In this document: in pieces, positions 1 through 64,000 of the stretch | How the letters are laid out: each line of letters starts with the position of its first letter | How positions within the stretch are numbered: position 1 is the stretch's first letter | Assembly (NCBI RefSeq): GCF_020405225.1 | Contig: NZ_CP084472.1 | Location: 744,001-808,000, forward strand | Source: Natrinema sp. DC36 | GTDB lineage: Archaea > Halobacteriota > Halobacteria > Halobacteriales > Natrialbaceae | DNA length: 64,000 nucleotides | Direction: 5' to 3' | Translations under genes and position numbers: made by a program | Notes under the pieces: generated by a model | Database searches by the model: none | What the model saw: only the letters and a program-made list of their open reading frames with translations | What the model was told of the DNA's origin: nothing

Positions 1-291
1 GCGAAGGATGACCCGGGCGGCGTCGGTCACCTTCATGTCGGGGTGGGCGACGAGCAACTCGGTGGCCATGACCTTGAAGATCGGATCGCCGTCGTCGGCC
101 AGCAGCAGGTCGCGGGCACTGACGAAGCCTTCGACGCGGCGTCGCTCGCAGACTGGAAAGCCGCTGTGCTCCTCGCTCTCGGCGATCCGCGTCGCGACGT
201 CGCCGACGGTCTCGTCCGGCGACACCGTCGCCACATCGCGCGTCATGTACTCCTTGACCTGGGGTTTCGTTCGGTCCGACACGACGTCCAT
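1..291 (-). CDS. CBS-domain protein, 5' part only
   Basis: The gene runs off the left edge; 97 residues of the N-terminal part are visible, starting at the ATG whose complement lies at 289-291. The text around residues 15-40 (YMTRDVATVSPDETVGDVA) is the typical opening of a CBS domain, and FVSARDLLLADDGDPIFKVM continues into the end of the first CBS unit and the start of a second. CBS pairs bind adenine nucleotides and regulate the protein they belong to. No second domain can be judged because the gene is cut. It is divergent from the YihY gene. The identification as CBS protein is firm, the specific role unknown. Confidence 0.85.
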   Translation of the reverse strand, partial: MDVVSDRTKPQVKEYMTRDVATVSPDETVGDVATRIAESEEHSGFPVCERRRVEGFVSARDLLLADDGDPIFKVMATELLVAHPDMKVTDAARVILR

Positions 292-608
292 ACACGGGAA
301 CACGGGAGCGGCGCGCAAAAGTACTGTTACTGCCGGCTGTCTCCGTCCGCGGGAGTCACCGAAACCGATCGGCGACTCCACGTCACTGACTGACAGGTGA
401 TAGGCCGCCGCGACCTCCCGCCGCGTCGCTCTCGTGTCTCGCCCTCGGGGTCGCTCACAGCGGTGAGTGCGACGGGTTCGGTATCCACCGTGGAGGGGAG
501 GGCTGAACGACTCGGTTCGCTCCGGCCCGCACGAAGTCGTCCGCTATCACGGCGACGCTATTCCGCTGCCGGCATCGGATTCAACAGGGAAGCCGTCGTA
601 CGGAGTGT
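292..608. other. intergenic region between divergent genes
   Basis: This 317-base spacer holds the promoters of the CBS gene (leftward) and the YihY gene (rightward). It is GC-rich, has no convincing reading frame, and I see no clear TATA box or repeat. Confidence 0.5.
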
Positions 609-1385
609 ATGTCGTTCGTCGGATCCGTAGTCGCCCTCGCGAGGGATCGAAATCTCACGTTCTTGGCGGCGGGTATCGCCTACTACGCGTTCGTGTCGAT
701 ACTACCGCTGATACTGCTCGCCGTGGCGGTCGCGTCGTTCGTCGGCGGGCAGGACCTGGCCAATCGCGTCACGAGTCTGCTCAGCCAGCACCTCTCGTCT
801 TCGGGGCAACAGATCGTAACGCAGGCACTCACCAACACCACCGGTCGAGCGGCCGCGTCCGTGATCGGGTTCCTCGCGCTAACGTGGAGCGCCCTGAAGC
901 TCTTTCGCGGCCTCGACCAGGCGTTCGACGAGGTGTACGCTGACGAGGTCGACACGTCGCTGCTCGGCCAGCTCCGAAACGCCCTCATCGTCGTCATCGG
1001 AATCGCACTTGCCGTCGCGCTCGTCGTCGCTATCGGCGCTGCACTCTCGATACTACGATTACAAATCCCGTTCGTCAACGTCCTCGGAACGGTCGTGTTG
1101 ATCGCCGTGCTCGCGATCGCATTCCTGCCGATATACTACGTGCTCCCGCCCGTGGACGTGTCGCTGGGTGGGGTCATACCGGGGACGGTCGTCGCCGCAG
1201 TCGGCTGGGTAATTCTGCAGATCGGATTCCGGATCTACGCGGCCAACGCCAGTCGGTACGCGGCGTACGGCGTAATCGGTGCCATCCTGCTGTTCGTCAC
1301 GTGGCTGTACTTCGCCAGCATCGTGATACTGCTCGGCGCGGCGGTCAACGCCGTTCGTCGGGGGACGAGAACGGAGACGGTGTAG
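609..1385 (+). CDS. YihY/virulence factor BrkB family membrane protein
   Basis: 258 residues with about six hydrophobic segments. The opening LTFLAAGIAYYAFVSILPLI and the later YGVIGAILLFVTWLYFASIV are the two hallmark segments of the YihY/BrkB family (old name RNase BN). Members are polytopic inner-membrane proteins of unsettled function; the former tRNA-nuclease label is known to be wrong for the family. The protein is shorter than many bacterial relatives (about 290) but looks complete. The ATG at 609 is the first in frame before the conserved start. It stands alone, convergent with the DHH gene downstream. Confidence 0.88.
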   Translation: MSFVGSVVALARDRNLTFLAAGIAYYAFVSILPLILLAVAVASFVGGQDLANRVTSLLSQHLSSSGQQIVTQALTNTTGRAAASVIGFLALTWSALKLFRGLDQAFDEVYADEVDTSLLGQLRNALIVVIGIALAVALVVAIGAALSILRLQIPFVNVLGTVVLIAVLAIAFLPIYYVLPPVDVSLGGVIPGTVVAAVGWVILQIGFRIYAANASRYAAYGVIGAILLFVTWLYFASIVILLGAAVNAVRRGTRTETV

Positions 1386-1474
1386 GTACCCGCTCACCCG
1401 TCCACCGCTGGTCACCCGTCCCTCGATGGGGTTCACTATCGGTTCTGAACACCGAAAATCGCGTTCTTACCGCC

Positions 1475-2971
1475 TCACGCCGACTCGCCGTCTTCCGGCT
1501 CGCCCCGCTGGGTGAACAGCCACTCGCTTGTTTGCGTGTAGGCACCCACCGGGACCCCGGGCCGCGTCTGGATCGCCTCGAAGAACCGGTTCGTGATCAC
1601 CTCCTCGACGACGCTGACGATCGATTCGACCTCCACTTCGTGGTCGGCGCTGCCCAGGATCCCGATCTCGAGTTGCGCGCCGGCCATGTCCGCGTGGCCG
1701 CCGGCGCTGCCGATCCGATCGAACCCGTCCCGGAGCGTCTCGCCGAGGTCGACGTCGGCGGCTCGCGAGCGGGCCGACAGGAACACCATCTCGTCGTCGA
1801 ACCCGAACACGAGCGTCGTCTCGATGCCCTCCATCGCGAGCAACTGATCTGCCGCCTGGGGTAACGCGTCCCGATCCCCGATCCGCCCGACGCTGGCGAC
1901 GGCCACCGAATCGCGCTGGACGCGGTTCTTGATCGCGCGCGCGATCGTCTCGAGGGTCTCGCCCTCGAGCGAGGGGTGTTCGATCTGGCGCAGAATCGAC
2001 GTATCGACGTGGGGTGACAGGGTGGACGCGGCCCTGAAGTCGGCGGGCGAGACTTCCCGCGTGAAATCGTTCGTGTCGACTCGAATGCCGTACAACAGCG
2101 CCGTCGCCGTCGAGGGGTCGAACGCGAGATCGAAGCGATCGACGTACTCCGTCAGGACGGTGCTGGTCGCACCCGCACCCTCCCGGAGGTCGACGAATTC
2201 GCCGGGAACCGGCCCGCGCGGCGGATGGTGATCGATGACGATATCCACGTGGAGGTCCGTCGGAAGCTGATCGTTGACGCCGGGTCGGGAGTGATCGACC
2301 AGTGCAAACGCCGAGTACTCCGCGAGCGAGTCGTCGGGAGCCATATTTCGCAGATCCAACTCGAGCAAGTTGACCATAGCTCGGTTTTCCTGATGAGAGA
2401 TGTTGCCGAAGTAGCAGGCGTCGGCGGCGACGCCGACGGACTCGGCGACGTCGACGAGCGCGACCGCGCTCGCGATCGCGTCCGGGTCCGGATTGTCGTG
2501 GGCCACGACCGCCAGCCGGCCATCGATCCGCCCCAGCCGTTCCCGGAGTTCGATCGCCGCTTCGGCGGACGGGCTCGCCGTCTCGTCGACCGCGCGGTCG
2601 GCCATCGCGTCCGTCGGGTCGATGATCCGATCCGCGCGGGCCGCGAACTGGTCGCGGTCGGCGGCCGTCGCGTTACCGCCCAGATAGGCCACGATCACGG
2701 CGTCGGGAAATCGCTCGCGCGCGGCCTCGAGCGCGGCCCGATTGACGTCGGTTCGGTCGCTCCCGACGAAGATCACGTCCGGCGTGTCGACGTTCGCGAT
2801 GGTGTCGGGATCGGCCGGATCCGCGCTCCGAGCCGGCACGCTCTCGTCGCGCAACGTCTCGACGACGCTCTCGTCGTCGGTGATGACGAGCACGCGGCCG
2901 TCACGCTCGGCGACCTGGTCGGTCACCTGACGGCAGACGGTTCCGCAACCGAGAACGAGCCGGAAAACCAT
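1475..2971 (-). CDS. DHH-family phosphoesterase with N-terminal nucleotide-binding domain
   Basis: 498 residues. Residues 1-130 resemble a degenerate TrkA-N/Rossmann fold (LVLGCGTVCRQVTDQVAE, then VIFVGSDRT). From about residue 150 the DHH phosphoesterase core follows, with VVAHDNPDPDAIASA (motif I), DHSRPG and the signature DIVIDHHPPRG (DHH motif). The C-terminal part, with the segment GSAGGHADMAGAQ, is the DHHA1 domain. Such proteins hydrolyse phosphodiester bonds of small nucleotides such as cyclic di-AMP or nanoRNA; the substrate here is unknown. The gene lies just downstream of nuoN on the same strand (55 bases apart) and could be the end of that transcript. A close paralogue lies at 32345-33805. 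Confidence 0.85.
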   Translation of the reverse strand: MVFRLVLGCGTVCRQVTDQVAERDGRVLVITDDESVVETLRDESVPARSADPADPDTIANVDTPDVIFVGSDRTDVNRAALEAARERFPDAVIVAYLGGNATAADRDQFAARADRIIDPTDAMADRAVDETASPSAEAAIELRERLGRIDGRLAVVAHDNPDPDAIASAVALVDVAESVGVAADACYFGNISHQENRAMVNLLELDLRNMAPDDSLAEYSAFALVDHSRPGVNDQLPTDLHVDIVIDHHPPRGPVPGEFVDLREGAGATSTVLTEYVDRFDLAFDPSTATALLYGIRVDTNDFTREVSPADFRAASTLSPHVDTSILRQIEHPSLEGETLETIARAIKNRVQRDSVAVASVGRIGDRDALPQAADQLLAMEGIETTLVFGFDDEMVFLSARSRAADVDLGETLRDGFDRIGSAGGHADMAGAQLEIGILGSADHEVEVESIVSVVEEVITNRFFEAIQTRPGVPVGAYTQTSEWLFTQRGEPEDGESA

Positions 2972-3026
2972 TTGTCGCGGCTTGCAACCCCGAGGGGTAA
3001 AAGCTACCGGGTCTCCCGTGGGGCGA

Positions 3027-4553
3027 CTACGCGACGATCGCGGCTGCCGCCTCGGTCGCGGCGTCGGCGATCGGGCCGAACGCCGGCAGGATCAGGACCG
3101 TGATCACTGCGGCGACGATGATCGCCGCGTAGAGCCCGGTCGGCTGGGCGAGTCGATCCCGATCGACGATCGGATCCTCGATCCAGAGCGCCTTGACCAG
3201 CCGCGAGTAGTAGTACAGCGAGAGCGCGCTGTTGACGACGAGCGCGGCGGCGACGAGGAGCAGGGCCGCGTTGTCCGCGGCCGCCTCGATCGTCGCGGTG
3301 TACAGGAGGTACTTGCTCCAGAAGCCGCCGAACAGCGGGATGCCCGCGAGGCTGAACATGAAGACCGCCATCGCGGCGCAGGCGAACGGCGCTTGCTTCG
3401 CGAGGCCGCTGTAGTCCTCGAAGGTGCGGCCGACGCCCCAGTATTCCGCCAGGCCGACGAACAGGAACGCACCCGTGTTCATGAAGCCGTAGACCAGCAG
3501 GTGCATCATGGCTGCTCCCATGACCACCTCGCCGGCGTCGGTCGAAAGGGCCGCCAGCCCGATCAGGACGTAGCCGGCGTGACCGATCGAGGAGTAGGCG
3601 AGCATCCGCTTGACGTTCTCCTGGGTCGCCGCCGCGAAGTTCCCGACCGTCATCGTGACGATTGCAAGGATGACGAACGCCCACGTCCAGTCGACGCCGA
3701 TGACGGCGGTCGTCGCCTCGAGCGGGAACGCCGTCGTGAACACGCGGAAGGCGAGCACGAAGCCGGCGGCCTTCGAGGCCGAGGAGAGGAACGCGGAGAT
3801 CGGCGCGGGCGCGCCCTCGTAGGCCTCGGGCGCCCAGAAGTGGAAGGGGACGCTCGCGGTCTTGAACGCGATCCCGCCGATCAGCATGAGGATCCCGAGA
3901 CCGAGCAATCCGCCCATCTCGCCGGCACCGTCGAGGTTGGCCGCGATCGCCTCGAGTTGCAGCGAGCCGGTCGCCCCGTAGACCAGCGAGACGCCGTAGA
4001 CGAAGATCGCCGACGAGAGCGCCCCGATCAGGAAGTACTTCAGGCCCGCTTCGACGCTGCCGCGGTTGTCCTTCAGGATCGCGACGAGCGCGTACGACGG
4101 CAGGCTCGTTAGCTCGAGCGCGATGAAGATCGTCACGAGACTGTTCGACGCGGCCATCATCGACATCCCGGTCGCCGCGAGGATGATCAGCGAGTAATAC
4201 TCTGCCTGATAGGTGTGGTCTCGCAGGTAATCGTAACTCGCGACCGTGACGAGGGCGGTGACGACCGCGATGATGATCATGAAGTACAGCGCCAGCTGAT
4301 CGACGACGAACTGGCCGTCCATGATATCGATGACGCCGTAGTTGTCGATGCCGGTCGCCCCGACGCCGGCGGCGGTAAACCAGACGGCGACGGCCAGCGA
4401 CGACAGCGACCCGGCGACGGCGGTGCCGGCGAGCAGCGTGCGGTTCGTCGAGCGCGGGTTGATGCTGTCGAGCAGGAACAGGACGAGTGCCGTCCCCGCC
4501 AGGATCAGTGCCGGTGCGAGCGCCGTCCACTCGGGAAGTTCGAGGACCGCCAT
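3027..4553 (-). CDS. nuoN: NADH-quinone oxidoreductase-like subunit N
   Basis: 508 residues, an antiporter-like proton channel subunit of the complex I membrane arm, with about 14 hydrophobic segments. The family signature appears as FFLIGALSSAIFVYGVS-type text, GIAFKTASVPFHFWAPEAYE (the loop before the central lysine helix) and NVKRMLAYSSIGHAGYVLIG. The start ATG overlaps the nuoM stop codon as ATGA, so translation is probably coupled. Last Nuo gene of the operon. Confidence 0.95.
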   Translation of the reverse strand: MAVLELPEWTALAPALILAGTALVLFLLDSINPRSTNRTLLAGTAVAGSLSSLAVAVWFTAAGVGATGIDNYGVIDIMDGQFVVDQLALYFMIIIAVVTALVTVASYDYLRDHTYQAEYYSLIILAATGMSMMAASNSLVTIFIALELTSLPSYALVAILKDNRGSVEAGLKYFLIGALSSAIFVYGVSLVYGATGSLQLEAIAANLDGAGEMGGLLGLGILMLIGGIAFKTASVPFHFWAPEAYEGAPAPISAFLSSASKAAGFVLAFRVFTTAFPLEATTAVIGVDWTWAFVILAIVTMTVGNFAAATQENVKRMLAYSSIGHAGYVLIGLAALSTDAGEVVMGAAMMHLLVYGFMNTGAFLFVGLAEYWGVGRTFEDYSGLAKQAPFACAAMAVFMFSLAGIPLFGGFWSKYLLYTATIEAAADNAALLLVAAALVVNSALSLYYYSRLVKALWIEDPIVDRDRLAQPTGLYAAIIVAAVITVLILPAFGPIADAATEAAAAIVA

Positions 4554-6079
4554 CAGAGGTCACCTCCCTGGACGATCGGATCGATTGCGTCGGTTATCAT
4601 GTCGAAGATCAGGTCGGGAGCCACGCCGAGGGCGATGACGAGCCCCAGCAACACGACCATCGACGCGACGTCGTGGACGGGTGCGCGGCCGACCTCGTAG
4701 TCGGTCTCGAGTTGATACGGGCCGAATACCGTCCGCTGGAGGGCAAAGAGCAGGTAGCCCGCGACGATGACGATGCCGAACATCGCGAGCGACGTGAACA
4801 GCGCCGAGTACTCGAGTAGCTCGGAGCCGAAGGAGCCGAAGAAGATGAAGTACTCCGCGGCGAAGCCGCTCATCAGCGGCAGCCCCATGTAGCCGAAGGC
4901 GCCGGCGATGAGGATCCCGACCGCGATCGGCATCCGATCCGCCATCCCGGACATGTCGGTAATCATCCGGGTGTGAGTCGCGTTGTAGATGACGCCGACG
5001 GCCATGAACATCAGCCCGGAGATCAGGCCGTGGGAGACCATCTGGAACGTCGCGCCGCCGACCCCGAACTGGGTGTAGGCCACCAGTCCGAGGATGACGT
5101 AGCCCATCGACGAGACGGAGGAGTAGGCGACGATCCGTTTGAGGTCGGTCTGCGCGAGCGCCAGCATCGCGCCGTAGATGACGCTGATGACGGCGATCGT
5201 GGCGATCGGAACCGCATAAGCCTCGACTTGCTCCGGGAACATCGTGAAGTTGAACCGGAGCAGGGCGTAGGTCCCCATCTTCAGCAGAACGCCGGCCAGC
5301 AGTATCGAGGCCGGCGTCGGCGCCTCCACGTGGGCGTCGGGCAGCCACGTGTGGAACGGGACGATGGGCACCTTCACCGCGAAACCGAGGAACATCGCGA
5401 TGAAGACGACCGAGGCGAGCGCCGTCCCGCCGAGGCCGAAGAGCCCCTCGGGGCCGCCCTCGAGCATCGCCGTCGCGATCTCGGGCAGTGCGAAGGAGGT
5501 GACCGAGTCACCGAGCCCGAAGACGAGCGCGATGAAAGCACCGAACATCACCAGCGACGCCACGTTCGTGTAGACGAAGAACTTGATCGCGGCGTACTTC
5601 CGGCGCGGGCCGCCCCAGATCCCGATCAGCAGATACATCGGGATCAAGACCGCCTCCCAGAAGACGAACCAGAGGAAGAAGTCGAGCGCGGTGAAGACGC
5701 CGATCAGCATCGCCTCGATGAAGAGGATGAGCCCGTAAAACTGGGACTCGCGCTCGTCGATCGGCGTCCACGAACTCACGATCGCCAGCGTACAGAGGAT
5801 CGTCGTCAGGACGACCAGCGGCATGCTGATCCCGTCGACGCCGACGAACCAGGAAATCGACCGCCCGCCGATCTCGAGCCACGCCGCCTGCGATTCGAAC
5901 GCCAGTTCGCCGTCGAGCAGGGCGTTCCCGCTGCCGTCGAAGGCGGCGAACAGCCACAGGGACAGGGCCGCCGGCACGAGACTGATGGCGAAGGCGAGTT
6001 TGCCGGCGATGCGATTCGGCGCGACGAACGTCACCAGTGCGCCGACCAGTGCGACTGCGATCAGTGCTTCGATCATCAT
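4553..6079 (-). CDS. nuoM: NADH-quinone oxidoreductase-like subunit M
   Basis: 508 residues, second antiporter-like subunit of the membrane arm. Diagnostic segments are FFLWFVFWEAVLIPMYLLIG, VKVPIVPFHTWLPDAHVEAP and LKRIVAYSSVSSMGYVILGL. A GTG at 6088 in the same frame would add three residues, but the ATG at 6079 overlaps the stop codon of nuoL as ATGA, matching the rest of the operon, so I use it. It ends with the ATGA overlap into nuoN. Confidence 0.95.
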   Translation of the reverse strand: MMIEALIAVALVGALVTFVAPNRIAGKLAFAISLVPAALSLWLFAAFDGSGNALLDGELAFESQAAWLEIGGRSISWFVGVDGISMPLVVLTTILCTLAIVSSWTPIDERESQFYGLILFIEAMLIGVFTALDFFLWFVFWEAVLIPMYLLIGIWGGPRRKYAAIKFFVYTNVASLVMFGAFIALVFGLGDSVTSFALPEIATAMLEGGPEGLFGLGGTALASVVFIAMFLGFAVKVPIVPFHTWLPDAHVEAPTPASILLAGVLLKMGTYALLRFNFTMFPEQVEAYAVPIATIAVISVIYGAMLALAQTDLKRIVAYSSVSSMGYVILGLVAYTQFGVGGATFQMVSHGLISGLMFMAVGVIYNATHTRMITDMSGMADRMPIAVGILIAGAFGYMGLPLMSGFAAEYFIFFGSFGSELLEYSALFTSLAMFGIVIVAGYLLFALQRTVFGPYQLETDYEVGRAPVHDVASMVVLLGLVIALGVAPDLIFDMITDAIDPIVQGGDL

Positions 6080-8124
6080 GCGAACCACCCTCCGAGATAG
6101 CCGAGGACGAGTAGTAAGCCGATGAACCCGCCCACCAACAGCGCCGCGTAGTTAGTCACGATACCCGTCTGGAGCCGTTTCATTCGATCGCTGCCGAACA
6201 GACTGATCGTCGAGGTCCCGTTGACGACCCCGTCGATGACGGTCTGATCGAACCGATCGGCCGCTCGAGCCAGCGGGAGCGTGAAGCCTTCGGCGAGCCA
6301 GACCTGGTACTCGTCCTGGTAGTAGTTGTGCTTGAGGACGCGGTACGCGCCGCCGAGCTTTTGCGTGTGACGCGACGGTTCGGACACGTTGTACAGCGTG
6401 TGCGCGGTGAACGCGCCGGCCAGTGCGAGACCGAGCGACAGTCCGGCGCTCAACAGCATCGTGGTGGTCTCCGATCCGATGTAGCTCTCTTCGAAGGCCA
6501 CCGTCTCGTGGTACGCGTGATAGGTCAGTCCCTCGACGTAGCCGTACTCGCCGTCGAGCCAGTGCTCGAGGTAGGTGATGTCGAGGTCGAGCAGGCTCGC
6601 GACGGGCGCGAGGTTCGCGAAGCCGACGACGGCCGCGAGCGTCCCGAGTACGAGCAGCGGGACCTTGACGGCCCAGCCGACCGCGTGGGGTTCCTCGGCC
6701 GTGTCGGAGCGAGGCTCGCCGTGGAAGGTCAGGAAGACCATCCGGAACGTGTAGAAGCCGGTGAAGAAGACGGCGAGCAGACCCATCGCGTAGGCCGCGA
6801 GGATGACCGGCTCCGCCAGGCCGACGGCCAGCGCGTCGAACAGCACCTCGTCTTTCGACCAGAAGCCCGAGAAGGGGACGATCCCCGCGAGCGCGAGCGC
6901 GCCGGCGAGGAACGTGTAGTAGACGACGGGCGCTTCGTCCTTCAGCCCGCCCATCTCCCACATGTCCTGCTCGTGGTGCATGAGGATGATGACGGCACCG
7001 GCACCGAGGAACAGCAAGGCCTTGAAGAAGGCGTGGTTCATGAGGTGGAAGACCCCGGCGACGTAGCCGCCGACGCCGAGTCCGAGCATCATATAGCCGT
7101 ACTGGCTGATCGTCGAGTACGCCAGCACCTGCTTGATGTCGTCTTTGACGACGGCCATGGTCGCGGCGAACAAGGCGGTGAAGCCGCCGACGAAGGCGAT
7201 GATCGCCAGCGCGGTCGGACTCAGCGCGTAGTAGCCGAACATGCGAGCGACCAGGTAGACGCCGGCCGCGACCATCGTCGCCGCGTGAATGAGTGCGGAG
7301 ACGGTCGTCGGGCCCTCCATGGCGTCGGGCAGCCAGGTGTGGAAGGGGAACTGCGCGGACTTGCCCAGCACCCCGCCGAGCACGAGCAGCCCGGTGATCG
7401 TCACCCAGGTCTCGGCGTCGAAGCCGAACAGCGTCGCGCCGTCGTCGATCGCCGTCTCGGCGGCGGTAACGAACGACTCCTCGCCGGCGAAGCCGACCGT
7501 GCCGAACGTCGCGGCGATGGCGACAACCCCGACCAAGAAGAAGTAGTCACCGAAGCGGGTGACCAGGAACGCCTTCTTCGCGGCCGAGGGGGCCGATTCC
7601 GTGCGGAACCAGAACCCGATCAGCAGGTACGAGCAGAGCCCGACGAGTTCAAAGAACATGAACGCCATCAGCAGGTTGTCCGCGAAGACGAACGCGAGCA
7701 TGCTGAAGGTAAAGAGACCGAGTTCGGCGTAGTACCGCCGGAGCCCCGTCTCCCCTTCGGCGTTCATATAGCCGAGACTGAAGACGTGGACGAGCAGTGC
7801 GACCAGCGAGACGATCACCAGCATGAGCGCCGAGAGCGGATCGATCAGAATCCCGAACGTGAAGGAGATCTCCTCGGTACCGGTCGCGCTCGCGGCCGCG
7901 CCGGCCGTCCACTCGTAGAGCGTCGTCTGATGCGTCTCGCCGCCCGCGACGGCCGCGAACATGACGAGCGAGATTACGAGCGAGCCCGCCGTCGCGATGA
8001 TGCCCGCGAACGCCCCCTTCTTCGGCATGTACGTCCCGAAGACGAGCGTGACCACGAAGGCCACGAGCGGGAACACTGCGATCGCCGGTGCGAATCCGAA
8101 CGGATCTGTTGCTATTGCGGCCAT
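6076..8124 (-). CDS. nuoL: NADH-quinone oxidoreductase-like subunit L
   Basis: 682 residues, the largest antiporter-like subunit, ending with the long C-terminal region that in complex I carries the lateral helix. Family segments include LMAFMFFELVGLCSYLLIGF, KSAQFPFHTWLPDAMEGPTT, STISQYGYMMLGLG and FFKALLFLGAGAVI. A GTG three codons earlier (8133) would overlap nuoK; the ATG at 8124 sits two bases after the nuoK stop and behind a GAGGTG ribosome-binding sequence (in the end of nuoK), so I prefer it. It overlaps nuoM by ATGA at the other end. Confidence 0.94.
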   Translation of the reverse strand: MAAIATDPFGFAPAIAVFPLVAFVVTLVFGTYMPKKGAFAGIIATAGSLVISLVMFAAVAGGETHQTTLYEWTAGAAASATGTEEISFTFGILIDPLSALMLVIVSLVALLVHVFSLGYMNAEGETGLRRYYAELGLFTFSMLAFVFADNLLMAFMFFELVGLCSYLLIGFWFRTESAPSAAKKAFLVTRFGDYFFLVGVVAIAATFGTVGFAGEESFVTAAETAIDDGATLFGFDAETWVTITGLLVLGGVLGKSAQFPFHTWLPDAMEGPTTVSALIHAATMVAAGVYLVARMFGYYALSPTALAIIAFVGGFTALFAATMAVVKDDIKQVLAYSTISQYGYMMLGLGVGGYVAGVFHLMNHAFFKALLFLGAGAVIILMHHEQDMWEMGGLKDEAPVVYYTFLAGALALAGIVPFSGFWSKDEVLFDALAVGLAEPVILAAYAMGLLAVFFTGFYTFRMVFLTFHGEPRSDTAEEPHAVGWAVKVPLLVLGTLAAVVGFANLAPVASLLDLDITYLEHWLDGEYGYVEGLTYHAYHETVAFEESYIGSETTTMLLSAGLSLGLALAGAFTAHTLYNVSEPSRHTQKLGGAYRVLKHNYYQDEYQVWLAEGFTLPLARAADRFDQTVIDGVVNGTSTISLFGSDRMKRLQTGIVTNYAALLVGGFIGLLLVLGYLGGWFA

Positions 8125-8126
8125 CT

Positions 8127-8432
8127 TTACCACCTCATGGTCGTCGGAACCGTGACGTCGACGTCACGGAAGTTGCGGTACAACACCAGAATGATCCCGA
8201 GTCCGACGGCTACCTCGGCGGCGGCGAGCGCCATCGTAAACAGCGCGAACAACTGCCCCGTGAGGTTGCCGTGATAGAACGCGAACGCGATCAAATTGAT
8301 ATTCGCCGCGTTCAGCATGAGTTCGACGGACATGAGGAACAACAGTGCGTTGCGACGCGTCAGCACCCCGAAGAGACCGATACAGAACACCGCCATCGAC
8401 AGCAGCACGTAGTACTGCACGTCGACGGTCAT
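8127..8432 (-). CDS. nuoK: NADH-quinone oxidoreductase-like subunit K
   Basis: 101 residues with three membrane helices, the usual size. NALLFLMSVELMLNAANINL carries the conserved glutamate in helix 2 that takes part in proton transfer, and ALAAAEVAVGLGIILVLYRN is helix 3 with its glutamate. Starts by ATGA overlap with the second NuoJ gene and runs into nuoL. Confidence 0.95.
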   Translation of the reverse strand: MTVDVQYYVLLSMAVFCIGLFGVLTRRNALLFLMSVELMLNAANINLIAFAFYHGNLTGQLFALFTMALAAAEVAVGLGIILVLYRNFRDVDVTVPTTMRW

Positions 8433-8860
8433 CGATTCCCACCTCCCGTCTCGGCTGTCCCACCGTCAGCTCCGCCATCGGTAACGGCTGGTTCCGGACC
8501 GGTTTCGGTGCTCGAGGCCTCGCCGGTGCTCGAGAGTGCAGCAACGGGTTCGCCCTCCTCTTCGCGTTTCGCGAGGACGAGCGAGGCGTCGAGCGCGGCG
8601 TCGAGCGCGATCGCCACGAGCAAGACGGCGGCGAGGAAGGGTTCGGTTCCGCCGATCGTCTGGAGTTCGTCGAAGCCGAACAGCGCGTAGCCGAGTTCGG
8701 CCGTGATCGAGACGTCGTCGGGGAAGCCGGCCCCCGCTGCCTGGGTCATCGGCTCGAAGGCCGCGTTCAGCGTGATGAGCGCCATCACGCCGAACAGACC
8801 GACGGCGAGCAGCCCCGGGATCAGCGTCTTGCCGAGTCGAAGTTTCGGACCGGTCGTCAT
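8429..8860 (-). CDS. NADH-quinone oxidoreductase-like subunit J, C-terminal half protein
   Basis: 143 residues, the second of two genes that together replace the usual NuoJ. It has two hydrophobic segments (TLIPGLLAVGLFGVMALITL and TEPFLAAVLLVAIALDAALD) followed by a charged, disordered-looking tail of about 50 residues. The start at 8860 overlaps the stop of the first NuoJ gene as ATGA. Splitting of NuoJ is known from haloarchaeal nuo operons, where the parts are often called nuoJ1 and nuoJ2. Confidence 0.85.
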   Translation of the reverse strand: MTTGPKLRLGKTLIPGLLAVGLFGVMALITLNAAFEPMTQAAGAGFPDDVSITAELGYALFGFDELQTIGGTEPFLAAVLLVAIALDAALDASLVLAKREEEGEPVAALSSTGEASSTETGPEPAVTDGGADGGTAETGGGNR

Positions 8861-9129
8861 GCCTGTACCACCTCGTCTGCGTCGGCGTCGTCGCGCTCGG
8901 TCAGCATGACGGCGAACGTGATGAGGACGAGGACCCCGCCCACGTAGACGAGGACCTGCATCATGGCGACGAATTCGGCCGCCAGCATCACGTAGTGGAC
9001 CGCCACGCTGAGCAACGCTACGCCAAGCAGGAGCGCCGAATGCCACGGGTCCTGCATGAGCACGACACCCACCGCGCTGGCCAGCGTCACGGCGGCGAAC
9101 AGCGCGAACGCGATCAGCTCGTAGTTCAT
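8857..9129 (-). CDS. NADH-quinone oxidoreductase-like subunit J, N-terminal half protein
   Basis: 90 residues with three membrane helices; LAAEFVAMMQVLVYVGGVLV is the most conserved helix of NuoJ, with the pi-bulge region. The protein stops right after this helix; helices 4-5 are supplied by the next gene. There is a 39-base gap to the nuoI stop, the only real gap between subunit genes of the operon, apart from single-base spacings. Confidence 0.9.
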   Translation of the reverse strand: MNYELIAFALFAAVTLASAVGVVLMQDPWHSALLLGVALLSVAVHYVMLAAEFVAMMQVLVYVGGVLVLITFAVMLTERDDADADEVVQA

Positions 9130-9168
9130 GGTTGTTGATAGTGCCCGTTTGCGGGACGGGCGGACCCG

Positions 9169-9630
9169 TTACTGGTAGTCGACATCCCCCTCACCCTCGC
9201 CGACCCACGCGCCCCGGTCGGGTTCGCGGGCGGCGAGCGGGTCGATGTCCTTGTACCACGGTACCGCCTTCAGCTGCTCTTTGTTGTAGACGAAGTCGTG
9301 TTTCGTGTCCGCGGTGAACTCGAAGTTCTCCGTGAGCAGGATGGCGTCGACGGGGCAAACTTCCTCGCAGAGCCGGCAGTAGATGCACTGCCCGATGTGG
9401 AGGTTGTACTGTTCGCCCTGTCGCTGATCGTTCGTCACGATCTGAATGGTGTCGTTCGGACAGACGTTCTCGCACTGGCGACACCAGATACACCGCTCCT
9501 GACTGAACTTGTGAACGCCACGGAATCGCGGCGAAACGTCGGGTGCGGTCTCCGGGTACTCCACCGTGAAGGTGGAGCCGTCCAGTGCGTGCTTCATCGT
9601 CGTTGCCATCGATTTGAGTATCCCGATCAT
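9169..9630 (-). CDS. nuoI: NADH-quinone oxidoreductase-like subunit I, 2x[4Fe-4S] ferredoxin-like
   Basis: 153 residues. Two complete cluster motifs, CIWCRQCENVCP and CIYCRLCEEVCP, bind the two [4Fe-4S] clusters that carry electrons through the peripheral arm towards NuoB. The same frame stays open for another 900 bases upstream, but that is the shadow of nuoH; the true start MIGILKSMATTM at 9630 overlaps the nuoH stop as ATGA. Confidence 0.95.
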   Translation of the reverse strand: MIGILKSMATTMKHALDGSTFTVEYPETAPDVSPRFRGVHKFSQERCIWCRQCENVCPNDTIQIVTNDQRQGEQYNLHIGQCIYCRLCEEVCPVDAILLTENFEFTADTKHDFVYNKEQLKAVPWYKDIDPLAAREPDRGAWVGEGEGDVDYQ

Positions 9631-10709
9631 GCTAGCAGCCCCACGATTACCGCGGTCAGGACGAGATTGGCGAAAGAGAGGACCAGCAGCCCCTTCCAGC
9701 CGATCTCGATCAGTTGGTCGATCCGAACGCGTGGTACCGCCGAACGCAGCCACTGCGTCGCGAAGAACACCGCCCAGATCTTGATGAGGAACCAGACGAT
9801 GCCCGGGAGGATCGGCCCGGCAGGTCCGCCGAGGAAGATCGTCGCGATGATCGCGCCGCCGAGGAAGATGTGGAGGAACTCCCCGAGGTAGATCAACACG
9901 AAGTAGACCGAGGAGTACTCGGTCTGGTAGCCGGCGACGATCTCGGTCGGTGCCTCCGGCGTGTCGAAGGGGTTGCGGCCGACCTCCGCGAAGTTCGCGA
10001 TGAGGAACAGGACGAACGCGAAGGGGTTGACGAACGCGTACCACGTCGGAATCGAGATCCCGGCGATCTCTATCAGCGTCTCGTGTTGGGCCGCGACGAT
10101 CTCGCCCATCTGCAGCGTGCCGGCGAAGATCACGACCGACATCCCGGTGACGACCAGCGGGATCTCGTAGGCGATGTTCTGTGCCACCGCGCGAAGCCCC
10201 CCGATCAGGGAGTACTTGTTCGCCGACGCGTAGCCGGCCATCACCAGGCCCAGACTCGCGATCCCCGAGACCGCGAAGACGTACGCGAGTCCGACTTCGG
10301 GGTCCGCGAGGTGGATCCCGCTTCCCATCGGAATGACGGCAAAGCCCAGCAGCGCCGACGCCGCGACGACGATCGGCGCGAGGTCGTAGGCCGGACGATC
10401 CGCGTTCTCCGGGATAATCAGCTCCTTCGACAGGAGCCGAACGGCGTCGGCGACGATGATGAAGATCCCGGCCGGTCCGAGCCGATTGACCGCGATTCGG
10501 TCCGTAAACGCGGCGGTGATCTTCCGTTTGGCCCACGGCCCCGCGACGCCGGTCATCGCGAGCATCAGGTTCCCGATGATGAAGGCCGCGAGAAAGGTCG
10601 CGAGCAGTTCGCCGCCGAGGCCGAACCCGTCGAGGCCGGTCAGCTCGCCGATCCGTTCGGGAAGCAAGACCGTGTCCTGCAGCGGATACGCAGCAACCGC
10701 ACCGAACAT
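9627..10709 (-). CDS. nuoH: NADH-quinone oxidoreductase-like subunit H
   Basis: 360 residues, eight or so hydrophobic segments. This subunit forms much of the quinone channel; the conserved pieces RLGPAGIFIIVADAVRLLSK, NFAEVGRNPFDTPEAPTEIV and AGYQTEYSSVYFVLIYLGEF are present. An in-frame start further upstream (10751) would overlap nuoCD by 41 bases; the ATG at 10709, one base after the nuoCD stop, gives the expected N-terminus (MFGAVAAYPLQ). Confidence 0.94.
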   Translation of the reverse strand: MFGAVAAYPLQDTVLLPERIGELTGLDGFGLGGELLATFLAAFIIGNLMLAMTGVAGPWAKRKITAAFTDRIAVNRLGPAGIFIIVADAVRLLSKELIIPENADRPAYDLAPIVVAASALLGFAVIPMGSGIHLADPEVGLAYVFAVSGIASLGLVMAGYASANKYSLIGGLRAVAQNIAYEIPLVVTGMSVVIFAGTLQMGEIVAAQHETLIEIAGISIPTWYAFVNPFAFVLFLIANFAEVGRNPFDTPEAPTEIVAGYQTEYSSVYFVLIYLGEFLHIFLGGAIIATIFLGGPAGPILPGIVWFLIKIWAVFFATQWLRSAVPRVRIDQLIEIGWKGLLVLSFANLVLTAVIVGLLA

Positions 10710-10710
10710 A

Positions 10711-12372
10711 CTAGCGATCCACCTCCCCGAGCACGATATCGAGGCTGCCAAGCGACGCGATCAGATCGGGCACGTACTCCCCTTCGGACATCTCGGGCAG
10801 CGCCGAGAGGTTGTGGAAGCACGGACTCCGGATCTTGAACCGACCCGGCTTGTCCGTCCCGTCCGAACGAATGTAAATCCCGAGTTCGCCCTTCGCCCCC
10901 TCGACGGCGCGGTAAACCTCCGTATCCGGGTCGGGTTTCAGCGTCCGTGGGACGTTGCTCTGAACCGTCCGCTCGTCTTCTGGCCACTCGGCGAGTAAGT
11001 CGAGACACTGCTCGATGATCTTCGCGGACTCCTCGACCTCCTGCATGCGCACCAGAACGCGGCTGAAGTTGTCACAGCCGTCCTCGGTGACGACGTCCCA
11101 CTCGAGGTTCTCGTAGTAGCCGTAGGGGTCGTCGCGACGGAGGTCGTAATCGATGCCCGAGCCCCGGGCGACGGGCCCGGTACAGCCGTACTGTTTGGCG
11201 ACCTCGGGCTCGAGGATCCCGGTGTCGTGACACCGGATCTGGAAGATTTCGTTGCCGGTCAGCAGGTCGTTGTACTCGTCGACCTTCGCGGGGAGCCCGT
11301 CGAGGAAGTCTCGCGTCTTCTCGATGAACTCCTCGCGGGGTTCCGGAAGGTCCCAGGCGACCCCGCCCAGCCGGAAGTAGTTGAACATGAGCCGCTGGCC
11401 GGTCAGGTCCTCGAGGATGTCCTGAATGACCTCTCGGTCGCGCATGCCGTACTGGAAGATGGCGGTGAAGTCGCCGTAGACGTCCAGTGCGAACGTGGCC
11501 AGCGCGAGCATGTGCGCGGCGATCCGGCACATCTCGGCGCTCATCGTCCGGATGACCTGGGCGTACTCGGGGACCTCGATGTCCGCGAGGTCCTCGACCG
11601 TGCGCGCGTAAGCCCACTCGTTGAGCAGACCGGCCGAGACGTAGTCCCAGCGGTCCGGGTAGGGCATGATCTGGTGACGGTAGGTCCCCTGCTGGCACAT
11701 CTGCTCCTCGCAGCGGTGCAGATAGCCGATATCGGGGTCGACGTCGACGACCGTCTCGCCGTCCAGCACCGTCTCGATGTGGAGCACGCCGTGGGTCGCC
11801 GGGTGATGCGGTCCGATGTTGAGGAACATCGTGTCCGACTCGTCGTCGTGGTGGTCCGGCTGGACCGGGTTGGCGTGCTCCGAGAGGGTTACGAGCTGTG
11901 GTTTTTCCTGATCATACCCCCGCGAGAGCGGATGTCCCTGCCAGGTTTCGGGCAGGAGGATCCGACGCGGATCGGGGTGGCCCTCGTAGTCGATGCCGAC
12001 GAGGTCGAAGGCTTCCCGCTCGTGCCAGTCGGCCGTCCGGAAGACCGGCTCGGCGGTCTGGCTGACCGGGTTGTCGGTGGTCGTCGGGACGACGATCGAG
12101 ACCTCCTGTGTCGGATCGGCGTACTTCTTGAGGTGGTAGATCGACTCGTATCGGTCGGCGTACTCCTGGGCGGTGAGACAGGAGAGGTGATCGAACCCGG
12201 CCTCGTCCCGCAGATCCGTGAGGACGTCCTGGACGTCGTCCGGCCGGATGACGAACCCCGGCGCGTTCAGGTGATCGTCGCGTGTGAGCGCACGATCACC
12301 GATCAGCGCCGCGAGATCGTCTTCCGACACCTCGACCGGTGGCTGCTGCCCTCGCTCGAGTCCCGTGCTCAT
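10711..12372 (-). CDS. nuoCD: NADH-quinone oxidoreductase-like fused subunits C and D
   Basis: 553 residues. Residues 1 to about 175 are the NuoC (30-kDa) domain, with REAFDLVGIDYEGHPDPRRI as its signature. From about 180 the NuoD (49-kDa) domain follows: NIGPHHPATHGVLHIET, PDIGYLHRCEEQMCQQGTYR and the end GSLDIVLGEVDR. NuoD lines the quinone site and derives from the hydrogenase large subunit, without its metal ligands. The C-D fusion is seen in haloarchaea and some bacteria. Starts by ATGA overlap with nuoB. Confidence 0.96.
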   Translation of the reverse strand: MSTGLERGQQPPVEVSEDDLAALIGDRALTRDDHLNAPGFVIRPDDVQDVLTDLRDEAGFDHLSCLTAQEYADRYESIYHLKKYADPTQEVSIVVPTTTDNPVSQTAEPVFRTADWHEREAFDLVGIDYEGHPDPRRILLPETWQGHPLSRGYDQEKPQLVTLSEHANPVQPDHHDDESDTMFLNIGPHHPATHGVLHIETVLDGETVVDVDPDIGYLHRCEEQMCQQGTYRHQIMPYPDRWDYVSAGLLNEWAYARTVEDLADIEVPEYAQVIRTMSAEMCRIAAHMLALATFALDVYGDFTAIFQYGMRDREVIQDILEDLTGQRLMFNYFRLGGVAWDLPEPREEFIEKTRDFLDGLPAKVDEYNDLLTGNEIFQIRCHDTGILEPEVAKQYGCTGPVARGSGIDYDLRRDDPYGYYENLEWDVVTEDGCDNFSRVLVRMQEVEESAKIIEQCLDLLAEWPEDERTVQSNVPRTLKPDPDTEVYRAVEGAKGELGIYIRSDGTDKPGRFKIRSPCFHNLSALPEMSEGEYVPDLIASLGSLDIVLGEVDR

Positions 12373-13076
12373 GGCGAATCAGCCCAGTTGTATCGCATGA
12401 CGAGATCCTCCTCGTCGATATCGTCGGCGAGTTTCTGGACGAGTTCGTCCTGCGGCAGGTCGCCGAACTCCTCGAGTTCGTATGGCTTGACGACGACCGG
12501 AGTCGACTCGCCGTTGCGGATCCGCTCTTGCAGTTTGGCGATGCCGTAGACGAGTGCCTCCGGTCGCGGTGGGCAGCCAGGAACGTGGATGTCGATGGGG
12601 ATTATCTCCTCGGCACCCTTGACGACGTTGTAGCCCTCCTGGAAGGGGCCGCCGGAGATGGTACACGAGCCCATGCCGACCACGAACTTGGGTTCGGGCA
12701 TCTGATCGTAGACCCGCTTCATGCGGGGCCCGAACTTCGAGACGATCGTCCCCGGAACGATCATCACGTCGGCCTGTCGGGGCGAGGCGCGCGGAACGCC
12801 GGCCCCGAACCGGTCCAGATCGTGTTTGATCGCGTACGTGTGCATCATCTCGATGCTGCAGCACGCGATCCCGAACTGGAGCATGAACATCGAGTTGCCC
12901 CGCACCCAGTTCATGAACTTGTCGAACTTCGTGAGGATGAACGGGGTCGACCCGAAGGCCTCGCGAAGCCTAGAGTTGAAGCGGTCGTCGGCACCCTCAC
13001 CGATCCGCGAGTCGCGGGTGTCCGACGACGGTGCGGTGCTGTCGTAGATTTGCTGGCGTGGTTGTTCGCTACTCAT
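12369..13076 (-). CDS. nuoB: NADH-quinone oxidoreductase-like subunit B
   Basis: 235 residues. It carries the cysteines for cluster N2, the last iron-sulfur cluster before quinone: the CC pair in FGIACCSIEMMHTYA, the cysteine in VGMGSCTISGGPF and that in HVPGCPPRPEALVYG. An N-terminal extension of about 45 acidic residues precedes the core. Starts by ATGA overlap with nuoA. Confidence 0.96.
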   Translation of the reverse strand: MSSEQPRQQIYDSTAPSSDTRDSRIGEGADDRFNSRLREAFGSTPFILTKFDKFMNWVRGNSMFMLQFGIACCSIEMMHTYAIKHDLDRFGAGVPRASPRQADVMIVPGTIVSKFGPRMKRVYDQMPEPKFVVGMGSCTISGGPFQEGYNVVKGAEEIIPIDIHVPGCPPRPEALVYGIAKLQERIRNGESTPVVVKPYELEEFGDLPQDELVQKLADDIDEEDLVMRYNWADSP

Positions 13077-13480
13077 TGTCTGTCAGTTTCCAGCTGGCGA
13101 GTGGTCTGTGCCCACTGTACTGCGCCGTTGCGCCACGCCCACGCGAGTCCGACGAGCAGGATGGCGACGAACAACAGCATCGGCCCGAGCGCACCGACGA
13201 GTGAGATTTCCGGTTCAGCGAGCGCATCCTGGTAGGCGACCGCCCACGGGAACAGGAGGACGGTCTCGATATCGAAGATGACGAACAGAAGCGCAACCAT
13301 GTAGTACTGAATATTGAACCGGATGCGCGTTCCGCCGGTCGGAATCTCGCCACTCTCGTAGGTGGCGCGTTTGCTCGTTTCGGGCACGGTGGGTCGCAGG
13401 AGATACGATACCGCCATCATCCCGAACGGTATCAACACCCCGACGAGTGCCAGCGCCCCGATAGCGATCCAATCATTCAT
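13073..13480 (-). CDS. nuoA: NADH-quinone oxidoreductase-like subunit A
   Basis: 135 residues, three membrane helices. KRATYESGEIPTGGTRIRFN and IQYYMVALLFVIFDIETVLL are the signature loop and helix. The frame is open to an earlier ATG (13516) that would add 12 hydrophilic residues; I choose 13480 because MNDWIAIGALALVGVL is the usual family start, but no Shine-Dalgarno sequence settles it. First gene of the operon; a TATA-like stretch lies upstream at 13596-13613. Confidence 0.9.
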   Translation of the reverse strand: MNDWIAIGALALVGVLIPFGMMAVSYLLRPTVPETSKRATYESGEIPTGGTRIRFNIQYYMVALLFVIFDIETVLLFPWAVAYQDALAEPEISLVGALGPMLLFVAILLVGLAWAWRNGAVQWAQTTRQLETDRQ

Positions 13481-13842
13481 CTCGGTAACGTTCGAGGCTT
13501 CAAACCGCACGCACATAAGGGTTGATTCTTCGTTTTCCGGGGGAACACGGGCCAGAGAGAAGGTTCGACGCGAATAGATCCTCGTGAATAATCACCTTAT
13601 ACTATATATAGCTGTGTGTAGAGTGAACGGATCGGTAATACGGGATTACTCGAGGGCGAAATCGACCGCGACGCGTCACGTGTGGCGGTAATTTCTGCCA
13701 CGCACGCGAGTCTGTCGCCCGACCGGAAGCGCGACCGGGATCACCGATCACAGTTTCGGAGACACGCGGGGCATCCTCCACGTCCGTACGAGGCGACGGT
13801 ACTGATCCCGATACCAGCGCTTACCGATCCCGGTTCCGGGGC
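13481..13842. promoter_or_regulatory. nuo operon promoter region
   Basis: A 362-base gap between purE and nuoA. The AT-rich stretch at 13596-13613 (ttatactatatatagctg on the + strand) stands out against the GC-rich surroundings and is the best candidate for the leftward nuo promoter; it would give a leader of roughly 55 to 90 bases depending on the nuoA start. Near the purE end two imperfect copies of a gcttaccgatc-type sequence lie at about 13819 and 13841. No reading frame seen. Confidence 0.5.
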
Positions 13843-14481
13843 TTACCGATCTCGGTCCCGGAACGCCGGCGTCCCGGAGTCGTGGAGTTCTCGAGAGACG
13901 GCGCCGACGCCCTCGCGCAGGTCCTCGTGATACGCGACGAGTCGGTCGCGAACGTCGTCGTACTGGCGCGCGAGGATCTGGGCGGCCGACAGCGCGGCGT
14001 TAAAGGACTTGCCGGCGTCGACCGCGACCAGCGGCGCCCCCGTTGGCATCCCGATGACGCTGTCGACGGACTTCTCCTGGACCGGAACGCCGATGACCGG
14101 CAGCGGATACGCGATCGACGCGGTCATGTTCGGGAGATCCGCGGATTTCCCGCCCGCCCCGGCGATGATTACGTCGAGGCCCCGCTCTTCGGCCGTCTCC
14201 GCGTAAGTCGTCATTAAGTCCGGCGTTCGGTGAGCCGAGGTCACGTAGGTCTCGAACGTGAACCGTTCCGCGGGCGGGTTCTCGAAGTCAGTCTGCTCGG
14301 CGAAGCCGAGTTCGTCGACGAACGCGTCGTAGGCACCTCGGCGCGTCCCGCCGGTCATCATCGTCTCGAGGTCGGAGTCGCTGCCCATGACGATCCCCAC
14401 GTCCGGGGTTTCCTCGGACGGGCGATGCTGTTCGGCCTCGCTGCGCAGGCGCTCGATCAGTTCGCTGACGCTGTCGCTCAT
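13843..14481 (-). CDS. purE: N5-carboxyaminoimidazole ribonucleotide mutase
   Basis: 212 residues. PurE moves the carboxyl group of N5-CAIR to C4 in purine synthesis, acting on the product of PurK, whose gene lies directly upstream on the same strand (77-base gap). Motifs: GIVMGSDSDLETM (substrate loop), VTSAHRTPDLM with the catalytic histidine, and AGAGGKSADLPNMTAS. A 26-residue acidic N-terminal extension and a long C-terminal tail, including AGKSFNAALSAAQILARQYD, make it longer than the roughly 165-residue bacterial form. Confidence 0.93.
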   Translation of the reverse strand: MSDSVSELIERLRSEAEQHRPSEETPDVGIVMGSDSDLETMMTGGTRRGAYDAFVDELGFAEQTDFENPPAERFTFETYVTSAHRTPDLMTTYAETAEERGLDVIIAGAGGKSADLPNMTASIAYPLPVIGVPVQEKSVDSVIGMPTGAPLVAVDAGKSFNAALSAAQILARQYDDVRDRLVAYHEDLREGVGAVSRELHDSGTPAFRDRDR

Positions 14482-14558
14482 GGCTGGTGGTGGTCGGGCG
14501 AGTGACTTGAAACAGTGGCAAACGGACCGAGCGACCGGGACGACCCGCAGTCGGCTGG

Positions 14559-15722
14559 CTACGTCCGGAACGTCACGCGCTCCTCGAGGTCGCGCGCGGT
14601 CTCCAGTAACGCTTCGACGTCGGCGTCCTCGGTCTCGCCCGAGACGGTGACGTGGCCCATCTTGCGTAGCGGTCGGGCTTGCCGCTTGCCATACCAGTGG
14701 AGATGCGCGGCGGGTGTCTCGAGGATGCGGTCGATGTCGCTCAACTCCGCGCGCCCTTCCTCGTCGACGTCAGCCAGCAGGTTCGTCAGAACGGTCGGCG
14801 AACGCAGCTTAGTCGAACCGAGCGGCCAACCCAGCACCGCCCGCGCGTGCTGTTCGAACTGCGAGCTCTGGGCGCCCTCGATCGTCCAGTGACCCGAATT
14901 GTGCGGGCGCGGCGCGATCTCGTTGAGCAGGATTTCCCCCTCGCGCGTTTCGAACAACTCAATTCCGTACACGCCCCGTCCGTCCATCACCTCGAGCACG
15001 TCGCGCGCGACAGCATGAGCGCGCTCGGTGATGTCCTCGCTCGAGCGCGCCGGAACGACGGTCTCCCGGAGAATCTCGTCCTCGTGGACGTTTTCCCCGA
15101 TCGGGAAGGTCGCGATTTCGTCCTCGCCTTTGACCGCGATGACGGACACCTCGCGCTCGAAGTCGACGAACGACTCGACCATCGCGGGGCCGGCGACCGA
15201 CTCGAGGGCGTCCGCAGCGTCGGCTTTCGACTCGACGGGGACGTTCCCGCGCCCGTCGTACCCCCCGGTGCGGGCCTTGAGCATCACCGGCGCGCCGTAG
15301 TCGTCGATCGCCCCGCGTATGTCGTCGGCGTCCTCGACCGCGCGGAACGGCGGCACCGGAACGCCGGCGTCCTCGAGTTCGCGCTTTTGAACGAGTTTGT
15401 CGTGGATCGTCTCGAGCGTCGACGGCTTCGGGTGAACGGGCGTGCCCGTGTCGTCGCTCACCCGCTCCATCACGTCCTGATCCGCGAGTTCGATCTCGAA
15501 GGTGAGTATGTCCGCGCGCGAGGCGAGTTCGCGGATTCCCGCCTCGTCGTCGAACCCGGCGACGATCTGGTCGCGAGCCACCGGTGCGGCGGGGCAGTCC
15601 GGCGTCGGATCGAGCACGACCACCTCGACGCCCAGCGGCGCGGCCGCTTCGGCGAGCATCCGCCCGAGCTGTCCCCCGCCAACTACGCCGATCGTCGGTC
15701 CCGGCGTCCGTAGCGTCGTCAT
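14559..15722 (-). CDS. purK: N5-carboxyaminoimidazole ribonucleotide synthase
   Basis: 387 residues, ATP-grasp enzyme making N5-CAIR from AIR, bicarbonate and ATP. The start MTTLRTPGPTIGVVGGGQLG at 15722 puts the glycine-rich loop near residue 15, as usual; a longer frame to 15812 adds basic residues atypical of the family. Further motifs: PVMLKARTGGYDGRGN (ATP-grasp), VYGIELFETREGEILLNEIA (metal ligands) and RPHNSGHWTIEGAQSSQFEQ. First gene of a purK-purE unit. Confidence 0.94.
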   Translation of the reverse strand: MTTLRTPGPTIGVVGGGQLGRMLAEAAAPLGVEVVVLDPTPDCPAAPVARDQIVAGFDDEAGIRELASRADILTFEIELADQDVMERVSDDTGTPVHPKPSTLETIHDKLVQKRELEDAGVPVPPFRAVEDADDIRGAIDDYGAPVMLKARTGGYDGRGNVPVESKADAADALESVAGPAMVESFVDFEREVSVIAVKGEDEIATFPIGENVHEDEILRETVVPARSSEDITERAHAVARDVLEVMDGRGVYGIELFETREGEILLNEIAPRPHNSGHWTIEGAQSSQFEQHARAVLGWPLGSTKLRSPTVLTNLLADVDEEGRAELSDIDRILETPAAHLHWYGKRQARPLRKMGHVTVSGETEDADVEALLETARDLEERVTFRT

Positions 15723-15952
15723 GCGCGCCGGTTCTCGTCGCCCGCGCTTAAGAATTCTCAAACGGACCGCTCGGGACGCGATCGACCGCTGAACACCTCG
15801 CATGCGTTGCACTTGGGATCGGCTGCCCGCCGCCGGTTCCCAGCCGTCTCGATCCGAGACGAATCGTTTTCGTATAAAAACCTTCGTGGCGGATACCCGC
15901 GTCGGAAACTCAGTGGTAGTACATAAACCGATGGCAACACACGGACACGAAC

Positions 15953-16780
15953 ATGAGAACGGCCATCTCGCGGCGGCGGCTACTCGCTGGGGGAAGTCTC
16001 GGGATTCTCAGCGCGCTCGCCGGCTGTATCGCGACCGGCAGGGGAGCAACGGAAACCGAGACGAAAACGTACGACGTCGACGGACTCAGTGCACTCTCGC
16101 TGGAAGGTGTAAACGGTTCGGTCTCCGTGGACGGGAATCGGGCGGACGCGATCGAAGTACGCGCCCACAAAGCGGCACCGACCGAGGGTTCCCTCGAGTC
16201 GCTGACGCTCGAAACCGAGCGAAGCGACGGGCATCTCACGATCGAAACGCACCGGGACGAGACGCCGTTCCTGTTCGGCCCGGATCCGAAGGTGGACCTC
16301 GAAGTGACGGTTCCAGCGGGAGTTCGGCTCGCTCGGGCGGAGACGACGAACGGCAACGTCGACGTTCGAAACGCGACCGGTGAACTGACGGCCGAGACAA
16401 CGAACGGCCGCGTCGATGTCGAGGGCGTCGACGGCGGAGCGAGTGCCGAGAGCACCAACGGCATCGTTCGCGTCGCCGACGTCAGTGGTGATGTCCGCGC
16501 GGAGACGACGAACGGGGATATCGACGTTACGCTCACGGACGGGGACGGCGACGTGACCGCGGAGAGCACCAACGGCGAGATCACCGTTCGAGCACCCGCA
16601 TCGATCGATGCGACCGTCAGCATCGAGACGACGAACGGCGAGGTGGGAGTCGAAGGATTCGACGGTTCGGACGGTTCGAGCGACGGGGGACTCGAGCTGA
16701 CGGTCGGCGACGGAACGCGGCGCATCCGTCTCGAGACGGAGAACGGCGACGTAACGGTTCGAAGCGATGACGCGGCGTAA
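15953..16780 (+). CDS. Tat-exported lipoprotein with repetitive beta structure (DUF4097/adhesin-like)
   Basis: 275 residues. The N-terminus RTAISRRRLLAGG is a twin-arginine signal and ALAGCIATG a lipobox, so the mature protein is probably lipid-anchored on the outer face of the membrane with Cys near residue 25. From residue 110 on it is built of roughly 18- to 20-residue units marked by ETTNG or ESTNG (seven copies), each followed by a V-x-V strand. This pattern is typical of the DUF4097 'putative adhesin' beta-solenoid family. No enzymatic residues are evident. It stands alone, divergent from purK and upstream of ribH; the function is unknown. Confidence 0.8.
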   Translation: MRTAISRRRLLAGGSLGILSALAGCIATGRGATETETKTYDVDGLSALSLEGVNGSVSVDGNRADAIEVRAHKAAPTEGSLESLTLETERSDGHLTIETHRDETPFLFGPDPKVDLEVTVPAGVRLARAETTNGNVDVRNATGELTAETTNGRVDVEGVDGGASAESTNGIVRVADVSGDVRAETTNGDIDVTLTDGDGDVTAESTNGEITVRAPASIDATVSIETTNGEVGVEGFDGSDGSSDGGLELTVGDGTRRIRLETENGDVTVRSDDAA

Positions 16781-16912
16781 CGCCGCTGGGCCGGCGGTGG
16801 ATCGGGACCGATTGCTGCGGTCGATCGCCGAGCCCCGGACGGTCGGCACGCTGTCGGGACGCGGTCACCCGAGAACGGTACCTCTTTTACCCGCCCTCTC
16901 CACCGCTCGCCT

Positions 16913-17344
16913 ATGACCACGCTCGGATTGGTGGTCGCGGAATTCAACCGTCCGATCACCGAGCAGATGGAGCAGGAAGCGCTCGAGGCGGCCACCGCCG
17001 CGGGCGCCGAGGTGTACGAGACGGTCCGCGTCCCGGGTGTCTACGACGCGCCGCTGGCGGCCGACCGGCTCGCTCGCCGCGACGAAGTCGACGCAGTCGC
17101 CGTAATCGGCACCGTCATCACTGGCGATACCGACCACGACCAGGTGATCACCGACGCCACCGCCCAGCGACTCTCCGACGTGAGTCTCGAGCGCGATACG
17201 CCCGTGACCCTCGGCGTGACCGGCCCCGGAATGTCCGCCGCCGAGGCGCGCGAACGCATCGAAAACGCGGCGAAAGCCGTCGACGGCGCGCTCGATCTCG
17301 TCGACGAACTCCCCGACCCCAGTCCCGCTCCCGATTCAGACTAG
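16913..17344 (+). CDS. ribH: 6,7-dimethyl-8-ribityllumazine synthase
   Basis: 143 residues, the penultimate step of riboflavin synthesis. Characteristic text: VVAEFNRPITEQM, VRVPGVYDAPLAADRLA, VAVIGTVITGDTDHDQVITD with the catalytic histidine, and the end of the core TPVTLGVTGPGMSAAEARER. Archaeal RibH is shorter than the bacterial enzyme at the C-terminus, as here. The aminotransferase gene follows after seven bases, so the two may share a transcript. Confidence 0.94.
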   Translation: MTTLGLVVAEFNRPITEQMEQEALEAATAAGAEVYETVRVPGVYDAPLAADRLARRDEVDAVAVIGTVITGDTDHDQVITDATAQRLSDVSLERDTPVTLGVTGPGMSAAEARERIENAAKAVDGALDLVDELPDPSPAPDSD

Positions 17345-17351
17345 ATCCACA

Positions 17352-18497
17352 ATGACGATGGAATTTACCGACCGCGTCAGCCGAGTCGAACCGTCCGCAA
17401 CGCTTGCCATCTCCGCGCTCGCCACCGAACTCGAGGCCGAGGGCGCAGACGTCGTCGACCTGAGCGTCGGCGAACCCGACTTCCCCACGCCCGAAAACAT
17501 CGTCGAGGCCGGCAAGGACGCGATGGACGCCGGCCACACCGGCTACACCACCTCCGCCGGCATCCTCGAACTGCGCGAGGCGATCGCTGACAAGCTGGCC
17601 GACGACGGGCTCGATCACGACTCGGACGAGATCATCGTCACGCCCGGTGCGAAGCAGGCGCTCTACGAGATCGTGCAGGCGCTCATCCAGGACGGCGACG
17701 AAGTCGCCCTGCTCGATCCCGCCTGGGTCTCCTACGAGGCGATGGTCAAGATGGCCGGCGGCGACCTCACCCGCGTCGACCTTTCGAACTCCGACTTCCG
17801 GCTCGAGCCCGCACTCGACGACCTCGCGGCCGCGGTCTCCGACGAAACGAAGCTGTTGATCGTCAACTCGCCGTCGAACCCGACCGGTGCAGTCTACTCC
17901 GACGCCGCACTCGAGGGCGTCCGCGACCTCGCCGTCGAACACGACATCACCGTCATCTCCGACGAGATCTACAAGGAGATCACCTACGGCGTCGAACCGA
18001 CGAGTCTCGGCACGCTCGAGGGGATGGCCGATCGCACGATCACGGTCAACGGCTTCTCGAAAGCGTACTCGATGACCGGCTGGCGTCTGGGCTACTTCGC
18101 CGGCCCCGAAGGGCTGATCGACCAGGCCGGGAAGCTTCACAGCCACTCGGTCTCCTCCGCGGTGAACTTCGTCCAGCACGCCGGTCTCGAGGCGCTCGAG
18201 ACCGAAGACGCCGTCACGGAGATGACCGACGCGTTCGAGGAGCGCCGCGATCTAGTTGTCGACCTGCTCGCCGAGTACGACGTCGACGTGGCGGTTCCGG
18301 AGGGGGCCTTCTACATGATGCTTCCCGTCGATGACGACGATCAAGCCTGGTGTGAGGGCGCTATCGAGGACGCCCACGTCGCGACCGTCCCGGGGAGTGC
18401 GTTCGGCACGCCTGGCTACGCGCGAATCTCGTACGCGGCGAGTGAGGAACGGCTCGAGGAAGGGGTCGAGCGATTGGCCGAGGAAGGCTACCTGTAA
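17352..18497 (+). CDS. pyridoxal-phosphate aminotransferase, aspartate/aromatic class I
   Basis: 381 residues, fold type I. NSPSNPTGAVYSD supplies the PLP-ring contact, VNGFSKAYSMTGWRLGYF the Schiff-base lysine and GYARISYAAS the arginine that binds the substrate carboxylate. The closest general match is the AspC/AroAT group (aspartate or aromatic amino acid with 2-oxoglutarate); the exact substrate cannot be read from the sequence. Start could be the ATG at 17352 or 17358, two codons apart. Confidence 0.9.
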   Translation: MTMEFTDRVSRVEPSATLAISALATELEAEGADVVDLSVGEPDFPTPENIVEAGKDAMDAGHTGYTTSAGILELREAIADKLADDGLDHDSDEIIVTPGAKQALYEIVQALIQDGDEVALLDPAWVSYEAMVKMAGGDLTRVDLSNSDFRLEPALDDLAAAVSDETKLLIVNSPSNPTGAVYSDAALEGVRDLAVEHDITVISDEIYKEITYGVEPTSLGTLEGMADRTITVNGFSKAYSMTGWRLGYFAGPEGLIDQAGKLHSHSVSSAVNFVQHAGLEALETEDAVTEMTDAFEERRDLVVDLLAEYDVDVAVPEGAFYMMLPVDDDDQAWCEGAIEDAHVATVPGSAFGTPGYARISYAASEERLEEGVERLAEEGYL

Positions 18498-18590
18498 CCT
18501 CTTTCCGGCAGTTATCGGCAGTATCCCCACTCGGGTATACCGTGTTTTCATTGGCCGCGGCGCGTCGTCACAATCACGATCAGCCGCAGG

Positions 18591-18597
18591 TTTATAT
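18591..18597 (+). promoter_or_regulatory. TATA box for leaderless HNH gene
   Basis: TTTATAT centred about 28 bases before the ATG at 18622, the distance expected when a haloarchaeal transcript begins at the start codon. This supports the short reading of the HNH gene. Confidence 0.6.
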
Positions 18598-18621
18598 GCG
18601 ATACCGAGGCCACCCCACTGC

Positions 18622-19371
18622 ATGGATTGTCCGTCGTGTGGGAAATCGCTCCGGACGACACAAGGAATGCGCCAGCATCACACGAAGGTGCACGGCGATC
18701 CGCTTCCGAACCGAACCTGTAGCGGTTGTGAAACCGAGTTCTACGATCCGAAAGCACGGCGAGAATACTGCGAGAGCTGCAATCCGAACGGTGCCGAACA
18801 CAACGGAAACTGGAGCGATGCCACGGAAACCGCGGCCTGTAAACGCTGTGAATCGACGTTCTCGTACTATCCGTCGTCCAAGAAAGGCGTCTACTGTTCG
18901 AAGTGTGTCGAAGCTGCCGAGGGACTGCTCCCGGACAATTACGCTGTAAAAGGCGACAGAATAACGGTACGGTGCCAGTCGTGTGGGAACGACCTCGAGG
19001 TTCGTCCGGCGAAGGTCGACGAACAGAAACGGGGCTTCTTCTGTACGTTGGACTGTTATGGCGACTGGCTTTCGGAGAACGTCGTCGGCCCGGACCACCA
19101 TCAGTGGGAGGGCGGTACGATCGAATACGGCCGTACGTGGTGGCGTATTCGCCGGCGAGCACTCGAGCGAGATGGATACACGTGCCAGTATTGTGGCGCA
19201 GAGAAGGCGGAACTCGATCGGAATCCAGATGTTCATCATCTTCAGCCAGTTCGGTCGTACGACAACCCCGAGGACGCACATACGATGGAAAACGTCATTA
19301 CGCTCTGCCGGAGCTGTCATCGACGAGCCGAGGAGGGACAGATAGCCGTTTCCCCTCACGCCGAAAAGTAA
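18622..19371 (+). CDS. zinc-finger HNH endonuclease
   Basis: 249 residues. N-terminal CPSCGKSLRTTQGMRQHHTK is a C2H2-type finger, followed by several further CxxC pairs (CSGCETEF, CESC, CKRCESTF, CSKC, CQSCGNDL) forming zinc ribbons. Residues 185 to 240 are the nuclease: YTCQYCGAEKAELDRNPDVH, then HLQPVRSYDN, ENVITLCRSCHRR, that is the HNH residues with two zinc CxxC pairs. The frame is open far upstream through the aminotransferase gene, but the leaderless ATG at 18622 with its TATA box is the real start. Lower GC than its neighbours and a location beside a tRNA suggest horizontal arrival. Related proteins are common singletons in haloarchaeal genomes; targets are unknown. Confidence 0.85.
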   Translation: MDCPSCGKSLRTTQGMRQHHTKVHGDPLPNRTCSGCETEFYDPKARREYCESCNPNGAEHNGNWSDATETAACKRCESTFSYYPSSKKGVYCSKCVEAAEGLLPDNYAVKGDRITVRCQSCGNDLEVRPAKVDEQKRGFFCTLDCYGDWLSENVVGPDHHQWEGGTIEYGRTWWRIRRRALERDGYTCQYCGAEKAELDRNPDVHHLQPVRSYDNPEDAHTMENVITLCRSCHRRAEEGQIAVSPHAEK

Positions 19372-19407
19372 CACTATTGTGATGCCGTCTGCTATCTCGG
19401 AGTGAGG

Positions 19408-19510
19408 AGTCCCGTGGTGTAGTGGCCAATCATATGGGCCTTTGGACGTGTCCGGTACGCTCCGTCACGGAAGCGAGCCCATGACGGCGGTTCGAATCCG
19501 CCCGGGACTA
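19408..19510 (+). tRNA. tRNA-Gln (anticodon TTG) with intron
   Basis: Acceptor strands AGTCCCG (19408-19414) and CGGGACT (19503-19509) pair perfectly, with discriminator A. The anticodon stem is TGGGC (19435-19439)/GCCCA (19477-19481); the loop carries TTG at 19442-19444. About 30 bases (near 19446-19475) interrupt the loop at the canonical position after base 37 and must be an archaeal intron removed at a bulge-helix-bulge. T arm GGCGG-TTCGAAT-CCGCC is intact. Introns in haloarchaeal tRNA-Gln are known. No CCA is encoded. Confidence 0.92.
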
Positions 19511-19713
19511 TGGCAAATATTTTATATTAAGTTGACCGGGAGTCACATAGATACCTTCTCAGCCCACCACACGATTGACAGTATATCGCCGTCATCGCAG
19601 ACATCGCGTCGGTAGTATACCGAGAGACGGCACTGTTCAAGAACGTTTACGGGAACACCCCGTACTCGTCTAACACCTCTATAGTAATCCCTCCTGTCTC
19701 GAGGATAGTCACT

Positions 19714-21051
19714 ATGTTCGGAACGAGTGGTATCCGCGGAACCGTCGGTGAGGAGGTAACGGCCGAGCTTGCGCTCTCGGTCGGTCGAGCCGTCGCGTCC
19801 GACGGCTACGACCGCGTCGTCGTCGGGCGAGACGCTCGAGAGAGCGGCAGGGTCCTGACCGATGCATTGACCGCTGGATTGCGCGAGTGTGGTGCGGACG
19901 TGCTCGAGGTGGGGGTCGCGCCGACGCCGACGATCGCGAGGGCGGTCCCGCGGGAGAACGCGGACGCGGGAATCGTCGTTACGGCTTCGCACAATCCCGC
20001 GCCGGACAACGGGATCAAGCTCTGGGCCGCGTCGGGCAAGGCGTTCGATTCCGACCAGCGGGACGCGATCGCGACGCGAGTCGACGCGGACGACTACGAT
20101 CTACGGCCCTGGGATGGACACGGCTCGCTCGAGTCGCTCGAGGATTCGACCGATCGACACGCGACGGCGATAACCGAGTCCGTGTCGATCGACGACCCGC
20201 CGAGCGTCGCCGTCGACATCGGGAACGGGACCGGGGGGATAACCGCGCGCGTGCTCTCGGAGCTGGGCTGTGACGTCGTCACGCTGAACGGACAGCGGGA
20301 CGGACGTTTCCCCGGGAGACCGAGCGAGCCGACTCGAGAAACCCTCGGCGACCTCTCCGCGCTCGTCGAAGCGACGGACGCCAGCGTCGGAATCGCCCAC
20401 GACGGCGATGCCGATCGGATGCTGGCCGTCGACGAGACCGGCTCGTTCGTTCCGAAAGACGTGCTCCTGGCCCTGTTCGCACGCGAGAGCGCGACGGACG
20501 GCGACGTGGTCGCTGCGCCGGTCGATACGAGCATGGCGGTCGACGACGCGCTGGCTGCCGTCGGCGCGTCGGTGAGCCGAACGCGGGTCGGCGACACGTT
20601 CGTTGCCGACCGCGCGACACAGCCGGACGTGGTCTTCGGTGGCGAACCGAGCGGCGCGTGGATCTGGCCGGACGAAACGCTGTGTCCGGACGGCCCGCTC
20701 GCTGCGTGTAAGCTCGTGGAACTCGTCGCCGATCGCGGGCCGCTCTCGTCACTTGTCGACGGCATCGAGACGTACCCGATCCGTCGCGCGTCGGTCTCGG
20801 TCGAAGAGAAAGTCGCGGTGATGAACCAGGTTCGCGACCGCGTTAGCGAACGATACGACGACGTCGACACGCTCGACGGCGTCTACGTCGACGTCGACGA
20901 CGGCTGGATCCTCCTGCGCGCGAGCGGCACCGAACCGGTCGTCCGGCTCACGGTCGAAGCACGGGACGAGTCCACGGCCGAACGACTGGAAGCCGATGCC
21001 GTCGGCATTCTCGAGACCGCGATCGCAACCATGGCCGGAATCCGATCGTGA
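19714..21051 (+). CDS. glmM: phosphohexomutase, phosphoglucosamine/phosphomannomutase type
   Basis: 445 residues, alpha-D-phosphohexomutase superfamily. All four active-site loops are present: VVTASHNPAPDNGIK with the phosphoserine, AHDGDADRML binding magnesium, FGGEPSGAWIW contacting the sugar, and LRASGTEPVVRL binding the phosphate. The family interconverts 1- and 6-phosphosugars; in archaea the GlmM type often acts on glucosamine phosphate, so the symbol is a best guess. It probably feeds UDP-GlcNAc-type sugars to surface glycans, in keeping with the flippase and exported proteins downstream. Confidence 0.88.
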   Translation: MFGTSGIRGTVGEEVTAELALSVGRAVASDGYDRVVVGRDARESGRVLTDALTAGLRECGADVLEVGVAPTPTIARAVPRENADAGIVVTASHNPAPDNGIKLWAASGKAFDSDQRDAIATRVDADDYDLRPWDGHGSLESLEDSTDRHATAITESVSIDDPPSVAVDIGNGTGGITARVLSELGCDVVTLNGQRDGRFPGRPSEPTRETLGDLSALVEATDASVGIAHDGDADRMLAVDETGSFVPKDVLLALFARESATDGDVVAAPVDTSMAVDDALAAVGASVSRTRVGDTFVADRATQPDVVFGGEPSGAWIWPDETLCPDGPLAACKLVELVADRGPLSSLVDGIETYPIRRASVSVEEKVAVMNQVRDRVSERYDDVDTLDGVYVDVDDGWILLRASGTEPVVRLTVEARDESTAERLEADAVGILETAIATMAGIRS

Positions 21052-21237
21052 CCATCGGTCGGTTCAGTTGTCAAATACACGGCGTTCAGGCCTCTATGTC
21101 GGGTTTAACGCATCGATAATGAAGTGTGCTGTATCCTATGTGGGGAGTAGATACGTGGTGCAACGAACAACACTGCTGCCGTGGGACGACGGCAGCGGTC
21201 GAACGAAACTATTGGTTATAAACAGACAACAGAAACG

Positions 21238-22923
21238 ATGACTCGGGCGTTTCGTCGTGATGACGCGACATCGACGGGGAGTACTGCGAACGAATCGAGC
21301 GGACTGGACACGCTGCTCATCGGCATCGATGCGGGCTGTCTGCCAGTGTTCGAGCGGCTGTTCGAAGACGATCGGATTCCGGCCATCGAGGGGCTCTGCT
21401 CGACGGGAGTGACCGCGCCCCTCGAGTCGCAGATCCCGCCGTGGACGCCGAGCGCCTGGCCGTCGATCTATACCGGCGTTAATCCCGGCAAACACGGCGT
21501 GGTCGGCTTCGTCGGGTACGACGGCTACGACTGGCACGTGACGAGCAACGACGACGTCCATGAGCATCCGCTGTGGACGCTGCTGGATCGACACGACCGC
21601 TCGAGCGTCGTCGTCAACGCTCCGGTCACCCACCCGCCGGACGAGTTCGACGGCGCGGTCATCCCGGGATTCCTCGGCCCCGAGGATCCGCCGTGCCATC
21701 CCGACGGGCTCCTAGACGAGGTCCGCGACGCGATCGGAGAGTATCGCGTCTATCCGAACTATACGCGCGACGACGACTCGCTCTCGGACGGCGCGAAGAT
21801 CGAGGAATATCAGAATCTCATCCGGATGCGCGGCGAGGCGTTTCGCTATCTCGCCGACGAGTTCGACCCGGACTTCGGCTTCGTCCAGTTCCAGAAGACG
21901 GACACGGTCTTCCACGAGCTCAGCGGCGAGAAACGACACATCGATCCCGTCTACGAGGCGGCTGACGAACAGATCGCGTCGATCCTCGAGGCCTGCGACC
22001 CGGATCGCGTCTTCCTCGTGAGCGACCACGGGATGGGGACGTACGATGGCTACGAGTTCCGGATCAACGAGTATCTCCGCGACGTGGGCTTCCTCGAGAC
22101 GACGACCGGTGGCAAGGGAATGCCGTCGTGGACCCCGATGCGCAGACGCCTGCGCGAGGGCGAGGAGTACGACACGTGGGAGCCGGGAACGGTCGCACGT
22201 GCGGCGTCTGTCGCCGCGCGATTCGGCGTTACCGCCCGACGGGTCAGGACCGCGCTCGAGCGGGTCGGGCTGGCGGACGTCGCCATCGAGTACGCGCCGG
22301 GCGGGGTCACTCGGACGGCGAACGAACAGGTCGACTTCGCCGAATCGGAGGCCTACGTTCGCGCCCGGACCGAACTCGGCGTCCGGATCAATCTCGAGGG
22401 CCGGGAGCCAAACGGCGTCGTTCCACAGGAGGAGTATGAAGAACTCCGCGAGAGCCTCATCCGAATGCTACAGGCCGTCGAGACGCCCGATGGTGAGCCG
22501 TTCTTCGAGACGGTCGCGCCACGTGAGCAGTACTTCCACGGTGACGAAATCGACGAGACGGTCGACGTCGTCACGATCCCCGCGGATTTCGAACACATGC
22601 TCTCCGAGCAGCTGGGCGAGGGAGATTACTTCAGCCCGGCCGAACCCTGGAACCACAAGCTCGACGGTGTCTTCGTCGCGGCGGGCGAGGGAATCGACGA
22701 AAACGCCGCGCTCGAGCGGGCACACCTCTTCGACGTCGCGCCGACGATCATGGCTGCAATGGGGGTCCCCTACAGCGACCGTATGGACGGCAACGTCGTC
22801 CCCGTCGTCGATTCGGGAGAGTCGACGTCCTATCCGGAGTACGAGGAGGGGGAGGAGACGAACCGACCGGCAGCGGACGGAGACGTGACGGACCGGCTGG
22901 CCGATCTCGGGTACATGAATTGA
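21238..22923 (+). CDS. alkaline phosphatase superfamily protein (type I phosphodiesterase/nucleotide pyrophosphatase)
   Basis: 561 residues from the ATG at 21238; a GTG at 21181 would add 19 residues. Metal and nucleophile motifs of the superfamily are visible: LLIGIDAGCLPVFERL (metal aspartate), PPWTPSAWPSIYTGVNPGKH (nucleophile region), FVQFQKTDTVFHEL, and VFLVSDHGMGTYDG (metal aspartate-histidine). This 'nucleotide pyrophosphatase-like' group in haloarchaea often lies in polysaccharide clusters. The substrate is unknown. Followed on the same strand by an HTH regulator and glycan genes. Confidence 0.87.
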   Translation: MTRAFRRDDATSTGSTANESSGLDTLLIGIDAGCLPVFERLFEDDRIPAIEGLCSTGVTAPLESQIPPWTPSAWPSIYTGVNPGKHGVVGFVGYDGYDWHVTSNDDVHEHPLWTLLDRHDRSSVVVNAPVTHPPDEFDGAVIPGFLGPEDPPCHPDGLLDEVRDAIGEYRVYPNYTRDDDSLSDGAKIEEYQNLIRMRGEAFRYLADEFDPDFGFVQFQKTDTVFHELSGEKRHIDPVYEAADEQIASILEACDPDRVFLVSDHGMGTYDGYEFRINEYLRDVGFLETTTGGKGMPSWTPMRRRLREGEEYDTWEPGTVARAASVAARFGVTARRVRTALERVGLADVAIEYAPGGVTRTANEQVDFAESEAYVRARTELGVRINLEGREPNGVVPQEEYEELRESLIRMLQAVETPDGEPFFETVAPREQYFHGDEIDETVDVVTIPADFEHMLSEQLGEGDYFSPAEPWNHKLDGVFVAAGEGIDENAALERAHLFDVAPTIMAAMGVPYSDRMDGNVVPVVDSGESTSYPEYEEGEETNRPAADGDVTDRLADLGYMN

Positions 22924-23158
22924 GAGGGAGTATCGTCGCCACCCGGACGGTTCGTGATTCTCGACTCGGTCGCGTCTCTCGGTCCTGTATTCCAACGCTC
23001 TGAACGTCTCCGAGACTCCCACTGAGACGGGCCACTGGAACTGTGTCCTTGGCGCACCCGTATGGGTCGCGGGTGTGCCGGAGCTGACTGACAGGAGTCC
23101 GTCCGCCCTCCCGAATCGAGCGGGTCGGTTTTGCTTACGACAACCCTCTTATCCGCGC

Positions 23159-23165
23159 TATAAGT
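23159..23165 (+). promoter_or_regulatory. TATA box before HTH_10 gene
   Basis: TATAAGT, about 27 bases before a GTG at 23189 that is in frame with the HTH gene. If used, the message would be leaderless from that GTG and the protein would gain seven residues compared with the ATG at 23210. Confidence 0.45.
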
Positions 23166-23209
23166 ATGGGTCATTGGGACCGATACCGGTGTACGACATC
23201 GATCTCTCA

Positions 23210-23872
23210 ATGGGATTTATCGCAGCGGTTCGCCTCGTCCACGACGAACTTCCGTTAGTGCCGACGATCAAGGAACGGTCGGGCGTGACGCTCCGGTACG
23301 AGTACGGAGCGACGACCGGCGAGCAACGCCTCCAGTTCGTCTCCGCGTTCGGCGACGAGCACGAGGCTCTCGAGGAAGTGATGGCTGCGGATCCGACCGT
23401 CGCGAACGCGACGTGCGTCGCGACGTTCGAGAACCGGTCAATCTATCGCGTCGTCGTCGAGACCGATCTCGAGATCGTTCCCAATCGCTGTGCCGAAGCC
23501 GGCCTGTTCGCCTTCAGAATCACGAGCGCGGAGGGTGGCTGGTGCGCACGGGTTCATCTCCCCGATCGCGACGTGCTGTCGGCGTTCCGGAACCAGTGTC
23601 TCGATCGGGGCATCTCGTTTCACGTGAACCATCTGTACGACTCGTCGGTGTCCGATGAGCAGACCTACTTACTGACCGAACGACAACACGAGATCCTCAC
23701 GATGGCCTACTACGCCGGCTACTTCGAGGTACCGCGCGAGGCCACGCAGGATGATCTCGCCGGTCGGCTCGATATCTCGGATTCGGCGGTGTCACAGCGG
23801 ATACGGCGCGCCGTTTCCGAACTGATCGCCGCGACGCTCGAGAACGACCGCGCGTCAGACGAATACGGATAA
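23210..23872 (+). CDS. HTH_10 (bacterio-opsin activator type) transcription regulator
   Basis: 220 residues. The last 55 residues are the HTH_10 domain: LTERQHEILTMAYYAGYFEV, then PREATQDDLAGRLDISDSAV and SQRIRRAVSEL as the recognition helix. The preceding part is the usual ligand-sensing-like beta domain of haloarchaeal Bat-family regulators. Start either ATG 23210 (MGFIAAVRLVHDELPLV) or GTG 23189 with a well-placed TATA box. Its targets may be the beta-helix and flippase genes downstream, by position only. A distant paralogue lies at 52166-52834. Confidence 0.85.
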   Translation: MGFIAAVRLVHDELPLVPTIKERSGVTLRYEYGATTGEQRLQFVSAFGDEHEALEEVMAADPTVANATCVATFENRSIYRVVVETDLEIVPNRCAEAGLFAFRITSAEGGWCARVHLPDRDVLSAFRNQCLDRGISFHVNHLYDSSVSDEQTYLLTERQHEILTMAYYAGYFEVPREATQDDLAGRLDISDSAVSQRIRRAVSELIAATLENDRASDEYG

Positions 23873-24165
23873 CATTGGTCGACATCATCAATACTATTAT
23901 TTGGTAATTCACGATATATAACAGAAATCCAGCACAAGGGCCGAGCCCGTTAGTGGCGCTTAGAGAGGTATTAAAAACCATATAACGCTGAAGAGCCGTC
24001 TACACCCTGACGGTTTTCGTCTCTAACTGTATGTTGAGCAACCATTTCAAAAATAGGACTTGTATGCCCTTATCGATAACGGGAACCGCACTTATCACTT
24101 AAAAGCTTTCTATCCGAATCCATAGATACTGGACCCCGTCATCACTCACAAAGAAGTGACTTTCA
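23873..24165. promoter_or_regulatory. AT-rich promoter region of the beta-helix gene
   Basis: About 290 bases, clearly richer in AT than the genes around it. TATA-like stretches lie at about 23970 (attaaaaacc) and 24098 (cttaaaagc); the second would start transcription some 36 bases before the ATG at 24166. No reading frame is convincing. Confidence 0.4.
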
Positions 24166-25815
24166 ATGTCGGATAGAAGTGGTACACAGTGCTCGAATCG
24201 TGACGTTTCTCGTGGCTCTCGGTCGGTCGAGGGGGATGACGGTCAGCCGTCTCTCGAGGGAGGAATTTCAAAGACACAGTCGAGACGTCGGTTTCTGGGA
24301 GGAACAGTGGCGGCATGTGCCGCCGGAATCGGACTGACGTCGACAGCCAGTGCGTCCACAGATCGGTACGGACACTACTACGATGACTACGCAACCGTCG
24401 TGGACGTGACCGAGGCCGGAGCGGACGATACCGGCACGGAATCGATCACGCCCGTGCTCGAGAGACTCCGAGATGACGATACACTGCTCGTATTTCCCGA
24501 AGGGGAGTACTTCATGGACGAGCAGTTCAGATTCACCGGCTTCGATAACTTCGGCGTCGTCGGCGAGAACGCGACGCTGATTCCGGCGAACTTCTACGAG
24601 TTCGACGGACCGCGGTACCGACTGTTCCGGCTCGGCGTCTCGTACAGCCCCGGACGGCGTCTCCGCTTCGAGGGGTTCGACGTCGATCAGTCGGCCCCCG
24701 ATACGGGGATCAGGGCGATCGAGGCCTACGCGTCCGACCGGCTCGAGGTACGCGATATCACCGTTCGCGGCCACCACGACAGCGGGACGTGGGGCCCGGG
24801 ACTGTTCAACGTCACCGACCCCGATGGCTACGGGATCGTCGAACAGTTTCGAGCGCCGGACGGGGCTGCGTGGGTGGATAACACGCCGAATGCGGGCAAT
24901 CGATGGCGCGGCCCGATCGGCATCGAAGCGAACGAAACCGAGGGGACGCTCGAGTTCAAACACTGCCAGCTCGGCGGGTTCCCGAACAACGGACTGTACG
25001 CGGCGAGCGACAGCGGAAAGATCGTCGTCCACGGCGGACTGTACCGGAACAGCAACGGCGCGAACATACGCGTCGGTGGCCGAGACAGCGAGATTCGGTG
25101 GCCGACCGTCGAAGTCGACTCGACGCGGCCGGAGGACAGGACTCAGCGCGGCATCCGGATCGAGAACGGTCGAAACATGGAGATCTACGGTGCTGCCGTC
25201 GAGATCACGTCGCCCAAACCGACCAGTCACGCGATTTCGGTGATGAACACCTGCGAAAGCGCCCGGATCGACAACACTCGCGTGGAGATACGCGGGTCGG
25301 AGGTGAATCACGGAATCGTTCTCTCTCCTAACTGCGGGGACGCAACGATCGTCGATACGTCGATTACCCACGAAACCGCGGGTGGCTATCCGCTCTGGAT
25401 TCAGAACAGCGACAGGTCGGAGCAAATACTCGCCGAATCAGTCACGATCACGGGACAGTCGGGCGATGCCAGCGGTTTCCGTGACGGGATTCGCTGTGAG
25501 CGCGACAACTGTCGCTTCAACAACGTCGATGTCACGCAGCGCGGACGCAACGGAGCGGACCGAAACGCACTCGTCAACACGGCCGCGGACCTGACGGTCT
25601 ACCAGAGCGAGCTGCGCGCCAGTCAATACCCGTTCGTCGACATCGGCTCCGACGCGCTCGTTCGCGACTCGACCCTCGAGTCGTCGGGAGACGATGAGGC
25701 CGTCTGCCTCTACTCGTCGTCCTCAGATCCGACGTTCAAGAAGAACGAGCTGGTCGACGGAATTCGTGACTTCGGTGCGAGCGGGGTTACGACCTGGGAG
25801 AACACGTACCAGTAG
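24166..25815 (+). CDS. Tat-exported right-handed parallel beta-helix protein
   Basis: 549 residues. KTQSRRRFLGGTVAACAAG, preceded by an unusually long (about 40-residue) polar stretch, is a Tat signal; ASAST looks like the signal peptidase site, so the protein is probably secreted. The mature part begins with YATVVDVTEAGADDTGTESI, typical of pectate-lyase-like folds, and contains many short V/I-rich rungs; GTWGPGLFNVTDPDGYGIVE is a strongly conserved block also in the paralogue at 49693-51201. Such proteins bind or cleave polysaccharides; no catalytic residue can be named. It lies between a regulator and a flippase, which fits a glycan role. Confidence 0.83.
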   Translation: MSDRSGTQCSNRDVSRGSRSVEGDDGQPSLEGGISKTQSRRRFLGGTVAACAAGIGLTSTASASTDRYGHYYDDYATVVDVTEAGADDTGTESITPVLERLRDDDTLLVFPEGEYFMDEQFRFTGFDNFGVVGENATLIPANFYEFDGPRYRLFRLGVSYSPGRRLRFEGFDVDQSAPDTGIRAIEAYASDRLEVRDITVRGHHDSGTWGPGLFNVTDPDGYGIVEQFRAPDGAAWVDNTPNAGNRWRGPIGIEANETEGTLEFKHCQLGGFPNNGLYAASDSGKIVVHGGLYRNSNGANIRVGGRDSEIRWPTVEVDSTRPEDRTQRGIRIENGRNMEIYGAAVEITSPKPTSHAISVMNTCESARIDNTRVEIRGSEVNHGIVLSPNCGDATIVDTSITHETAGGYPLWIQNSDRSEQILAESVTITGQSGDASGFRDGIRCERDNCRFNNVDVTQRGRNGADRNALVNTAADLTVYQSELRASQYPFVDIGSDALVRDSTLESSGDDEAVCLYSSSSDPTFKKNELVDGIRDFGASGVTTWENTYQ

Positions 25816-26075
25816 TCTGCGATACACGGCCGCCATCGCTAGTTCATCGCTTCGTCTCACCGTTGCTCCGTTTCGTCATCGCCGTCTCTCGTCACTTTTC
25901 GTCGATTCGTTCACCGTTCTATATCGCCGCAAATTCGGCTCTCGAGCCCGTTTAACCCCCGTATAATAACGCCACGCTGTGGCAACCATCTTGCTACAGT
26001 GAGTACGTCGGATCGTGACCGATCGTCGGCGGGGGTAGCTGTCGATTGGCAGCTCGAAGAAACCAGGGGGAAACC

Positions 26076-27713
26076 GTGAACAGGAGTATTACGAGCGGCA
26101 TCGTATCGGTCGTCAGTGCGAAACTCGTCGTCCTCGTCGTCACTGCGCTTTCGACGCCGCTGCTGTACCGATTTCTCGGTGCATCGGCGTTCGGCGAGTA
26201 CGCGTTTTTGCTGTCTATCTTCGCGATCTATATGATCTTCGTCAGTTCGGGGATCACGGACGGTGTCCGAAAGTTCCTCGCGGAGGATCGCTCCGCGGCG
26301 AACTGGAGCGAACACGTCGTCGGCTTTTACTTCCGGCTGGCGATCTTGCTGGCCGGTCTCGGGGCGCTCCTGCTGGTACTCGCGTCCAGAGTCGGGCTCG
26401 TCGGCCTCGCCTTCGGATCCGAGATGACGATCTACTTCTACGTCCTCGCGGCGCTCGTTATTACGGCGCAGTTCCGGGACTTCACGCGGAAGACGCTCAT
26501 GGGATTCGGCCTCGAGCGGTACTCGGAGCCGCTCAAGGTTCTCGACAAGGTCGGCTTCGTCGCGGTCGCACTCCCGCTGACCTACGTCGGCCTCGGCGTG
26601 ATGGGAGCGCTCGCAGGTCACCTGTTTGCGAGCCTCCTCGTCGGTGTGATCGGACTCCTCCTCGTTCACCGACGGATTTCCCTGTCGTCCGTATTCTCCA
26701 GTCCGACGGAGCGGTTCCCGCGGACTGAGATGCTCACGTTTAACTCGATGAGCATCGCGCTGATCTTCCTGCTGATGTCGCTCTATCATATCGACATCAT
26801 CATGCTCAACCGGTTTCGGTCGGACGCGGCGGTCGGTAACTACAAGGCGGCGCTGACGCTCGCCGAGTTCCTCTGGTTCGTCCCGATGGCGATCCAGACG
26901 GTGTTCGTCCACTCGACGTCGGAGCTGTGGTCGCAGAACCGCTATCGAAAGATTTCGGCCCTCGCATCTCGGACGACGCGATACTCATTTCTGCTGACGG
27001 CAGTTATGGCAGTCGGACTCGCAGCGCTGGCGAACGTCGCCGTGCCGATTTACTTCGGTGCCGAGGCCGAGCCAGCGATCACGCCGCTGTTGCTGTTGCT
27101 CCCCGGCGCTCTCGGCTTCGCGCTCGCACGGCCGATCCTCGCGATATCGCAGGGCGAGGGAACGCTCCGGTATCCGGTCGCGGCAACCGGCGCCGCGGCC
27201 GTGATTAACGTCGTGCTTAACGTCACGCTCATCCCCCGTTTCGGAATGGGGGGTGCGGCCGTCGCGACCAGCGTCGGATACGGATCGATGTTCGTCTTCC
27301 ACTGTCTGAGTGCTCGGCGTGTCGGTTTCGATCCGCTCCAGGACGCACGGCTCGGTCGAGCGGCACTGACTACCGTCCTCGCAGCCGTCCCCATCGTCGC
27401 CCTCTCGGCGGCGATCTCGAACCCGTGGCTCGCGCTCGCGGTCGTCCCGCCCGTCGGATTCCTCCTCTTCATTACGTTCGCGCTGCTCGTCGGCGCACTG
27501 GATCCGGCCGAGCCGTTCGAGTTGCTGACGTTGTTCCCCGAGCCGATCGGGGGAACGGCGGGTACGATCCACGACCGGATCACGAACGGCGAGAGCGAGG
27601 GGGCGACTCGGAACTGGTTGCAGCTGTTCCTGTTCGTCGGCGGACTGTCCCTGCTCGTCGCGGGACTCGCATTCGGGATGCTCGATCCCGGATTGCAGAA
27701 CGTCGCTCCCTGA
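26076..27713 (+). CDS. polysaccharide flippase (RfbX/Wzx-type, MOP superfamily)
   Basis: 545 residues with about 14 hydrophobic segments. SITSGIVSVVSAKLVVLVVT and RFLGASAFGEYAFLLSIFAI are the usual first two helices of O-antigen or lipid-linked oligosaccharide flippases. I start at the GTG at 26076, which follows an AGGGGG ribosome-binding sequence at 26065-26070; the upstream TTG at 26046 is weaker. It likely moves lipid-linked glycans across the membrane for S-layer glycosylation or capsule. C-terminal region from about residue 450 is a less conserved soluble stretch followed by one more membrane segment. Confidence 0.88.
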   Translation: MNRSITSGIVSVVSAKLVVLVVTALSTPLLYRFLGASAFGEYAFLLSIFAIYMIFVSSGITDGVRKFLAEDRSAANWSEHVVGFYFRLAILLAGLGALLLVLASRVGLVGLAFGSEMTIYFYVLAALVITAQFRDFTRKTLMGFGLERYSEPLKVLDKVGFVAVALPLTYVGLGVMGALAGHLFASLLVGVIGLLLVHRRISLSSVFSSPTERFPRTEMLTFNSMSIALIFLLMSLYHIDIIMLNRFRSDAAVGNYKAALTLAEFLWFVPMAIQTVFVHSTSELWSQNRYRKISALASRTTRYSFLLTAVMAVGLAALANVAVPIYFGAEAEPAITPLLLLLPGALGFALARPILAISQGEGTLRYPVAATGAAAVINVVLNVTLIPRFGMGGAAVATSVGYGSMFVFHCLSARRVGFDPLQDARLGRAALTTVLAAVPIVALSAAISNPWLALAVVPPVGFLLFITFALLVGALDPAEPFELLTLFPEPIGGTAGTIHDRITNGESEGATRNWLQLFLFVGGLSLLVAGLAFGMLDPGLQNVAP

Positions 27714-27901
27714 CGCGGCCCGTCATCCGACGCTGCCGCTCGAGTCGACCGCCGGTCGCGACGACGGACGAAATACAGAAAAGGGCTGAGAGCCGAACGA
27801 AACGGCTAACTACAGCGCGCTGGAAACCCGCGGATCCGACGCTCGATCGACACACACGGGCCTCTCGAGGCTGACATCGTCGGCGCATCCCCGACCGGGC
27901 C

Positions 27902-28590
27902 GTGTTTAGTTAATCGTGAAAAGTGAGGCGTGCTGATTTTCAGCTGGTTCATGGCAGAAATCGCACGCCTCAGCGGTAGTAGCGACTGGATTGATTTGGA
28001 TTTTGTGGAGCGAGAACGGACACCGCGTCGGCTGATGGAGCTCGGTATTCGACTCCATCTTGCTGGATTATCGCTTTCGAATACCGTTCGAGAATTAGAG
28101 AGGTTCGGTGTCGAGCGCAGTCGCAAAGCAGTCCATGATTGGGTTCACAAATGCGATATACAGCCGACAGTTGACGAGGAACCGAATCACGTCGCACTTG
28201 ACGAGACGGTGATTCAACTTAACGAACATCGCTATTGGCTGTACACCGCTGTCGATCCAGAAACGAACAACATACTCCATATACGGCTGTATTCGACGAC
28301 TACGACTGCGTTGACAGAACGGTTCCTGCACGAACTCACTGAGAAACATGATCTTGATGATGCCGTGTTTCTCGTTGATGGAGCGAAACATCTCCAGACT
28401 GCACTCCGTCGATCTGGGCTCCGTTTTCGATACGAAAAACATGGAAATCGGAACGCGGCGGAACGTGTCTTCCGCGAGATAAAGCGACGTACCTCCTCAT
28501 TCTCAAACTGTTTCAGTCACGCACAACCATCAACAGCCGAATCGTGGCTCCAAGCCTTCGCCGTCTGGCACAATGCTACAAACTAAACAC
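27902..28590 (+). mobile_element. IS6-family insertion sequence
   Basis: 689 bases bounded by a perfect 10-base terminal inverted repeat: GTGTTTAGTT at 27902-27911 and AACTAAACAC at 28581-28590. It carries one transposase gene whose stop codon lies inside the right repeat. I find no exact 8-base target duplication, so either the insertion is old, or the flanks were rearranged. Confidence 0.85.
27951..28586 (+). CDS. IS6-family DDE transposase
   Basis: 211 residues from the ATG at 27951 (MAEIARLSGSSDWIDLDFVE). Residues 25 to 65 form the HTH used for end binding; the DDE catalytic triad is visible as D in NHVALDETVIQL, D in DAVFLVDGAKHL and E in GNRNAAERVFREIKRRT. Length is normal for haloarchaeal IS6 elements. 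It looks intact. The element has inserted between the flippase and the acyl-CoA synthetase gene. Confidence 0.9.
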   Translation: MAEIARLSGSSDWIDLDFVERERTPRRLMELGIRLHLAGLSLSNTVRELERFGVERSRKAVHDWVHKCDIQPTVDEEPNHVALDETVIQLNEHRYWLYTAVDPETNNILHIRLYSTTTTALTERFLHELTEKHDLDDAVFLVDGAKHLQTALRRSGLRFRYEKHGNRNAAERVFREIKRRTSSFSNCFSHAQPSTAESWLQAFAVWHNATN

Positions 28591-28643
28591 GACCGCTGGA
28601 ACACGCCACACGCTTAACACGCTACTTCGCTAACCTGCGAGCG

Positions 28644-30770
28644 ATGGGACGGTTATCCGCACTCTTCGATCCCGAGACCGTCGCCGTGGTCGGCGCGACC
28701 GACCGCGAGGGCGCGGTCGGCCGGGCGATCCTCGAGAACCTGCGCGACGAGTTCGCGGGCGAGGTCGTGCCGATCAACCCGTCGCGCGACGAGGTACTCG
28801 GGCTCGAGTGTTATCCGGACGCGTCGAGTGCGCCGCCGATCGATCTGGCGGTGGTCGTGGTTCCGCCCGAGATCGTGATCGAGTCGACCCGCGACCTCGC
28901 CGAGGCGGGCACCGAGAACGTCGTCGTCATCACCGCGGGCTTCGCGGAGACCGGCGGCGAAGGTGCCAAGCGCGAACGGCAACTCCGCGCCGTCGCCGGC
29001 GAACACGACCTCAACGTCGTCGGACCGAACAGTCTGGGGATCATGGCCACGTCGAACGGCATGAACGCCACGTTCGGTCCCGAAAGCGCGCTCGAGGGCT
29101 CGATCTCTTTCATGAGCCAGTCGGGCGCGTTCATCACCGCCGTCCTCGACTGGGCCAACGAACAGGGAATCGGGTTTCGAGACGTGGTTTCGCTGGGGAA
29201 CAAGACCGTTCTGGACGAGACGGACTTCGTCCGCGAGTGGGGCGACGACCCGGACACCGACGTCATCATCGGCTACTTAGAGGATATCGGTGACGGTCGG
29301 GGCTTCATCGAAGCGGCCCGCGAGGTGACCGCGGACACCCCGATCGTGCTCGTCAAGTCCGGCCGGACGGCCGCCGGCGCGCAGGCCGCTTCCTCGCACA
29401 CCGGCGCGATCGCCGGCAGCGAACGGGCGTACGAGGCCGGTCTCGAGCAGGCCGGGGTCCTGCGCGCCCGCTCGGTCCAGGAACTGTTCGACTACGCGCG
29501 GGCGCTTTCGGGGCTGCCCGAACCCGAAACCGACGGCGTCGCGGTCGTGACTAACGCTGGCGGTCCCGGCGTCCTGACGACCGACGCCGTCGGCGACTCG
29601 TCGCTCGAGATGGCCTCCTTTACCGACGAAACGATCGACGCACTTGCCGAGGCGATGCCCGACGAAGCCAACGTCTACAACCCGATCGACGCCATCGGCG
29701 ACGCCGACGTCGATCGGTTCGGCGAGGCCCTCGAGATCGCGCTCGACGATCCGAACGTCGGCAGCGCCGTGGTCGTCGCCGCGCCGACCGCGGTCCTGTC
29801 GTACGACGACCTCGCCAACCGGGTGATCGAGACGCTCGAGGTCCACGAAACGCCCGTCGTCACGTGTCTCATGGGCGGGAAACGGGCTCGCGACGCCGAG
29901 GAAACGCTGCGCGAGTCGGGCGTTCCGAACTACTTCGATCCCGCTCGAGCGGTCTCGGGACTCGACGCGCTCGCTCGCTTCCGCGATATTCGCGAGCGAA
30001 CGGTCGACGAGCCCGCACCGTTCGACGTCGATCGCGAACGCGCCCGCGAGATTCTAGAGCGCGTCCGGCGTCGGGACGACAACCGCCTCGGCGTGGAGTC
30101 GATGGACTTGCTCGAGGCCTACGGCATCCCGACCCCGCGGGGGGAGATCGTCGACGATCCCGACCGCGCCCGCGAGGTCGCCGAATCGATCGCGGGCGAC
30201 GTCGTCCTGAAGATCGTCAGCCCCGACATCTCACACAAGTCCGACATCGGTGGCGTCAAAGTCGGCGTAGCGGACGAGGACGTTTACGACGCCTACGAGG
30301 ACGTGGTCGCTCGAGCGCGAAACTACCAGCCCGGCGCCACGATCGTCGGCGTGCAGATCCAGGAGCTGCTCGACCTCGAGTCCGCGACCGAGACCATCGT
30401 CGGGATGAACCGCGACCCGCAGTTCGGGCCATTGCTGCTGTTCGGACTCGGCGGCATCTTCGTCGAAATCCTCGAGGATACGTCGGTCCGCGTCGCGCCG
30501 ATCGGCGAGGGCGAGGCCCGCGACATGGTCGACGAGATTCGGGCGGCACCGCTGTTGCGCGGCGCTCGCGGCCGCGAACCCGCGGACGTCGAGCGCGTCG
30601 TCGAGACGATCCAGCGGCTCTCCCAGCTGGTGACGGACTTCCCGTCGATCCTCGAACTCGACATCAACCCGCTCGTGGCCGGCCCGGAGGGCGTACAGGC
30701 GATCGATCTTCGACTGACCGTCGATCCGGACGAACTCGACGCGGACGAACCCGACACGGAGGAACCATGA
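28644..30770 (+). CDS. acd: acetate--CoA ligase (ADP-forming), fused alpha and beta subunits
   Basis: 708 residues. Residues 1-130 are the CoA-binding domain (FDPETVAVVGATDREGAVG), 140-460 the ligase-CoA domains with the phosphohistidine His252 in QAASSHTGAIAGSERAYEAG, and 480-708 the ATP-grasp domain (VVLKIVSPDISHKSDIGGVK, with the second histidine). The enzyme makes ATP and acetate from acetyl-CoA and ADP. The fused form is normal in haloarchaea. A TTAA-type TATA element about 28 bases upstream would give a leaderless message; the right end of the IS element is only 53 bases before the ATG. The next gene overlaps by ATGA. Confidence 0.93.
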   Translation: MGRLSALFDPETVAVVGATDREGAVGRAILENLRDEFAGEVVPINPSRDEVLGLECYPDASSAPPIDLAVVVVPPEIVIESTRDLAEAGTENVVVITAGFAETGGEGAKRERQLRAVAGEHDLNVVGPNSLGIMATSNGMNATFGPESALEGSISFMSQSGAFITAVLDWANEQGIGFRDVVSLGNKTVLDETDFVREWGDDPDTDVIIGYLEDIGDGRGFIEAAREVTADTPIVLVKSGRTAAGAQAASSHTGAIAGSERAYEAGLEQAGVLRARSVQELFDYARALSGLPEPETDGVAVVTNAGGPGVLTTDAVGDSSLEMASFTDETIDALAEAMPDEANVYNPIDAIGDADVDRFGEALEIALDDPNVGSAVVVAAPTAVLSYDDLANRVIETLEVHETPVVTCLMGGKRARDAEETLRESGVPNYFDPARAVSGLDALARFRDIRERTVDEPAPFDVDRERAREILERVRRRDDNRLGVESMDLLEAYGIPTPRGEIVDDPDRAREVAESIAGDVVLKIVSPDISHKSDIGGVKVGVADEDVYDAYEDVVARARNYQPGATIVGVQIQELLDLESATETIVGMNRDPQFGPLLLFGLGGIFVEILEDTSVRVAPIGEGEARDMVDEIRAAPLLRGARGREPADVERVVETIQRLSQLVTDFPSILELDINPLVAGPEGVQAIDLRLTVDPDELDADEPDTEEP

Positions 30771-31915
30771 CCGACACCGATCCAGAACCCGAATCCACGG
30801 ACATCGAAACCGATACTGACACCGAAAGCGGCACCGATAGCACGTCCGGCGACACCCCCGTCGAGACGCTGCTCGTCAGCTCGCTCGAGGAGAGCACCGG
30901 CAAGACGGCCATCACGCTGGCGCTCGCTCGTCTCGCGCGGGACGAAGGGGACAGCGTCGGCTACATGAAACCGAAGGGCACCCGGCTGCAGAGCAACGTC
31001 GGGAAGACCCTCGACGAGGACCCGCTGCTCGCCCGCGAACTGCTCGGGCTCGAGGCCGAGATGCACGACCTCGAGCCCGTCGTCTACTCGCCGACGTTTA
31101 TCGAGCAGGCGATCCGCGGGCGCGAGGATCCGGACGAACTGCGCGAGCGCGTCCGAGAGGCGTTCGAGACGCTCGCAACCGATCACGACCGGATGTTCGT
31201 CGAGGGCGGCGGCCGGTACGATGTCGGCGGAATCGTCGACATCGCGGACCCCGATATCGCCGACCTCCTCGACGCGCGCGTGCTGCTGGTCGCGCCCTAC
31301 GAGATCCCCGCGGACGTCGACGACGTCATCGCCGCCGCCGAGGCGTTCGGCGACCGACTCGCCGGCGTCGTCTTCAACGACGTTCCCGACGCGGCCTACG
31401 ACGGGCTCGAGACGGACGTCGTCCCGTTCCTCGAGGGGCGCGGGATTCCGGTCCACGGGGTGCTCCCGAGCGAACGGGAGCTGTCGGGCGTGACGGTCGC
31501 CGAACTCGCGGACGAACTCGGCGCGTCGGTGCTCGTCGATGACGGACAGGACGGCTACGTCGAACGCTTTACCGTCGGCGCGATGGGGCCGGACAGCGCC
31601 CTGCGACACTTCCGCCGGACGAGAGACGCCGCCGTCATCACCGGCGGCGACCGCGCCGAGATTCACACCGCCGCGCTCGAGGCTCCCGGCGTCCGCTGTC
31701 TCATCCTCACCGGCGGCCACCGGCCCCCGAGAGCGATCGTCGGGCAGGCCAGCGAGAAGGGCGTCCCGATCCTCGCGGTGCAGACGGACACGCTCACGAC
31801 GGTCGAGCGCGCAGAGGACGTCGTCCGAAGCGGCCGGACTCGAGACGCTGATACCGTCGACCGGATGCAACGGCTGCTGTCCGATCACGCCGCCGTCGAC
31901 TCGATTCTGGGGTAG
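30767..31915 (+). CDS. phosphotransacetylase N-terminal-like protein (AAA/BioD-like plus DRTGG domain)
   Basis: 382 residues. After an acidic, threonine-rich leader of about 35 residues comes a BioD-like P-loop domain: LLVSSLEESTGKTAITLALA (Walker A variant), MFVEGGGRYDVGGIVDIADP. Residues 240-380 match the DRTGG domain: VERFTVGAMGPDSALRHFRR and AVITGGDRAEIHTAALEAP. This is the regulatory N-terminal part of large bacterial Pta without the catalytic transacetylase domain. It starts inside the acd stop codon (ATGA) and so probably works with or regulates the acyl-CoA synthetase; that link is inference. The frame stays open far upstream as an acd shadow. Confidence 0.87.
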   Translation: MTDTDPEPESTDIETDTDTESGTDSTSGDTPVETLLVSSLEESTGKTAITLALARLARDEGDSVGYMKPKGTRLQSNVGKTLDEDPLLARELLGLEAEMHDLEPVVYSPTFIEQAIRGREDPDELRERVREAFETLATDHDRMFVEGGGRYDVGGIVDIADPDIADLLDARVLLVAPYEIPADVDDVIAAAEAFGDRLAGVVFNDVPDAAYDGLETDVVPFLEGRGIPVHGVLPSERELSGVTVAELADELGASVLVDDGQDGYVERFTVGAMGPDSALRHFRRTRDAAVITGGDRAEIHTAALEAPGVRCLILTGGHRPPRAIVGQASEKGVPILAVQTDTLTTVERAEDVVRSGRTRDADTVDRMQRLLSDHAAVDSILG

Positions 31916-32020
31916 GCTCGAGTGTGGGGATTCGGGATCGTGCTCGTCCTCGGATCGACGACTGTCGGATCCGACAACAAGGACTATCCTGTCTGACTAA
32001 AAGTTAAGAGTCCGCCGCGC

Positions 32021-32326
32021 ATGAGCCCAGACATGGACGACACTCCCCAAGAAATCACGTCACTCGTCGGCCGCGAGGTTTACTCGAACAACGGCGTCTT
32101 CGTCGGCGAAGTCGAGGATCTCAGGCTGAGCATCGACGGCGAGGCCGTCTCCGGTCTCGCGCTCGCGAACCTGAACAGCGAACTGTTCGCGGACGAAGCC
32201 CGAAGCGGACAGGGAATCATCGTCCCCTACCGCTGGGTCCGCTCCGTCGGCGACGTCATTCTCATCAACGACGTCGTCGAACGCGTTCGCGAACCCGACG
32301 AGGAAGAAGACGAACTGGTAGCGTAA
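32021..32326 (+). CDS. PRC-barrel domain protein
   Basis: 101 residues. TSLVGREVYSNNGVFVGEVE opens a PRC-barrel, continued by LRLSIDGEAVSGLALANLN and IIVPYRWVRSVGDVILINDV. This short form is universal in haloarchaea; related euryarchaeal proteins were proposed to act in cell division or RNA metabolism. Two ATGs are possible, at 32021 and 32033; a TATA-like aaaagttaag at 31999-32008 would suit the second as a leaderless start. Confidence 0.88.
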   Translation: MSPDMDDTPQEITSLVGREVYSNNGVFVGEVEDLRLSIDGEAVSGLALANLNSELFADEARSGQGIIVPYRWVRSVGDVILINDVVERVREPDEEEDELVA

Positions 32327-32344
32327 CTCGATTCTACGGTCCTC

Positions 32345-33805
32345 TCAGCTCCCGTTCGAGCCCTCGCTGCCCCCTCCTTCGACGCCCATCGCGTCGAACA
32401 GCGTCCGCTTGACCGCTTCTTCGGTCAACTCGAGTAGCGTCTCCCGCGTGTCCTCCGAGATCTCGATCCCGGTGAAGATCCCCAGCGGGATCTCCGCGCT
32501 GGCTTGCGTGGAGTGGCCGGCCGTCTCGCCGATCTCCCCGTAGGCGTCGTCGAGCACCTTGCCGATATTGATGCGGATATCCTTCGAGCGACCGGCGAGG
32601 AAGATCGTCTCGTCGGCGATCCCGAAGACGGCGGTCGTGGTGACCCCCTCGAGATTGAGCAGGTGGCTGGCGGCCTGGGTGAGCGCCTCGCGGTCGCGGA
32701 CGAAGCCCGCGTTGGAGACGAGGTGACTCCCCTGGACGTCGCGATTGGTGATGGCCTCCGCGAGCACGTCCAGCGTCTCGGGGGACATCGACGGCGACTC
32801 CACTTGCTCGAGGGTGTCGTGGTTCGCGAACGGATAGAGGTAGGCGGCGGCGGTCAGATCGGCGGGGGTGGTGTCGCGTTTGAAATCCAGCGTCTCCGCG
32901 CGGATACCGTAGAGTAAGGCCGTGGCGACCTCCTCGGAGACGTTCATGTCGAACTCCTGGATGTACTTCGTCATGATCGTCGACGTCGAGGACATGTTCG
33001 GTCGGATGTCGACGAACTCGGGTTCGACCCCGTCATCGGTCTCGGATTCGTGGTGATCGATGACGATGTCGATCGGGAGGTCCATCTCGCCCGAGGTCGC
33101 GTGATCGACCAGGGCTACGGTGTCGTAGATCGAGTGGTCTTCGATCTCGTCCCACTGGACGAGGTCTATCCCGAGCAGATTGACGAACGCTCGGTTCTCC
33201 TGGTGGCCGACGTCCCCGAGATAGATGATGTCGGATTCGATGCCGAGATGGTCGGCGATCGCCTGCAGCGCCGCCGCGCTGGCGATCGAGTCCGGATCCG
33301 GGCTGTCCTGGGTGACGATCGCCAGCCGCGTCGACGTCTGCTCGACGATTTCGGCGAGCTTCCCCGCGTTGTACTCGAGTTCGCCCGACTCGAGGGCGCG
33401 CAGGGCGGATTCAGCGATGACCGTGGAGGGGTTGATGACGATGTCCGCCCCGAGTTCGGAGAGCTCGTCGCCGGAGACGGGATCGCTCGCGCGGGCGACG
33501 ATGAACTGGTCGCCGTCGCTCTCGCGGATGTGTTCGACGGCGCGCTTGTTGGACTCGACGTCCGAGGCGAGGATGAGGATGACATCGCGGTCGGCCACGA
33601 GGTCGGCGACGCCGGATTCCCGGATGTCGGCCGTCCGGGCGTCCAGGTCCTGGTCGCGGAGCGATTCGACGCGGCTCTCGTCCTGATCGACGATAAAGAC
33701 GTCTTTCCCCTGTTCGACGAGTTCCTCCGCGACGGCGTAGCCCACGCTCCCACACCCCAAGATAGCGTAGTCAGAGATCGACGAAATCGTAACCCCCGTG
33801 CTCAT
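32345..33805 (-). CDS. DHH-family phosphoesterase with TrkA-N domain
   Basis: 486 residues from the ATG at 33805. Residues 10-140 form a better-preserved Rossmann/TrkA-N fold than in the paralogue at 1475-2971 (YAILGCGSVGYAVAEELVEQ, then GKDVFIVDQDESRVESLRDQ). DHH core: LAIVTQDSPDPDSIASAAAL, VALVDHATSGEM, DIVIDHHESETDD. The DHHA1 end has the variant GETAGHSTQASAEIPLG. The NAD/nucleotide domain may sense a nucleotide that controls hydrolysis. The gene ends 18 bases from the convergent PRC gene. Confidence 0.88.
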   Translation of the reverse strand: MSTGVTISSISDYAILGCGSVGYAVAEELVEQGKDVFIVDQDESRVESLRDQDLDARTADIRESGVADLVADRDVILILASDVESNKRAVEHIRESDGDQFIVARASDPVSGDELSELGADIVINPSTVIAESALRALESGELEYNAGKLAEIVEQTSTRLAIVTQDSPDPDSIASAAALQAIADHLGIESDIIYLGDVGHQENRAFVNLLGIDLVQWDEIEDHSIYDTVALVDHATSGEMDLPIDIVIDHHESETDDGVEPEFVDIRPNMSSTSTIMTKYIQEFDMNVSEEVATALLYGIRAETLDFKRDTTPADLTAAAYLYPFANHDTLEQVESPSMSPETLDVLAEAITNRDVQGSHLVSNAGFVRDREALTQAASHLLNLEGVTTTAVFGIADETIFLAGRSKDIRINIGKVLDDAYGEIGETAGHSTQASAEIPLGIFTGIEISEDTRETLLELTEEAVKRTLFDAMGVEGGGSEGSNGS

Positions 33806-33972
33806 ATGCCCGAGTGGTCGGACCGGCCGCACTTAACGCTCCCGAAGAGTGGCACAAAGTGATGGTTCAGTTCGGATGACTCGAGGGCGATGGCTGTTTC
33901 GCCCGTGGATCACTGCCACGCTGCCCGCCAAGGGAAACGTATTTGAACGACCGAGGGAAAGTCGCAGGTACA

Positions 33973-34046
33973 GGGCCGGTAGCTCAGTTCGGCAGAGCGT
34001 CTGACTCTTAATCAGACGGTCGCGTGTTCAAATCGCGCCCGGCCCG
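33973..34046 (+). tRNA. tRNA-Lys (anticodon CTT)
   Basis: Acceptor GGGCCGG (33973-33979) pairs with CCGGCCC (34039-34045), discriminator G. Anticodon stem TCTGA/TCAGA surrounds CTCTTAA with CTT as anticodon; T arm GCGTG-TTCAAAT-CGCGC. No intron, no encoded CCA. Its 3' half is the attachment site of the island that follows; pieces of the same sequence recur at 49414-49428 and 49529-49546. Confidence 0.95.
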
Positions 34047-34050
34047 CTTC
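34007..34050 (+). repeat. left attachment site (attL) within tRNA-Lys
   Basis: From the anticodon to just past the tRNA end. Two parts recur at the other end of the island: CTTAATCAGACGGTC at 34007-34021 (15 of 15 at 49414-49428) and the 18 bases 34033-34050 (18 of 18 at 49529-49546). Confidence 0.85.
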
Positions 34051-34748
34051 CTTTCTTCTGGATTGTGAGTTACGCTAATCGGTAGACTGCGTCGTGTCTG
34101 TCTCCAAAATAGCAATTCTCCCCGTTGAGTTGAGTCATTCAGTGAACGACGCCCCGTCACGCCTGGCATCTATCAATAGTTCGCGCGCACACCACTTCAC
34201 CCTGTTGGTCGTTATCATTCTATTCTCTGAGGCGATCAATCGATCCTCCGAACAGACAATAGACAAAATTCCGCCCTACTCAGAGATGTCTATTTTTGAG
34301 TAGTTGTACTGTCACCGCAGACAATAAGGCGCAACAAGAGGGAAGCCCAGCTTTGGTATTTGAGCTGGTCTCAACTACATAACTTTGAATTAGAATATCC
34401 AAAGTCAGGGTATATTTATAACTCTGATGCAAGTCCCTTATGCTAGTCTCAATAATGGTTAAATTCCGCGCGCGTGAGCACCCCACTTCTGATCAAAGGG
34501 GCCCATTATCTTATTATAAAAAGACCTACAGCAATAACAGTCGGGAACGCAGATCTCGGAGATATCTCCGTACCCTCAGTGGCGCGATCCCGAATCGGAG
34601 ATTCGAAACCGGCCACGAACCGCTTAAGGATGGGCCCGCCTGAGGGTTAGACTGCCTCCGCAGGACAGTGCTCGTTGTTCTATCAACTAATTCGGATTAA
34701 ACCGGAACCAGCAAACTTAGACTCGTGTCCGCATGAGGACATCCACCA
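34047..34748. other. non-coding left end of the island
   Basis: No credible gene. It holds first copies of three sequence blocks that recur in the same order at 38.4-38.9 kb: a block at 34141-34170, a cgcgcgcgtgag block at 34469-34500, and the foldable element at 34577-34676. A perfect 14-base palindrome CGGAGATATCTCCG lies at 34557-34570 and a TATA-like ttattataaaaag at 34511-34523. Confidence 0.6.
34577..34676 (+). ncRNA. candidate structured RNA element, copy 1
   Basis: Stem GTGGC (34579-34583)/GCCAC (34612-34616) encloses hairpin CGAATC-GGA-GATTCG (34591-34605). A further hairpin CTG-CCT-CCGC-AGG-A-CAG lies at 34652-34668. Copy 2 at 38825-38924 keeps every stem with paired base changes. 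A TATA-like sequence lies 55-65 bases upstream, so a short transcript is possible. Strand is not certain. No known RNA family recognised. Confidence 0.5.
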
Positions 34749-36281
34749 ATGTGCTTGGAAAGCAAAGATTCAGAAGTAGAATCCAATCTTGATGCCAGTC
34801 TAAAAACACAGGACAAGCCGATCATTGATGCCTTCTCGCATGTGGAACATCAAGCCCTTCTAACAATAGAGACGGCCGAGAAAGTCAATCTAAGCGATTA
34901 ATAAGTACGTAGACAACTGAAAGACCTTGCGAGTCGGGATATTCTGGGAATGGTGGTTCGAAGGACAGATAGGGAAAGAGATATATTGGAACTGTTAGTA
35001 TGTGTGTATATGTCGAAGGTTAAGCCGGACACACCTAACTTAGATATCTCTCGCTCATTCTGGCTCGATCTCGAAACCCCATATGGACTTATTGACGATG
35101 AATGGGATCGATATAGGTCCCAGCTCAACCAATATGTCATAGAGGACTACAGAATAAGTAAGGAATTGTTAAAAGTTCATTGGTGTCTCGAACGAGAATT
35201 AAGCCAAATTCCATATGAACGAGAACCACTACTTAGTCATATTCTTGATGATAATGAAGAATACGGAAAGAACATCCTCTGTGCATATCGATTTGCAAAT
35301 GGAAAGAATAAGAAACGTGTTGTCGCCTGTTTTGAAGAGATAGAAGGGGAAGTTGCCGGTGCGGATTTCATCACTCTCTATGAGGATATTATGGAGTCAG
35401 GGAGTAGAGATGCAATGGTGTCTATGATTCAACTGTTTAAACCAGAGGTACTCCGGAATATATTGGGTCTCCAGTATTGCTACGGTAGGAAACCTCAACT
35501 AATTCGTCACTCAGAGTCTAAATTAGAAAAGTTAGATGCGCTCAATATCGATAAAGTTGCGGAATCACTAGAACACATCACAGACTCGTACCGGCCGTGG
35601 CATAGTTTCACACATGATGAAAAACTCTACTTCCTAATCAAACGTCGTCTCGGAGACGAAGTCGAGAGACAAGTTGATGAAAATCTCGAGGAGGAACCGG
35701 CTGAGTTTGTTGTACTGATTTTTGATGGAACAGAACTCCAGATATTTTCAGAGAAAAAGAAAATCGCGTCTAATGCTCTAAGTGGAATCAATGAAGCCAT
35801 AGAACAGACTTTCCAGGAAGAGGAAGACGATGATGGGATTGATGAAGATGAGATCGAAGACCACCAGTTCGATGATATGGGTCAAGAACTTACTTATGAA
35901 GAGCTCAAGTCCGCAATAGGTCTTGCTAAAGATATTGAAGACAATACTGATTTGGTTCTTAAGGGTGTAAACGTAGAGAACGCTGATCTCCCGAACAGTC
36001 CGGAAATCCAGCTAAAAGCTAACGAAGGTGTTCAGGAAACATTAGATTGGTTCGAAGAGCGAAACGTTGAACTCCTCAATCACCCGGATGATGTGAAAAA
36101 TATTACGTTTGTTTATGAAGGTCGGGACTTCACACTCCTACCTCGGGAAGGCTCATCAAAGGGTGAAGAGGGGTGGATCTTCCGGTATAATGCATCGTAT
36201 CCGAGTGACGAAGAACGCGAAGAGTTTGAGGGGCAAATAAAGGAGTACATGGACGTAGAGGTCCGGTTTGAGAAATCTTGA
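34749..36281 (+). pseudogene. winged-helix gene interrupted by tandem stops (N-terminal wHTH plus unknown body)
   Basis: Reading from the ATG at 34749 gives 50 residues ending in TIETAEKVNLSD, then TAA TAA, then in the same frame VRRQLKDLASRDILGMVVRR and on without a break to 36281. The text across the stops is that of one winged helix-turn-helix domain with the stops in the recognition region. The remaining body can be made as a 443-residue protein from the ATG at 34950. It is very acidic, with an EEEDDDGIDEDEIEDHQFDD stretch near residue 300, and matches no family I know. Whether it is a decayed gene, two proteins, or readthrough is open. The next gene overlaps by four bases. Confidence 0.55.
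34950..36281 (+). CDS. acidic protein of unknown function, body of the split wHTH gene
   Basis: 443 residues if started at the ATG at 34950. Contains no recognised domain beyond the tail of the winged helix. Residues 100-240 look alpha-helical; residues 300-330 are a Glu/Asp-rich linker; the C-terminal 100 residues (NITFVYEGRDFTLLPREG) look like a small alpha/beta domain. The long intact frame with no further stop argues that it is still under selection. It is translationally coupled to the nuclease-like gene downstream, so the two proteins probably act together. Confidence 0.6.
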   Translation: MVVRRTDRERDILELLVCVYMSKVKPDTPNLDISRSFWLDLETPYGLIDDEWDRYRSQLNQYVIEDYRISKELLKVHWCLERELSQIPYEREPLLSHILDDNEEYGKNILCAYRFANGKNKKRVVACFEEIEGEVAGADFITLYEDIMESGSRDAMVSMIQLFKPEVLRNILGLQYCYGRKPQLIRHSESKLEKLDALNIDKVAESLEHITDSYRPWHSFTHDEKLYFLIKRRLGDEVERQVDENLEEEPAEFVVLIFDGTELQIFSEKKKIASNALSGINEAIEQTFQEEEDDDGIDEDEIEDHQFDDMGQELTYEELKSAIGLAKDIEDNTDLVLKGVNVENADLPNSPEIQLKANEGVQETLDWFEERNVELLNHPDDVKNITFVYEGRDFTLLPREGSSKGEEGWIFRYNASYPSDEEREEFEGQIKEYMDVEVRFEKS

Positions 36282-37687
36282 TCAGCTCGAACCATATCCT
36301 AAAAGACGGAAAGACGAATCTGTCTAGTTCTGAGCGTACGAAAGCCAAGGAATTGCAATCGACGGGACTGTGCGAGATTCAGGAGCACCAGTACATAGAC
36401 TGTGTTGATCCCGATGATGAAGACTATTTTCAGATATTAGATAAGGGTTGTAGAGGGAAAATCCAGGTATCTACATCAGATAAGCATACTAGCTGTCCTG
36501 AGTGTGGACGAGACATATACTTATCTGATAAGGATATTAAGCAAAGCTCAAGGATAGCTCTAAAAGAGTCTGGTATCTACAGTTTTGTCCGTGATAAGGT
36601 AAAGGACGTGTTAGAGTGTTCAGTCAGTAAAAAGAGAAACGGATTAGTGTATAACGGTGATCGCCTTGAACCAGTATTTGAGGCTCATACTGACACAGAG
36701 CGGATTACAGTTCATATCCTCCTTGAGCATATCCCTCGAACGACCATCAAATGGCTTCGAATCTACAATCGATCCAGTTTCTTTATACTCCTTGACGGGT
36801 CCTTGAGTTGTTCCGATGAGTTGGATCGACTAGGTCTGCCCTATCTCACAATTAGTGAACTGATCGACAGTGATTCGGAAAAGGCCATTAAAAGCAAATA
36901 TCAAGAGATCACTGAGCGGGGACCTCTTGTAGATATTGAACAACGGGCTTCTATCGCTCTTGAAATGTGTACATCAGATGATGTCCTCAGGCATATGGAT
37001 TGGTCTGACTTTGAGCATTGTGTTGACTCTATGCTAAAATATTCTATCGGTACTTCGCACCTCTATGGTGGAACTGAACCAGGAACTGGAGTTCCTGATG
37101 GCACGCTAACTTTGAATTGGCCTGGTAACGATTGTCTCTACATGTGGGACGCTAAATTTGTTGACTTGTCATCTAATGATGAGACAAATCTGTCTGATGA
37201 ATATAGCAAAATATTCCGCCATCTCCAGGAACTCAATTCGAAGCAACAAACGGAACCCATCTATGACCAGATCCATGGAATATGTTTGTTCTCTCCTGGA
37301 ATTGCGGAAACGAGTATTACTCGTCTCGCGGAATTCATTCAAGAACAAAACCTTCCTTCGGAAACTGAATGGAGAGGTTCGATTTGTTACTTTGGATTAG
37401 ATGCTCTGACTAAGATGACCCAAATGAAGATCGAGAACCGTTCAAATATAAAACAAAAGATGGGGAAGTTCGAGAATGCATTAAATCAATACCTCTCTAC
37501 ACCCGCCAAACATGCTAATGAACCAGAGATGATCAGCAATAGCCAATATCAGGCTGTCCATATCAGCCCAGAGGACATAGAAGCTATTTTCGAATATCTC
37601 TCTGGTCAGAGCAAAGAAACATTTGAATTTGATAAACAAAAACATATGAATTATCTCGAATTTAATTTTTCACTAAGTGATAGCTGA
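36278..37687 (+). CDS. zinc-ribbon protein with PD-(D/E)XK nuclease-like domain
   Basis: 469 residues. Starts with TTG in a TTGA overlap with the stop of the preceding gene. Residues 50-85 hold CRGKI and CPECGRDIY, a probable zinc ribbon. From about residue 225 a restriction-endonuclease-like region follows: HMDWSDFEHCVDSML (helix with Glu, as at the start of Mrr-like folds), GVPDGTL with Asp274, then MWDAKFVD with Asp291 and Lys293. That is the PD...DxK arrangement. No methylase or helicase is adjacent. Likely a nuclease of a two-gene defence or conflict module; targets unknown. Confidence 0.65.
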   Translation: MISSNHILKDGKTNLSSSERTKAKELQSTGLCEIQEHQYIDCVDPDDEDYFQILDKGCRGKIQVSTSDKHTSCPECGRDIYLSDKDIKQSSRIALKESGIYSFVRDKVKDVLECSVSKKRNGLVYNGDRLEPVFEAHTDTERITVHILLEHIPRTTIKWLRIYNRSSFFILLDGSLSCSDELDRLGLPYLTISELIDSDSEKAIKSKYQEITERGPLVDIEQRASIALEMCTSDDVLRHMDWSDFEHCVDSMLKYSIGTSHLYGGTEPGTGVPDGTLTLNWPGNDCLYMWDAKFVDLSSNDETNLSDEYSKIFRHLQELNSKQQTEPIYDQIHGICLFSPGIAETSITRLAEFIQEQNLPSETEWRGSICYFGLDALTKMTQMKIENRSNIKQKMGKFENALNQYLSTPAKHANEPEMISNSQYQAVHISPEDIEAIFEYLSGQSKETFEFDKQKHMNYLEFNFSLSDS

Positions 37688-37895
37688 GATTTCGAGTGAG
37701 ATATACGCTAAATACCCACTCAATAATTGGATCTTCTGTTTTAAATCGAGTCAGGGTCAATTATCCTTGATTCGAAAAGTTCGTCAAAGGCGTCTCTACT
37801 TGTTATTTTTGCTTTTTCTCCTAAGTGTCGACTGGCTCTTGTTATGTAGTGGCGAGCTCTCTGAGCTCACTTCGGTATACATCAAATTTTCTATT

Positions 37896-38132
37896 CTATT
37901 TCGCAATCTTCTCCGCATACTCTGGATCATTCTGATACTCTTCCTCAAACGCTTCCATCCCACGTTCGACGAGCTCGGCCACGCCTTCAGTCCACTTCGG
38001 CCCACCGTCAGAACGTTCGAGAGCCATCTCCTCAAGAATGTAGATCGCCAGTTCCTCTTTTGTCACATCAACTTTACGTGAGGGGCCGAAGTAGACCTCT
38101 ACCCGGCGGTCGTCGTAATCATGCGGAGGCAT
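37896..38132 (-). CDS. small acidic conserved-looking protein
   Basis: 78 residues from the ATG at 38132 (MPPHDYDDRRVEVYFGPSRK). The GC content and acidic composition are those of a real haloarchaeal gene, unlike the AT-rich spacer around it. Mostly helical: ELAIYILEEMALERSDGGPK, then WTEGVAELVERGMEAFEEEY. No family recognised. Convergent with the nuclease-like gene, 208 bases away. Confidence 0.6.
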   Translation of the reverse strand: MPPHDYDDRRVEVYFGPSRKVDVTKEELAIYILEEMALERSDGGPKWTEGVAELVERGMEAFEEEYQNDPEYAEKIAK

Positions 38133-38677
38133 TGAACGCGCACCTCCTGGGATTGTATACAATGCCGTTAGTGTTCTGTGGCGTGTGATCTACGAATAAT
38201 GATATTGCTTGAGCACCCGGAATTCGGCCGGTGTAATTTAATTCCAGCCGGTAAAGGAGTTGATATCGCCCGAGATATCAACCTCGTGGTTCTCAACTAC
38301 TCGTGATTGACGTTATTGACTTTCTAATCGCATTGATCGGCCAAATACCTAACGAGCTCTGTTTAATTTGAATTACCAAGTGAACGGCACCCCGTCATCT
38401 CTGGCATCTAAATGAATATCAAAAGAGGGAATTAGACCAGGAATGAGGTAGTTTATACAGGGGAGATACCGTCCTCTTTGCTCACCATGGGATTGTATCG
38501 GAATATCGGGGTATAGGCGTAATATTCCAGTTTCCGTTCAAACACCCATAATGTAGTTCCAAAATTTAGTATTTTTCGCGCACGAGTTCCCCCCTTCTTG
38601 ATAGGAAGAAGTTTTCACCCGATATAAAAAATAGCGAGATGTTTGATATCTATCTAACTTAACCTCAGTGTACTTGA

Positions 38678-38716
38678 CTGTGGGAGACGAGGTCGGCCTC
38701 GTCTGTCGGACAGTGT
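38678..38716. repeat. extended inverted repeat
   Basis: A perfect 7-base stem with a 4-base loop, GACGAGG-TCGG-CCTCGTC at 38686-38703, enclosed by an outer CTGT/ACAG pair (about 38678-38681 and 38711-38714). It lies about 110 bases upstream of the second structured element. It could be a terminator, an operator or part of a longer RNA. Confidence 0.5.
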
Positions 38717-38802
38717 GATACGCCAGGTTCGTGAGGAATCATCATGGACGTTTTTGAATTTTCACAGATAGACGGCGTAATTTTGAAAGGTGCATGATAC
38801 CG

Positions 38803-38810
38803 TTTATAAC
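38803..38810 (+). promoter_or_regulatory. TATA-like box before structured element copy 2
   Basis: TTTATAAC; transcription would start about 27 bases later, at or near the first base of the element at 38825. Confidence 0.4.
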
Positions 38811-38824
38811 ATACACAGCGACCG

Positions 38825-38924
38825 CAGTAGCACGATCCCGAACCGAAGGTTCGAAATCGGCTACAGACAGCATAGGTATTGGCCCTCAGAGGGTTGGACT
38901 GTTCCGCAAGACAGCACTGCGTTG
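38825..38924 (+). ncRNA. candidate structured RNA element, copy 2
   Basis: Same fold as copy 1: stem GTAGC (38827-38831)/GCTAC (38860-38864), inner hairpin CGAACC-GAA-GGTTCG (38839-38853), later hairpin CTG-TT-CCGC-AA-GA-CAG (38899-38914). Relative to copy 1, the outer stem changes one G-C to A-T, the inner one T-A to C-G, and the third one C-G to T-A, each on both strands. A TATA-like box is well placed for transcription from about 38830. Confidence 0.55.
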
Positions 38925-39698
38925 AAGAGGAGTACGAATCCTCCTGGTCGATCATCATGGACCGGGCACCACAACTCGAGAGTGAATTCCACTACAGTAA
39001 GAATAGAAAGGGTGAAACTCTTGAGTCGAAGTAAGATCACCCGGGGGAGAAAAGCGTCGACGATCAAGGGGGAACGACGTTACTAGGGTGCGATCTAAGC
39101 TACCTCAGTCGATCACCACAACGTTTCGATTTCTTCTGAATGGGATTTCATTAGGGTATCTAGAACTCTTGTGAGAGAGTACAGAGCATCTTCTAAAAAG
39201 ATAGGAAAGATATCGAAGGATATTAATGACCGATATTGACTAGAGACTGACTGTATAACCCCATAGAGAAAAAACCTGAGACCGAGAAAAGAGTTCAAAT
39301 TAGAAGGTTATAATAGATAATATTGTTTTGTCTTTACGGCAAGAGAACACGGACAGGGGGTCTCTGATTATCACGCATTTGGCTTTGAATCATCTAGCGT
39401 GGTTTGATTTTCTTCACAACTACGCTAATCTCGAGATTACTCTTTTTGAACAAGTCAGTTGCATTCTTACAGAGTTGCTCTTCCACTCTATTCTATGCAG
39501 TTCGGGTGATCAGTCGGTAGAAAGGTTCTATCTGTAATACTCGGAACGCGGAACGTAGGTTAGCTATCGTTACATCTGTCACCCATAACCAAATCACTTA
39601 TATCTATCGAGAAACTAGTTCTGTTGAGAGCGTTTTAGGCTGGTCGGCAGTAACGAAGATTACGTTGGAAAGTCGCATGCAAGCCTGATTCCGGCGCT

Positions 39699-39777
39699 AC
39701 CCTAGTGTGGCTTAGTAGAGCGTCTGCTCTGTCTCTTTAAAAAGGGTTTTGTCACACAGAGCAAGTGCAGGTAGGGT
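39699..39777 (+). promoter_or_regulatory. nested inverted repeats around the primase-operon promoter
   Basis: Inner perfect repeat TGCTCTG (39725-39731)/CAGAGCA (39757-39763) flanks a TATA-like TTTAAAAA (39736-39743). Outer repeat ACCCTA (39699-39704)/TAGGGT (39772-39777). The GTG start of the next gene is two bases after the inner repeat. It looks like a regulator-binding operator or a tRNA-sized stem-loop; the piece gtggcttagtagagcg is also reminiscent of a tRNA D arm. Confidence 0.45.
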
Positions 39778-40451
39778 CATGCGAGAATAATATGCAAACA
39801 AGTTCAGAAACCAACACAACCGTTACAACCGAGTGTGAATGTCCCGACTACCGTGAACCTGCACATCCCCCTGATGATGAGCGGGTGTCCTTCTATGCTC
39901 TAACTCACTCTGGTCAGAGCTCAGAGATACCAGAGAGATCAGATTACTGTTTCACTGGTGGACAATGGCAGACATGGGAGAATATGGGTCCGGACGCAGA
40001 GAATGTAAAATCCACTGCACGTACAACCTTCTATGCTAAGGATCTCCCTGAGAGATACTCCCATCGGACCCATAAGTTCGACCGTTTCTGGACCCTACAA
40101 ATGGGGCGAGGGCATACCTGGGAAGACGATTCCGATAGGAAGTCAATCCGAGAGCGGGAAGACAATCTAAATCGATGTGATGCTATTTTACAGAACTGTG
40201 ACGTTCCAAGATGGGCCCGAACAACTGCCTTATCGCGGGTTCACAGGACTAATCTAGTAGGTTTCAACCGGAATCATAAGGGTATTCATGGAGCATGTAT
40301 CGCCTTCGCCTTACTGATTATGTGTGATAGCCCAGAAGAGGCTCAAGGAACTCGAGTCGCAAAACTGGCTACAACTGTACCAGTTCTAGATAGAGAAATA
40401 GTCGATATGGTGATCGATTATGCATTTCGGAAATATGGGGATGCAAATTAA
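39765..40451 (+). CDS. replication-module protein of unknown function
   Basis: 228 residues from a leaderless GTG, or 219 from the ATG at 39792. No family recognised. The N-terminal third is polar with CECPDYREP; the middle contains RFWTLQMGRGHTWEDDSDRK; the last 90 residues are helical with RWARTTALSRVHRTNLVGFN and a hydrophobic GACIAFALLIMCDSPEEA. That last part has the look of a cyclin/TFB-like helical repeat, but I would not claim it. It overlaps the primase gene by one base (TAATG), so the two are one operon. Confidence 0.6.
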   Translation: MQVGSCENNMQTSSETNTTVTTECECPDYREPAHPPDDERVSFYALTHSGQSSEIPERSDYCFTGGQWQTWENMGPDAENVKSTARTTFYAKDLPERYSHRTHKFDRFWTLQMGRGHTWEDDSDRKSIREREDNLNRCDAILQNCDVPRWARTTALSRVHRTNLVGFNRNHKGIHGACIAFALLIMCDSPEEAQGTRVAKLATTVPVLDREIVDMVIDYAFRKYGDAN

Positions 40452-41419
40452 TGTCTTCTGAGAATGGACCGCAGAGACAACACGGATGGGGGTTAGTTCC
40501 TAAAGAACTCCGTGGACGAGATCAGTGGGTCGTTACGACGAACAAGGTACCCGTCATACCTGCAAAAGGATGGCAGAAATATGAGAATCAAATGGCCTTC
40601 CAGAAGGCATGTCGTCTGTCTAACCGTCAGAACGGTGAACCGGCATATGTACTTCTCCCAGATGATCCATTCGTCATAATCGACTTCGATGATATAGGAC
40701 CTCCAAAACCAACAAAGGTCAGTGACGAGGTGGCTGAAATCGTTAAACGACTCAACACCTATGTAGAAGCCAGCCGTTCCCAGACTGGGCTCCATCTAGT
40801 GTGTAAAGGTACACGTCTTCCTGATCGAAATGAAAAAGCTGAACTCAAGGATAGGGGGACAATCGAAGTGTATGACTCAGGGCAATATGTAGTCCTAACT
40901 GGAAATCAGCTAGACCCATATGATTCAGTCAGGTGTTTCAACCAAGGAAGTACCAACGAGTGCAATCCACTCATCGACCTCCAGCGCACGTATCTTCCTG
41001 AACAAACTGAATCGGTCAATACGAATAAAGAATACAGCGATTACGAGCTTAGTAGCGCATCTGATAGATCACTAAATCTCACTTCTAAGGATATCAGAAG
41101 AACTCTGGAAGAGTATACAAAGGATGGTAGTTCAAAAGCAGAGCGAGCTCTCAGTCGATGGAATTCACCAGCAGAATCCGCCTATAGGTTTCCAACGGCC
41201 TCAGAGGCAGATCTCGCCTTCGTCTCTGATCTCGCGTTCTGGTGTCAGGAAGACGCTCAGCTAATGGAGGACTGTTTCCGCTCATCACAACGGATGCGCT
41301 CAAAGTGGGATATAGTCCACTACAGTGATGGACGAACTTACGGTGAAGGAACTATTCAAACGGCCATCCGATCAAACTATGATATCTTTTCTGGTCATCA
41401 TGTAACGATCTCTGATTAA
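40451..41419 (+). CDS. archaeo-eukaryotic primase (prim-pol) family replication protein
   Basis: 322 residues. Residues 15-150 match the primase-polymerase fold used by plasmids and viruses: WVVTTNKVPVIPAKGWQKYE, FVIIDFDDIG with the metal aspartates Asp78 and Asp80, SRSQTGLHLVCKG with His115, and GTIEVYDSGQYVVLTG. The C-terminal 90 residues (SEADLAFVSDLAFWCQEDAQ, FRSSQRMRSKWD) are the small helical domain that often links prim-pol to a helicase, but no helicase follows. It probably primes or starts replication of the excised element using a host helicase. Confidence 0.8.
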   Translation: MSSENGPQRQHGWGLVPKELRGRDQWVVTTNKVPVIPAKGWQKYENQMAFQKACRLSNRQNGEPAYVLLPDDPFVIIDFDDIGPPKPTKVSDEVAEIVKRLNTYVEASRSQTGLHLVCKGTRLPDRNEKAELKDRGTIEVYDSGQYVVLTGNQLDPYDSVRCFNQGSTNECNPLIDLQRTYLPEQTESVNTNKEYSDYELSSASDRSLNLTSKDIRRTLEEYTKDGSSKAERALSRWNSPAESAYRFPTASEADLAFVSDLAFWCQEDAQLMEDCFRSSQRMRSKWDIVHYSDGRTYGEGTIQTAIRSNYDIFSGHHVTISD

Positions 41420-41793
41420 TAACAGCGGTTGGTGATACGATTACTTTATTTAGAATTGGGTACAGAACTGAAACGTCTGGCTCTGTTGGAATCATATTAT
41501 TCATAGTATTTTATCGTGAACCATATGCCCACTTCATGTGCGGACTGACAGCTATTACTTCTATCAGCTGTCAGTGATGATGACAAAGCCGTGCTGAATA
41601 CAGTGCGCGAATGTGGCACTCGGTAGAGCGCGATCTACGTGAAGGGTCGAACGCTCAGTATAGGTGAGACACATATCCTTCGGTAGAGAATCAAAGAATA
41701 ATAGGGTAGCTGACAGACTATGTATGTACGTTCATTCTCATCTCTGAGGCAGGTTTGGAAAGTTTTTTGCTGATGACAACACAATCATATCTA
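41420..41793. other. non-coding region with hairpin and repeated motif
   Basis: Contains a perfect 9-base inverted repeat CTGACAGCT/AGCTGTCAG (41545-41553 and 41566-41574), then at 41591-41619 a GTGC...GCAC hairpin containing GCGCGAATGTGGCAC, a motif that recurs at 43112-43126. The piece ggcactcggtagagcg resembles a tRNA D arm and ggtcgaacg a T loop, so a decayed tRNA is possible. Confidence 0.45.
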
Positions 41794-42213
41794 ATGGCCA
41801 TTAATCGCCGTACGTTTCTTTCTGTGTTCGGCTCCTTTCCCTCCATATTTGTTGCTGGGTGCCTGAATGGGGAATCAGGGGAGGATGAAAGCGAATGTTT
41901 CAGGGAAAAATGGCCAGTCGTTCTATACAATGAATCGGCAAAAACAAAATCGATAGAGGTCACGATTACCGATGATGAGAACCAGATTGTGTTCTCAGAT
42001 ACTATCAAAGTGGCTCCCGATACGGACACGAGTACGGGTGTTGAGCTTGACCTAGAGGTTTCCTACGACCAATCCTACACATTTGAGGCTGGCCTCCCCA
42101 GAAGAGCGGATGCAATCAAAGAAACAGTAGTTAATTGTGGTAATGTATATATTTTCGTCACCGGATCTGGAGAGGTAATCATACGAGACGACGATCTCAA
42201 AGGAGACATGTGA
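41794..42213 (+). CDS. putative lipoprotein
   Basis: 139 residues from the ATG at 41794. MAINRRTFLSVFGSFPSIFV followed by AGCLNGESGED is a Tat-type signal with a lipobox, giving an anchored protein with Cys near residue 23. The mature part is an all-beta-looking domain (KSIEVTITDDENQIVFSDTI) with an acidic tail. Small haloarchaeal lipoproteins of this kind are common; the function is unknown. Confidence 0.7.
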   Translation: MAINRRTFLSVFGSFPSIFVAGCLNGESGEDESECFREKWPVVLYNESAKTKSIEVTITDDENQIVFSDTIKVAPDTDTSTGVELDLEVSYDQSYTFEAGLPRRADAIKETVVNCGNVYIFVTGSGEVIIRDDDLKGDM

Positions 42214-42396
42214 TGGCACGTTCAGTCCGCGCGTCCCTCTACCGAATCACCGTTCTTGTTTACAGTTATTCCCGAGCAGAATACCGCGCTCAGTACAGGA
42301 GGTATAGTTATCAAGGTAAGACTCAGCCTCTCCGGATGTCGTCTGGAATGATTTGCTGACTAAAGAAGTTCTGTCGGTCAACACTCCTGTTGGTTT

Positions 42397-42903
42397 TCAA
42401 TCAGACTGCCTCTGATTTCCGTCTGCAAGTAATGCGAAAGCTAACGATCCATATCCGATGGCAAGTGGAATTAATTTGATTCGATAGGAACAAGAAAATG
42501 TGCAGGGTTCCGGCTGAGTGTCCACGAGTAGGGTCGGGCCAACCATTCCTGCGTCAATGGCGAATTTGATATGCCGCCAATGCTCGTAGTTTTCGGGTAT
42601 TCGACACCCTCCGCCGAGACATGCGAGGAATAACGTCATAGCGCCCCAGAGGAGGAAGACCGTTCCAATAGTGGCTCTCCATGGGCGAGTCGAGAGCCAC
42701 CCAACATAGGAGCCGACAAGAAGGAGAAGCCCCGGCCCAATCACATAATTATACATATCCCATCCATTCACATCGCCAAAGAAAGGAAACGGAAATAAAG
42801 AATTGAGGACCATCGTGGTGATAATGCCCGTGAGGAGGATCCAAAGAGCAAGAATCCGGACAAAATCACTCTGAAACCTGTGTAGGTGCCGAGTCGCAGT
42901 CAT
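42397..42903 (-). CDS. small integral membrane protein
   Basis: 168 residues with about five hydrophobic segments: VRILALWILLTGIITTMVLN, VIGPGLLLLVGSYVGWLS, ATIGTVFLLWGAMTLFLAC, and a last IPLAIGYGSLAFALLAD. No known family. It is convergent with the lipoprotein gene and divergent from the Panacea operon. Confidence 0.6.
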   Translation of the reverse strand: MTATRHLHRFQSDFVRILALWILLTGIITTMVLNSLFPFPFFGDVNGWDMYNYVIGPGLLLLVGSYVGWLSTRPWRATIGTVFLLWGAMTLFLACLGGGCRIPENYEHWRHIKFAIDAGMVGPTLLVDTQPEPCTFSCSYRIKLIPLAIGYGSLAFALLADGNQRQSD

Positions 42904-43226
42904 ATATGTATATCAATCTGGAATAATAATATCTCTTTGGTAGGATCAGAGGTGACTTTGTCCATCACGAAATACGCAACTGTAGTGGACGGATAGTTCA
43001 CCAGCCTCGTCGTGAAATAAACTCGGTTGCCGTGCTGTACTCATCCTCTGTATCTTGCAGACCGCTTCTGACAACAGATCGGTATTTCGTTGAGTCTTTG
43101 CAAGATACAGGGCGCGAATGTAGCACAGACTGAGAGACGGTCTGCGAAGGATAGTGATCGGTGAGTACAAGACGGATTTATGGAAACGCTCAAGAAACAG
43201 GGCACTGTGGTCAAACCCAGACCCAT
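42904..43226 (+). promoter_or_regulatory. structured leader upstream of the Panacea-nuclease-TGT operon
   Basis: Perfect 12-base inverted repeat at 43048-43059 and 43099-43110 (CTGTATCTTGCA and its complement). The segment GCAGACCG (43057-43064) can alternatively pair with CGGTCTGC (43138-43145), and CAGAC (43126-43130) with GTCTG (43140-43144), so at least two folds exclude each other. GCGCGAATGTAGCAC at 43112-43126 repeats a motif from 41605-41619. Could be an attenuator, operator or separate RNA. Confidence 0.5.
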
Positions 43227-43724
43227 ATGCCACGAATCGACCAAATAGACCGACGGACAGATGTGGTATTCATTCTTTTCCACCACGCGGGGTCGATTCA
43301 AGGCGTCACAAAGCTCCAGAAGCTCCTTTTTCTCGTCGAGGAGGAGACTGAGTTCTTCGAAAAGTATGGCCCCGAACTAGCTTTCGAGTTCACTGCTCAC
43401 AAAATGGGGCCGTTCTCGAAGCACGTTTATGAGGAAATCCGCTTCCTCCAGCAGCTAAAAGCGATTGAGACTGAGCCAATGGCAGGCGATTCCGACGGCG
43501 AAGAGTTTACAAACAAGGTATTTTATATCACTCCGAAGGGAGAGAAAATCGCATCCCAACTGTCAAACCAACTTGACGCTGAGTACGATGAGGAACTCAG
43601 AGCGTTAGTTGAGAAATATAACCCGATGGAGTTGCGAGAATTGCTCCGATACGTATACGAGGAATACCCTGCATTCACAACGGAGTCAGAGATTAAAGAC
43701 GAAATATTGGTGGAGACCGCATAA
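43227..43724 (+). CDS. Panacea/SocA-like (DUF4065) domain protein
   Basis: 165 residues from the ATG at 43227. VTKLQKLLFLVEEETEFFEK followed by FEFTAHKMGPFSKHVYEEIR is the recognisable core of the YwgA/SocA/Panacea group: a helical domain that starts with a K-L-Q-K-L-L-F/Y helix and has the GPFS..VY loop. Known members act as antitoxins that neutralise very different toxins, or as proteolysis adaptors. Its stop overlaps the start of the next gene (TAATG). First gene of a three-gene operon; by analogy it may hold the next two in check. Confidence 0.75.
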   Translation: MPRIDQIDRRTDVVFILFHHAGSIQGVTKLQKLLFLVEEETEFFEKYGPELAFEFTAHKMGPFSKHVYEEIRFLQQLKAIETEPMAGDSDGEEFTNKVFYITPKGEKIASQLSNQLDAEYDEELRALVEKYNPMELRELLRYVYEEYPAFTTESEIKDEILVETA

Positions 43725-44215
43725 TGAGCACGGAAGACCTGATTCAAACAATTCAAGCTGAGGAAAGTAAGGCAACGACCAGTGCTGGGGACGATTTTTA
43801 TATTCCAGAGAAATACCAGTTGGGTATCTTGACAGACTATCTCACAACCCACGACCTTGAGTACACTACTGAGGGACGCGTGTTTTGTTATCCTATTGAT
43901 ATTCTATGCGCTCGCAGAGAGACAACTGTCGCAATTGAGATGAAATCGGATAAGGTGAGCAGGGGAATTGAGCAAGCATGGCGAAACACGGATTTTGTCG
44001 ACTTCTCCTACCTTGCTGTGTGGGAAGAACGAGTGACTGATTCCCTCGTGGAGAGAGTTGAAGAGACGCCAGTCGGCTTGTTTTCAATCTCAGAGAACGT
44101 TAATCAGGTTTGTGCACCCCAAAAAACGGGGGAACAGTTATGTAGCCGGGATATAGTGTTCAATTTGATAGAAGATAATGTTCGAGACGACACTCCGATA
44201 CAACAGTCTGAATAA
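43724..44215 (+). CDS. PD-(D/E)XK nuclease-like protein
   Basis: 163 residues. After a variable helix, EKYQLGILTDYLTTHDLEYT and CYPIDILCARRETTVAIEMK form the minimal nuclease core with Asp59, Glu72 and Lys74 (D...ExK), followed by the helix SRGIEQAWRNTDFVDFSYLA. This arrangement is typical of small restriction-like nucleases that sense or cut nucleic acid. The C-terminal part (PVGLFSISENVNQVCAPQKT) is a conserved-looking strand often seen after the core. It overlaps the next gene by 38 bases. Confidence 0.7.
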   Translation: MSTEDLIQTIQAEESKATTSAGDDFYIPEKYQLGILTDYLTTHDLEYTTEGRVFCYPIDILCARRETTVAIEMKSDKVSRGIEQAWRNTDFVDFSYLAVWEERVTDSLVERVEETPVGLFSISENVNQVCAPQKTGEQLCSRDIVFNLIEDNVRDDTPIQQSE

Positions 44216-45434
44216 CAAGCATGCCGTTGAGGGAGAGTATCCACGGTACGACTCGCTCATCATCGACGGAAAGATGCTTGCTTATTCTAAGAAGGCACTC
44301 CCCCAATTCATCCAAAACCTGAATCAGGAACGAAGCCTAGACTACTATGTTGAGCCGATAATCTCGGACTTCAGGTCAGGGGACGACTTCAGATATCCTG
44401 ACGGAACAATCCGAGGATGGTACGATAGCTACGTAAACGAACTGGGAGATCCTCTGAAGCAAGCCCTGTTCGATTTCGATAACGTGAATCCTCGTCACTT
44501 AGACGAGGAGATTATTCGCGGAATTAGCAGGTCAGTCGTACTCTATCAGGAAAATTTTGTTCCAAACCAGCTGAAAGAGGAGTCAGGAAAGTACGAAGAG
44601 GTCGATCCGGATGAGGTAATGCCAAAAGCTGTCATCCCATGGCATCACCGGATTAACGAAAAATCGGATCTAGGACCCAACAGAACAATTCTTGACACCA
44701 CGAAAGCAGAAGCTATGCTTTCTCTCAAACCCTGTATCCACACAACCAAGTCGTTCATCCGAGATCGTTCACATAGAACGAGCCTAGTTGAGCTGGTGAA
44801 GGATTATGATGTTGACGAGTGCTTCTTATTGATTGAGGAACTCGGGAAACACAACACATACGAGAGCACCTACAAGGATGTTATCGACCTCGTCTACGAT
44901 ATTTCAGAGGCAGGTGTCAAACCTCACTTCTATTACGGAGACTACTTCTCCAATCTGCTATCCTACTTCGGCTTAGGTGGGACAACATACGGCGTCATGT
45001 ATGGTGAAGAGTACACTGAAACCACAGAGTACACTGATCAGGGCGGGATGCTTCTTCGATATTATGTGGACCAAATCAAAGATTTCCTTAAGGTCCCCGC
45101 CGCAGTCGAGTTAATGAAACGAACAGACTCCGCGATGTGTAAATGCGATATTTGCCAACGTCATTTCGACGACTGGGACGATACCGTAGCACACCAAGAA
45201 AGCGATGATCCCCTCATGAATCATCTTCAGAAACACTACATAGAACGGAGATGGCGTCATGCACGTCAGGTAGAAATCAAATCGTTCGAGACAATCATAT
45301 CGAAACTGGAGTCTGATCGCCAAGAGTATGTTTATCCGTATACCAACGCTCGACAAATCAGTCCAAACAAGGACTTTGATTATCTCCCCCGGTGGATTAA
45401 TGCTGTTAAGGAACGTTCAGAGCTTGTGAACTAA
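44178..45434 (+). CDS. TGT/DpdA-like protein (tRNA-guanine transglycosylase superfamily)
   Basis: 418 residues. The C-terminal segment has Cys321, Cys323, Cys326 (CKCDICQ) and His353, following C-x-C-x2-C-x26-H, almost exactly the TGT zinc site; RRWRHARQVEIKSFETIISK continues as in TGT. YYGDYFSNLLSYFGLGGTTY (about 252-271) reads like a late TIM-barrel strand and loop. The N-terminal ISDFRSGDDF, with Asp64, is where TGT has its first catalytic aspartate, but the match is weak and no clear nucleophile is visible. Island-encoded TGT relatives (DpdA) insert 7-deazaguanines into DNA; this protein could do that, modify RNA, or have lost catalysis. It starts inside the preceding gene. Confidence 0.6.
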   Translation: MFETTLRYNSLNNKHAVEGEYPRYDSLIIDGKMLAYSKKALPQFIQNLNQERSLDYYVEPIISDFRSGDDFRYPDGTIRGWYDSYVNELGDPLKQALFDFDNVNPRHLDEEIIRGISRSVVLYQENFVPNQLKEESGKYEEVDPDEVMPKAVIPWHHRINEKSDLGPNRTILDTTKAEAMLSLKPCIHTTKSFIRDRSHRTSLVELVKDYDVDECFLLIEELGKHNTYESTYKDVIDLVYDISEAGVKPHFYYGDYFSNLLSYFGLGGTTYGVMYGEEYTETTEYTDQGGMLLRYYVDQIKDFLKVPAAVELMKRTDSAMCKCDICQRHFDDWDDTVAHQESDDPLMNHLQKHYIERRWRHARQVEIKSFETIISKLESDRQEYVYPYTNARQISPNKDFDYLPRWINAVKERSELVN

Positions 45435-46595
45435 TACACCAAAAATTATGTCTCAATTATAATATTGTTTTAACACACTAATCATTCCGTGTATTACTAC
45501 AGTACTGATTGTGAGGTTTAGGTATTTTTAAATAAAGACATGGATTTCAGTAGCTAACTCATATTTATCGCTACGAGCGAAATGGGGCTAGAGCCTCTCT
45601 ACCGACCAATTACCCGAACCGCATAGTATAGAGTGAAGAAGTAACTTAGAATAGTAAGACTGTTCCTTCTAATGAATAAGAATCAATACCCTTTTCTAAC
45701 TAAACAGCTCCGTGAATGTCAAACTCACCATCAGCCAATTAGCTAAGTTCTGCTATCCCAGAGAGAATAGGTCTAATACAAAACAACCCCAACCGTGTTC
45801 TCTTTGCTGGCGGTTCTAAGTTAACGTTGCAAGAATTGAGAGATAGAACCTCGAGTCGGATTGAGCTCACTCAAGAAGGAAGATGTCCACGATCTGGTCA
45901 GAGGGGATCTCAGTCGGGAGGAACGACGTCAGAGGCCCTGCTGTTCGTTAGGAGGCAACCACTGTCTGCTGTAGCCTTCTTCACTACAACACTGCAGTGC
46001 TGTTACCCACAACAAGACCCCAATCCTTAGTGCTGTTAGGGACGTCTCATCTTCGATGTGACGGCCCATAGTTGTGCTGTAGCTGTCGTTGTGATATAAA
46101 ACAGACAGCTGTATGTTTCAAAACTACACTCTTCGTTAACTTGTAGTAGAAGCAAACCACTGTTTGTTTCAAACGAACCCTATCCCCTGTAGACCCCTTT
46201 CCCTACTCAGGGGGAGGGGGTATTCCTGAGGAGAGAAGTCGACCTCCTTCTCTCGAGCTATGTCGGGGATCCGCTCTATCGATGCGCGCTGGGATCCAAT
46301 CGTAGCCGGCTCACAGGCGACTCAGCGCATTCAGTGGGGCGCTGAATGGTTCGCCATTCCGATCTCGAGGAATCGGTTCAGAGGCAACTGTTGAACTTCT
46401 CGAGGGACGGCACTACTGTAGGTTTAGAAAAATTCGAATTAACCTAAATGAATATCCTATTAGAAGGAATAGGAGACGACCTGTGCGATTTCAGTTTCGA
46501 TACGATGGAAACCATTCAGACGAAGTTGAAAACGATCTGAATCGACGTGGTCCCTGTCAGAATCGATTGTAGCTACTGCTGGGATCCCCCAGTCG
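45435..46595. other. AT-rich non-coding region
   Basis: No credible gene. Two copies of CTGTxTGTTTCAAA lie at about 46111-46124 and 46159-46173, and a related GGTTTGAAACGAAC at 46766-46779. A near-palindrome around ACTGCAGT lies at about 45990. Such iteron-like repeats would fit an origin or regulator sites, but I cannot show this. Confidence 0.4.
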
Positions 46596-46700
46596 TTACG
46601 AACAGGGACTGAACCCGCAGTTGGGGCAAAGGGTACATCCGCCGTTTAAAATCATAAAGTCGTTACCATATTCGGGACAACCGTCGGTTTTGTTAGTCAT
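46596..46700 (-). CDS. very small zinc-ribbon protein with a degenerate CPxCG motif
   Basis: 34 residues from the ATG at 46700: starts MTNKTDGCPEYGNDFMILNG and ends in CTLCPNCGFSPCS. The layout CPxxG...CxxCPNCG is that of the tiny haloarchaeal zinc-finger proteins with two CPxCG motifs, but the second cysteine of the first motif is tyrosine. Similar ribbons also end large enzymes such as cobalamin-dependent ribonucleotide reductase, so it could be a leftover of one. Confidence 0.45.
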   Translation of the reverse strand: MTNKTDGCPEYGNDFMILNGGCTLCPNCGFSPCS

Positions 46701-47293
46701 AAACATGTGACTTGTTTTAGTCAATAACCTCGAGTGTCTGAGATAACTATCAGATTGATTAGTAAGGTTTGAAACGAACTTTTTTCTGATATATCCACCG
46801 GCCGACCTTCGTCGACGAAAGGATTCAGGATTCATTATAAAACACACTATATTATGAAAACCAACATCCGAAAGAGGAGTAAACTGCTCAAGACAAATGC
46901 TGGGGAGATCGATATAGCCCCAACAGGTCCCTTATCGGTTTAGTAGACCATTTGCTGAGACAGTGTCCCGGTTGTGTCTACTGTCGATGTCGTCCTGAGT
47001 TACCGTCTTCGAAATTACTTCCCACCCCTACTGCTGTCTAAGCGACGACATTTACACTTGGATGCCCGCCGTGATCGTCGACATGACAGCTCCCGATAGA
47101 ATCTCCACCTTTGTCCAAGCCATCTGATCCTCAACTATTGTAATTGGGACAACATCGACATTAGCCTACTTGGCGAGATTCCGACACTCATTACCTAGGC
47201 AGGTTTTGTCCTGTTCGGTCCATGTGGAGATTCCTGTTATCATCTCGAATCGGTATCAGAAGTAATTCAAGTAAGCTTATAGATTGGAATAGC
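46701..47293. other. non-coding region
   Basis: Nearly 600 bases without a coding frame. The segment 46960-47120 is GC-richer than its surroundings and might be a relic of a host-like gene, but I recognise nothing in either strand. Confidence 0.35.
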
Positions 47294-47482
47294 ATGAAGC
47301 GCTATATTTGCCCAATCGATGGCTGCACATCAACATTCGATGACCCAGAGTCACTCGCCGGTCACGTCGCTAGTAAAGCTCCAGACGATGAAGATCACTG
47401 GCAACAGCGAGAGTCACCTAATCACAAGCTTGAATGGTATGAGGAGAACTGTGAGGATGAGAATCAAAATACACTATTCTGA
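47294..47482 (+). CDS. small C2H2-type zinc-finger protein
   Basis: 62 residues from the ATG at 47294. MKRYICPIDGCTSTFDDPES continues into LAGHVASKAPDDEDHW: two cysteines four residues apart, then two histidines spaced by about 11, so a variant C2H2 finger. The rest is acidic. Small finger proteins are typical of haloarchaeal plasmids and viruses, often as DNA-binding regulators. A longer frame from 47222 is unlikely. Confidence 0.65.
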   Translation: MKRYICPIDGCTSTFDDPESLAGHVASKAPDDEDHWQQRESPNHKLEWYEENCEDENQNTLF

Positions 47483-47779
47483 ATGTTACGGACTAAAGAT
47501 ATTTCTGGGAACGTAGTTGCTTACATGTTCTCAAAACAATATTGATAGAGTCCCTCAATATGGGTTGAGACGCTATCTGTGCGATTAAGACTCATGGTAC
47601 CTGAAATTTGGCTAGCAGCATAATTCCAAACAGTAGTAACAATACCTCTGCTGGTTCTATCTAAACAGATCTTGTTCAATAGAAATACCCCTTCGATACG
47701 TCTTCAATGTTGTTAACAAAATATATTATTACGCCACTGAGGATGCATAACTAATGGAAACAAGGAAGATAGTAGATGT

Positions 47780-48268
47780 ATGGGAGATGATTACCCACAT
47801 ATACGGTCCAACCACAAAATGATACAGAAGAAACTCAAAGAACGCCTTTGCGACTATGTTGAGGTGTATTATGAGAATCCATCTACCGTCTCCGTTGGTA
47901 CTGAGCGTTGGATAAGCCCACCCCAATCTGGAAAAAGGAGAAAAATAGATGTTGTGATCGACATAAAAGATACGGTATCTGAAGATCTAAAAGGCATAGC
48001 ATTTGAAATAAAATCGCAATCGTCTTCGGGAATGCAGAAAGAAGCTATCAACCAATTATATGATTATTCAATTGCAGGCTATTCTCACGTTCTTGTCGCA
48101 CCTAAATGGTTATATCTAAGGGAGACTAGATATAATCCATCACTAGAATGGACTATTAAACCAATCAAAGCAAGTTATCTCGAAATCATTGACGATGATC
48201 CATATAGATTTGCCCTTCAAGAGGATAGGATTTCTGTCGAGAATAGCTTAGCAGAGTTCTTTGTATAA
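47780..48268 (+). CDS. stand-alone PD-(D/E)XK nuclease-like protein
   Basis: 162 residues. RRKIDVVIDIKD (Asp57) and GIAFEIKSQ (Glu76, Lys78) give the D...ExK core, followed by KEAINQLYDYSIAGYSHVLV with the Gln92 that is typical of the post-core helix in this superfamily. The protein is the size of a bare nuclease domain. It lies alone between a zinc-finger gene and the convergent integrase. It could be a Holliday-junction or restriction type enzyme, or a homing-like nuclease; no partner gene is visible. Confidence 0.7.
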   Translation: MGDDYPHIRSNHKMIQKKLKERLCDYVEVYYENPSTVSVGTERWISPPQSGKRRKIDVVIDIKDTVSEDLKGIAFEIKSQSSSGMQKEAINQLYDYSIAGYSHVLVAPKWLYLRETRYNPSLEWTIKPIKASYLEIIDDDPYRFALQEDRISVENSLAEFFV

Positions 48269-48330
48269 CATATGCCTCAATTCCATTATCACCTCCAGTA
48301 ATAAGACTTGGAACTACTGGTCAATGAGTA

Positions 48331-49329
48331 TTAGATATTATCTAGATATTCCCGTCGTTGCGACATTTTCTCTTTTTCAGTCATCTCGTTGTAGTGTTTG
48401 TCCATTACATCGGGACTCACATCACTTCGTCCCGAGACTACTTCTTTTGGAACATCATTTCGTATCATATGTGTTATTGACCCACGTCGGAACGCGTGAG
48501 GACTGACAGCATCGTCGCATTTGTGGATTCGCTCGTAACTGTGCTCGTTAACATCACAGGAGCAGTCGTCTCCGAGGAACTGTGGCGATGACACTAAATA
48601 CACGTTTTTCCGGATATTGGAGCGACTGATACGACCATAGTTGGTGGCAACGAGAGGTGTCCGTCCATACTCATCGTTGGTCCTGGGATGACGATGCTCG
48701 ATCCAGTCTTCAATCACGTGAGTTGTATCTTCCGAGAGTGCCACGGAACGCTCTCCACTCTGCCCGTTCTTCAGTGGTGTACCATACTCATCCCGGTGTT
48801 TGAGCTCGAGGTAGCCATCCTTGAGACTGACATCGTCTACGTCGAGCGAGCGTAGGGACCCCATCCGCATTGCAGTACGCCAGAGTAGGAGGACGATGAC
48901 GTGCCTTAGGCTAGCGTAATCGAATCGGTCGAGTTTCTCGAGTATACGCTGAACGTGTTCCTCTTCAATCTGTACTGATCGGACACCATCTCCATTCCGT
49001 AACTCAGGCATATCCACCTTCTCGTGGAGATTAGGGTGTACTGCGTCGATTGACTCCCAGAACTTGATCGCTTGTTTGAGGGTAGAGAGCTGAGTCCGAA
49101 CGGAAACTCGATTCAGTTCGCCATCCTGTTTTCTCCATTGTTGAAATTCGAATAGCTTCCGTCCGTTGAGTTCATTAAGGTTATTAATGGACTGTTCGTC
49201 ACACCAACGAACGAAATGTTTGAGTCGGAGTCTATGGGCATTGTGTGTTGACTTTGCAACATTATTTTGACGCTGCTTGAGATACATCTGGACTGCGTGT
49301 TCTGGTTCGAGTGGTTCTAATTTTGTCAT
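48331..49329 (-). CDS. tyrosine recombinase/integrase
   Basis: 332 residues from the ATG at 49329 (MTKLEPLEPEHAVQMYLKQR). Residues 10-95 are a SAM-like core-binding domain. Catalytic residues: Arg in RTAMRMGSLRSLDVDD, Lys probably in LKHRDEYGTPLKNG, His-x-x-Arg in SPHAFRRGSITHM, and the nucleophile Tyr in MDKHYNEM. The frame stays open to 49587, through the attachment site, but that part has no family character. Located at the right end of the island, reading inward, it is the likely enzyme for integration into tRNA-Lys. Confidence 0.9.
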   Translation of the reverse strand: MTKLEPLEPEHAVQMYLKQRQNNVAKSTHNAHRLRLKHFVRWCDEQSINNLNELNGRKLFEFQQWRKQDGELNRVSVRTQLSTLKQAIKFWESIDAVHPNLHEKVDMPELRNGDGVRSVQIEEEHVQRILEKLDRFDYASLRHVIVLLLWRTAMRMGSLRSLDVDDVSLKDGYLELKHRDEYGTPLKNGQSGERSVALSEDTTHVIEDWIEHRHPRTNDEYGRTPLVATNYGRISRSNIRKNVYLVSSPQFLGDDCSCDVNEHSYERIHKCDDAVSPHAFRRGSITHMIRNDVPKEVVSGRSDVSPDVMDKHYNEMTEKEKMSQRREYLDNI

Positions 49330-49413
49330 TTGTCCGCCTCTAGATGCCAGGTGTCGACGGAAAGTTGCCCACTGGTTGAGGGGAAGTGAGTTGATAGTCC
49401 GGCAGGACAGGCC

Positions 49414-49546
49414 CTTAATCAGACGGTCCGTGTCTCCTTTGCGTGTTCGCGCGTAAGCGCTAACCGCAAAGACTGCTGGTTCGGCGTCCCGGGAGCTACT
49501 GCACCCCGGCACCGCAACCAGAATCATCTCGCGCCCGGCCCGCTTC
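49414..49546. repeat. right attachment site (attR), interrupted
   Basis: CTTAATCAGACGGTC at 49414-49428 and 18 bases at 49529-49546 match tRNA-Lys exactly, but are separated by 100 bases instead of 11. The intervening segment folds into two nested hairpins: CTTTGCG/CGCAAAG (49437-49443, 49465-49471) with an inner GCGC-GTAA-GCGC, and TGGTT/AACCA (49477-49481, 49516-49520) with an inner CCGGG/CCCGG. Confidence 0.75.
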
Positions 49547-49692
49547 TCGCCGCGAGCGAATTCGCAAATGGCAAAACCGATCCTCAATCGAGACGGAGAT
49601 GGATCTCAGCCAGTAACGGAGCGAAACTCCTCCGAGCACTCGAGCCAGAAGTAAGTCGAACCACCCGATATAACGCGACGCGAGCCGCCGCG

Positions 49693-51201
49693 TTACCGAG
49701 TGTCTCGAACCCCGTCGGGGAACTCGTTGTTCGCGAGGGAGACGGAACCGGAGTCGCTGATGATGGTCAGGGAGTTACTGTCCGTCAGGGAATTGGCGTA
49801 ACAGTTCTCGATCGCCACGTCATCCGCACCGTGGACGACGATCGGCGTGTGCGTCGTCGTGAATTCCGAGTCGACGAGGGTCGCGTTGTCGCCCCGCAGC
49901 TCGAGGCCGCGTCGCTTGTTGGGGCCGCGCTGTTCGACCGAGAGCCCGTCGAACCGACAGCCGTTTCGCTCACAGAGGATCGCGTGGCGCATCGTCGATC
50001 CGTCCGCGTCGCCGGTGATTCGAACGTCTTGCAGGTCGACCGCTCCGGCGTCCTGCCCGCGGATCTGAACCGCGTTTGCGCTCCCGTTGATCTCGATGTC
50101 GACGTCTTGGATCGCCGTCGCTCCCGCCTTGGGGTCGATCCGGATCCCGTTGCTCGAACCGTCGGCGACGGAAATCTCCGAACCCGTGATCGAGGTGGTG
50201 TCGACGCTGTTCATGATTTTGATCGCGTCACCGTTCGGCTTGGGGACGTCGATACTGACGCCCTCGAGTGCGAACTGGTCCCCGCGATCGAGACGAATCG
50301 CGTGCTGACCGTTCGAGTCGTGCGGATTCTCGTCGACGACGATGGTCGCGTCCCTGATCGTGCCCGTCGCGCCGCCGAGGCGGATCGAGGCGGTCGCGCT
50401 GTTCTGGAATCGGCCGCCGTCGACGTCGACTCGACCGGTTTCGCTCGAGGCGTACAGTCCGTTGTCCGGAAAGCCGCCGAGCACGCAGTCGTCGAACACG
50501 AGCGTTCCGCGGTGATTTTGGTCGGCCGCGATTCCGGTCGGTCCGCGCCACAGGTTCCCCGCGTTCGGCGTGTCGTCGACGTGATCGGCGCCGTCGGCCG
50601 CACAGAAGCGCTCGACGAGACCGCGCCCGTCGGGGTCGGTGATGTTGAACAGCCCCGGCCCCCACGTCCCGCTGTCGTGGACGCCGCGGACGAAGACGTT
50701 CCGCACGACGAGACCGTCCTCGATCTGGGCACTGAGGACGCGGATCCCCGTGTTCGACGCCGTCTGGTCGATGTCGAATCCCTCGAAGCGGAGCGTCCGT
50801 CCGGGGGTGTCGCTCGTTCCCATCCGGAACAGGCGATACTGCGGGCCATCGAACTCGTGGTAGGGCGCCGGGACCAGCGTCGCGTCCTCGCCGACGAACC
50901 CGACGTTTTCGAACCCGGTGAGCCGCAGTTGCTCGTCCATGTAGTACCGCCCCGGCGGGAATGTGAGGAGCGTATCGTCATCGACGTGTTCGCGCAAGAC
51001 GGGCGTGATAGACTCGTCGCCCTCGTTGTCTGCGCCGGCCTCGACCACGTCGACGACGGTCCCGTATTGTTGTTCGGTCTGTTCCCCGCTCTGCGCTCCC
51101 GCCACCCCGGCAACTGAGAGCGTCGAACCCAGTCCGACGACACAGCCTTTCAGATACGATCGCCGACCGAACCGCATAGTTCGTGAGTCGTTTGAAGTCA
51201 C
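49693..51201 (-). CDS. secreted right-handed parallel beta-helix protein
   Basis: 502 residues from the ATG near 51201; several other in-frame starts lie close. The N-terminus MRFGRRSYLKGCVVGLGSTL is a Tat signal, with cleavage expected near VAGAQSGEQ. The mature part parallels 24166-25815: YGTVVDVVEAGADNEGDESI, then a conserved GTWGPGLFNITDPDGRGLVE and rungs of short beta strands. No catalytic residue can be pointed out. It is a lone gene next to the island; placed far from its paralogue but of the same length and layout. Confidence 0.83.
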   Translation of the reverse strand: MTSNDSRTMRFGRRSYLKGCVVGLGSTLSVAGVAGAQSGEQTEQQYGTVVDVVEAGADNEGDESITPVLREHVDDDTLLTFPPGRYYMDEQLRLTGFENVGFVGEDATLVPAPYHEFDGPQYRLFRMGTSDTPGRTLRFEGFDIDQTASNTGIRVLSAQIEDGLVVRNVFVRGVHDSGTWGPGLFNITDPDGRGLVERFCAADGADHVDDTPNAGNLWRGPTGIAADQNHRGTLVFDDCVLGGFPDNGLYASSETGRVDVDGGRFQNSATASIRLGGATGTIRDATIVVDENPHDSNGQHAIRLDRGDQFALEGVSIDVPKPNGDAIKIMNSVDTTSITGSEISVADGSSNGIRIDPKAGATAIQDVDIEINGSANAVQIRGQDAGAVDLQDVRITGDADGSTMRHAILCERNGCRFDGLSVEQRGPNKRRGLELRGDNATLVDSEFTTTHTPIVVHGADDVAIENCYANSLTDSNSLTIISDSGSVSLANNEFPDGVRDTR

Positions 51202-52165
51202 GACTCCCCCTCAGAAACGGTGCCTATTACGTATAATCGAGGTAATTCAATCCGAACCCGTTGAAATGATTGAACGGTCGGTCAAACCGTTCCTGACGGG
51301 CTCTCGAGCAGGTACAAGCGGAATCAGCTCGCCGGCCGTTCGAGTCCTTAGCAGCGAGTTAAGCGATTGCACTGACTGACTCGACAGGCGAAACAGTTTC
51401 GCTCGCCCGGAGGATCGTCGCTGCGTTTCAAACGACCGACGTAGAAGGTGTGCACCCCGACGCTCGAGCGACCCCGTCCGCCGACACCGTCACGTGAGGG
51501 GCTTGCGTTCGAGCGAACCGGTCACGCGAGGGTTCGTCTCGAGTCCGACGCCGAAGCCGTCGCCGACGACCTCGCGGTCGACCGGATCCGCGTCGAACTG
51601 TTCTGACGAAACGACTCGTCGGTTCGAACAGCGACGTGCCAACAGCGCGGGTGATCGAAGGGGGCGTCTGCCCAGCCACGACGACCGGTTCGGGTCGGCT
51701 CCGAGAAACCGTCGAGCGGTGCTCGCCGCGGGCAGTCAGGTCAGCGTCATCCTGGTCTAGCCGTTCGTTGCCATACCGTTTCTCGTCGTTTTTGCTCGCG
51801 CGCAAACCCATCGCCGCCGGAATCGTTCCAACGTGGTGCTGCCGCTGGGCCGGACGATCAACGAGTTCGGTGCGCTGATGGTCGCGTACACACCGCGAAT
51901 CACGGTGACGGAAATCCGCGTCTCGGCACTCGCGAGCGAGGCTGATGCGATGTTCCGATCGCGCTCGCTCTGATCACGGTCGTGGTCACCGTCACCGTCC
52001 AACTGCTGATCGGAACGGTACGACATGCTCATTCGCCGTCTCTGCGACGCTGTCGCGCTTCTAATCTCGCGAACCAATCAGGCAGAGTGATAGTCACTCT
52101 AATCTCTTCTAAGTGCTTTGGAAGTGGGGTTATGGATGTCCTCGTTCTATTTACGGGTGAGACTC
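51202..52165. other. intergenic region with gene decay
   Basis: Nearly 1 kb of host-like GC without an intact gene. The right part holds permease remains (separate entry). The left part (51240-51760) has short protein-like stretches broken by stops but nothing I can name. Confidence 0.5.
51765..52025 (+). pseudogene. remnant of a molybdate/tungstate-type ABC transporter permease
   Basis: Three pieces in different frames read as one permease end: FLLARKPIAAGIV (about 51785-51825), then LGRTINEFGALMVAYTPRIT (about 51842-51900), then DVPIALALITVVVTVTVQLL (about 51946-52005). The EFGA stretch is the inner-membrane EAA-like loop of ModB/WtpB permeases, and the last piece is a final membrane helix. 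At least two frameshifts separate them, so the gene is dead. Partner genes are absent. Confidence 0.5.
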
Positions 52166-52834
52166 ATGACATCTATCGCAGACATCGAGATTCCGGCAGA
52201 CGGAACCGGAACCGGCGAGCTGTTCGAGTCCGTTCCCTCACTCACGTGCGAGATGGAGCGAGTGATCGCCTCGAGCGGTCACGGCCTCTGGCTCTCCGGC
52301 CCATCACAGTCGGAGGTCGAGGACGCACTCGACGAGGCGGGCGCCATCGGGACGTACTCCCAGATCAGTAGCGACGAGGACCGCTGGCTCTACGACATCG
52401 AGTTCGAACCCAACACGGTCGACCCCTTCGAGATCGTCCTCGAGGAGGGCGGGACGGTACTGAGCGCTTCGGCGTCCAACGGCACGTGGCTGCTCAGCGT
52501 CCGCGTGGTCGACCGCGAGAGCGTCAGTTCACTGTACGACCGTCTCGACGACAACGACGTGACGCCGACGATCGTCCGACTCTTCGATCTGGCCGAGGAA
52601 AGCCACTCCCAGTGTGGCCTGACGGCCCGCCAGTACGAGACGCTGGTCGCGGCGATCGATCACGGCTACTTCGAAATTCCGCGCGAGGTCTCGATGCAGG
52701 AACTATCCGAGGAACTGGGAATCTCCCATCAGGCGCTCTCGGAGCGTCTACGCCGAGCTTACCGCGCGCTCGTCACGTCCGAACTCAACGTGACCGAAGA
52801 GGACGCCGCCGCACCGGCGATTCCGACGAACTGA
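52166..52834 (+). CDS. HTH_10 (bacterio-opsin activator type) transcription regulator
   Basis: 222 residues from the ATG at 52166 (MTSIADIEIPADGTGTGELF). C-terminal HTH_10: LTARQYETLVAAIDHGYFEI, then PREVSMQELSEELGISHQAL and SERLRRAYRALV. The N-terminal 150 residues are the sensor-like beta domain of the Bat family, with FEIVLEEGGTVLSASASNGT. It stands alone, so no target is suggested by position. Confidence 0.87.
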   Translation: MTSIADIEIPADGTGTGELFESVPSLTCEMERVIASSGHGLWLSGPSQSEVEDALDEAGAIGTYSQISSDEDRWLYDIEFEPNTVDPFEIVLEEGGTVLSASASNGTWLLSVRVVDRESVSSLYDRLDDNDVTPTIVRLFDLAEESHSQCGLTARQYETLVAAIDHGYFEIPREVSMQELSEELGISHQALSERLRRAYRALVTSELNVTEEDAAAPAIPTN

Positions 52835-53087
52835 ACGCGCTCGTCTCTATAGTAGCCGCTGATACGATTTGCACACTGATCGCAACGCTATCGTTCGATT
52901 AGGCGCGCAGTGACTTTCAGCGGTTACTAGAGGTGGTCCCGTCCGACGACCGACTCGATGTTTTTACCGGCTGTCCACCGACCGAGAGTGCCCTCCGAGT
53001 TGAATACGCACCTTGAGGCGGACACAGTACTGACGGTGCGTGCGGAGACCACCTACCATTACTATCCTCGCACACGACATGTAGGGC

Positions 53088-53852
53088 ATGAAGATCAACA
53101 GCGACGGCGGTGTGTTACGACTGACGTTCGACCGCCCGGATGCGCTCAACGCACTCACGACGGAGACCGCGGACGAACTGGCCGACGCGATCGAAGGGGC
53201 TACTCCGGAGACCGACGACGTGATCGTCATCACCGGCGCGGGCGACGCATTCAGCGCCGGCGGCGACCTCGAGTCGCTGGCGGAGACGCCCGAATCGTCC
53301 ACGGCCGCCTACGAGGAGGTCACCGAAACCTTCGGCCGCGTCGTCGAGGCGATGCTCGAATGCCCGGTGCCGATCGTCGCGAAGGTCAACGGCGACGCCA
53401 TCGGCGCGGGGCTCTCGATCGTCGCGCTCGCGGACATCGCCTACGCCGCCGCCGACGCGACGTTCTCGTGTGCGTTCGTCAGGGTCGGCCTGGTTCCCGA
53501 CACCGGCGGGACCGTCATGCTCCCCCGCATCGTGGGGCTCCGAGCGGCAAAGCAACTCGCTTTCACCGGCGAGTTCTTTGACGCCGAACGCGCGGCCGAC
53601 CTCGAGCTGGTCAACGAGGCGGTCCCCGCCGCGGAGCTCGACGATCGGGTCGCAGAGACGGTCGACGGCCTCGCGAACGGGCCCACGGCCACGATCGGTA
53701 TGATGAAACAGGCGATGCACGAGAACCTAGGTCGGTCGTGGGACGACGCGCTGGACTACGAGAACCTGCTGCAGGCTCAGGCCCGCACGTCGGCCGCTCA
53801 CGAGGAGGGCGTGACCGCCTTCCTCGAGGATCGGGAACCGGAGTTCGAGTAA
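53088..53852 (+). CDS. enoyl-CoA hydratase/isomerase family protein
   Basis: 254 residues, crotonase fold. DAFSAGGDLESL and NGDAIGAGLSIVALADIA are the oxyanion-hole segments. The two catalytic glutamates of true enoyl-CoA hydratases are replaced; instead VGLVPDTGGTVMLPRIVG carries an aspartate as in PaaG-type and delta3-delta2 isomerases. The protein is therefore more likely a double-bond or ring-epoxide isomerase of acyl-CoA than a hydratase. No fatty-acid genes are adjacent. Confidence 0.88.
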   Translation: MKINSDGGVLRLTFDRPDALNALTTETADELADAIEGATPETDDVIVITGAGDAFSAGGDLESLAETPESSTAAYEEVTETFGRVVEAMLECPVPIVAKVNGDAIGAGLSIVALADIAYAAADATFSCAFVRVGLVPDTGGTVMLPRIVGLRAAKQLAFTGEFFDAERAADLELVNEAVPAAELDDRVAETVDGLANGPTATIGMMKQAMHENLGRSWDDALDYENLLQAQARTSAAHEEGVTAFLEDREPEFE

Positions 53853-53965
53853 TCGAACCGGACTCGCGTTCGTCCGACTATCCGTCTCGCAACCCGAAAC
53901 GCGTCCGGTCGCAAGCGTCCGCAAGCACCACGACCTTGCACAAATCTATCCTTCGTCAAAACGCA

Positions 53966-54379
53966 ATGTCCCCACAGATTACCGAAGATGACGTTGGCAA
54001 GTCCGTCGTCAACGCAGACGGTGACGAGGTCGGAATGATCACTACCGTCGAGCACGGTACAGCCCACGTCGAACCGGACCCCGGAATCACGGACTCGATC
54101 AAGGCCACACTCGGCTGGGGCGATAGCGGTGAAGATACGTACCCGCTGCAAGAGGAGGCGATCGGTCGCGTGACAGACGACGAAATCCGCCTCGAGCGAG
54201 ACCTCTCCGGTGCCAACACGACCGGCGATATGGATACCGGAACGACCGGAACCGGCACCGGAACGACGGACGATCGCGGTATCGATCGGGACGAAAACGA
54301 TATTAGCGGCAGCGACGACGAGGGCGTGATACGAGACGACGACGATGACGACCTCCTCGGCAACGACAACACCCGATAA
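53966..54379 (+). CDS. PRC-barrel domain protein with acidic disordered tail
   Basis: 137 residues from the ATG at 53966. ITEDDVGKSVVNADGDEVGM opens a PRC-barrel, ending near residue 78 with AIGRVTDDEIRLERD. The remaining 55 residues are low complexity: Thr/Gly repeats (TGTTGTGTGT) then Asp-rich. Haloarchaea have many such stress- or surface-related PRC proteins of unknown role. Convergent with the Gln-rich gene. Confidence 0.83.
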   Translation: MSPQITEDDVGKSVVNADGDEVGMITTVEHGTAHVEPDPGITDSIKATLGWGDSGEDTYPLQEEAIGRVTDDEIRLERDLSGANTTGDMDTGTTGTGTGTTDDRGIDRDENDISGSDDEGVIRDDDDDDLLGNDNTR

Positions 54380-54535
54380 TACCGTTCCTCGGGTTCCTTC
54401 GGATCGACCGTCCCGGCTGCAACACGATCGTCGTTTTTTCGTCCCGTTACCGCCGCGGGGTCCGTGGAGCCTGATTCACCTCGAAAAACGTCTCGAGCCG
54501 CATGTCACCGAAGGGTCCGGGTTCGGTTGCCCTCG

Positions 54536-55894
54536 CTACTCTTCATCGATACCGTGCTCCTCGTCGGCGTCCTCCTCGGGTGCGGCCGATCGCGCGGATC
54601 GGTCCGCCGAGCGATCCGTTTCGTTCGTCTCATCGGTCTCGTCGGTCACGTTCGGTTCGTCGCGATCGGGCTCGCGGACCGCGTCCGTTTCGGAACTGCG
54701 CGGAGACGGTGGCCCGCGCTGGGCCGACTGTCCTTGCTGCCCTCGATCCGTCGAGGAGTGCCGTTCGCCCTGTCCCCGCCGGTCGGGATCGATCGGCTGT
54801 GAGTACTGCTCTCGCAAGCGGCCCTGGCCGGTCTGCATGGGCGACTGTCGTTGCCGTGCCGACTGTCCGCGTTCCCGGTCGGGGAGCCCCTGTTCATTGC
54901 GTTGGGTCGGGCCACCGTGCTGGGCTCGCTCCTGTCCCTGCCGCGTTTCGGTCCCCCGGTGTTGCTGCGTTTCAGGCCGTTGGCGGGGCCCCTGTGTCTG
55001 ACGATCTTGCTGGTGGCCCTGTCCGAACTGCTGAAACTCGGACTGCCTCGAGTGGCTCGGCTCAGTCGTCATCGGCTGCTGCTGGGAGCCGGTCGCACCG
55101 GCCGATTCACCGCCGTATTCCCCCGGCGAGATCCACTCGCCGGTCTGTGTGTACTGTTGGGACTGCTGAGACTGCTGGGGCTGCTGAGACTGAGAGCGGT
55201 CGCTCGTCTCTTGTTGATCTCCCCCCGTCCCCTGCTGTTGATTCGGCTGCATTCCTTGTTGATGGCCTTGCTGCATCCCTTGTCGTTGACCCGGCTGCAT
55301 CCCTCGTTGTTGACCCATCGACGTTTCGGGTTGCTGATCGATTCCCTGCCGATCCGTCGCACCCTGCGCGCTCGTTGACTGTCCCGTCTGCTGGCTTCCA
55401 GTCGACTGGCGCTGCAGTCCCTGGGTCGAGGGGTGGCTTCCTCGAGCCTGGGGTGGCTGGGATTCCATCCGGCCGCGCGTTCCGTACTGAGCGCTCTCCC
55501 GTTGGTCCTGTCGTCCGCGGTCAGTGAACTGTCCGCCCATCTGCTCGCGCTGGCCCCCCATTTGCTCTCGCTGATTCATCTGGGGTTGGGAAACGGCCTC
55601 GAAACCCTGTTCCATGACCCGCTCCATCTCGGGCATTACGGCCTCCATTCCCTGCAGATAGCGCTCCATCATCGACTCCGTGAACTGCTGGCCGGGCGTG
55701 TTCTGCAGCATCGACCGCGTCATCTCGAGCCCCTGTTTCTGTGCGGTCTCTTGCCACTCGAGCGCGCTGAGCGTCATGCGGGCCATGTTCCGCTGGAGCT
55801 CGATCAGTTGCTCCATCGCCTGCTGGCTCTGGTCCATCGTTGATTCCGCCATCTGCGGTGTGTCCGTCGACTGCTGGGATTGGTTCTGTCGCAT
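54536..55894 (-). CDS. glutamine-rich low-complexity protein with helical N-terminus
   Basis: 452 residues from the ATG at 55894. Residues 1-105 look like a helical, phasin-type domain (SQQAMEQLIELQRNMARMTL, then FTESMMERYLQGMEAVMPEM). From about 110 to 410 the protein is Gln/Gly/Ser/Arg-rich and repetitive, with units such as GQRQGMQQGHQQGMQ, QSQQPQQSQQSQQ and REQMGGQ. The last 45 residues are acidic (NVTDETDETNETDRSADRSA). Phasins coat polyhydroxyalkanoate granules; this is only a structural resemblance, and no PHA gene is near. The Gln-rich, near-neutral body is unusual for a haloarchaeon. Confidence 0.72.
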   Translation of the reverse strand: MRQNQSQQSTDTPQMAESTMDQSQQAMEQLIELQRNMARMTLSALEWQETAQKQGLEMTRSMLQNTPGQQFTESMMERYLQGMEAVMPEMERVMEQGFEAVSQPQMNQREQMGGQREQMGGQFTDRGRQDQRESAQYGTRGRMESQPPQARGSHPSTQGLQRQSTGSQQTGQSTSAQGATDRQGIDQQPETSMGQQRGMQPGQRQGMQQGHQQGMQPNQQQGTGGDQQETSDRSQSQQPQQSQQSQQYTQTGEWISPGEYGGESAGATGSQQQPMTTEPSHSRQSEFQQFGQGHQQDRQTQGPRQRPETQQHRGTETRQGQERAQHGGPTQRNEQGLPDRERGQSARQRQSPMQTGQGRLREQYSQPIDPDRRGQGERHSSTDRGQQGQSAQRGPPSPRSSETDAVREPDRDEPNVTDETDETNETDRSADRSARSAAPEEDADEEHGIDEE

Positions 55895-56197
55895 AGTAGT
55901 CACCTGAGGACCTGCGGTCGCCGCCGTGATCCGCGGCCACGACTGAGCGCGACCGAGACGCAAATAAAGGGCCGCGTCGGTTCCGTCCAGAACACGACGT
56001 AACTGCTCGTAACCCGGACGACCGCGAGCCGTAACTACTCGTAACCCGGGCGAACGCGAATAAACTGGAATACGTGCGGGACAGGTCCTCGCCGTCGAAC
56101 CGTTTCGAGAATGCGCTGTCGGGCGAATTTTACACCGATACCGACTGAGAGAAGGCAGTAATAGTCGCTTGGGACCGACAGTGGACGCCGACCGCGG
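55895..56197. promoter_or_regulatory. promoter region of the Gln-rich gene, with tandem repeat
   Basis: Two adjacent copies of a 30-base unit lie at 55998-56027 and 56030-56059, with 27 of 30 bases identical; each holds two cgtaac cores. A leftward TATA-like sequence lies near 55960. The repeats sit about 100-165 bases upstream of the Gln-rich gene and may be regulator sites. Confidence 0.5.
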
Positions 56198-57043
56198 TCA
56201 GGACTCCGGGCCGGAATCCGGTTCGCCGTGGGTCACGCCCTCGCGTTCGTCGGCCTGCATCCGCCGCAGGGCCGCTCGTCCGTTGCTCGCCTCGTAGCCG
56301 AAGAAGACCCCGTTGGCGTACTCCTCGGCGACCTCGGTCGCGTGGATCAGGTTGTCGACATCGACGTTTACCGCGTACAACTCGATATTAAACGGCGTCT
56401 CGAGTGCGCTCTCGAATCCCTTTGCGATGGTCTCGAGCCAGTAGGTCGTCCCGTAGGCCGTGTCGTACAGCGGGACGACGAACTCGTCGACGTACTCCTC
56501 GACGGCCGCGAGGTCGATGCCGGCGCGCTCGCGGAGGTGGCCGGGATAGGGATCGGGATAGAGCGTCATGTAGACCGTCCCGGGGATGTGTTCGACCGCT
56601 TCTTCGACGAATTCGGTGATGACGCTGGCTCGCCACTCCACGCGGTCGTCGTATTCGCTCGCTTCGAACTCCTGCTCGCAGACGCCGCAGTGACAGTACT
56701 CCGCGCGGGGGAAGCCGATGTCGTCGAGGCGGACGTCCTCGTTTTCGGCGGCGCAGTCGTCGATAATCTCGAACAGGCCCTCCCGGTAGTCCTCGCGGGA
56801 CGGACAGATGTAGGCCCAGTCGAAGTACTCTCGCTCCCGGTCGGCGGGTCGGCCCATGTCGTCGACGGGGAGCAGCGACGGATCGGCGTCGGCGGCGGCG
56901 TTGTCGCCGAAACAGGAGACCATGTTTACCCCGTCGGCGATCGGTTCGGCGGACCGGCCGGTCACGTCTTTGACCTCGTAGAAGCCGCGGTCGAACTCCG
57001 GCCACCGTACTTCTTCGGCGTTACGGGTGACGACGCCGTACAT
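56198..57043 (-). CDS. TIM-barrel glycoside-hydrolase-like protein
   Basis: 281 residues. The text DWAYICPSREDYREGLFEII followed by VRLDDIGFPRAEYCHCGVCE is the pattern of the glycosidase-like (GHL) TIM-barrel families: a YICP-like strand, an Asp-x-Ile strand end, and a CxCxxC loop. Further barrel strands follow (GTVYMTLYPDPYPGH, FNIELYAVNVDVDNLIHATE, ANGVFFGYEASNG). No signal peptide, so cytoplasmic. Substrate and activity unknown. Conserved-looking haloarchaeal gene, leftward, following the small membrane protein. Confidence 0.65.
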   Translation of the reverse strand: MYGVVTRNAEEVRWPEFDRGFYEVKDVTGRSAEPIADGVNMVSCFGDNAAADADPSLLPVDDMGRPADREREYFDWAYICPSREDYREGLFEIIDDCAAENEDVRLDDIGFPRAEYCHCGVCEQEFEASEYDDRVEWRASVITEFVEEAVEHIPGTVYMTLYPDPYPGHLRERAGIDLAAVEEYVDEFVVPLYDTAYGTTYWLETIAKGFESALETPFNIELYAVNVDVDNLIHATEVAEEYANGVFFGYEASNGRAALRRMQADEREGVTHGEPDSGPES

Positions 57044-57088
57044 AACTCGGAGTACGCCGCCATCCCCGTAAGCCGTTCGGAATCGGAT

Positions 57089-57202
57089 CTATTCTTCGGT
57101 CGGTTCGTAGTCGACTTCGACGTCCGACGAGCCGCTGAAGGCGACCTTGTAGAGGACGGCGATGACGAACAGGGCGAGTACGACTTTGACGGTACGTGAC
57201 AT
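57089..57202 (-). CDS. 37-residue single-span membrane protein
   Basis: From the ATG at 57202: SRTVKVVLALFVIAVLYKVA is one membrane helix, followed by an acidic tail (DVEVDYEPTEE). Tiny proteins of this kind are widespread in haloarchaea and easily missed. No function known. Confidence 0.65.
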   Translation of the reverse strand: MSRTVKVVLALFVIAVLYKVAFSGSSDVEVDYEPTEE

Positions 57203-57366
57203 GTACAGCGAGTAATACGGGCGGCAAATACTTAGATATTCTGGATGGTCATCCCGTCCAGAGAATCGACGCCGAGCGCCACGTCGCTCAGACGGACTGG
57301 TGCCCGTCGGTCGTCGCACCCGCAGGATGGTCACAGTCGCGCCGGAAACCCGGGAAGCAATCCATC

Positions 57367-57855
57367 TCAGGTGTCGATCAACGACGCGATCTCGTCGCGA
57401 ACGATCGTCTCGCAGTACGAACAGCGCACGCCGTCCTCGAGCACCGAAAACCGCGAGGTGACGGGCTCGTCGCCGGTCGTGATACAGCCGGCGTTCGGAC
57501 AGGAGAGCACGCCCTCGACGACGTCGGGTCGTTCGACGCGGTGTTTCTCCACGACGTCGAAGCCCCGGACGATGTTGATCGTCGCGTCGGGCGCGATCAG
57601 CGAGAGCACGTCGACTTCGTCCTGGCTCAGTTCGCGGCCTTCGACCTTGACGATGTCCTTGCGCGCGAGGCGATCCGAGGGGACGTTCATCCCGACGGAG
57701 ACCTCCTCGCCGTTGGTGCCGTCGATACCGAGGATGGCGAGGACGTTCAGCGCCTGGCCCCCGTGCACGTGATCGATAACGGTTCCGTCGCGGATTTTGC
57801 TGACCCGCAGTTCGTGATCGTCGTTGCCGTCGTGGTGGTCGTGACCGTTACTCAT
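57367..57855 (-). CDS. pyrI: aspartate carbamoyltransferase regulatory subunit
   Basis: 162 residues from the ATG at 57855, which overlaps the last codons of pyrB (ATGAGTAA); a GTG at 57864 is less likely. [20 protein letters not shown] opens the nucleotide-binding domain; the zinc domain has [11 protein letters not shown] and [10 protein letters not shown], four cysteines that hold the regulatory to the catalytic chain. A His/Asp-rich leader of about 15 residues ([13 protein letters not shown]) precedes it. Confers allosteric control by nucleotides. Confidence 0.95.
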
Positions 57856-58792
57856 CGCCGTCACCTCGAATTCCCGCGTCGTCGCTCAAGAGAAGATCCA
57901 GCAGCGCCATTCGGATCGGGACCCCGTTGTGCGCCTGTTCGAAGTACGCCGCGTGATCGCTCTCGTCGATCTCGGGCGCGATCTCGTCGACCCGGGGTAG
58001 CGGATGCATCACCGTCAGATCGTCGCTCGCGGCCTCGAGCGTCTCGGCGTCGATCTGGTACTCGCCGGCGACCTGCTGGTACTCGTTCTCGTCGGGGAAG
58101 CGCTCGCGCTGGATCCGCGTGACGTAGAGGACGTCCAGCGAGGGCAGGATCCCCTCGAGGGCGTCGTGTTCTCGAATGCCGGTCCCGTCCTGTTGCTGGT
58201 GGAGGTCGTAGACGACCTCCCGCGGTAGCTGTAGACTCTCCGGGCTGATGAAGTGCTGGCGGGTATCGAAGTTCGTCAGCGCGTAGGCCAGCGAGTGGAC
58301 GGTCCGACCGTACTTCAGATCGCCCATGATGCCGATGGTCAGGTCGTCGAGTCCGGCGTTCTCCCGGATCGTGTAGAGATCGAGCAGCGTCTGGGTCGGG
58401 TGGTGACCCGCGCCGTCGCCCGCGTTCACCAGCGGGACGTCGACGAACTCGCTCGCCATCGTCGCCGATCCCTGCTTGGGATGGCGCACGACGAGCGCGT
58501 CGGCGTACCCCTCGATGACGCGGACGGTGTCGGCGAGGGTCTCTCCCTTCGTCACGCTCGAGGACTCGACCGAGCCCATGTCGACGACGTCGCCGCCGAG
58601 TCGCTTCATCGCGGTCTCGAAGCTCATCTTCGTCCGCGTGCTCGGCTCGAAGAAGAGCAGGCCGAGCAACGTCCCCGCCTGACGGTCCGCGACGGTCGAC
58701 GGGTCGGCGTCGATCTCGGCCGCGTAGTCGAGAACGGTCTCGATGTCCGCCCGTGAGAGTTGTTTGCTCGTGATGAGGTGATCGTGGCGCAT
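57848..58792 (-). CDS. pyrB: aspartate carbamoyltransferase catalytic subunit
   Basis: 314 residues from the ATG at 58792 ([20 protein letters not shown]). [20 protein letters not shown] is the carbamoyl-phosphate loop, [17 protein letters not shown] and [20 protein letters not shown] are the other active-site segments. First committed step of pyrimidine synthesis. The order pyrB-pyrI with overlap is the common archaeal arrangement. Confidence 0.96.
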
Positions 58793-59024
58793 TCGTTCGT
58801 GTAGGCTGTGGCGGTCCCCTTGAATCTCCCCATTCGACGCCGCCCGCACCGCGTCGGTTCTCGTCGGACCGCCCCGGCACGTCGGTCCTCGGCGGGCCGT
58901 TACTGTTACGTTAGTTCTCTGCAGGCCGTATCCGCTTGCGTTTCCGAGAGCCGACGACGACTCGAGCGGGCGGCCCCCGAGGGCAAAGAGTTATACAGAC
59001 ACTACAGTAATTGGTCACAATTGT

Positions 59025-59651
59025 ATGGTCGGTCGGCTAGATACCGGAATTGACGTACTCGATCGAAAGCTCGACGGCGGACTCCCCCCGGGATGTCTCG
59101 TCGCGTACACCGCCGAGCCGGCCAGCCAGTCCGAACTCCTCCTTTACGAACTGACGGCCGCACGCGGAACCCTCTACCTCTCGACCGAACGCTCCGACGA
59201 CGCCGTCCGCCACGCCATCGAGTCCTCCCCGTCGTCCGTCGGCAGCCCGACCGTCAGACACGTCACCAGCGACACCCCGATCGAGGAGGCGACGCGACTG
59301 ATCGGTGCGCTGCCTGACGGAGCCAACCTCATCATCGACACGATGGACGTCCTGGAGCGGCGCGACACCGAGGAGTACGTCGCCTTTCTCAACGAACTCA
59401 AAGCCACGATGCTCGAGACCGGAAGCATCGCTGTCTTGCACTGTCTGAAAGGAGCGGAGGAACCCGCGAACCGTGCACGGACCATCCACGCCGTCGACGC
59501 CGTCTTCGATCTGCGGACCAAGATCACCGGCAGCGAACTCGAAAACCATCTCACGGTTCCCAAGTTCCGCGGCGGCAGCCAGCCGACCGAAGCGATCAAG
59601 CTCGAACTCACGGAGGAAGTCGCGATCGACACCAGCCGCGATATCGCGTGA
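59025..59651 (+). CDS. RecA/KaiC-superfamily protein with degenerate P-loop
   Basis: 208 residues. VGRLDTGIDVLDRKLDGGLP is the standard opening of RadA/KaiC-like ATPases, but the Walker A site reads TAEPASQSELL, lacking the GK(T/S). GANLIIDTMDVLER fills the Walker B position, without a clear acidic pair. Such RAD55-like proteins are frequent in haloarchaea and may act as regulators rather than ATPases. A TATA-like gttatac lies at about 58990. Divergent from pyrB. Confidence 0.75.
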   Translation: MVGRLDTGIDVLDRKLDGGLPPGCLVAYTAEPASQSELLLYELTAARGTLYLSTERSDDAVRHAIESSPSSVGSPTVRHVTSDTPIEEATRLIGALPDGANLIIDTMDVLERRDTEEYVAFLNELKATMLETGSIAVLHCLKGAEEPANRARTIHAVDAVFDLRTKITGSELENHLTVPKFRGGSQPTEAIKLELTEEVAIDTSRDIA

Positions 59652-59675
59652 GATCGCCGCCGTTCCCCCCTTCGG

Positions 59676-60668
59676 TCACGGTTCCTGCTCGGGAGTCGTA
59701 AACGGCGTGATCGCGGCGGTGCGCTCGGTGACCGTCGCCGTTCGCAGGATGTACGCGAACAGCAACGCGAGGGGGAAGACGCCCACTGCGACGGTCGTCG
59801 GAAAGAGGACCACACGAACCGATTCCCCGAAGGGAGGCCCCGCCGCGGTCAGGACGAACAGCGCGGCGATGGCGGTGCCGACGGCGGGGACACCCGCGTA
59901 GAGCAGGTATCGCGAGAGCCGGGAGAGTTCGACCTGCAGGTACATCGATTTGAAGTACTGACGGGCGACGTCCATCTCCCGCAACCGATCGCGAACGTCG
60001 CTGATCGCCTCGTCCACCGCCGCGGGGATGTCGTCCCCGTGCGTTCGCTGGACCGCCTCGAGCCGCTGTATCTCGTGTGCGAAATTCGTCTCGAGCATCA
60101 TCGAGAGCGTGTTGAAGATACCGTCCGCGGACGCCTCGATGTAGGCGTCGATTCGATCGAACTCGTCCGTGATCTCCGTCGTGATCTCGTCGATCTCGTC
60201 CCGAGCATCCGCCGGCACCGAGCCGACGGACAGTCCGCCGAGCCGCTGGGCGTCTCGGCGCGTGCTCTCGGCGACGAGTCGGAGAAACCCGGCCGGTTCG
60301 GCCGGTGCGGTTCGGTTCGTGACCGCTTCGACTTCCTCGCGGAAGTCGATCGTCCGCTCGATCTCCGACTCGAGTTGACCCGGCGTTCGGAGCTCTCGCG
60401 AGAGCACCAGCTGATTGATCGAGACGACGACGGTTATCAGCGTGAAGTTCCCCGAGATCAGCCCGCTGAAGACGTACAACAGCGGTTGCGTGTCCACCAA
60501 CGGTGCGACGCCGCTGATCGACAGCATCAGATACGACGTCCCGAGCGCGGCCGAGAGGACGGCGGCGATCGCGAAGCGGTTCCCGGTGAGTAACACCCAC
60601 CGAATCGGCTGCCCAACGCCGGTTCCCGATTTCGACCCTCCGCGGTCGTCGCTCGTCGCATCGTCCAT
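59676..60668 (-). CDS. membrane protein of unknown function
   Basis: 330 residues with two pairs of membrane helices: FAIAAVLSAALGTSYLMLSI and FSGLISGNFTLITVVVSINQ near the N-terminus, LLYAGVPAVGTAIAALFVLT and VVLFPTTVAVGVFPLALLFA at the C-terminus. Between them lie about 180 charged, helical residues, likely cytoplasmic coiled coil. Similar proteins occur singly in haloarchaeal genomes; no function is known. Convergent with the KaiC-like gene, 24 bases apart. Confidence 0.72.
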   Translation of the reverse strand: MDDATSDDRGGSKSGTGVGQPIRWVLLTGNRFAIAAVLSAALGTSYLMLSISGVAPLVDTQPLLYVFSGLISGNFTLITVVVSINQLVLSRELRTPGQLESEIERTIDFREEVEAVTNRTAPAEPAGFLRLVAESTRRDAQRLGGLSVGSVPADARDEIDEITTEITDEFDRIDAYIEASADGIFNTLSMMLETNFAHEIQRLEAVQRTHGDDIPAAVDEAISDVRDRLREMDVARQYFKSMYLQVELSRLSRYLLYAGVPAVGTAIAALFVLTAAGPPFGESVRVVLFPTTVAVGVFPLALLFAYILRTATVTERTAAITPFTTPEQEP

Positions 60669-60771
60669 CGTGGCCGGTCGGGTCTACGTTCCCGCACGCG
60701 AAAAAGGCGAGACGCGCACGTCCGTGGTCGTCGTCAGCGATCCACAGAACGGTCACGATCGCAGGGTGGTG

Positions 60772-61749
60772 TTACTCTTCCGCGCCTTCGAGCTCTTCGA
60801 CGATCTCGTCAGCGTCGACGTCGGCGTCCTCGAGCGCTTCCTCGATGTCGCCGCCGCCCATACCGCCCATGCCGCCCATCATCCCGCCCATGCCCATGCC
60901 GCCCATCCCGTCGATGACTTCCTGGACGATGACGCGGTCGACGCCGACCTTCTCGATGATGTCCTGACCGATCTGCTGTTTGCCCATCATCCACTGCTGG
61001 TTCATCGTCATCTGGGGCGTGGCCTCGAGGTAGAGCGTCTCCTTTTCGACGGTTTCGGTCTCGAACTCGGGTTCTGCAGGTTCGTCATCATCGTCCGCGT
61101 CCTCGTCGGGCTCGACGGGAACCTCTTCCTCGACTTCGTCCGTGTCGATCCAGAGTTCGGGCTCCATCCCGAGGTACATCTCGAACAGGCCGGCGGCCTG
61201 CTGTTCGCGGTCGTCGACCTCCTCGGTGACGGTGTACTCGTACTCGACGTCCTCGCCGGCCAGCGGGTGGTTGAAGTCGACGCGGGCGCGGCCGCCGATG
61301 ATCGTGCTGATGTAGCCCTGCTGGCCGTCGATCTGCACGTTCGCGCCGGGGTAGCGGTCGTCCTCGTCGATCTTCTCGGCGCTGACGGTCTGGACATCGT
61401 CCGGGTCGTACTCGCCGAAGGCGTCCTCGGCGGGAACGGTCACGGTGCCGGAGTCGCCGGGTTCGGAGCCGACGATCCCCTGTTCGACGGCCTCGAAGAT
61501 GTGGCCCTCGCCCAGCACGATCGTTCGCGGCTTGAACTCCTGGCCCTCCTGGTCGACGCCCTCTTCCTCGGCGACCTCGGGGTCGGTCGTGTCGACTAGC
61601 TGTTCGTCTTCGACGGTGTACGCGGTGTATTCGAGTTCGACGAAGTCGCCCTCCTGAAGCCCCTCGGCTTCGTCGGCGGCTTCTTCGGCTGCTTCTTCGT
61701 CGACGTCATCGGCCTGCTCCTCGAGCTCGGCCTCTTGATCCTCAGTCAT
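60772..61749 (-). CDS. FKBP-type peptidyl-prolyl cis-trans isomerase, SlyD-like
   Basis: 325 residues from the ATG at 61749. After 35 acidic residues, EGDFVELEYTAYTVEDEQLV and PRTIVLGEGHIFEAVEQGIV begin the FKBP domain; the SlyD insert-in-flap region follows (EDAFGEYDPDDVQTVSAEKI, HPLAGEDVEYEYTVTEEV). A C-terminal extension of about 90 residues carries GMGGMGMGGMMGGMGGMGGG, then an acidic end. It is a folding helper in the cytoplasm. The tail recalls the Gly-Met ends of chaperonins. Confidence 0.9.
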   Translation of the reverse strand: MTEDQEAELEEQADDVDEEAAEEAADEAEGLQEGDFVELEYTAYTVEDEQLVDTTDPEVAEEEGVDQEGQEFKPRTIVLGEGHIFEAVEQGIVGSEPGDSGTVTVPAEDAFGEYDPDDVQTVSAEKIDEDDRYPGANVQIDGQQGYISTIIGGRARVDFNHPLAGEDVEYEYTVTEEVDDREQQAAGLFEMYLGMEPELWIDTDEVEEEVPVEPDEDADDDDEPAEPEFETETVEKETLYLEATPQMTMNQQWMMGKQQIGQDIIEKVGVDRVIVQEVIDGMGGMGMGGMMGGMGGMGGGDIEEALEDADVDADEIVEELEGAEE

Positions 61750-61837
61750 ACGTTGTACGTCCGGCCGTCTACATTTAAGTACGACGTTTTCGGGCGAGAG
61801 CGACCGATACTTACGACCGCCGTCCCTCCCCCCGCCC

Positions 61838-62395
61838 ATGTACGAGGTCGAAGTGAAGGTCCCCGCCGATCTCGAGGCCGTCCGCGACCGTCTCGAGGCC
61901 CTCGAGGCGACGCCTCGCGGTGCCGTCGTCCAGGTCGACACCTACTACGACGCGCCCCACCGCGAGTTCGCCGAGACCGACGAGGCGCTACGGATCCGCT
62001 CGGAACGACCCGAGGACGCTCCCGACGAAACCCGCGTCACCTACAAGGGGCCGCTCGTCGACGACGAGTCCAAGACCCGCGAGGAGGCCGAGACGAGCGT
62101 CGCGGACCGCGAGACGATGGACGCGATTCTAGCGAACCTCGGCTTCGAACCCGCCGCGACCGTTCGCAAGGACCGAGAGCGATTCACGCTCGAGGGCTAC
62201 ACGGTCACCCTCGATTCGGTCGACGACGTCGGCGAGTACGTCGAGGTCGAGACCGACGTCGACGGGGAGGCCGAACTCGAGGCGGCTCGCGAGGGCGCAT
62301 ACGACGTGCTCGAGCGACTGGGTCTCGATCCCGACGACCAGCTCAGAACCTCGTATCTCGGCCTCCTGCTCGAGTCCGAAGCGACTGGCAGTTGA
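61838..62395 (+). CDS. cyaB: CYTH-domain protein (class IV adenylate cyclase type)
   Basis: 185 residues. MYEVEVKVPADLEAVRDRLE holds the ExExK signature (E3, E5, K7 counting from the start) that binds the triphosphate in CYTH enzymes. Further conserved basic residues follow (ALRIRSER, VTYKGP) and EVETDVDGEAELEAAREGAY. Archaeal members hydrolyse triphosphates or make cAMP; the archaeal function is not settled, so the symbol follows the family. Confidence 0.88.
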   Translation: MYEVEVKVPADLEAVRDRLEALEATPRGAVVQVDTYYDAPHREFAETDEALRIRSERPEDAPDETRVTYKGPLVDDESKTREEAETSVADRETMDAILANLGFEPAATVRKDRERFTLEGYTVTLDSVDDVGEYVEVETDVDGEAELEAAREGAYDVLERLGLDPDDQLRTSYLGLLLESEATGS

Positions 62396-62475
62396 CAGCC
62401 CCATTACCTGCAAGCATTTTCTGGTACGTGTCTGTTTCCGCAAGTTATACGAACTCGCTCCGTCAACTTCCGTCA

Positions 62476-63681
62476 ATGAGTGAGCGGAACATCCGGATCG
62501 AGTCTATCGAGCGGCAAGCGGTCGAGGACCAGGAAGTCGAAATCGTCGAACGAAAGGGAATCGGACACCCCGACTCCATCTGTGACGGGATCGCCGAGAG
62601 CGTCGCCGGGGCGCTCGCACGCGAGTATCTTGACCGCGTCGGCGAAGTGCTCCACTTCAACACCGACGAGACACAACTCGTCGCCGGCGAGGCGGCACCC
62701 GCCTTCGGCGGGGGCGAGGTCGTCGATCCCATCTACCTGCTGATCGTCGGCCGCGCGACAAAACACTACGAGGGACAGACGATCCCCGCCGAGACGATCG
62801 CGCTGCGGGCCGCCCGCGAGTACCTCGAGGAAAACATTCCCCAGTTGACCGTCGGTGAGGACGTCGTCGTCGACGTGAAACTCGGCGAAGGCAGCGGCGA
62901 CTTACAGGAGGTCTTCGGGGAGGACGAAGTGAGCGTCCCGATGGCCAACGACACGAGTTTCGGCGTCGGCCACGCGCCGCTGACCGAAACGGAGGAGATC
63001 GTCCTCGAGGCCGAGCGACGACTGAACGGCGAGTACGCGGCCGAGAATCCGGCGCTCGGTCCGGACGTGAAGATCATGGGCAAGCGCGAGGGCGAGGAGA
63101 TCGACGTCACCGTCGCCGCGGCGATGGTCGACGAGTACATCCCGAACATGGACGGCTACGTCGAGGCCGTCGAGTCCGTCCGGGAGTTCGTCGACGGCGT
63201 CGCGCGCGAGCACACGGACCGCGCGGTCAACGTCCACGTCAATACGGCCGACGACTACGAGGAGGGCTCGATCTACCTCACCGTCACCGGCACCTCCGCC
63301 GAGCAGGGCGACGACGGCTCCGTGGGCCGGGGCAATCGCGCGAACGGTCTCATCACGCCCAACCGCTCGATGTCGATGGAAGCGACCAGCGGGAAGAACC
63401 CGGTCAACCACATCGGGAAGATCTACAACCTGCTCTCGACGCAGATCGCCGAGGAGGTCGTCGGTAACGTCGACGGGATCCGCGACCTGCGCGTGCGCCT
63501 TCTCTCCCAGATCGGTCGCCCCATCGACCAGCCACACGTCGCCGACGTGCACGTCGTCACGGACGACGGCGTCTCGGTCTCGGACGTCGAGGCCGACGTC
63601 GAAGCGATCGTCGACCGAGAGCTCGCGGACGTCACCGAGATCACCCGCAGCGTGATCGAGGGCGAGCTCACGACGTTCTAA
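62476..63681 (+). CDS. S-adenosylmethionine synthetase, archaeal type
   Basis: 401 residues. [20 protein letters not shown] with the catalytic histidine, and [20 protein letters not shown] with [13 protein letters not shown], identify the archaeal methionine adenosyltransferase family (MetE-unrelated, distinct from bacterial MetK). It makes SAM from methionine and ATP. The frame is open further upstream, but [20 protein letters not shown] at 62476 is the family start. Confidence 0.95.
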
Positions 63682-63759
63682 GAATTCCCTCCTCTCGCCG
63701 AGCGTGTAATTTAGAGCTGTCATTCAGATACACTTTCATCTATCCGATGGAACGTACCG

Positions 63760-64000
63760 ATGATGGCTTCAGACGAATCGGTAGAGTCGATAACTGAAAA
63801 CGATTTACCTCGAGACGAGGCGTCCCTCGCTGCGGTACTCTTTCAGTCGATTCTTGGCGTTTTCGGTGTATTCCTCGGATTCGTGATGACCGCTGGTAGC
63901 GCTTTGAGTGCTGGAGGGACGATACACATGCTGTTTCTTCTGCTAGGAGTGGGTCTCCTCGTCAGTTCTGCGTACGTGTTATATCATACCGGAGCGAGTG
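63760..64000 (+). CDS. membrane protein, cut by the window end
   Basis: 80 residues visible from the ATG at 63760 (or the adjacent one at 63763): MMASDESVESITENDLPRDE, then two hydrophobic segments FQSILGVFGVFLGFVMTAGS and HMLFLLLGVGLLVSSAYVLY. No family can be named from this part. Less GC-rich than its neighbours. Confidence 0.6.
   Translation, partial: MMASDESVESITENDLPRDEASLAAVLFQSILGVFGVFLGFVMTAGSALSAGGTIHMLFLLLGVGLLVSSAYVLYHTGAS

Follow-up and report, generated by a model that had tools for sequence, protein, structure and literature searches.

What does a sequence of about 100 nt that occurs twice beside a tRNA gene, with differences that leave its pairing intact, do for the DNA that carries it? 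Alignment of positions 34574-34677 with 38822-38924 of the window (the whole 64,000-nt stretch of Natrinema sp. DC36 DNA that was analysed) gave 80 identical columns of 105 (76%) with three gaps (E 1e-14). The end-to-end alignment of the two copies in the preliminary description of this DNA was thus borne out, and a whole-genome search revealed no third place that matched as well as these two. We refer to the repeated sequence as D1. Most likely, each copy marks the left end of one of two related elements that are integrated in tandem at tRNA-Lys, and the pair is not a duplicated RNA gene.

The features of the integrated elements are collected in Table 1. The attR of the window and that of Natronorubrum (N.) bangense are alike at 35 of 37 nt, and the integrase of the window island is 67% identical to that of N. 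bangense, 65% to that of G043 and 78% to that of G421. The D2 motif was also found at window copy 2, in N. bangense (twice), in G043 and in G077, and an inverted CTGGCATCTA precedes the integrase, at 49341; we infer that D2 is possibly an integrase arm site. In the tRNA-Lys elements D1 lies mostly near the integrase-linked left end, which is marked by D2. By eye only, a degenerate att remnant is suggested near 38265. As expected of a phage satellite, the window island has an integrase, and structural genes were not detected: none of the 12 larger island ORFs that were scanned had a structural or packaging match in PHROGs, and tblastn found no relatives of TerL, TerS or the portal protein in the window or N. 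bangense islands.

Table 1. Positions in the window of the integration site, the D1 copies with their parts, and associated features.
Feature	Coordinates	Strand	Basis or description
tRNA-Lys (CTT), integration site	33973..34047	+	ARAGORN; tRNA shared with N. bangense, G043 and G077
D2 block, outer element	34141..34171	+	possible integrase arm site
D1 copy 1 (w1), pyrimidine-rich 5' part to hairpin 1	34557..34672	-	model R2 and 76% identity to copy 2
Hairpin 1, copy 1, CGGAGATATCTCCG	34557..34570	-	predicted folds
Hairpin A, copy 1	34579..34616	-	17 pairs closing a 3-nt loop; 3' arm with one bulged C
Conserved core, copy 1, RNA sense CCCAUCCUUAAGCGGUUC	34617..34634	-	11-copy alignment
D2 block, inner element	38379..38409	+	sequence comparison
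D1 copy 2 (w2), without clear hairpin 1	38808..38920	-	model R2 and 76% identity to copy 1
Hairpin A, copy 2	38827..38864	-	17 pairs closing a 3-nt loop; 3' arm with one bulged U
Core, copy 2, RNA sense CCAAUACCUAUGCUGUCU	38865..38882	-	11-copy alignment
Prim-Pol/HBD replication protein, inner element	40451..41419	+	Pfam NrS-1 HBD E 2.7e-22; PHROGs DNA primase E 2e-46
Tyrosine integrase of island	48331..49332	-	Pfam Phage_integrase E 8e-14
attR core CGCGCCCGGCCCGC	49530..49543	+	exact repeat of 34034-34047

The preliminary description proposed three covarying stems, and two of these stand. GTGGC/GCCAC, which becomes GTAGC/GCTAC, and CGAATC/GATTCG, which becomes CGAACC/GGTTCG, both keep their pairing through changes on both sides, and they proved to be segments of a single continuous 17-pair hairpin (hairpin A). 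Three other points of the first reading are not supported: the RNA direction, the third stem and the promoter. Of the third stem (CCT/AGG, which becomes TT/AA, around CCGC) one pair is lost in copy 2, and in alignments read by eye the relatives do not preserve it as a paired unit. The plus strand, which had been assumed to be the RNA sense, has A.C mismatches in the window hairpin, whereas on the minus strand all pairs stand, some of them as G.U (14 Watson-Crick and three G.U pairs in copy 1; 15 and two in copy 2). Dinucleotide shuffling of the two window copies likewise favoured the fold of the minus strand, with z scores of -3.25 and -2.36 versus -0.54 and -1.50 on the plus strand. The TATA box noted for copy 2 sits on the plus strand, 17-24 nt before the hairpin, and so is not upstream of the element in the minus-strand direction proposed here.

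Nine further copies of D1 were identified: two in N. bangense, five in tailed proviruses (G043, G113 and G422), one in a tRNA-Lys remnant belonging to the genus of the window, and one on a Natronococcus plasmid. Those named nb1, nb2, g043 and g113 were first found by the core sequence, and copies from models R1 or R2 were partly selected for pairing. R2, which was built without the window copies, matches w1 at 34556-34668 (E 3e-4) and w2 at 38843-38914 (E 0.06), both on the minus strand; it recovers these two, nb1 and G422, all on the expected strand. R1 had matches in 23 of 125 genomes of the family at E up to 1 and in 15 of 392 genomes of the order at E 0.1, and R2 in 11 of 125 (E up to 0.02) and five of 308 (E 0.005), respectively. 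We kept the R2 matches in G000, G077, G043, G094 and G113 and two of three in G101. Those in G034, G097, G120, G121, G122, G308 and G134 and the third in G101 were dropped, since the hairpin did not follow the core or the place looked coding. The copies v422b and v422c are low-score members (R1 13.3 bits; R2 14.0 and 19.5 bits).

Other searches mostly returned matches that we discarded. BLAST with copy 2 against the 125 family genomes gave 18 places, of which the window copy alone is real, the other 17 resembling chance or coding matches. Among 21 candidate loci (19 with sequence), we retained L028, from N. bangense, and the two window copies, and no others. L035/L067 (E 0.0036), a core-like match placed where an aldo-keto reductase gene starts, was dropped. 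L169:2409-2530 (E 0.06) was not retained either, despite scoring the same as window copy 2. Of 48 stretches found in genome contigs by a pattern scan, the N. bangense one alone is haloarchaeal, and the single match in viral contigs was short and by chance. We also used the elements, D2, the leader and neighbouring DNA as queries against plasmids, phages and viral contigs, which yielded nothing except the Natronococcus plasmid. IMGVR 2554235483, whose small terminase is 99% like that of G043, had no D1 match in a record that ends ~0.6 kb upstream of TerS.

In all 11 copies a core of approximately CCYAUCCUUNUGCGGUU is followed directly by a hairpin A of 13-17 pairs. The letters of this hairpin are poorly conserved between copies, and its pairing is kept. 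Across the 11 copies, of which w1/w2 and g077/g094 are related and hence not statistically independent, the hairpins' own arms form 166 pairs; when the 3' arms were permuted 20,000 times, the maximum was 157. Every hairpin A was more stable than all 500 of its shuffles (0/500 as stable for copy 1), which preserve base composition only. Selection for the fold, which the preliminary description had proposed from two copies, is therefore borne out far more strongly than two copies could show, and the homologues in which a loss of pairing would have counted against the fold instead pair with different letters. A second hairpin, as read from the folds, is present in seven of the 11 copies. A second box, CUGCGGAG, pairs with the core in some folds; this pairing is G.U-rich and we do not rely on it.

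The non-Watson-Crick pairs on the minus strand comprise 13 G.U and one A.C, a count from an arm alignment that scores G.U above A.C and is hence biased toward G.U; two of the 13 are common to w1 and w2, and the single A.C is at the base of v422c. Tandem G.A (GA/GA) at the base of the stem was present in the pair lists of g043, g113, g077, g094, nb1 and nb2, and was seen by eye in v422c. The GA/GA recalls a kink-turn, which we did not assign because the 3-nt bulge is lacking. Taken together, the 13 G.U pairs against one A.C and the GA/GA are as expected for a one-strand RNA and not for a DNA palindrome, and we consider it very likely that D1 has an RNA fold. D1 forms a small family of elements, each with a hairpin and probably RNA, in haloarchaeal viruses and integrated elements. 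That letters vary while pairing stays suggests a viral regulatory RNA that is so far uncatalogued. The preliminary description had recognised no RNA family in it, and at the gathering score Rfam (release 15) had no match for the element in the window, its relatives or the region, only for nearby tRNA genes. Copy 1 resembles a tRNA in its 7-nt loop CTGCGGA with a U in the anticodon-loop place (an ARAGORN call). It was rejected as a tRNA, as the Rfam tRNA model did not match at E 10, ARAGORN found none in copy 2, and the arms make no tRNA by eye.

The best, and still tentative, explanation from these sequences is that D1 is a cis-acting leader RNA that would work like put of phage HK022. D1 would be read from the minus strand of the window, from 34672 down to 34557 and from 38920 down to ~38808, as a conserved, mostly unpaired core, then a hairpin of 13-17 freely varying pairs, and often a second hairpin. 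It would be transcribed and act in cis as the leader of its own transcript. In the simplest case it would bind either RNA polymerase or an RNA-binding protein and in this way control elongation, or the expression of the genes that follow it. The sequences establish that core and pairing are conserved, that one strand is preferred, that D1 is present at left ends of tRNA-Lys elements and that it lies 5' of the packaging operon in three tailed proviruses: G043, G113 and G422 each have one copy upstream of an HNH-TerS-TerL operon, on the operon strand (3/3 carriers). G422 has two extra copies in the opposite direction, toward a gene set with Prim-Pol. In the window D1 would point to D2 and att; after excision of the element as a circle, it would point to the integrase.

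A study of lambdoid phages describes the HK022 put RNAs (putL and putR) as compact RNAs with two stem-loops, which occur more than once per virus and close to the head of divergent operons (PMC9378689). D1 may share the two stem-loops, the second being read in seven of the 11 copies, and in G422 it has several copies and lies near divergent operons. The two differ in that put acts directly on bacterial RNA polymerase to counter termination and lies at early promoters, whereas D1 is archaeal, also precedes a packaging operon and has a conserved unpaired core. Several observations count against a leader. TATA-like sites 55-160 nt from the hairpin were no better than in shuffles (p at least 0.25, both strands, 11/11 copies; the copy-2 box itself was not scored). 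No late operon was found behind D1 in the tRNA-Lys elements or the Natronococcus plasmid, and no clear D1 was seen in G421, a tailed provirus whose integrase is the closest. For the haloarchaeal tailed virus HFTV1, the authors of a study report no indication of antitermination (PMC12542753). By eye, G043 and G113 had promising TATA-like sites; in the scan, p was at least 0.25 for these too, and we claim no promoter.

D1 could alternatively be a trans-acting small RNA, a regulator or immunity factor whose core pairs with a target and whose variable stems serve as a holder; we take the P4 CI/c4 antisense RNAs as the model. We regard this as rather unlikely: the pyrimidine-rich, unpaired conserved core adjoins hairpins of free sequence and some copies have no gene behind them, but the target is putative, and in the viruses D1 stands ahead of operons. 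Phage satellites such as P4 and PICI carry cos/pac regions, and D1, together with the conserved non-coding sequence that follows it, might similarly be the DNA-packaging signal of these tailed viruses; the integrated elements without structural genes would then be satellites that retain it for packaging by a helper. The position just upstream of HNH-TerS-TerL and the retention of D1 in the window and N. bangense islands, where the searches described above gave no structural or packaging match, parallel a virus site that adjoins terminase genes and is kept by integrated elements. Packaging nevertheless seems unlikely, as the excess of G.U and the tandem G.A favour RNA and D1, unlike cos/pac, occurs in several copies and orientations: one virus has three, of which two do not lie by the terminase, and a plasmid has one. 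It is more doubtful that the hairpin works as DNA (an operator, or a recombination or replication site); its position close to D2 and att, as seen in w1, w2, nb1 and g077, and the lack of a visible promoter would suit such a site, and the pair types and GA/GA described above would not. That the copies are remnants of a protein-coding gene is very improbable: ORFs 34440-34643 and 38790-39086 do overlap them, contrary to the literal statement that no coding frame covers either, and several differences fall at third positions (by eye), but no frame is stop-free in more than seven of the 11 copies, which largely refutes the reading, single-base indels separate copies, and the 98-aa ORF has no PHROGs match.

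Returning to the leader RNA, a further step by analogy, and an improbable one, is that D1 is a put-like elongation-control RNA that would reprogram archaeal RNA polymerase ahead of divergent operons in tailed haloviruses and be carried by co-resident integrative elements. Structured RNAs of archaeal viruses are little described, and the literature searched, mostly outside subscription journals, yielded no published account of such an element. D1 is compact, has a usable model and is present in the named hosts N. bangense JCM 10635 and Natronococcus sp. CG52, and it lets one ask whether archaeal viruses control elongation, expression or packaging via RNA.

Local comparison of the two window regions bore out the repeat claimed in the preliminary description: 76% of the 105 columns are identical in an alignment of the two copies of D1, the candidate RNA element (E 1e-14). 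The only other long similarity between these regions was D2, a 32-nt block that is a possible integrase arm site. Because the offset between copies is nearly equal for both blocks (4238 and 4248), the repeated unit is a left end, ~550 nt long, whose middle has diverged. The direction in which D1 had been read was reversed. On the minus strand the long hairpin has standard pairs throughout in both copies, several of which become A.C on the plus strand, and folding relative to dinucleotide shuffles was better on the minus strand. With this reversal, the TATA box noted at copy 2 is no longer an argument. The remark that the element matches no recognised RNA family held, as Rfam identified only two tRNAs in the window, with only chance matches in the region at E 10. 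ARAGORN called a tRNA-Arg (GCG) over copy 1, which is without Rfam support and probably a false call arising from a CTGCGGA loop. An interrupted winged-helix-like reading frame also lies nearby.

In the RNA sense, D1 consists of a pyrimidine-rich stretch, a core (CCYAUCCUUNUGCGGUU in most copies) and, directly after it, a long hairpin, hairpin A. The preliminary description had raised the prospect of homologues in which pairing is lost. Summed over 11 copies, the arms of hairpin A form 153 Watson-Crick and 13 G.U pairs with a single A.C, while 5' arms compared with the loop as anchor have a median identity of 0.35. The copies' own arms pair 166 times, against a maximum of 157 when the 3' arms were permuted 20,000 times, and each hairpin was more stable than 500 of 500 letter shuffles. 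Tandem G.A occurs at the stem base in g043, g113, g077 and g094 (copies named after their genomes), in both Natronorubrum bangense copies (nb1 and nb2) with an extra U.U, and, by eye, in v422c of provirus G422. The closing pair next to it is C-G in g043, g113, nb1 and nb2, and U-A in g077 and g094. There is one 3'-arm bulge in both window copies and v422a, and one 5'-arm bulge in v422b. Seven of the 11 copies have a second hairpin after the first, as judged by inspecting the folds. No reading frame is open in all 11.

The covariance-model search suggested earlier, combined with sequence and protein searches, yielded further copies. Model R1, built from the two window copies, gave one credible, weak match (in G101) among 125 genomes of the family, here Natrialbaceae as judged by named members including N. 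bangense. Scanning a species-genome collection for the core pattern returned 48 stretches, the one haloarchaeal stretch being the same locus in N. bangense JCM 10635. Another D1, partly decayed, is present in that genome, with tRNA-Lys on one side and a second D2 on the other. G043, reached via the integrase, is a tailed provirus that sits at tRNA-Lys and carries D2 and D1; G113 was reached via the N. bangense leader, and G422 (IMGVR_UViG_2756170196_000002) by protein, via the small terminase (TerS) of G043 and G113. R1 matches G422 at E 1.2e-8, and two additional copies there have the opposite orientation. Model R2, built from N. bangense copy 2, G043 and G113 alone, retrieved the two copies of the window (E 3e-4 and 0.06) together with nb1 and G422, each on the expected strand. 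It added G077, from the window's own genus, and G094, whose copy is flanked by a PadR gene and a hypothetical gene on NZ_CP099392.1, a 392,952-bp plasmid of Natronococcus sp. CG52. With R2, accepted copies came from 6 of the 125 family genomes and, among 308 genomes drawn from the order, from none outside the family; one IMG/VR record adds to these.

The N. bangense island has the layout of the window's island: tRNA-Lys and attL, D2, an integrase of 67% identity, and attR. D1 and D2 are ~100-500 nt apart in both window copies, nb1 and g077, ~5 kb in nb2 and ~24 kb in G043. G077 has tRNA-Lys, repeated integration (att) cores, D2 with D1, and then chromosomal genes; its tandem cores are traces of repeated integration. 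Within the window, an inner D2-D1 set is nested in an outer one, so the window most likely holds a tandem pair of related elements of which the outer is reduced.

The N. bangense island also encodes DndC, DndD, DndA and Pbe proteins, a system described from that very strain (PMC6459918). A short non-coding repeat, GTGCTGAATACAG..GCGCGAATG..GCAC, is common to the window and N. bangense islands (75-78% identical) and may be a transposon end. A window protein whose Pfam match is a SocA/Panacea antitoxin-like domain (E 1.2e-5) and the unassigned 163-aa ORF that follows are a possible toxin-antitoxin pair.

Coordinates of D1 and associated features
Feature	Location	Remark
D1, window copy 1	34557-34672 (-)	
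D1, window copy 2	~38808-38920 (-)	
D2, window	34141-34171; 38379-38409	84% identical blocks
tRNA-Arg (GCG) call	34600-34697 (-)	probably a false call
Winged-helix-like frame	34750-34950 (+)	starts 34750; broken near 34899 by two stop codons in a row
ORF	34950-36281	remainder of that frame
GTGCTGAATACAG..GCGCGAATG..GCAC repeat, window	41586-41660; 43014-43167	
Same repeat, N. bangense	L066:3412-3470; 4542-4615	
SocA/Panacea-like protein	43161-43724 (+)	
att-like cores, G077	L206:12590-13230	several, tandem, behind tRNA-Lys
Conserved stretch behind D1	L169:3440-3760; L162:8990-9300; L165:1180-1480; L154:8560-8880; L066:5050-5265	

In the three tailed proviruses with D1 (G043, G113 and G422), one copy is positioned as a leader, upstream of small ORFs, TerS, the large terminase (TerL) and portal on the same strand, genes assigned by protein families in G043 and G422 and by 60-78% identity to G043 in G113. 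HNH was seen in G043 and read in G422. The remaining two G422 copies face a leftward gene set with Prim-Pol. Beyond the fold, the strand preference, the spread and the leader position in the viruses, which the data show, we tentatively favor a leader function, in which D1 would be transcribed and would act on its own transcript. As a working model, put RNA from phage HK022 comes closest: it is ~70 nt with two stem-loops, present in two copies downstream of the two early promoters and acting directly on RNA polymerase (PMC9378689). Less probably, D1 is a trans-acting small RNA, which would best account for some copies having no gene behind them.

In tailed proviruses a conserved non-coding stretch of ~300 nt separates D1 from the packaging operon's first gene, and it is also present in N. 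bangense (77% identity over 214 nt between G043 and N. bangense; also conserved among G113, G422 and G421). G421, a fourth tailed provirus with an integrase sharing 78% identity with that of the window, contains the stretch and no clear D1. That D1 and this stretch form a packaging signal of tailed viruses is less likely than a leader function; this reading would best account for D1 being kept in elements without a terminase.

Returning to the leader function, the authors of a study on the haloarchaeal tailed virus HFTV1 note no sign of antitermination (PMC12542753), so a put-like mechanism would be new for archaea, without support from HFTV1. Overall, D1 represents a candidate structured-RNA family with no Rfam match, carried by tailed haloviruses and by integrative elements within a single haloarchaeal family, and is a putative viral regulatory RNA.

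Follow-up and report, generated by a model that had tools for sequence, protein, structure and literature searches.

TGT folds mark tRNA and DNA. In CBASS, the fold has recently been shown to handle a base-protein conjugate (PMC11996544), and Panacea proteins neutralise diverse toxins, nucleases among them, by direct binding and complex formation (PMC8832971, PMC10440598). We analysed a three-gene operon of Natrinema sp. DC36 (hereafter the trio) in which a predicted TGT-fold protein is encoded together with a Panacea-like protein and a predicted nuclease. Panacea (PanA/DUF4065) toxin-antitoxin systems resemble the trio in placing a Panacea gene in a short overlapping operon, but they carry one toxin whereas the trio has two conserved partners. 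Dpd systems likewise encode a TGT-fold protein and a nuclease within the same operon. The trio differs from them in four respects: (i) the DpdA catalytic motifs are missing; (ii) there are no DpdB- or DpdC-type genes, and no Dpd partner gene is found among the annotated operon or neighbour genes; (iii) there are three genes only; and (iv) a Panacea gene is added.

Two further defence systems contain TGT-family proteins. In type IV CBASS, Cap10 is, like gene 3 of the trio, a defence-linked member of the family that has diverged from tRNA base exchange (PMC11996544), but the partners of gene 3 are a nuclease and a Panacea protein, with no CD-NTase or QueC-like protein; the operons that we read consist of the trio alone or of the trio and a membrane protein. 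The defence loci of BRC (BREX-related capture) likewise encode a TGT homolog (PMC12839542), and differ in their PglZ, HerA, DUF6079 and GNAT genes, none of which was seen adjoining the trio. Finally, the archaeosine and queuine TGTs share the barrel and zinc-subdomain topology of gene 3 (Z 20–22), in contrast to a sequence identity of about 8%, the absence of DSG(G/S), D-x-P and FD(S/C) from gene 3, and the blindness of PF01702 to it.

PMC8832971 names two haloarchaeal PanAs annotated as plasmid genes, and one of them is gene 1 of the trio on Haloarcula marismortui pNG400 (WP_049938427); no TGT-like partner was found in the main text of that paper, and its supplement may list a partner for this gene. 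PADLOC-DB 2.0.0 gave no match for genes 2 and 3 at E values up to 1 and no full named system, Pfam, NCBIfam and PHROGs contain no system that covers both genes, and the literature searched holds no description of the trio. Thus, the original prediction, which knew the three genes under no system name, agrees with these searches, and there appears to be no earlier description of the trio as a system. It joins known kinds of parts (Panacea modules and TGT-linked defence) to a third component that is unusual.

The anatomy of the trio is well supported. The three overlapping open reading frames are present in the window (the whole 64,000-nt stretch that was analysed) as originally predicted, and the overall coordinates given for them, 43227–45434, are correct. 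Genes 1 and 2 overlap by 1 nt and genes 2 and 3 by 38 nt. The window is part of a haloarchaeal chromosome, and the trio lies in a stretch from about 34 to 49.6 kb which we interpret as an integrated mobile element because of its low GC content, its start at a tRNA-Lys gene, an integrase near its end and a flanking 23-nt repeat (Table 1). The true start of the integrase is probably inside the open reading frame listed.

Table 1. Features of the window and neighbours of the trio at other loci.
Feature	Position	Strand	Remarks
Gene 1, Panacea/SocA-like, 165 aa	43227–43724	+	ATG start
Gene 2, PD-(D/E)XK nuclease (predicted), 163 aa	43724–44215	+	Starts on the gene 1 stop codon
Gene 3, TGT-fold protein (predicted), 418 aa	44178–45434	+	Zinc motif at residues 321–353
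AT-rich integrated island with the trio	34028–49546	.	About 45% GC against 64% GC in the surroundings
att-like repeat, 23 nt, first copy	34028–34050		End of tRNA-Lys
att-like repeat, 23 nt, second copy	49524–49546		
tRNA-Lys	33973–34047		Start of the AT-rich stretch
Tyrosine integrase of the island	48331–49587	-	PF00589, E 8e-14
tRNA-Arg	34600–34697		
Partial copy of tRNA-Arg	38822–38885		
Inverted repeat, first arm	39473–39530		
Inverted repeat, second arm	45589–45646		
Gene pair	34950–37687		443 and 469 aa
Small open reading frame	47780–48268		162 aa
Neighbours at L017			Type I HsdR and HNH protein
Neighbours at L018			C5 cytosine methylase and type II restriction-enzyme-like protein
Neighbours at L022			D12 methylase and type IIG enzyme
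Neighbour at L016			EVE-AAA protein
Neighbour at L102			N-6 methylase, as annotated
Neighbour at L103			SIR2 protein of the PDC-S25/ThsA kind

Other features of the island were noted in passing. A tRNA-Arg gene lies within the low-GC stretch and a degenerate partial copy of it, 77% identical, follows 4.2 kb on; the two may be remnants of a second integration. A 58-nt inverted repeat (81%) has its second arm immediately downstream of the trio. Two overlapping genes occupy the opposite end of the island; the 469-aa product has a PDG...DAKF stretch that resembles a PD-(D/E)XK nuclease, and the pair matched nothing in Pfam or PADLOC. The small open reading frame near the integrase, with IDVVID...FEIKSQ...QLYDY, looks like another small PD-(D/E)XK protein of the island and had no match in the family libraries.

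Gene 1 was originally called Panacea on the strength of the motifs VTKLQKLLFLVEEE and GPFSKHVY. Both are present, and the protein passes the cut-off of SocA_Panacea (PF13274) in Pfam, with 27.2 bits against 25.7 (E 8e-6). Its PADLOC matches are PDC-M19A (E 8e-16) and the Panacea parts of DarG and of a specificity subunit. Positions invariant in an alignment of 16 members include T28, K32, F35, G61, P62, F63 and Y144. The gene 1 protein of the relative outside the haloarchaea (G641, see below) is also above the PF13274 cut-off and that of Arthrobacter is below it (E 0.019). By analogy with described Panacea proteins, gene 1 is likely an antitoxin or restraint, a role extrapolated to this locus since Panacea is found in other contexts too. 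At one locus a second Panacea-like protein is encoded near the trio on the opposite strand (L017:6696-7187; BLAST E 2e-8 against gene 1).

The protein of gene 2 in the window matched no family library, and single relatives of it show marginal resemblance to UPF0102, NucS, Hjc and NERD nucleases. AlphaFold2 predicts a restriction-endonuclease-like fold for the window protein (pLDDT 81.6), closest to SPO1766 (3dnx; VIA Z 14.3 over 131 residues, Foldseek E 1.8e-6). Further structural matches at VIA Z 8–10 are PaqCI (10.0), a Pyrococcus NucS-type repair endonuclease (9.7), EndoMS, XisH and Can2. The putative active site follows the pattern P57-x-D59...E72-x-K74...Q84; all 16 members, Arthrobacter included, share P57, D59, E72, K74, Q84 and A85. 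Structure matching and conservation therefore bear out the PD-(D/E)XK assignment, for which Asp59, Glu72 and Lys74 had been proposed as the core, and the invariance of the catalytic residues argues for an active nuclease. The substrate could be DNA or RNA.

Gene 3 had been proposed from the raw sequence to form a TGT barrel, and structure prediction and comparison gave that fold. The model, built on an alignment of 12 haloarchaeal relatives, has a pLDDT of 84.9 and a pTM of 0.86, and matches TGTs with a Foldseek E value of 6.8e-6. Its best VIA match is the archaeosine TGT 1iq8 (Z 22.2, rmsd 3.1 over 303 residues, 8% identity), and the best 50 VIA matches are all TGTs (Z 19.7–22.2, rmsd 3.0–3.8, 285–316 residues). 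Cap10 is not among these 50 matches, a negative without weight because known TGT entries fill the list. In a library of viral structures, the best match with a name, at E 1e-3, was an archaeal-virus queuine tRNA-ribosyltransferase, and none was closer.

At the level of sequence, the link to TGTs is faint. Nothing relevant was found for gene 3 in Pfam, NCBIfam, PADLOC, PHROGs or the PDB sequences; PF01702 does not match it, and the two PF01702 matches of the host genome, an ArcTGT and an ArcS-like protein, are elsewhere. Aligned by hhalign with profiles of haloarchaeal TGT and DpdA proteins, gene 3 scored weakly over its whole length (probability 41–43%) and more clearly only for residues 290–418, which include the zinc motif (P about 1e-4). 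The zinc pattern named in the original prediction is there (C321-x-C323-x2-C326-x26-H353) and lines up with that of archaeosine TGT when the profiles are compared. It is largely conserved, the cysteines in 13 of 15 relatives and the histidine in all 15; the cysteines are missing in L022 and Arthrobacter.

Are the catalytic residues of TGTs conserved as well? In the control set of haloarchaeal archaeosine TGTs and DpdA-like proteins, every member has D-S-G, D-x-P, H, G-x-D-x-F-D-S and C-x-C-x2-C...H-N. Set against these controls, the 15 members of the gene 3 family are without the DSG(G/S), D-x-P and FDS motifs. At residue 59, the end of strand 3, they have D, E, N or Q followed by an invariant Pro60, and no Asp stands at the position of the TGT nucleophile (FD(S/C), the end of strand 8). 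Instead, another set of residues is conserved: Pro60, Tyr253-Gly254, Phe257, Gly265, Gly268, Gly272, Glu277, Arg294-Tyr295-Tyr296, His353, Arg358 and Trp406. Because the classical motifs are replaced in this way, we regard gene 3 as a diverged lineage within the TGT superfamily and not as a canonical TGT or DpdA. Base exchange, one of the two activities originally suggested for gene 3, is not supported for a protein that has not kept DSG, D-x-P or the FDS nucleophile, in an operon where no 7-deazaguanine gene was seen. The genome of the window has only the ArcTGT and the ArcS-like match, without the separate DpdA-like proteins seen in relatives; in those haloarchaea (L063–L071), several such proteins of about 344, 414 and 660 aa occur with intact DSGG and FDS.

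Is the association of the three genes conserved? Linkage elsewhere was searched for, and it is strict: the complete trio occurs in order at 15 distinct loci, 13 of them haloarchaeal, one in another Halobacteriota genome and one on an Arthrobacter plasmid, and genes 2 and 3 overlap at every one. Gene 3 matched in 13 of 391 haloarchaeal genomes, one match (G173) being spurious; it was rejected as a relative because it is an antisense reading frame of GC-rich DNA (L027). The 12 of these genomes with a strong gene 2 profile match are the same 12 that have gene 3, in a one-sided test (the profile was built from trio loci) that found no unlinked close relative. Outside the haloarchaea, a phylum-wide profile search turned up one further genome, G641, with a 203-aa Panacea gene, a 139-aa nuclease gene and a 402-aa TGT-like gene in that order. 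With its gene 3 as query, we reached plasmid pSI-1 of Arthrobacter sp. AK-1 (E 5e-22), where the genes are together too. Three Haloarcula plasmids carry the trio, one of them being the same locus as L019. No relatives of the trio were found in the viral contigs and phage collection scanned, and a contig scan with three short patterns gave matches in haloarchaea only.

The three genes also share their history. Their trees agree and their distance matrices correlate (r 0.87–0.94, or 0.71–0.86 for haloarchaea alone), with none of 2000 permutations as high. When positions 33001–51000 of the window were compared by blastn, a block at 43180–45424 on the + strand matched the trio of genome G389 (L016) with 82% nucleotide identity, and within the 9-kb stretch compared the homology ends at the edges of the trio. 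Against this relative, dN/dS is about 0.08, 0.11 and 0.06 for genes 1, 2 and 3, respectively (range 0.05–0.11). Low dN/dS and an order kept from haloarchaea to Arthrobacter indicate that the trio is not a chance assembly, and by these sequence comparisons it is a unit that moves and is selected as one. Halorubrum sp. CSM-61 has a gene 3 that is interrupted near residue 102-103, with its halves on separate contigs (L028:2907-4404 and L021:4344-6621). Each half adjoins a 381-aa open reading frame, and the two copies of this frame start out identical, which would fit the splitting of the gene by a mobile element.

At two of the loci, a further protein is encoded between genes 1 and 2: in the haloarchaeon G159 (L022:3032-3619) and in Arthrobacter (L100:5914-6516). 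These proteins of 195 or 200 aa share a layout of three membrane-like segments, and their sequence similarity is not significant (z about 2). The two loci are those without the zinc cysteines of gene 3, a coincidence of two cases and too few for a rule. The trio usually sits close to known antiviral genes, and the neighbours listed in Table 1 lie within a few kb of it; judged from the gene list alone, the surroundings have the look of a defence island.

What, then, is the function of the trio? The reading that we favour, with about even confidence, is a mobile, co-transmitted defence or toxin-antitoxin-like module in which gene 3 would recognise, gene 2 cut and gene 1 restrain. The case is computational and draws on the folds, the conservation of the nuclease site, the loss of TGT motifs, the linkage across archaea and bacteria, purifying selection and the defence neighbours. 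Gene 2, a predicted PD-(D/E)XK nuclease whose active-site residues are all present, would be the cutting subunit. Gene 3 would be a specificity subunit that recognises, and possibly excises, a nucleobase and so brings gene 2 to a nucleic-acid target. Gene 1 would bind the products of genes 2 and 3 and restrain them until a virus or another element disturbs the trio, and at some loci the three-TM protein would be added. We infer a three-protein complex, its inhibition by gene 1, a base-recognised nucleic-acid target and an outcome in defence. Of the original alternatives of base exchange and base recognition for gene 3, the second is retained as the best reading; its coupling to a nuclease and to antitoxin-like control is kept in the same conditional form.

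Recognition may itself be an incomplete description if gene 3 is still catalytic through Glu277. It is possible that Glu277 is the key residue for excision: gene 3 could be a TGT-derived glycosylase in which this Glu stands in for the nucleophilic Asp, no base is inserted and gene 2 cuts the abasic site. Glu277, present in 15 of 15 members, is set on the TGT nucleophile by MAFFT in three modes, and both it and Arg294-Tyr295-Tyr296 are kept in all or almost all members, in Arthrobacter as well as in haloarchaea. A glycosylase of another fold, Brig1, is known in defence (PMC11078745); Brig1-type enzymes were rejected as relatives of gene 3, being members of the uracil-DNA-glycosylase superfamily and not TGTs. 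However, the predicted order of strands gives Thr270, not Glu277, as the nucleophile position, and neither the sequence nor the fold of gene 3 resembles a known DNA glycosylase. The loop that bears Glu277 (residues 277–290) has a pLDDT below 50. As a full account of the trio, we consider base excision unlikely.

Alternatively, the trio could be a pure toxin-antitoxin system, acting in addiction or abortive infection, in which gene 3 binds host tRNA or another RNA and gene 2 cuts that RNA. Gene 1 belongs to an antitoxin family, TGT barrels recognise tRNA, and the trio is carried on plasmids and on an island. However, the TGT match takes up all of gene 3 (1-418, against 33-357 of 1iq8) and leaves no space for the tRNA-binding PUA region of archaeal enzymes, and most structural relatives of gene 2 are DNA nucleases, which makes this reading rather unlikely.

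A self-marking system of the DpdA type would have gene 3 exchange guanine for 7-deazaguanine in host DNA, gene 2 cut unmarked DNA and gene 1 regulate. Dpd systems use TGT homologs in this way and BRC is proposed to do so (PMC12839542); gene 3 has the TGT fold, and the archaeosine TGT and ArcS-like genes of the host mean that the precursor is probably available. Yet base exchange by gene 3 is made less likely by the loss of residues that never vary in haloarchaeal ArcTGT and DpdA; the operon contains neither a helicase nor a deazaguanine gene at any locus that we read, and proteins with intact motifs occur separately in related genomes. We judge self-marking improbable. Lastly, a TGT fold that binds a nucleobase on a partner protein instead of nucleic acid is very improbable here, since type IV CBASS Cap10, the TGT-family protein so remodelled (PMC11996544; PDB 9ntn), works with partners that these operons do not have (QueC-like Cap9 or a CD-NTase), and the N-terminus of gene 2 varies among members.

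Returning to gene 3 as the recognising subunit of a restrained nuclease, we suggest, tentatively and with some doubt, that the trio is an undescribed defence system of archaea and bacteria, in which a base-exchange fold would serve as the recognising or excising trigger of a nuclease held by Panacea, with a membrane-tied subtype formed through the three-TM protein. Since the trio is present in Haloarcula marismortui, Natrialba asiatica and Arthrobacter sp. AK-1, it is open to direct tests. The nuclease and antitoxin partners of gene 3, together with its lack of exchange residues, suggest that a TGT fold may have been recruited to immunity as a sensor or excision module. If this is true, the trio would represent a Panacea system whose effector has two parts and whose conservation extends from haloarchaea to a plasmid of an actinobacterium.
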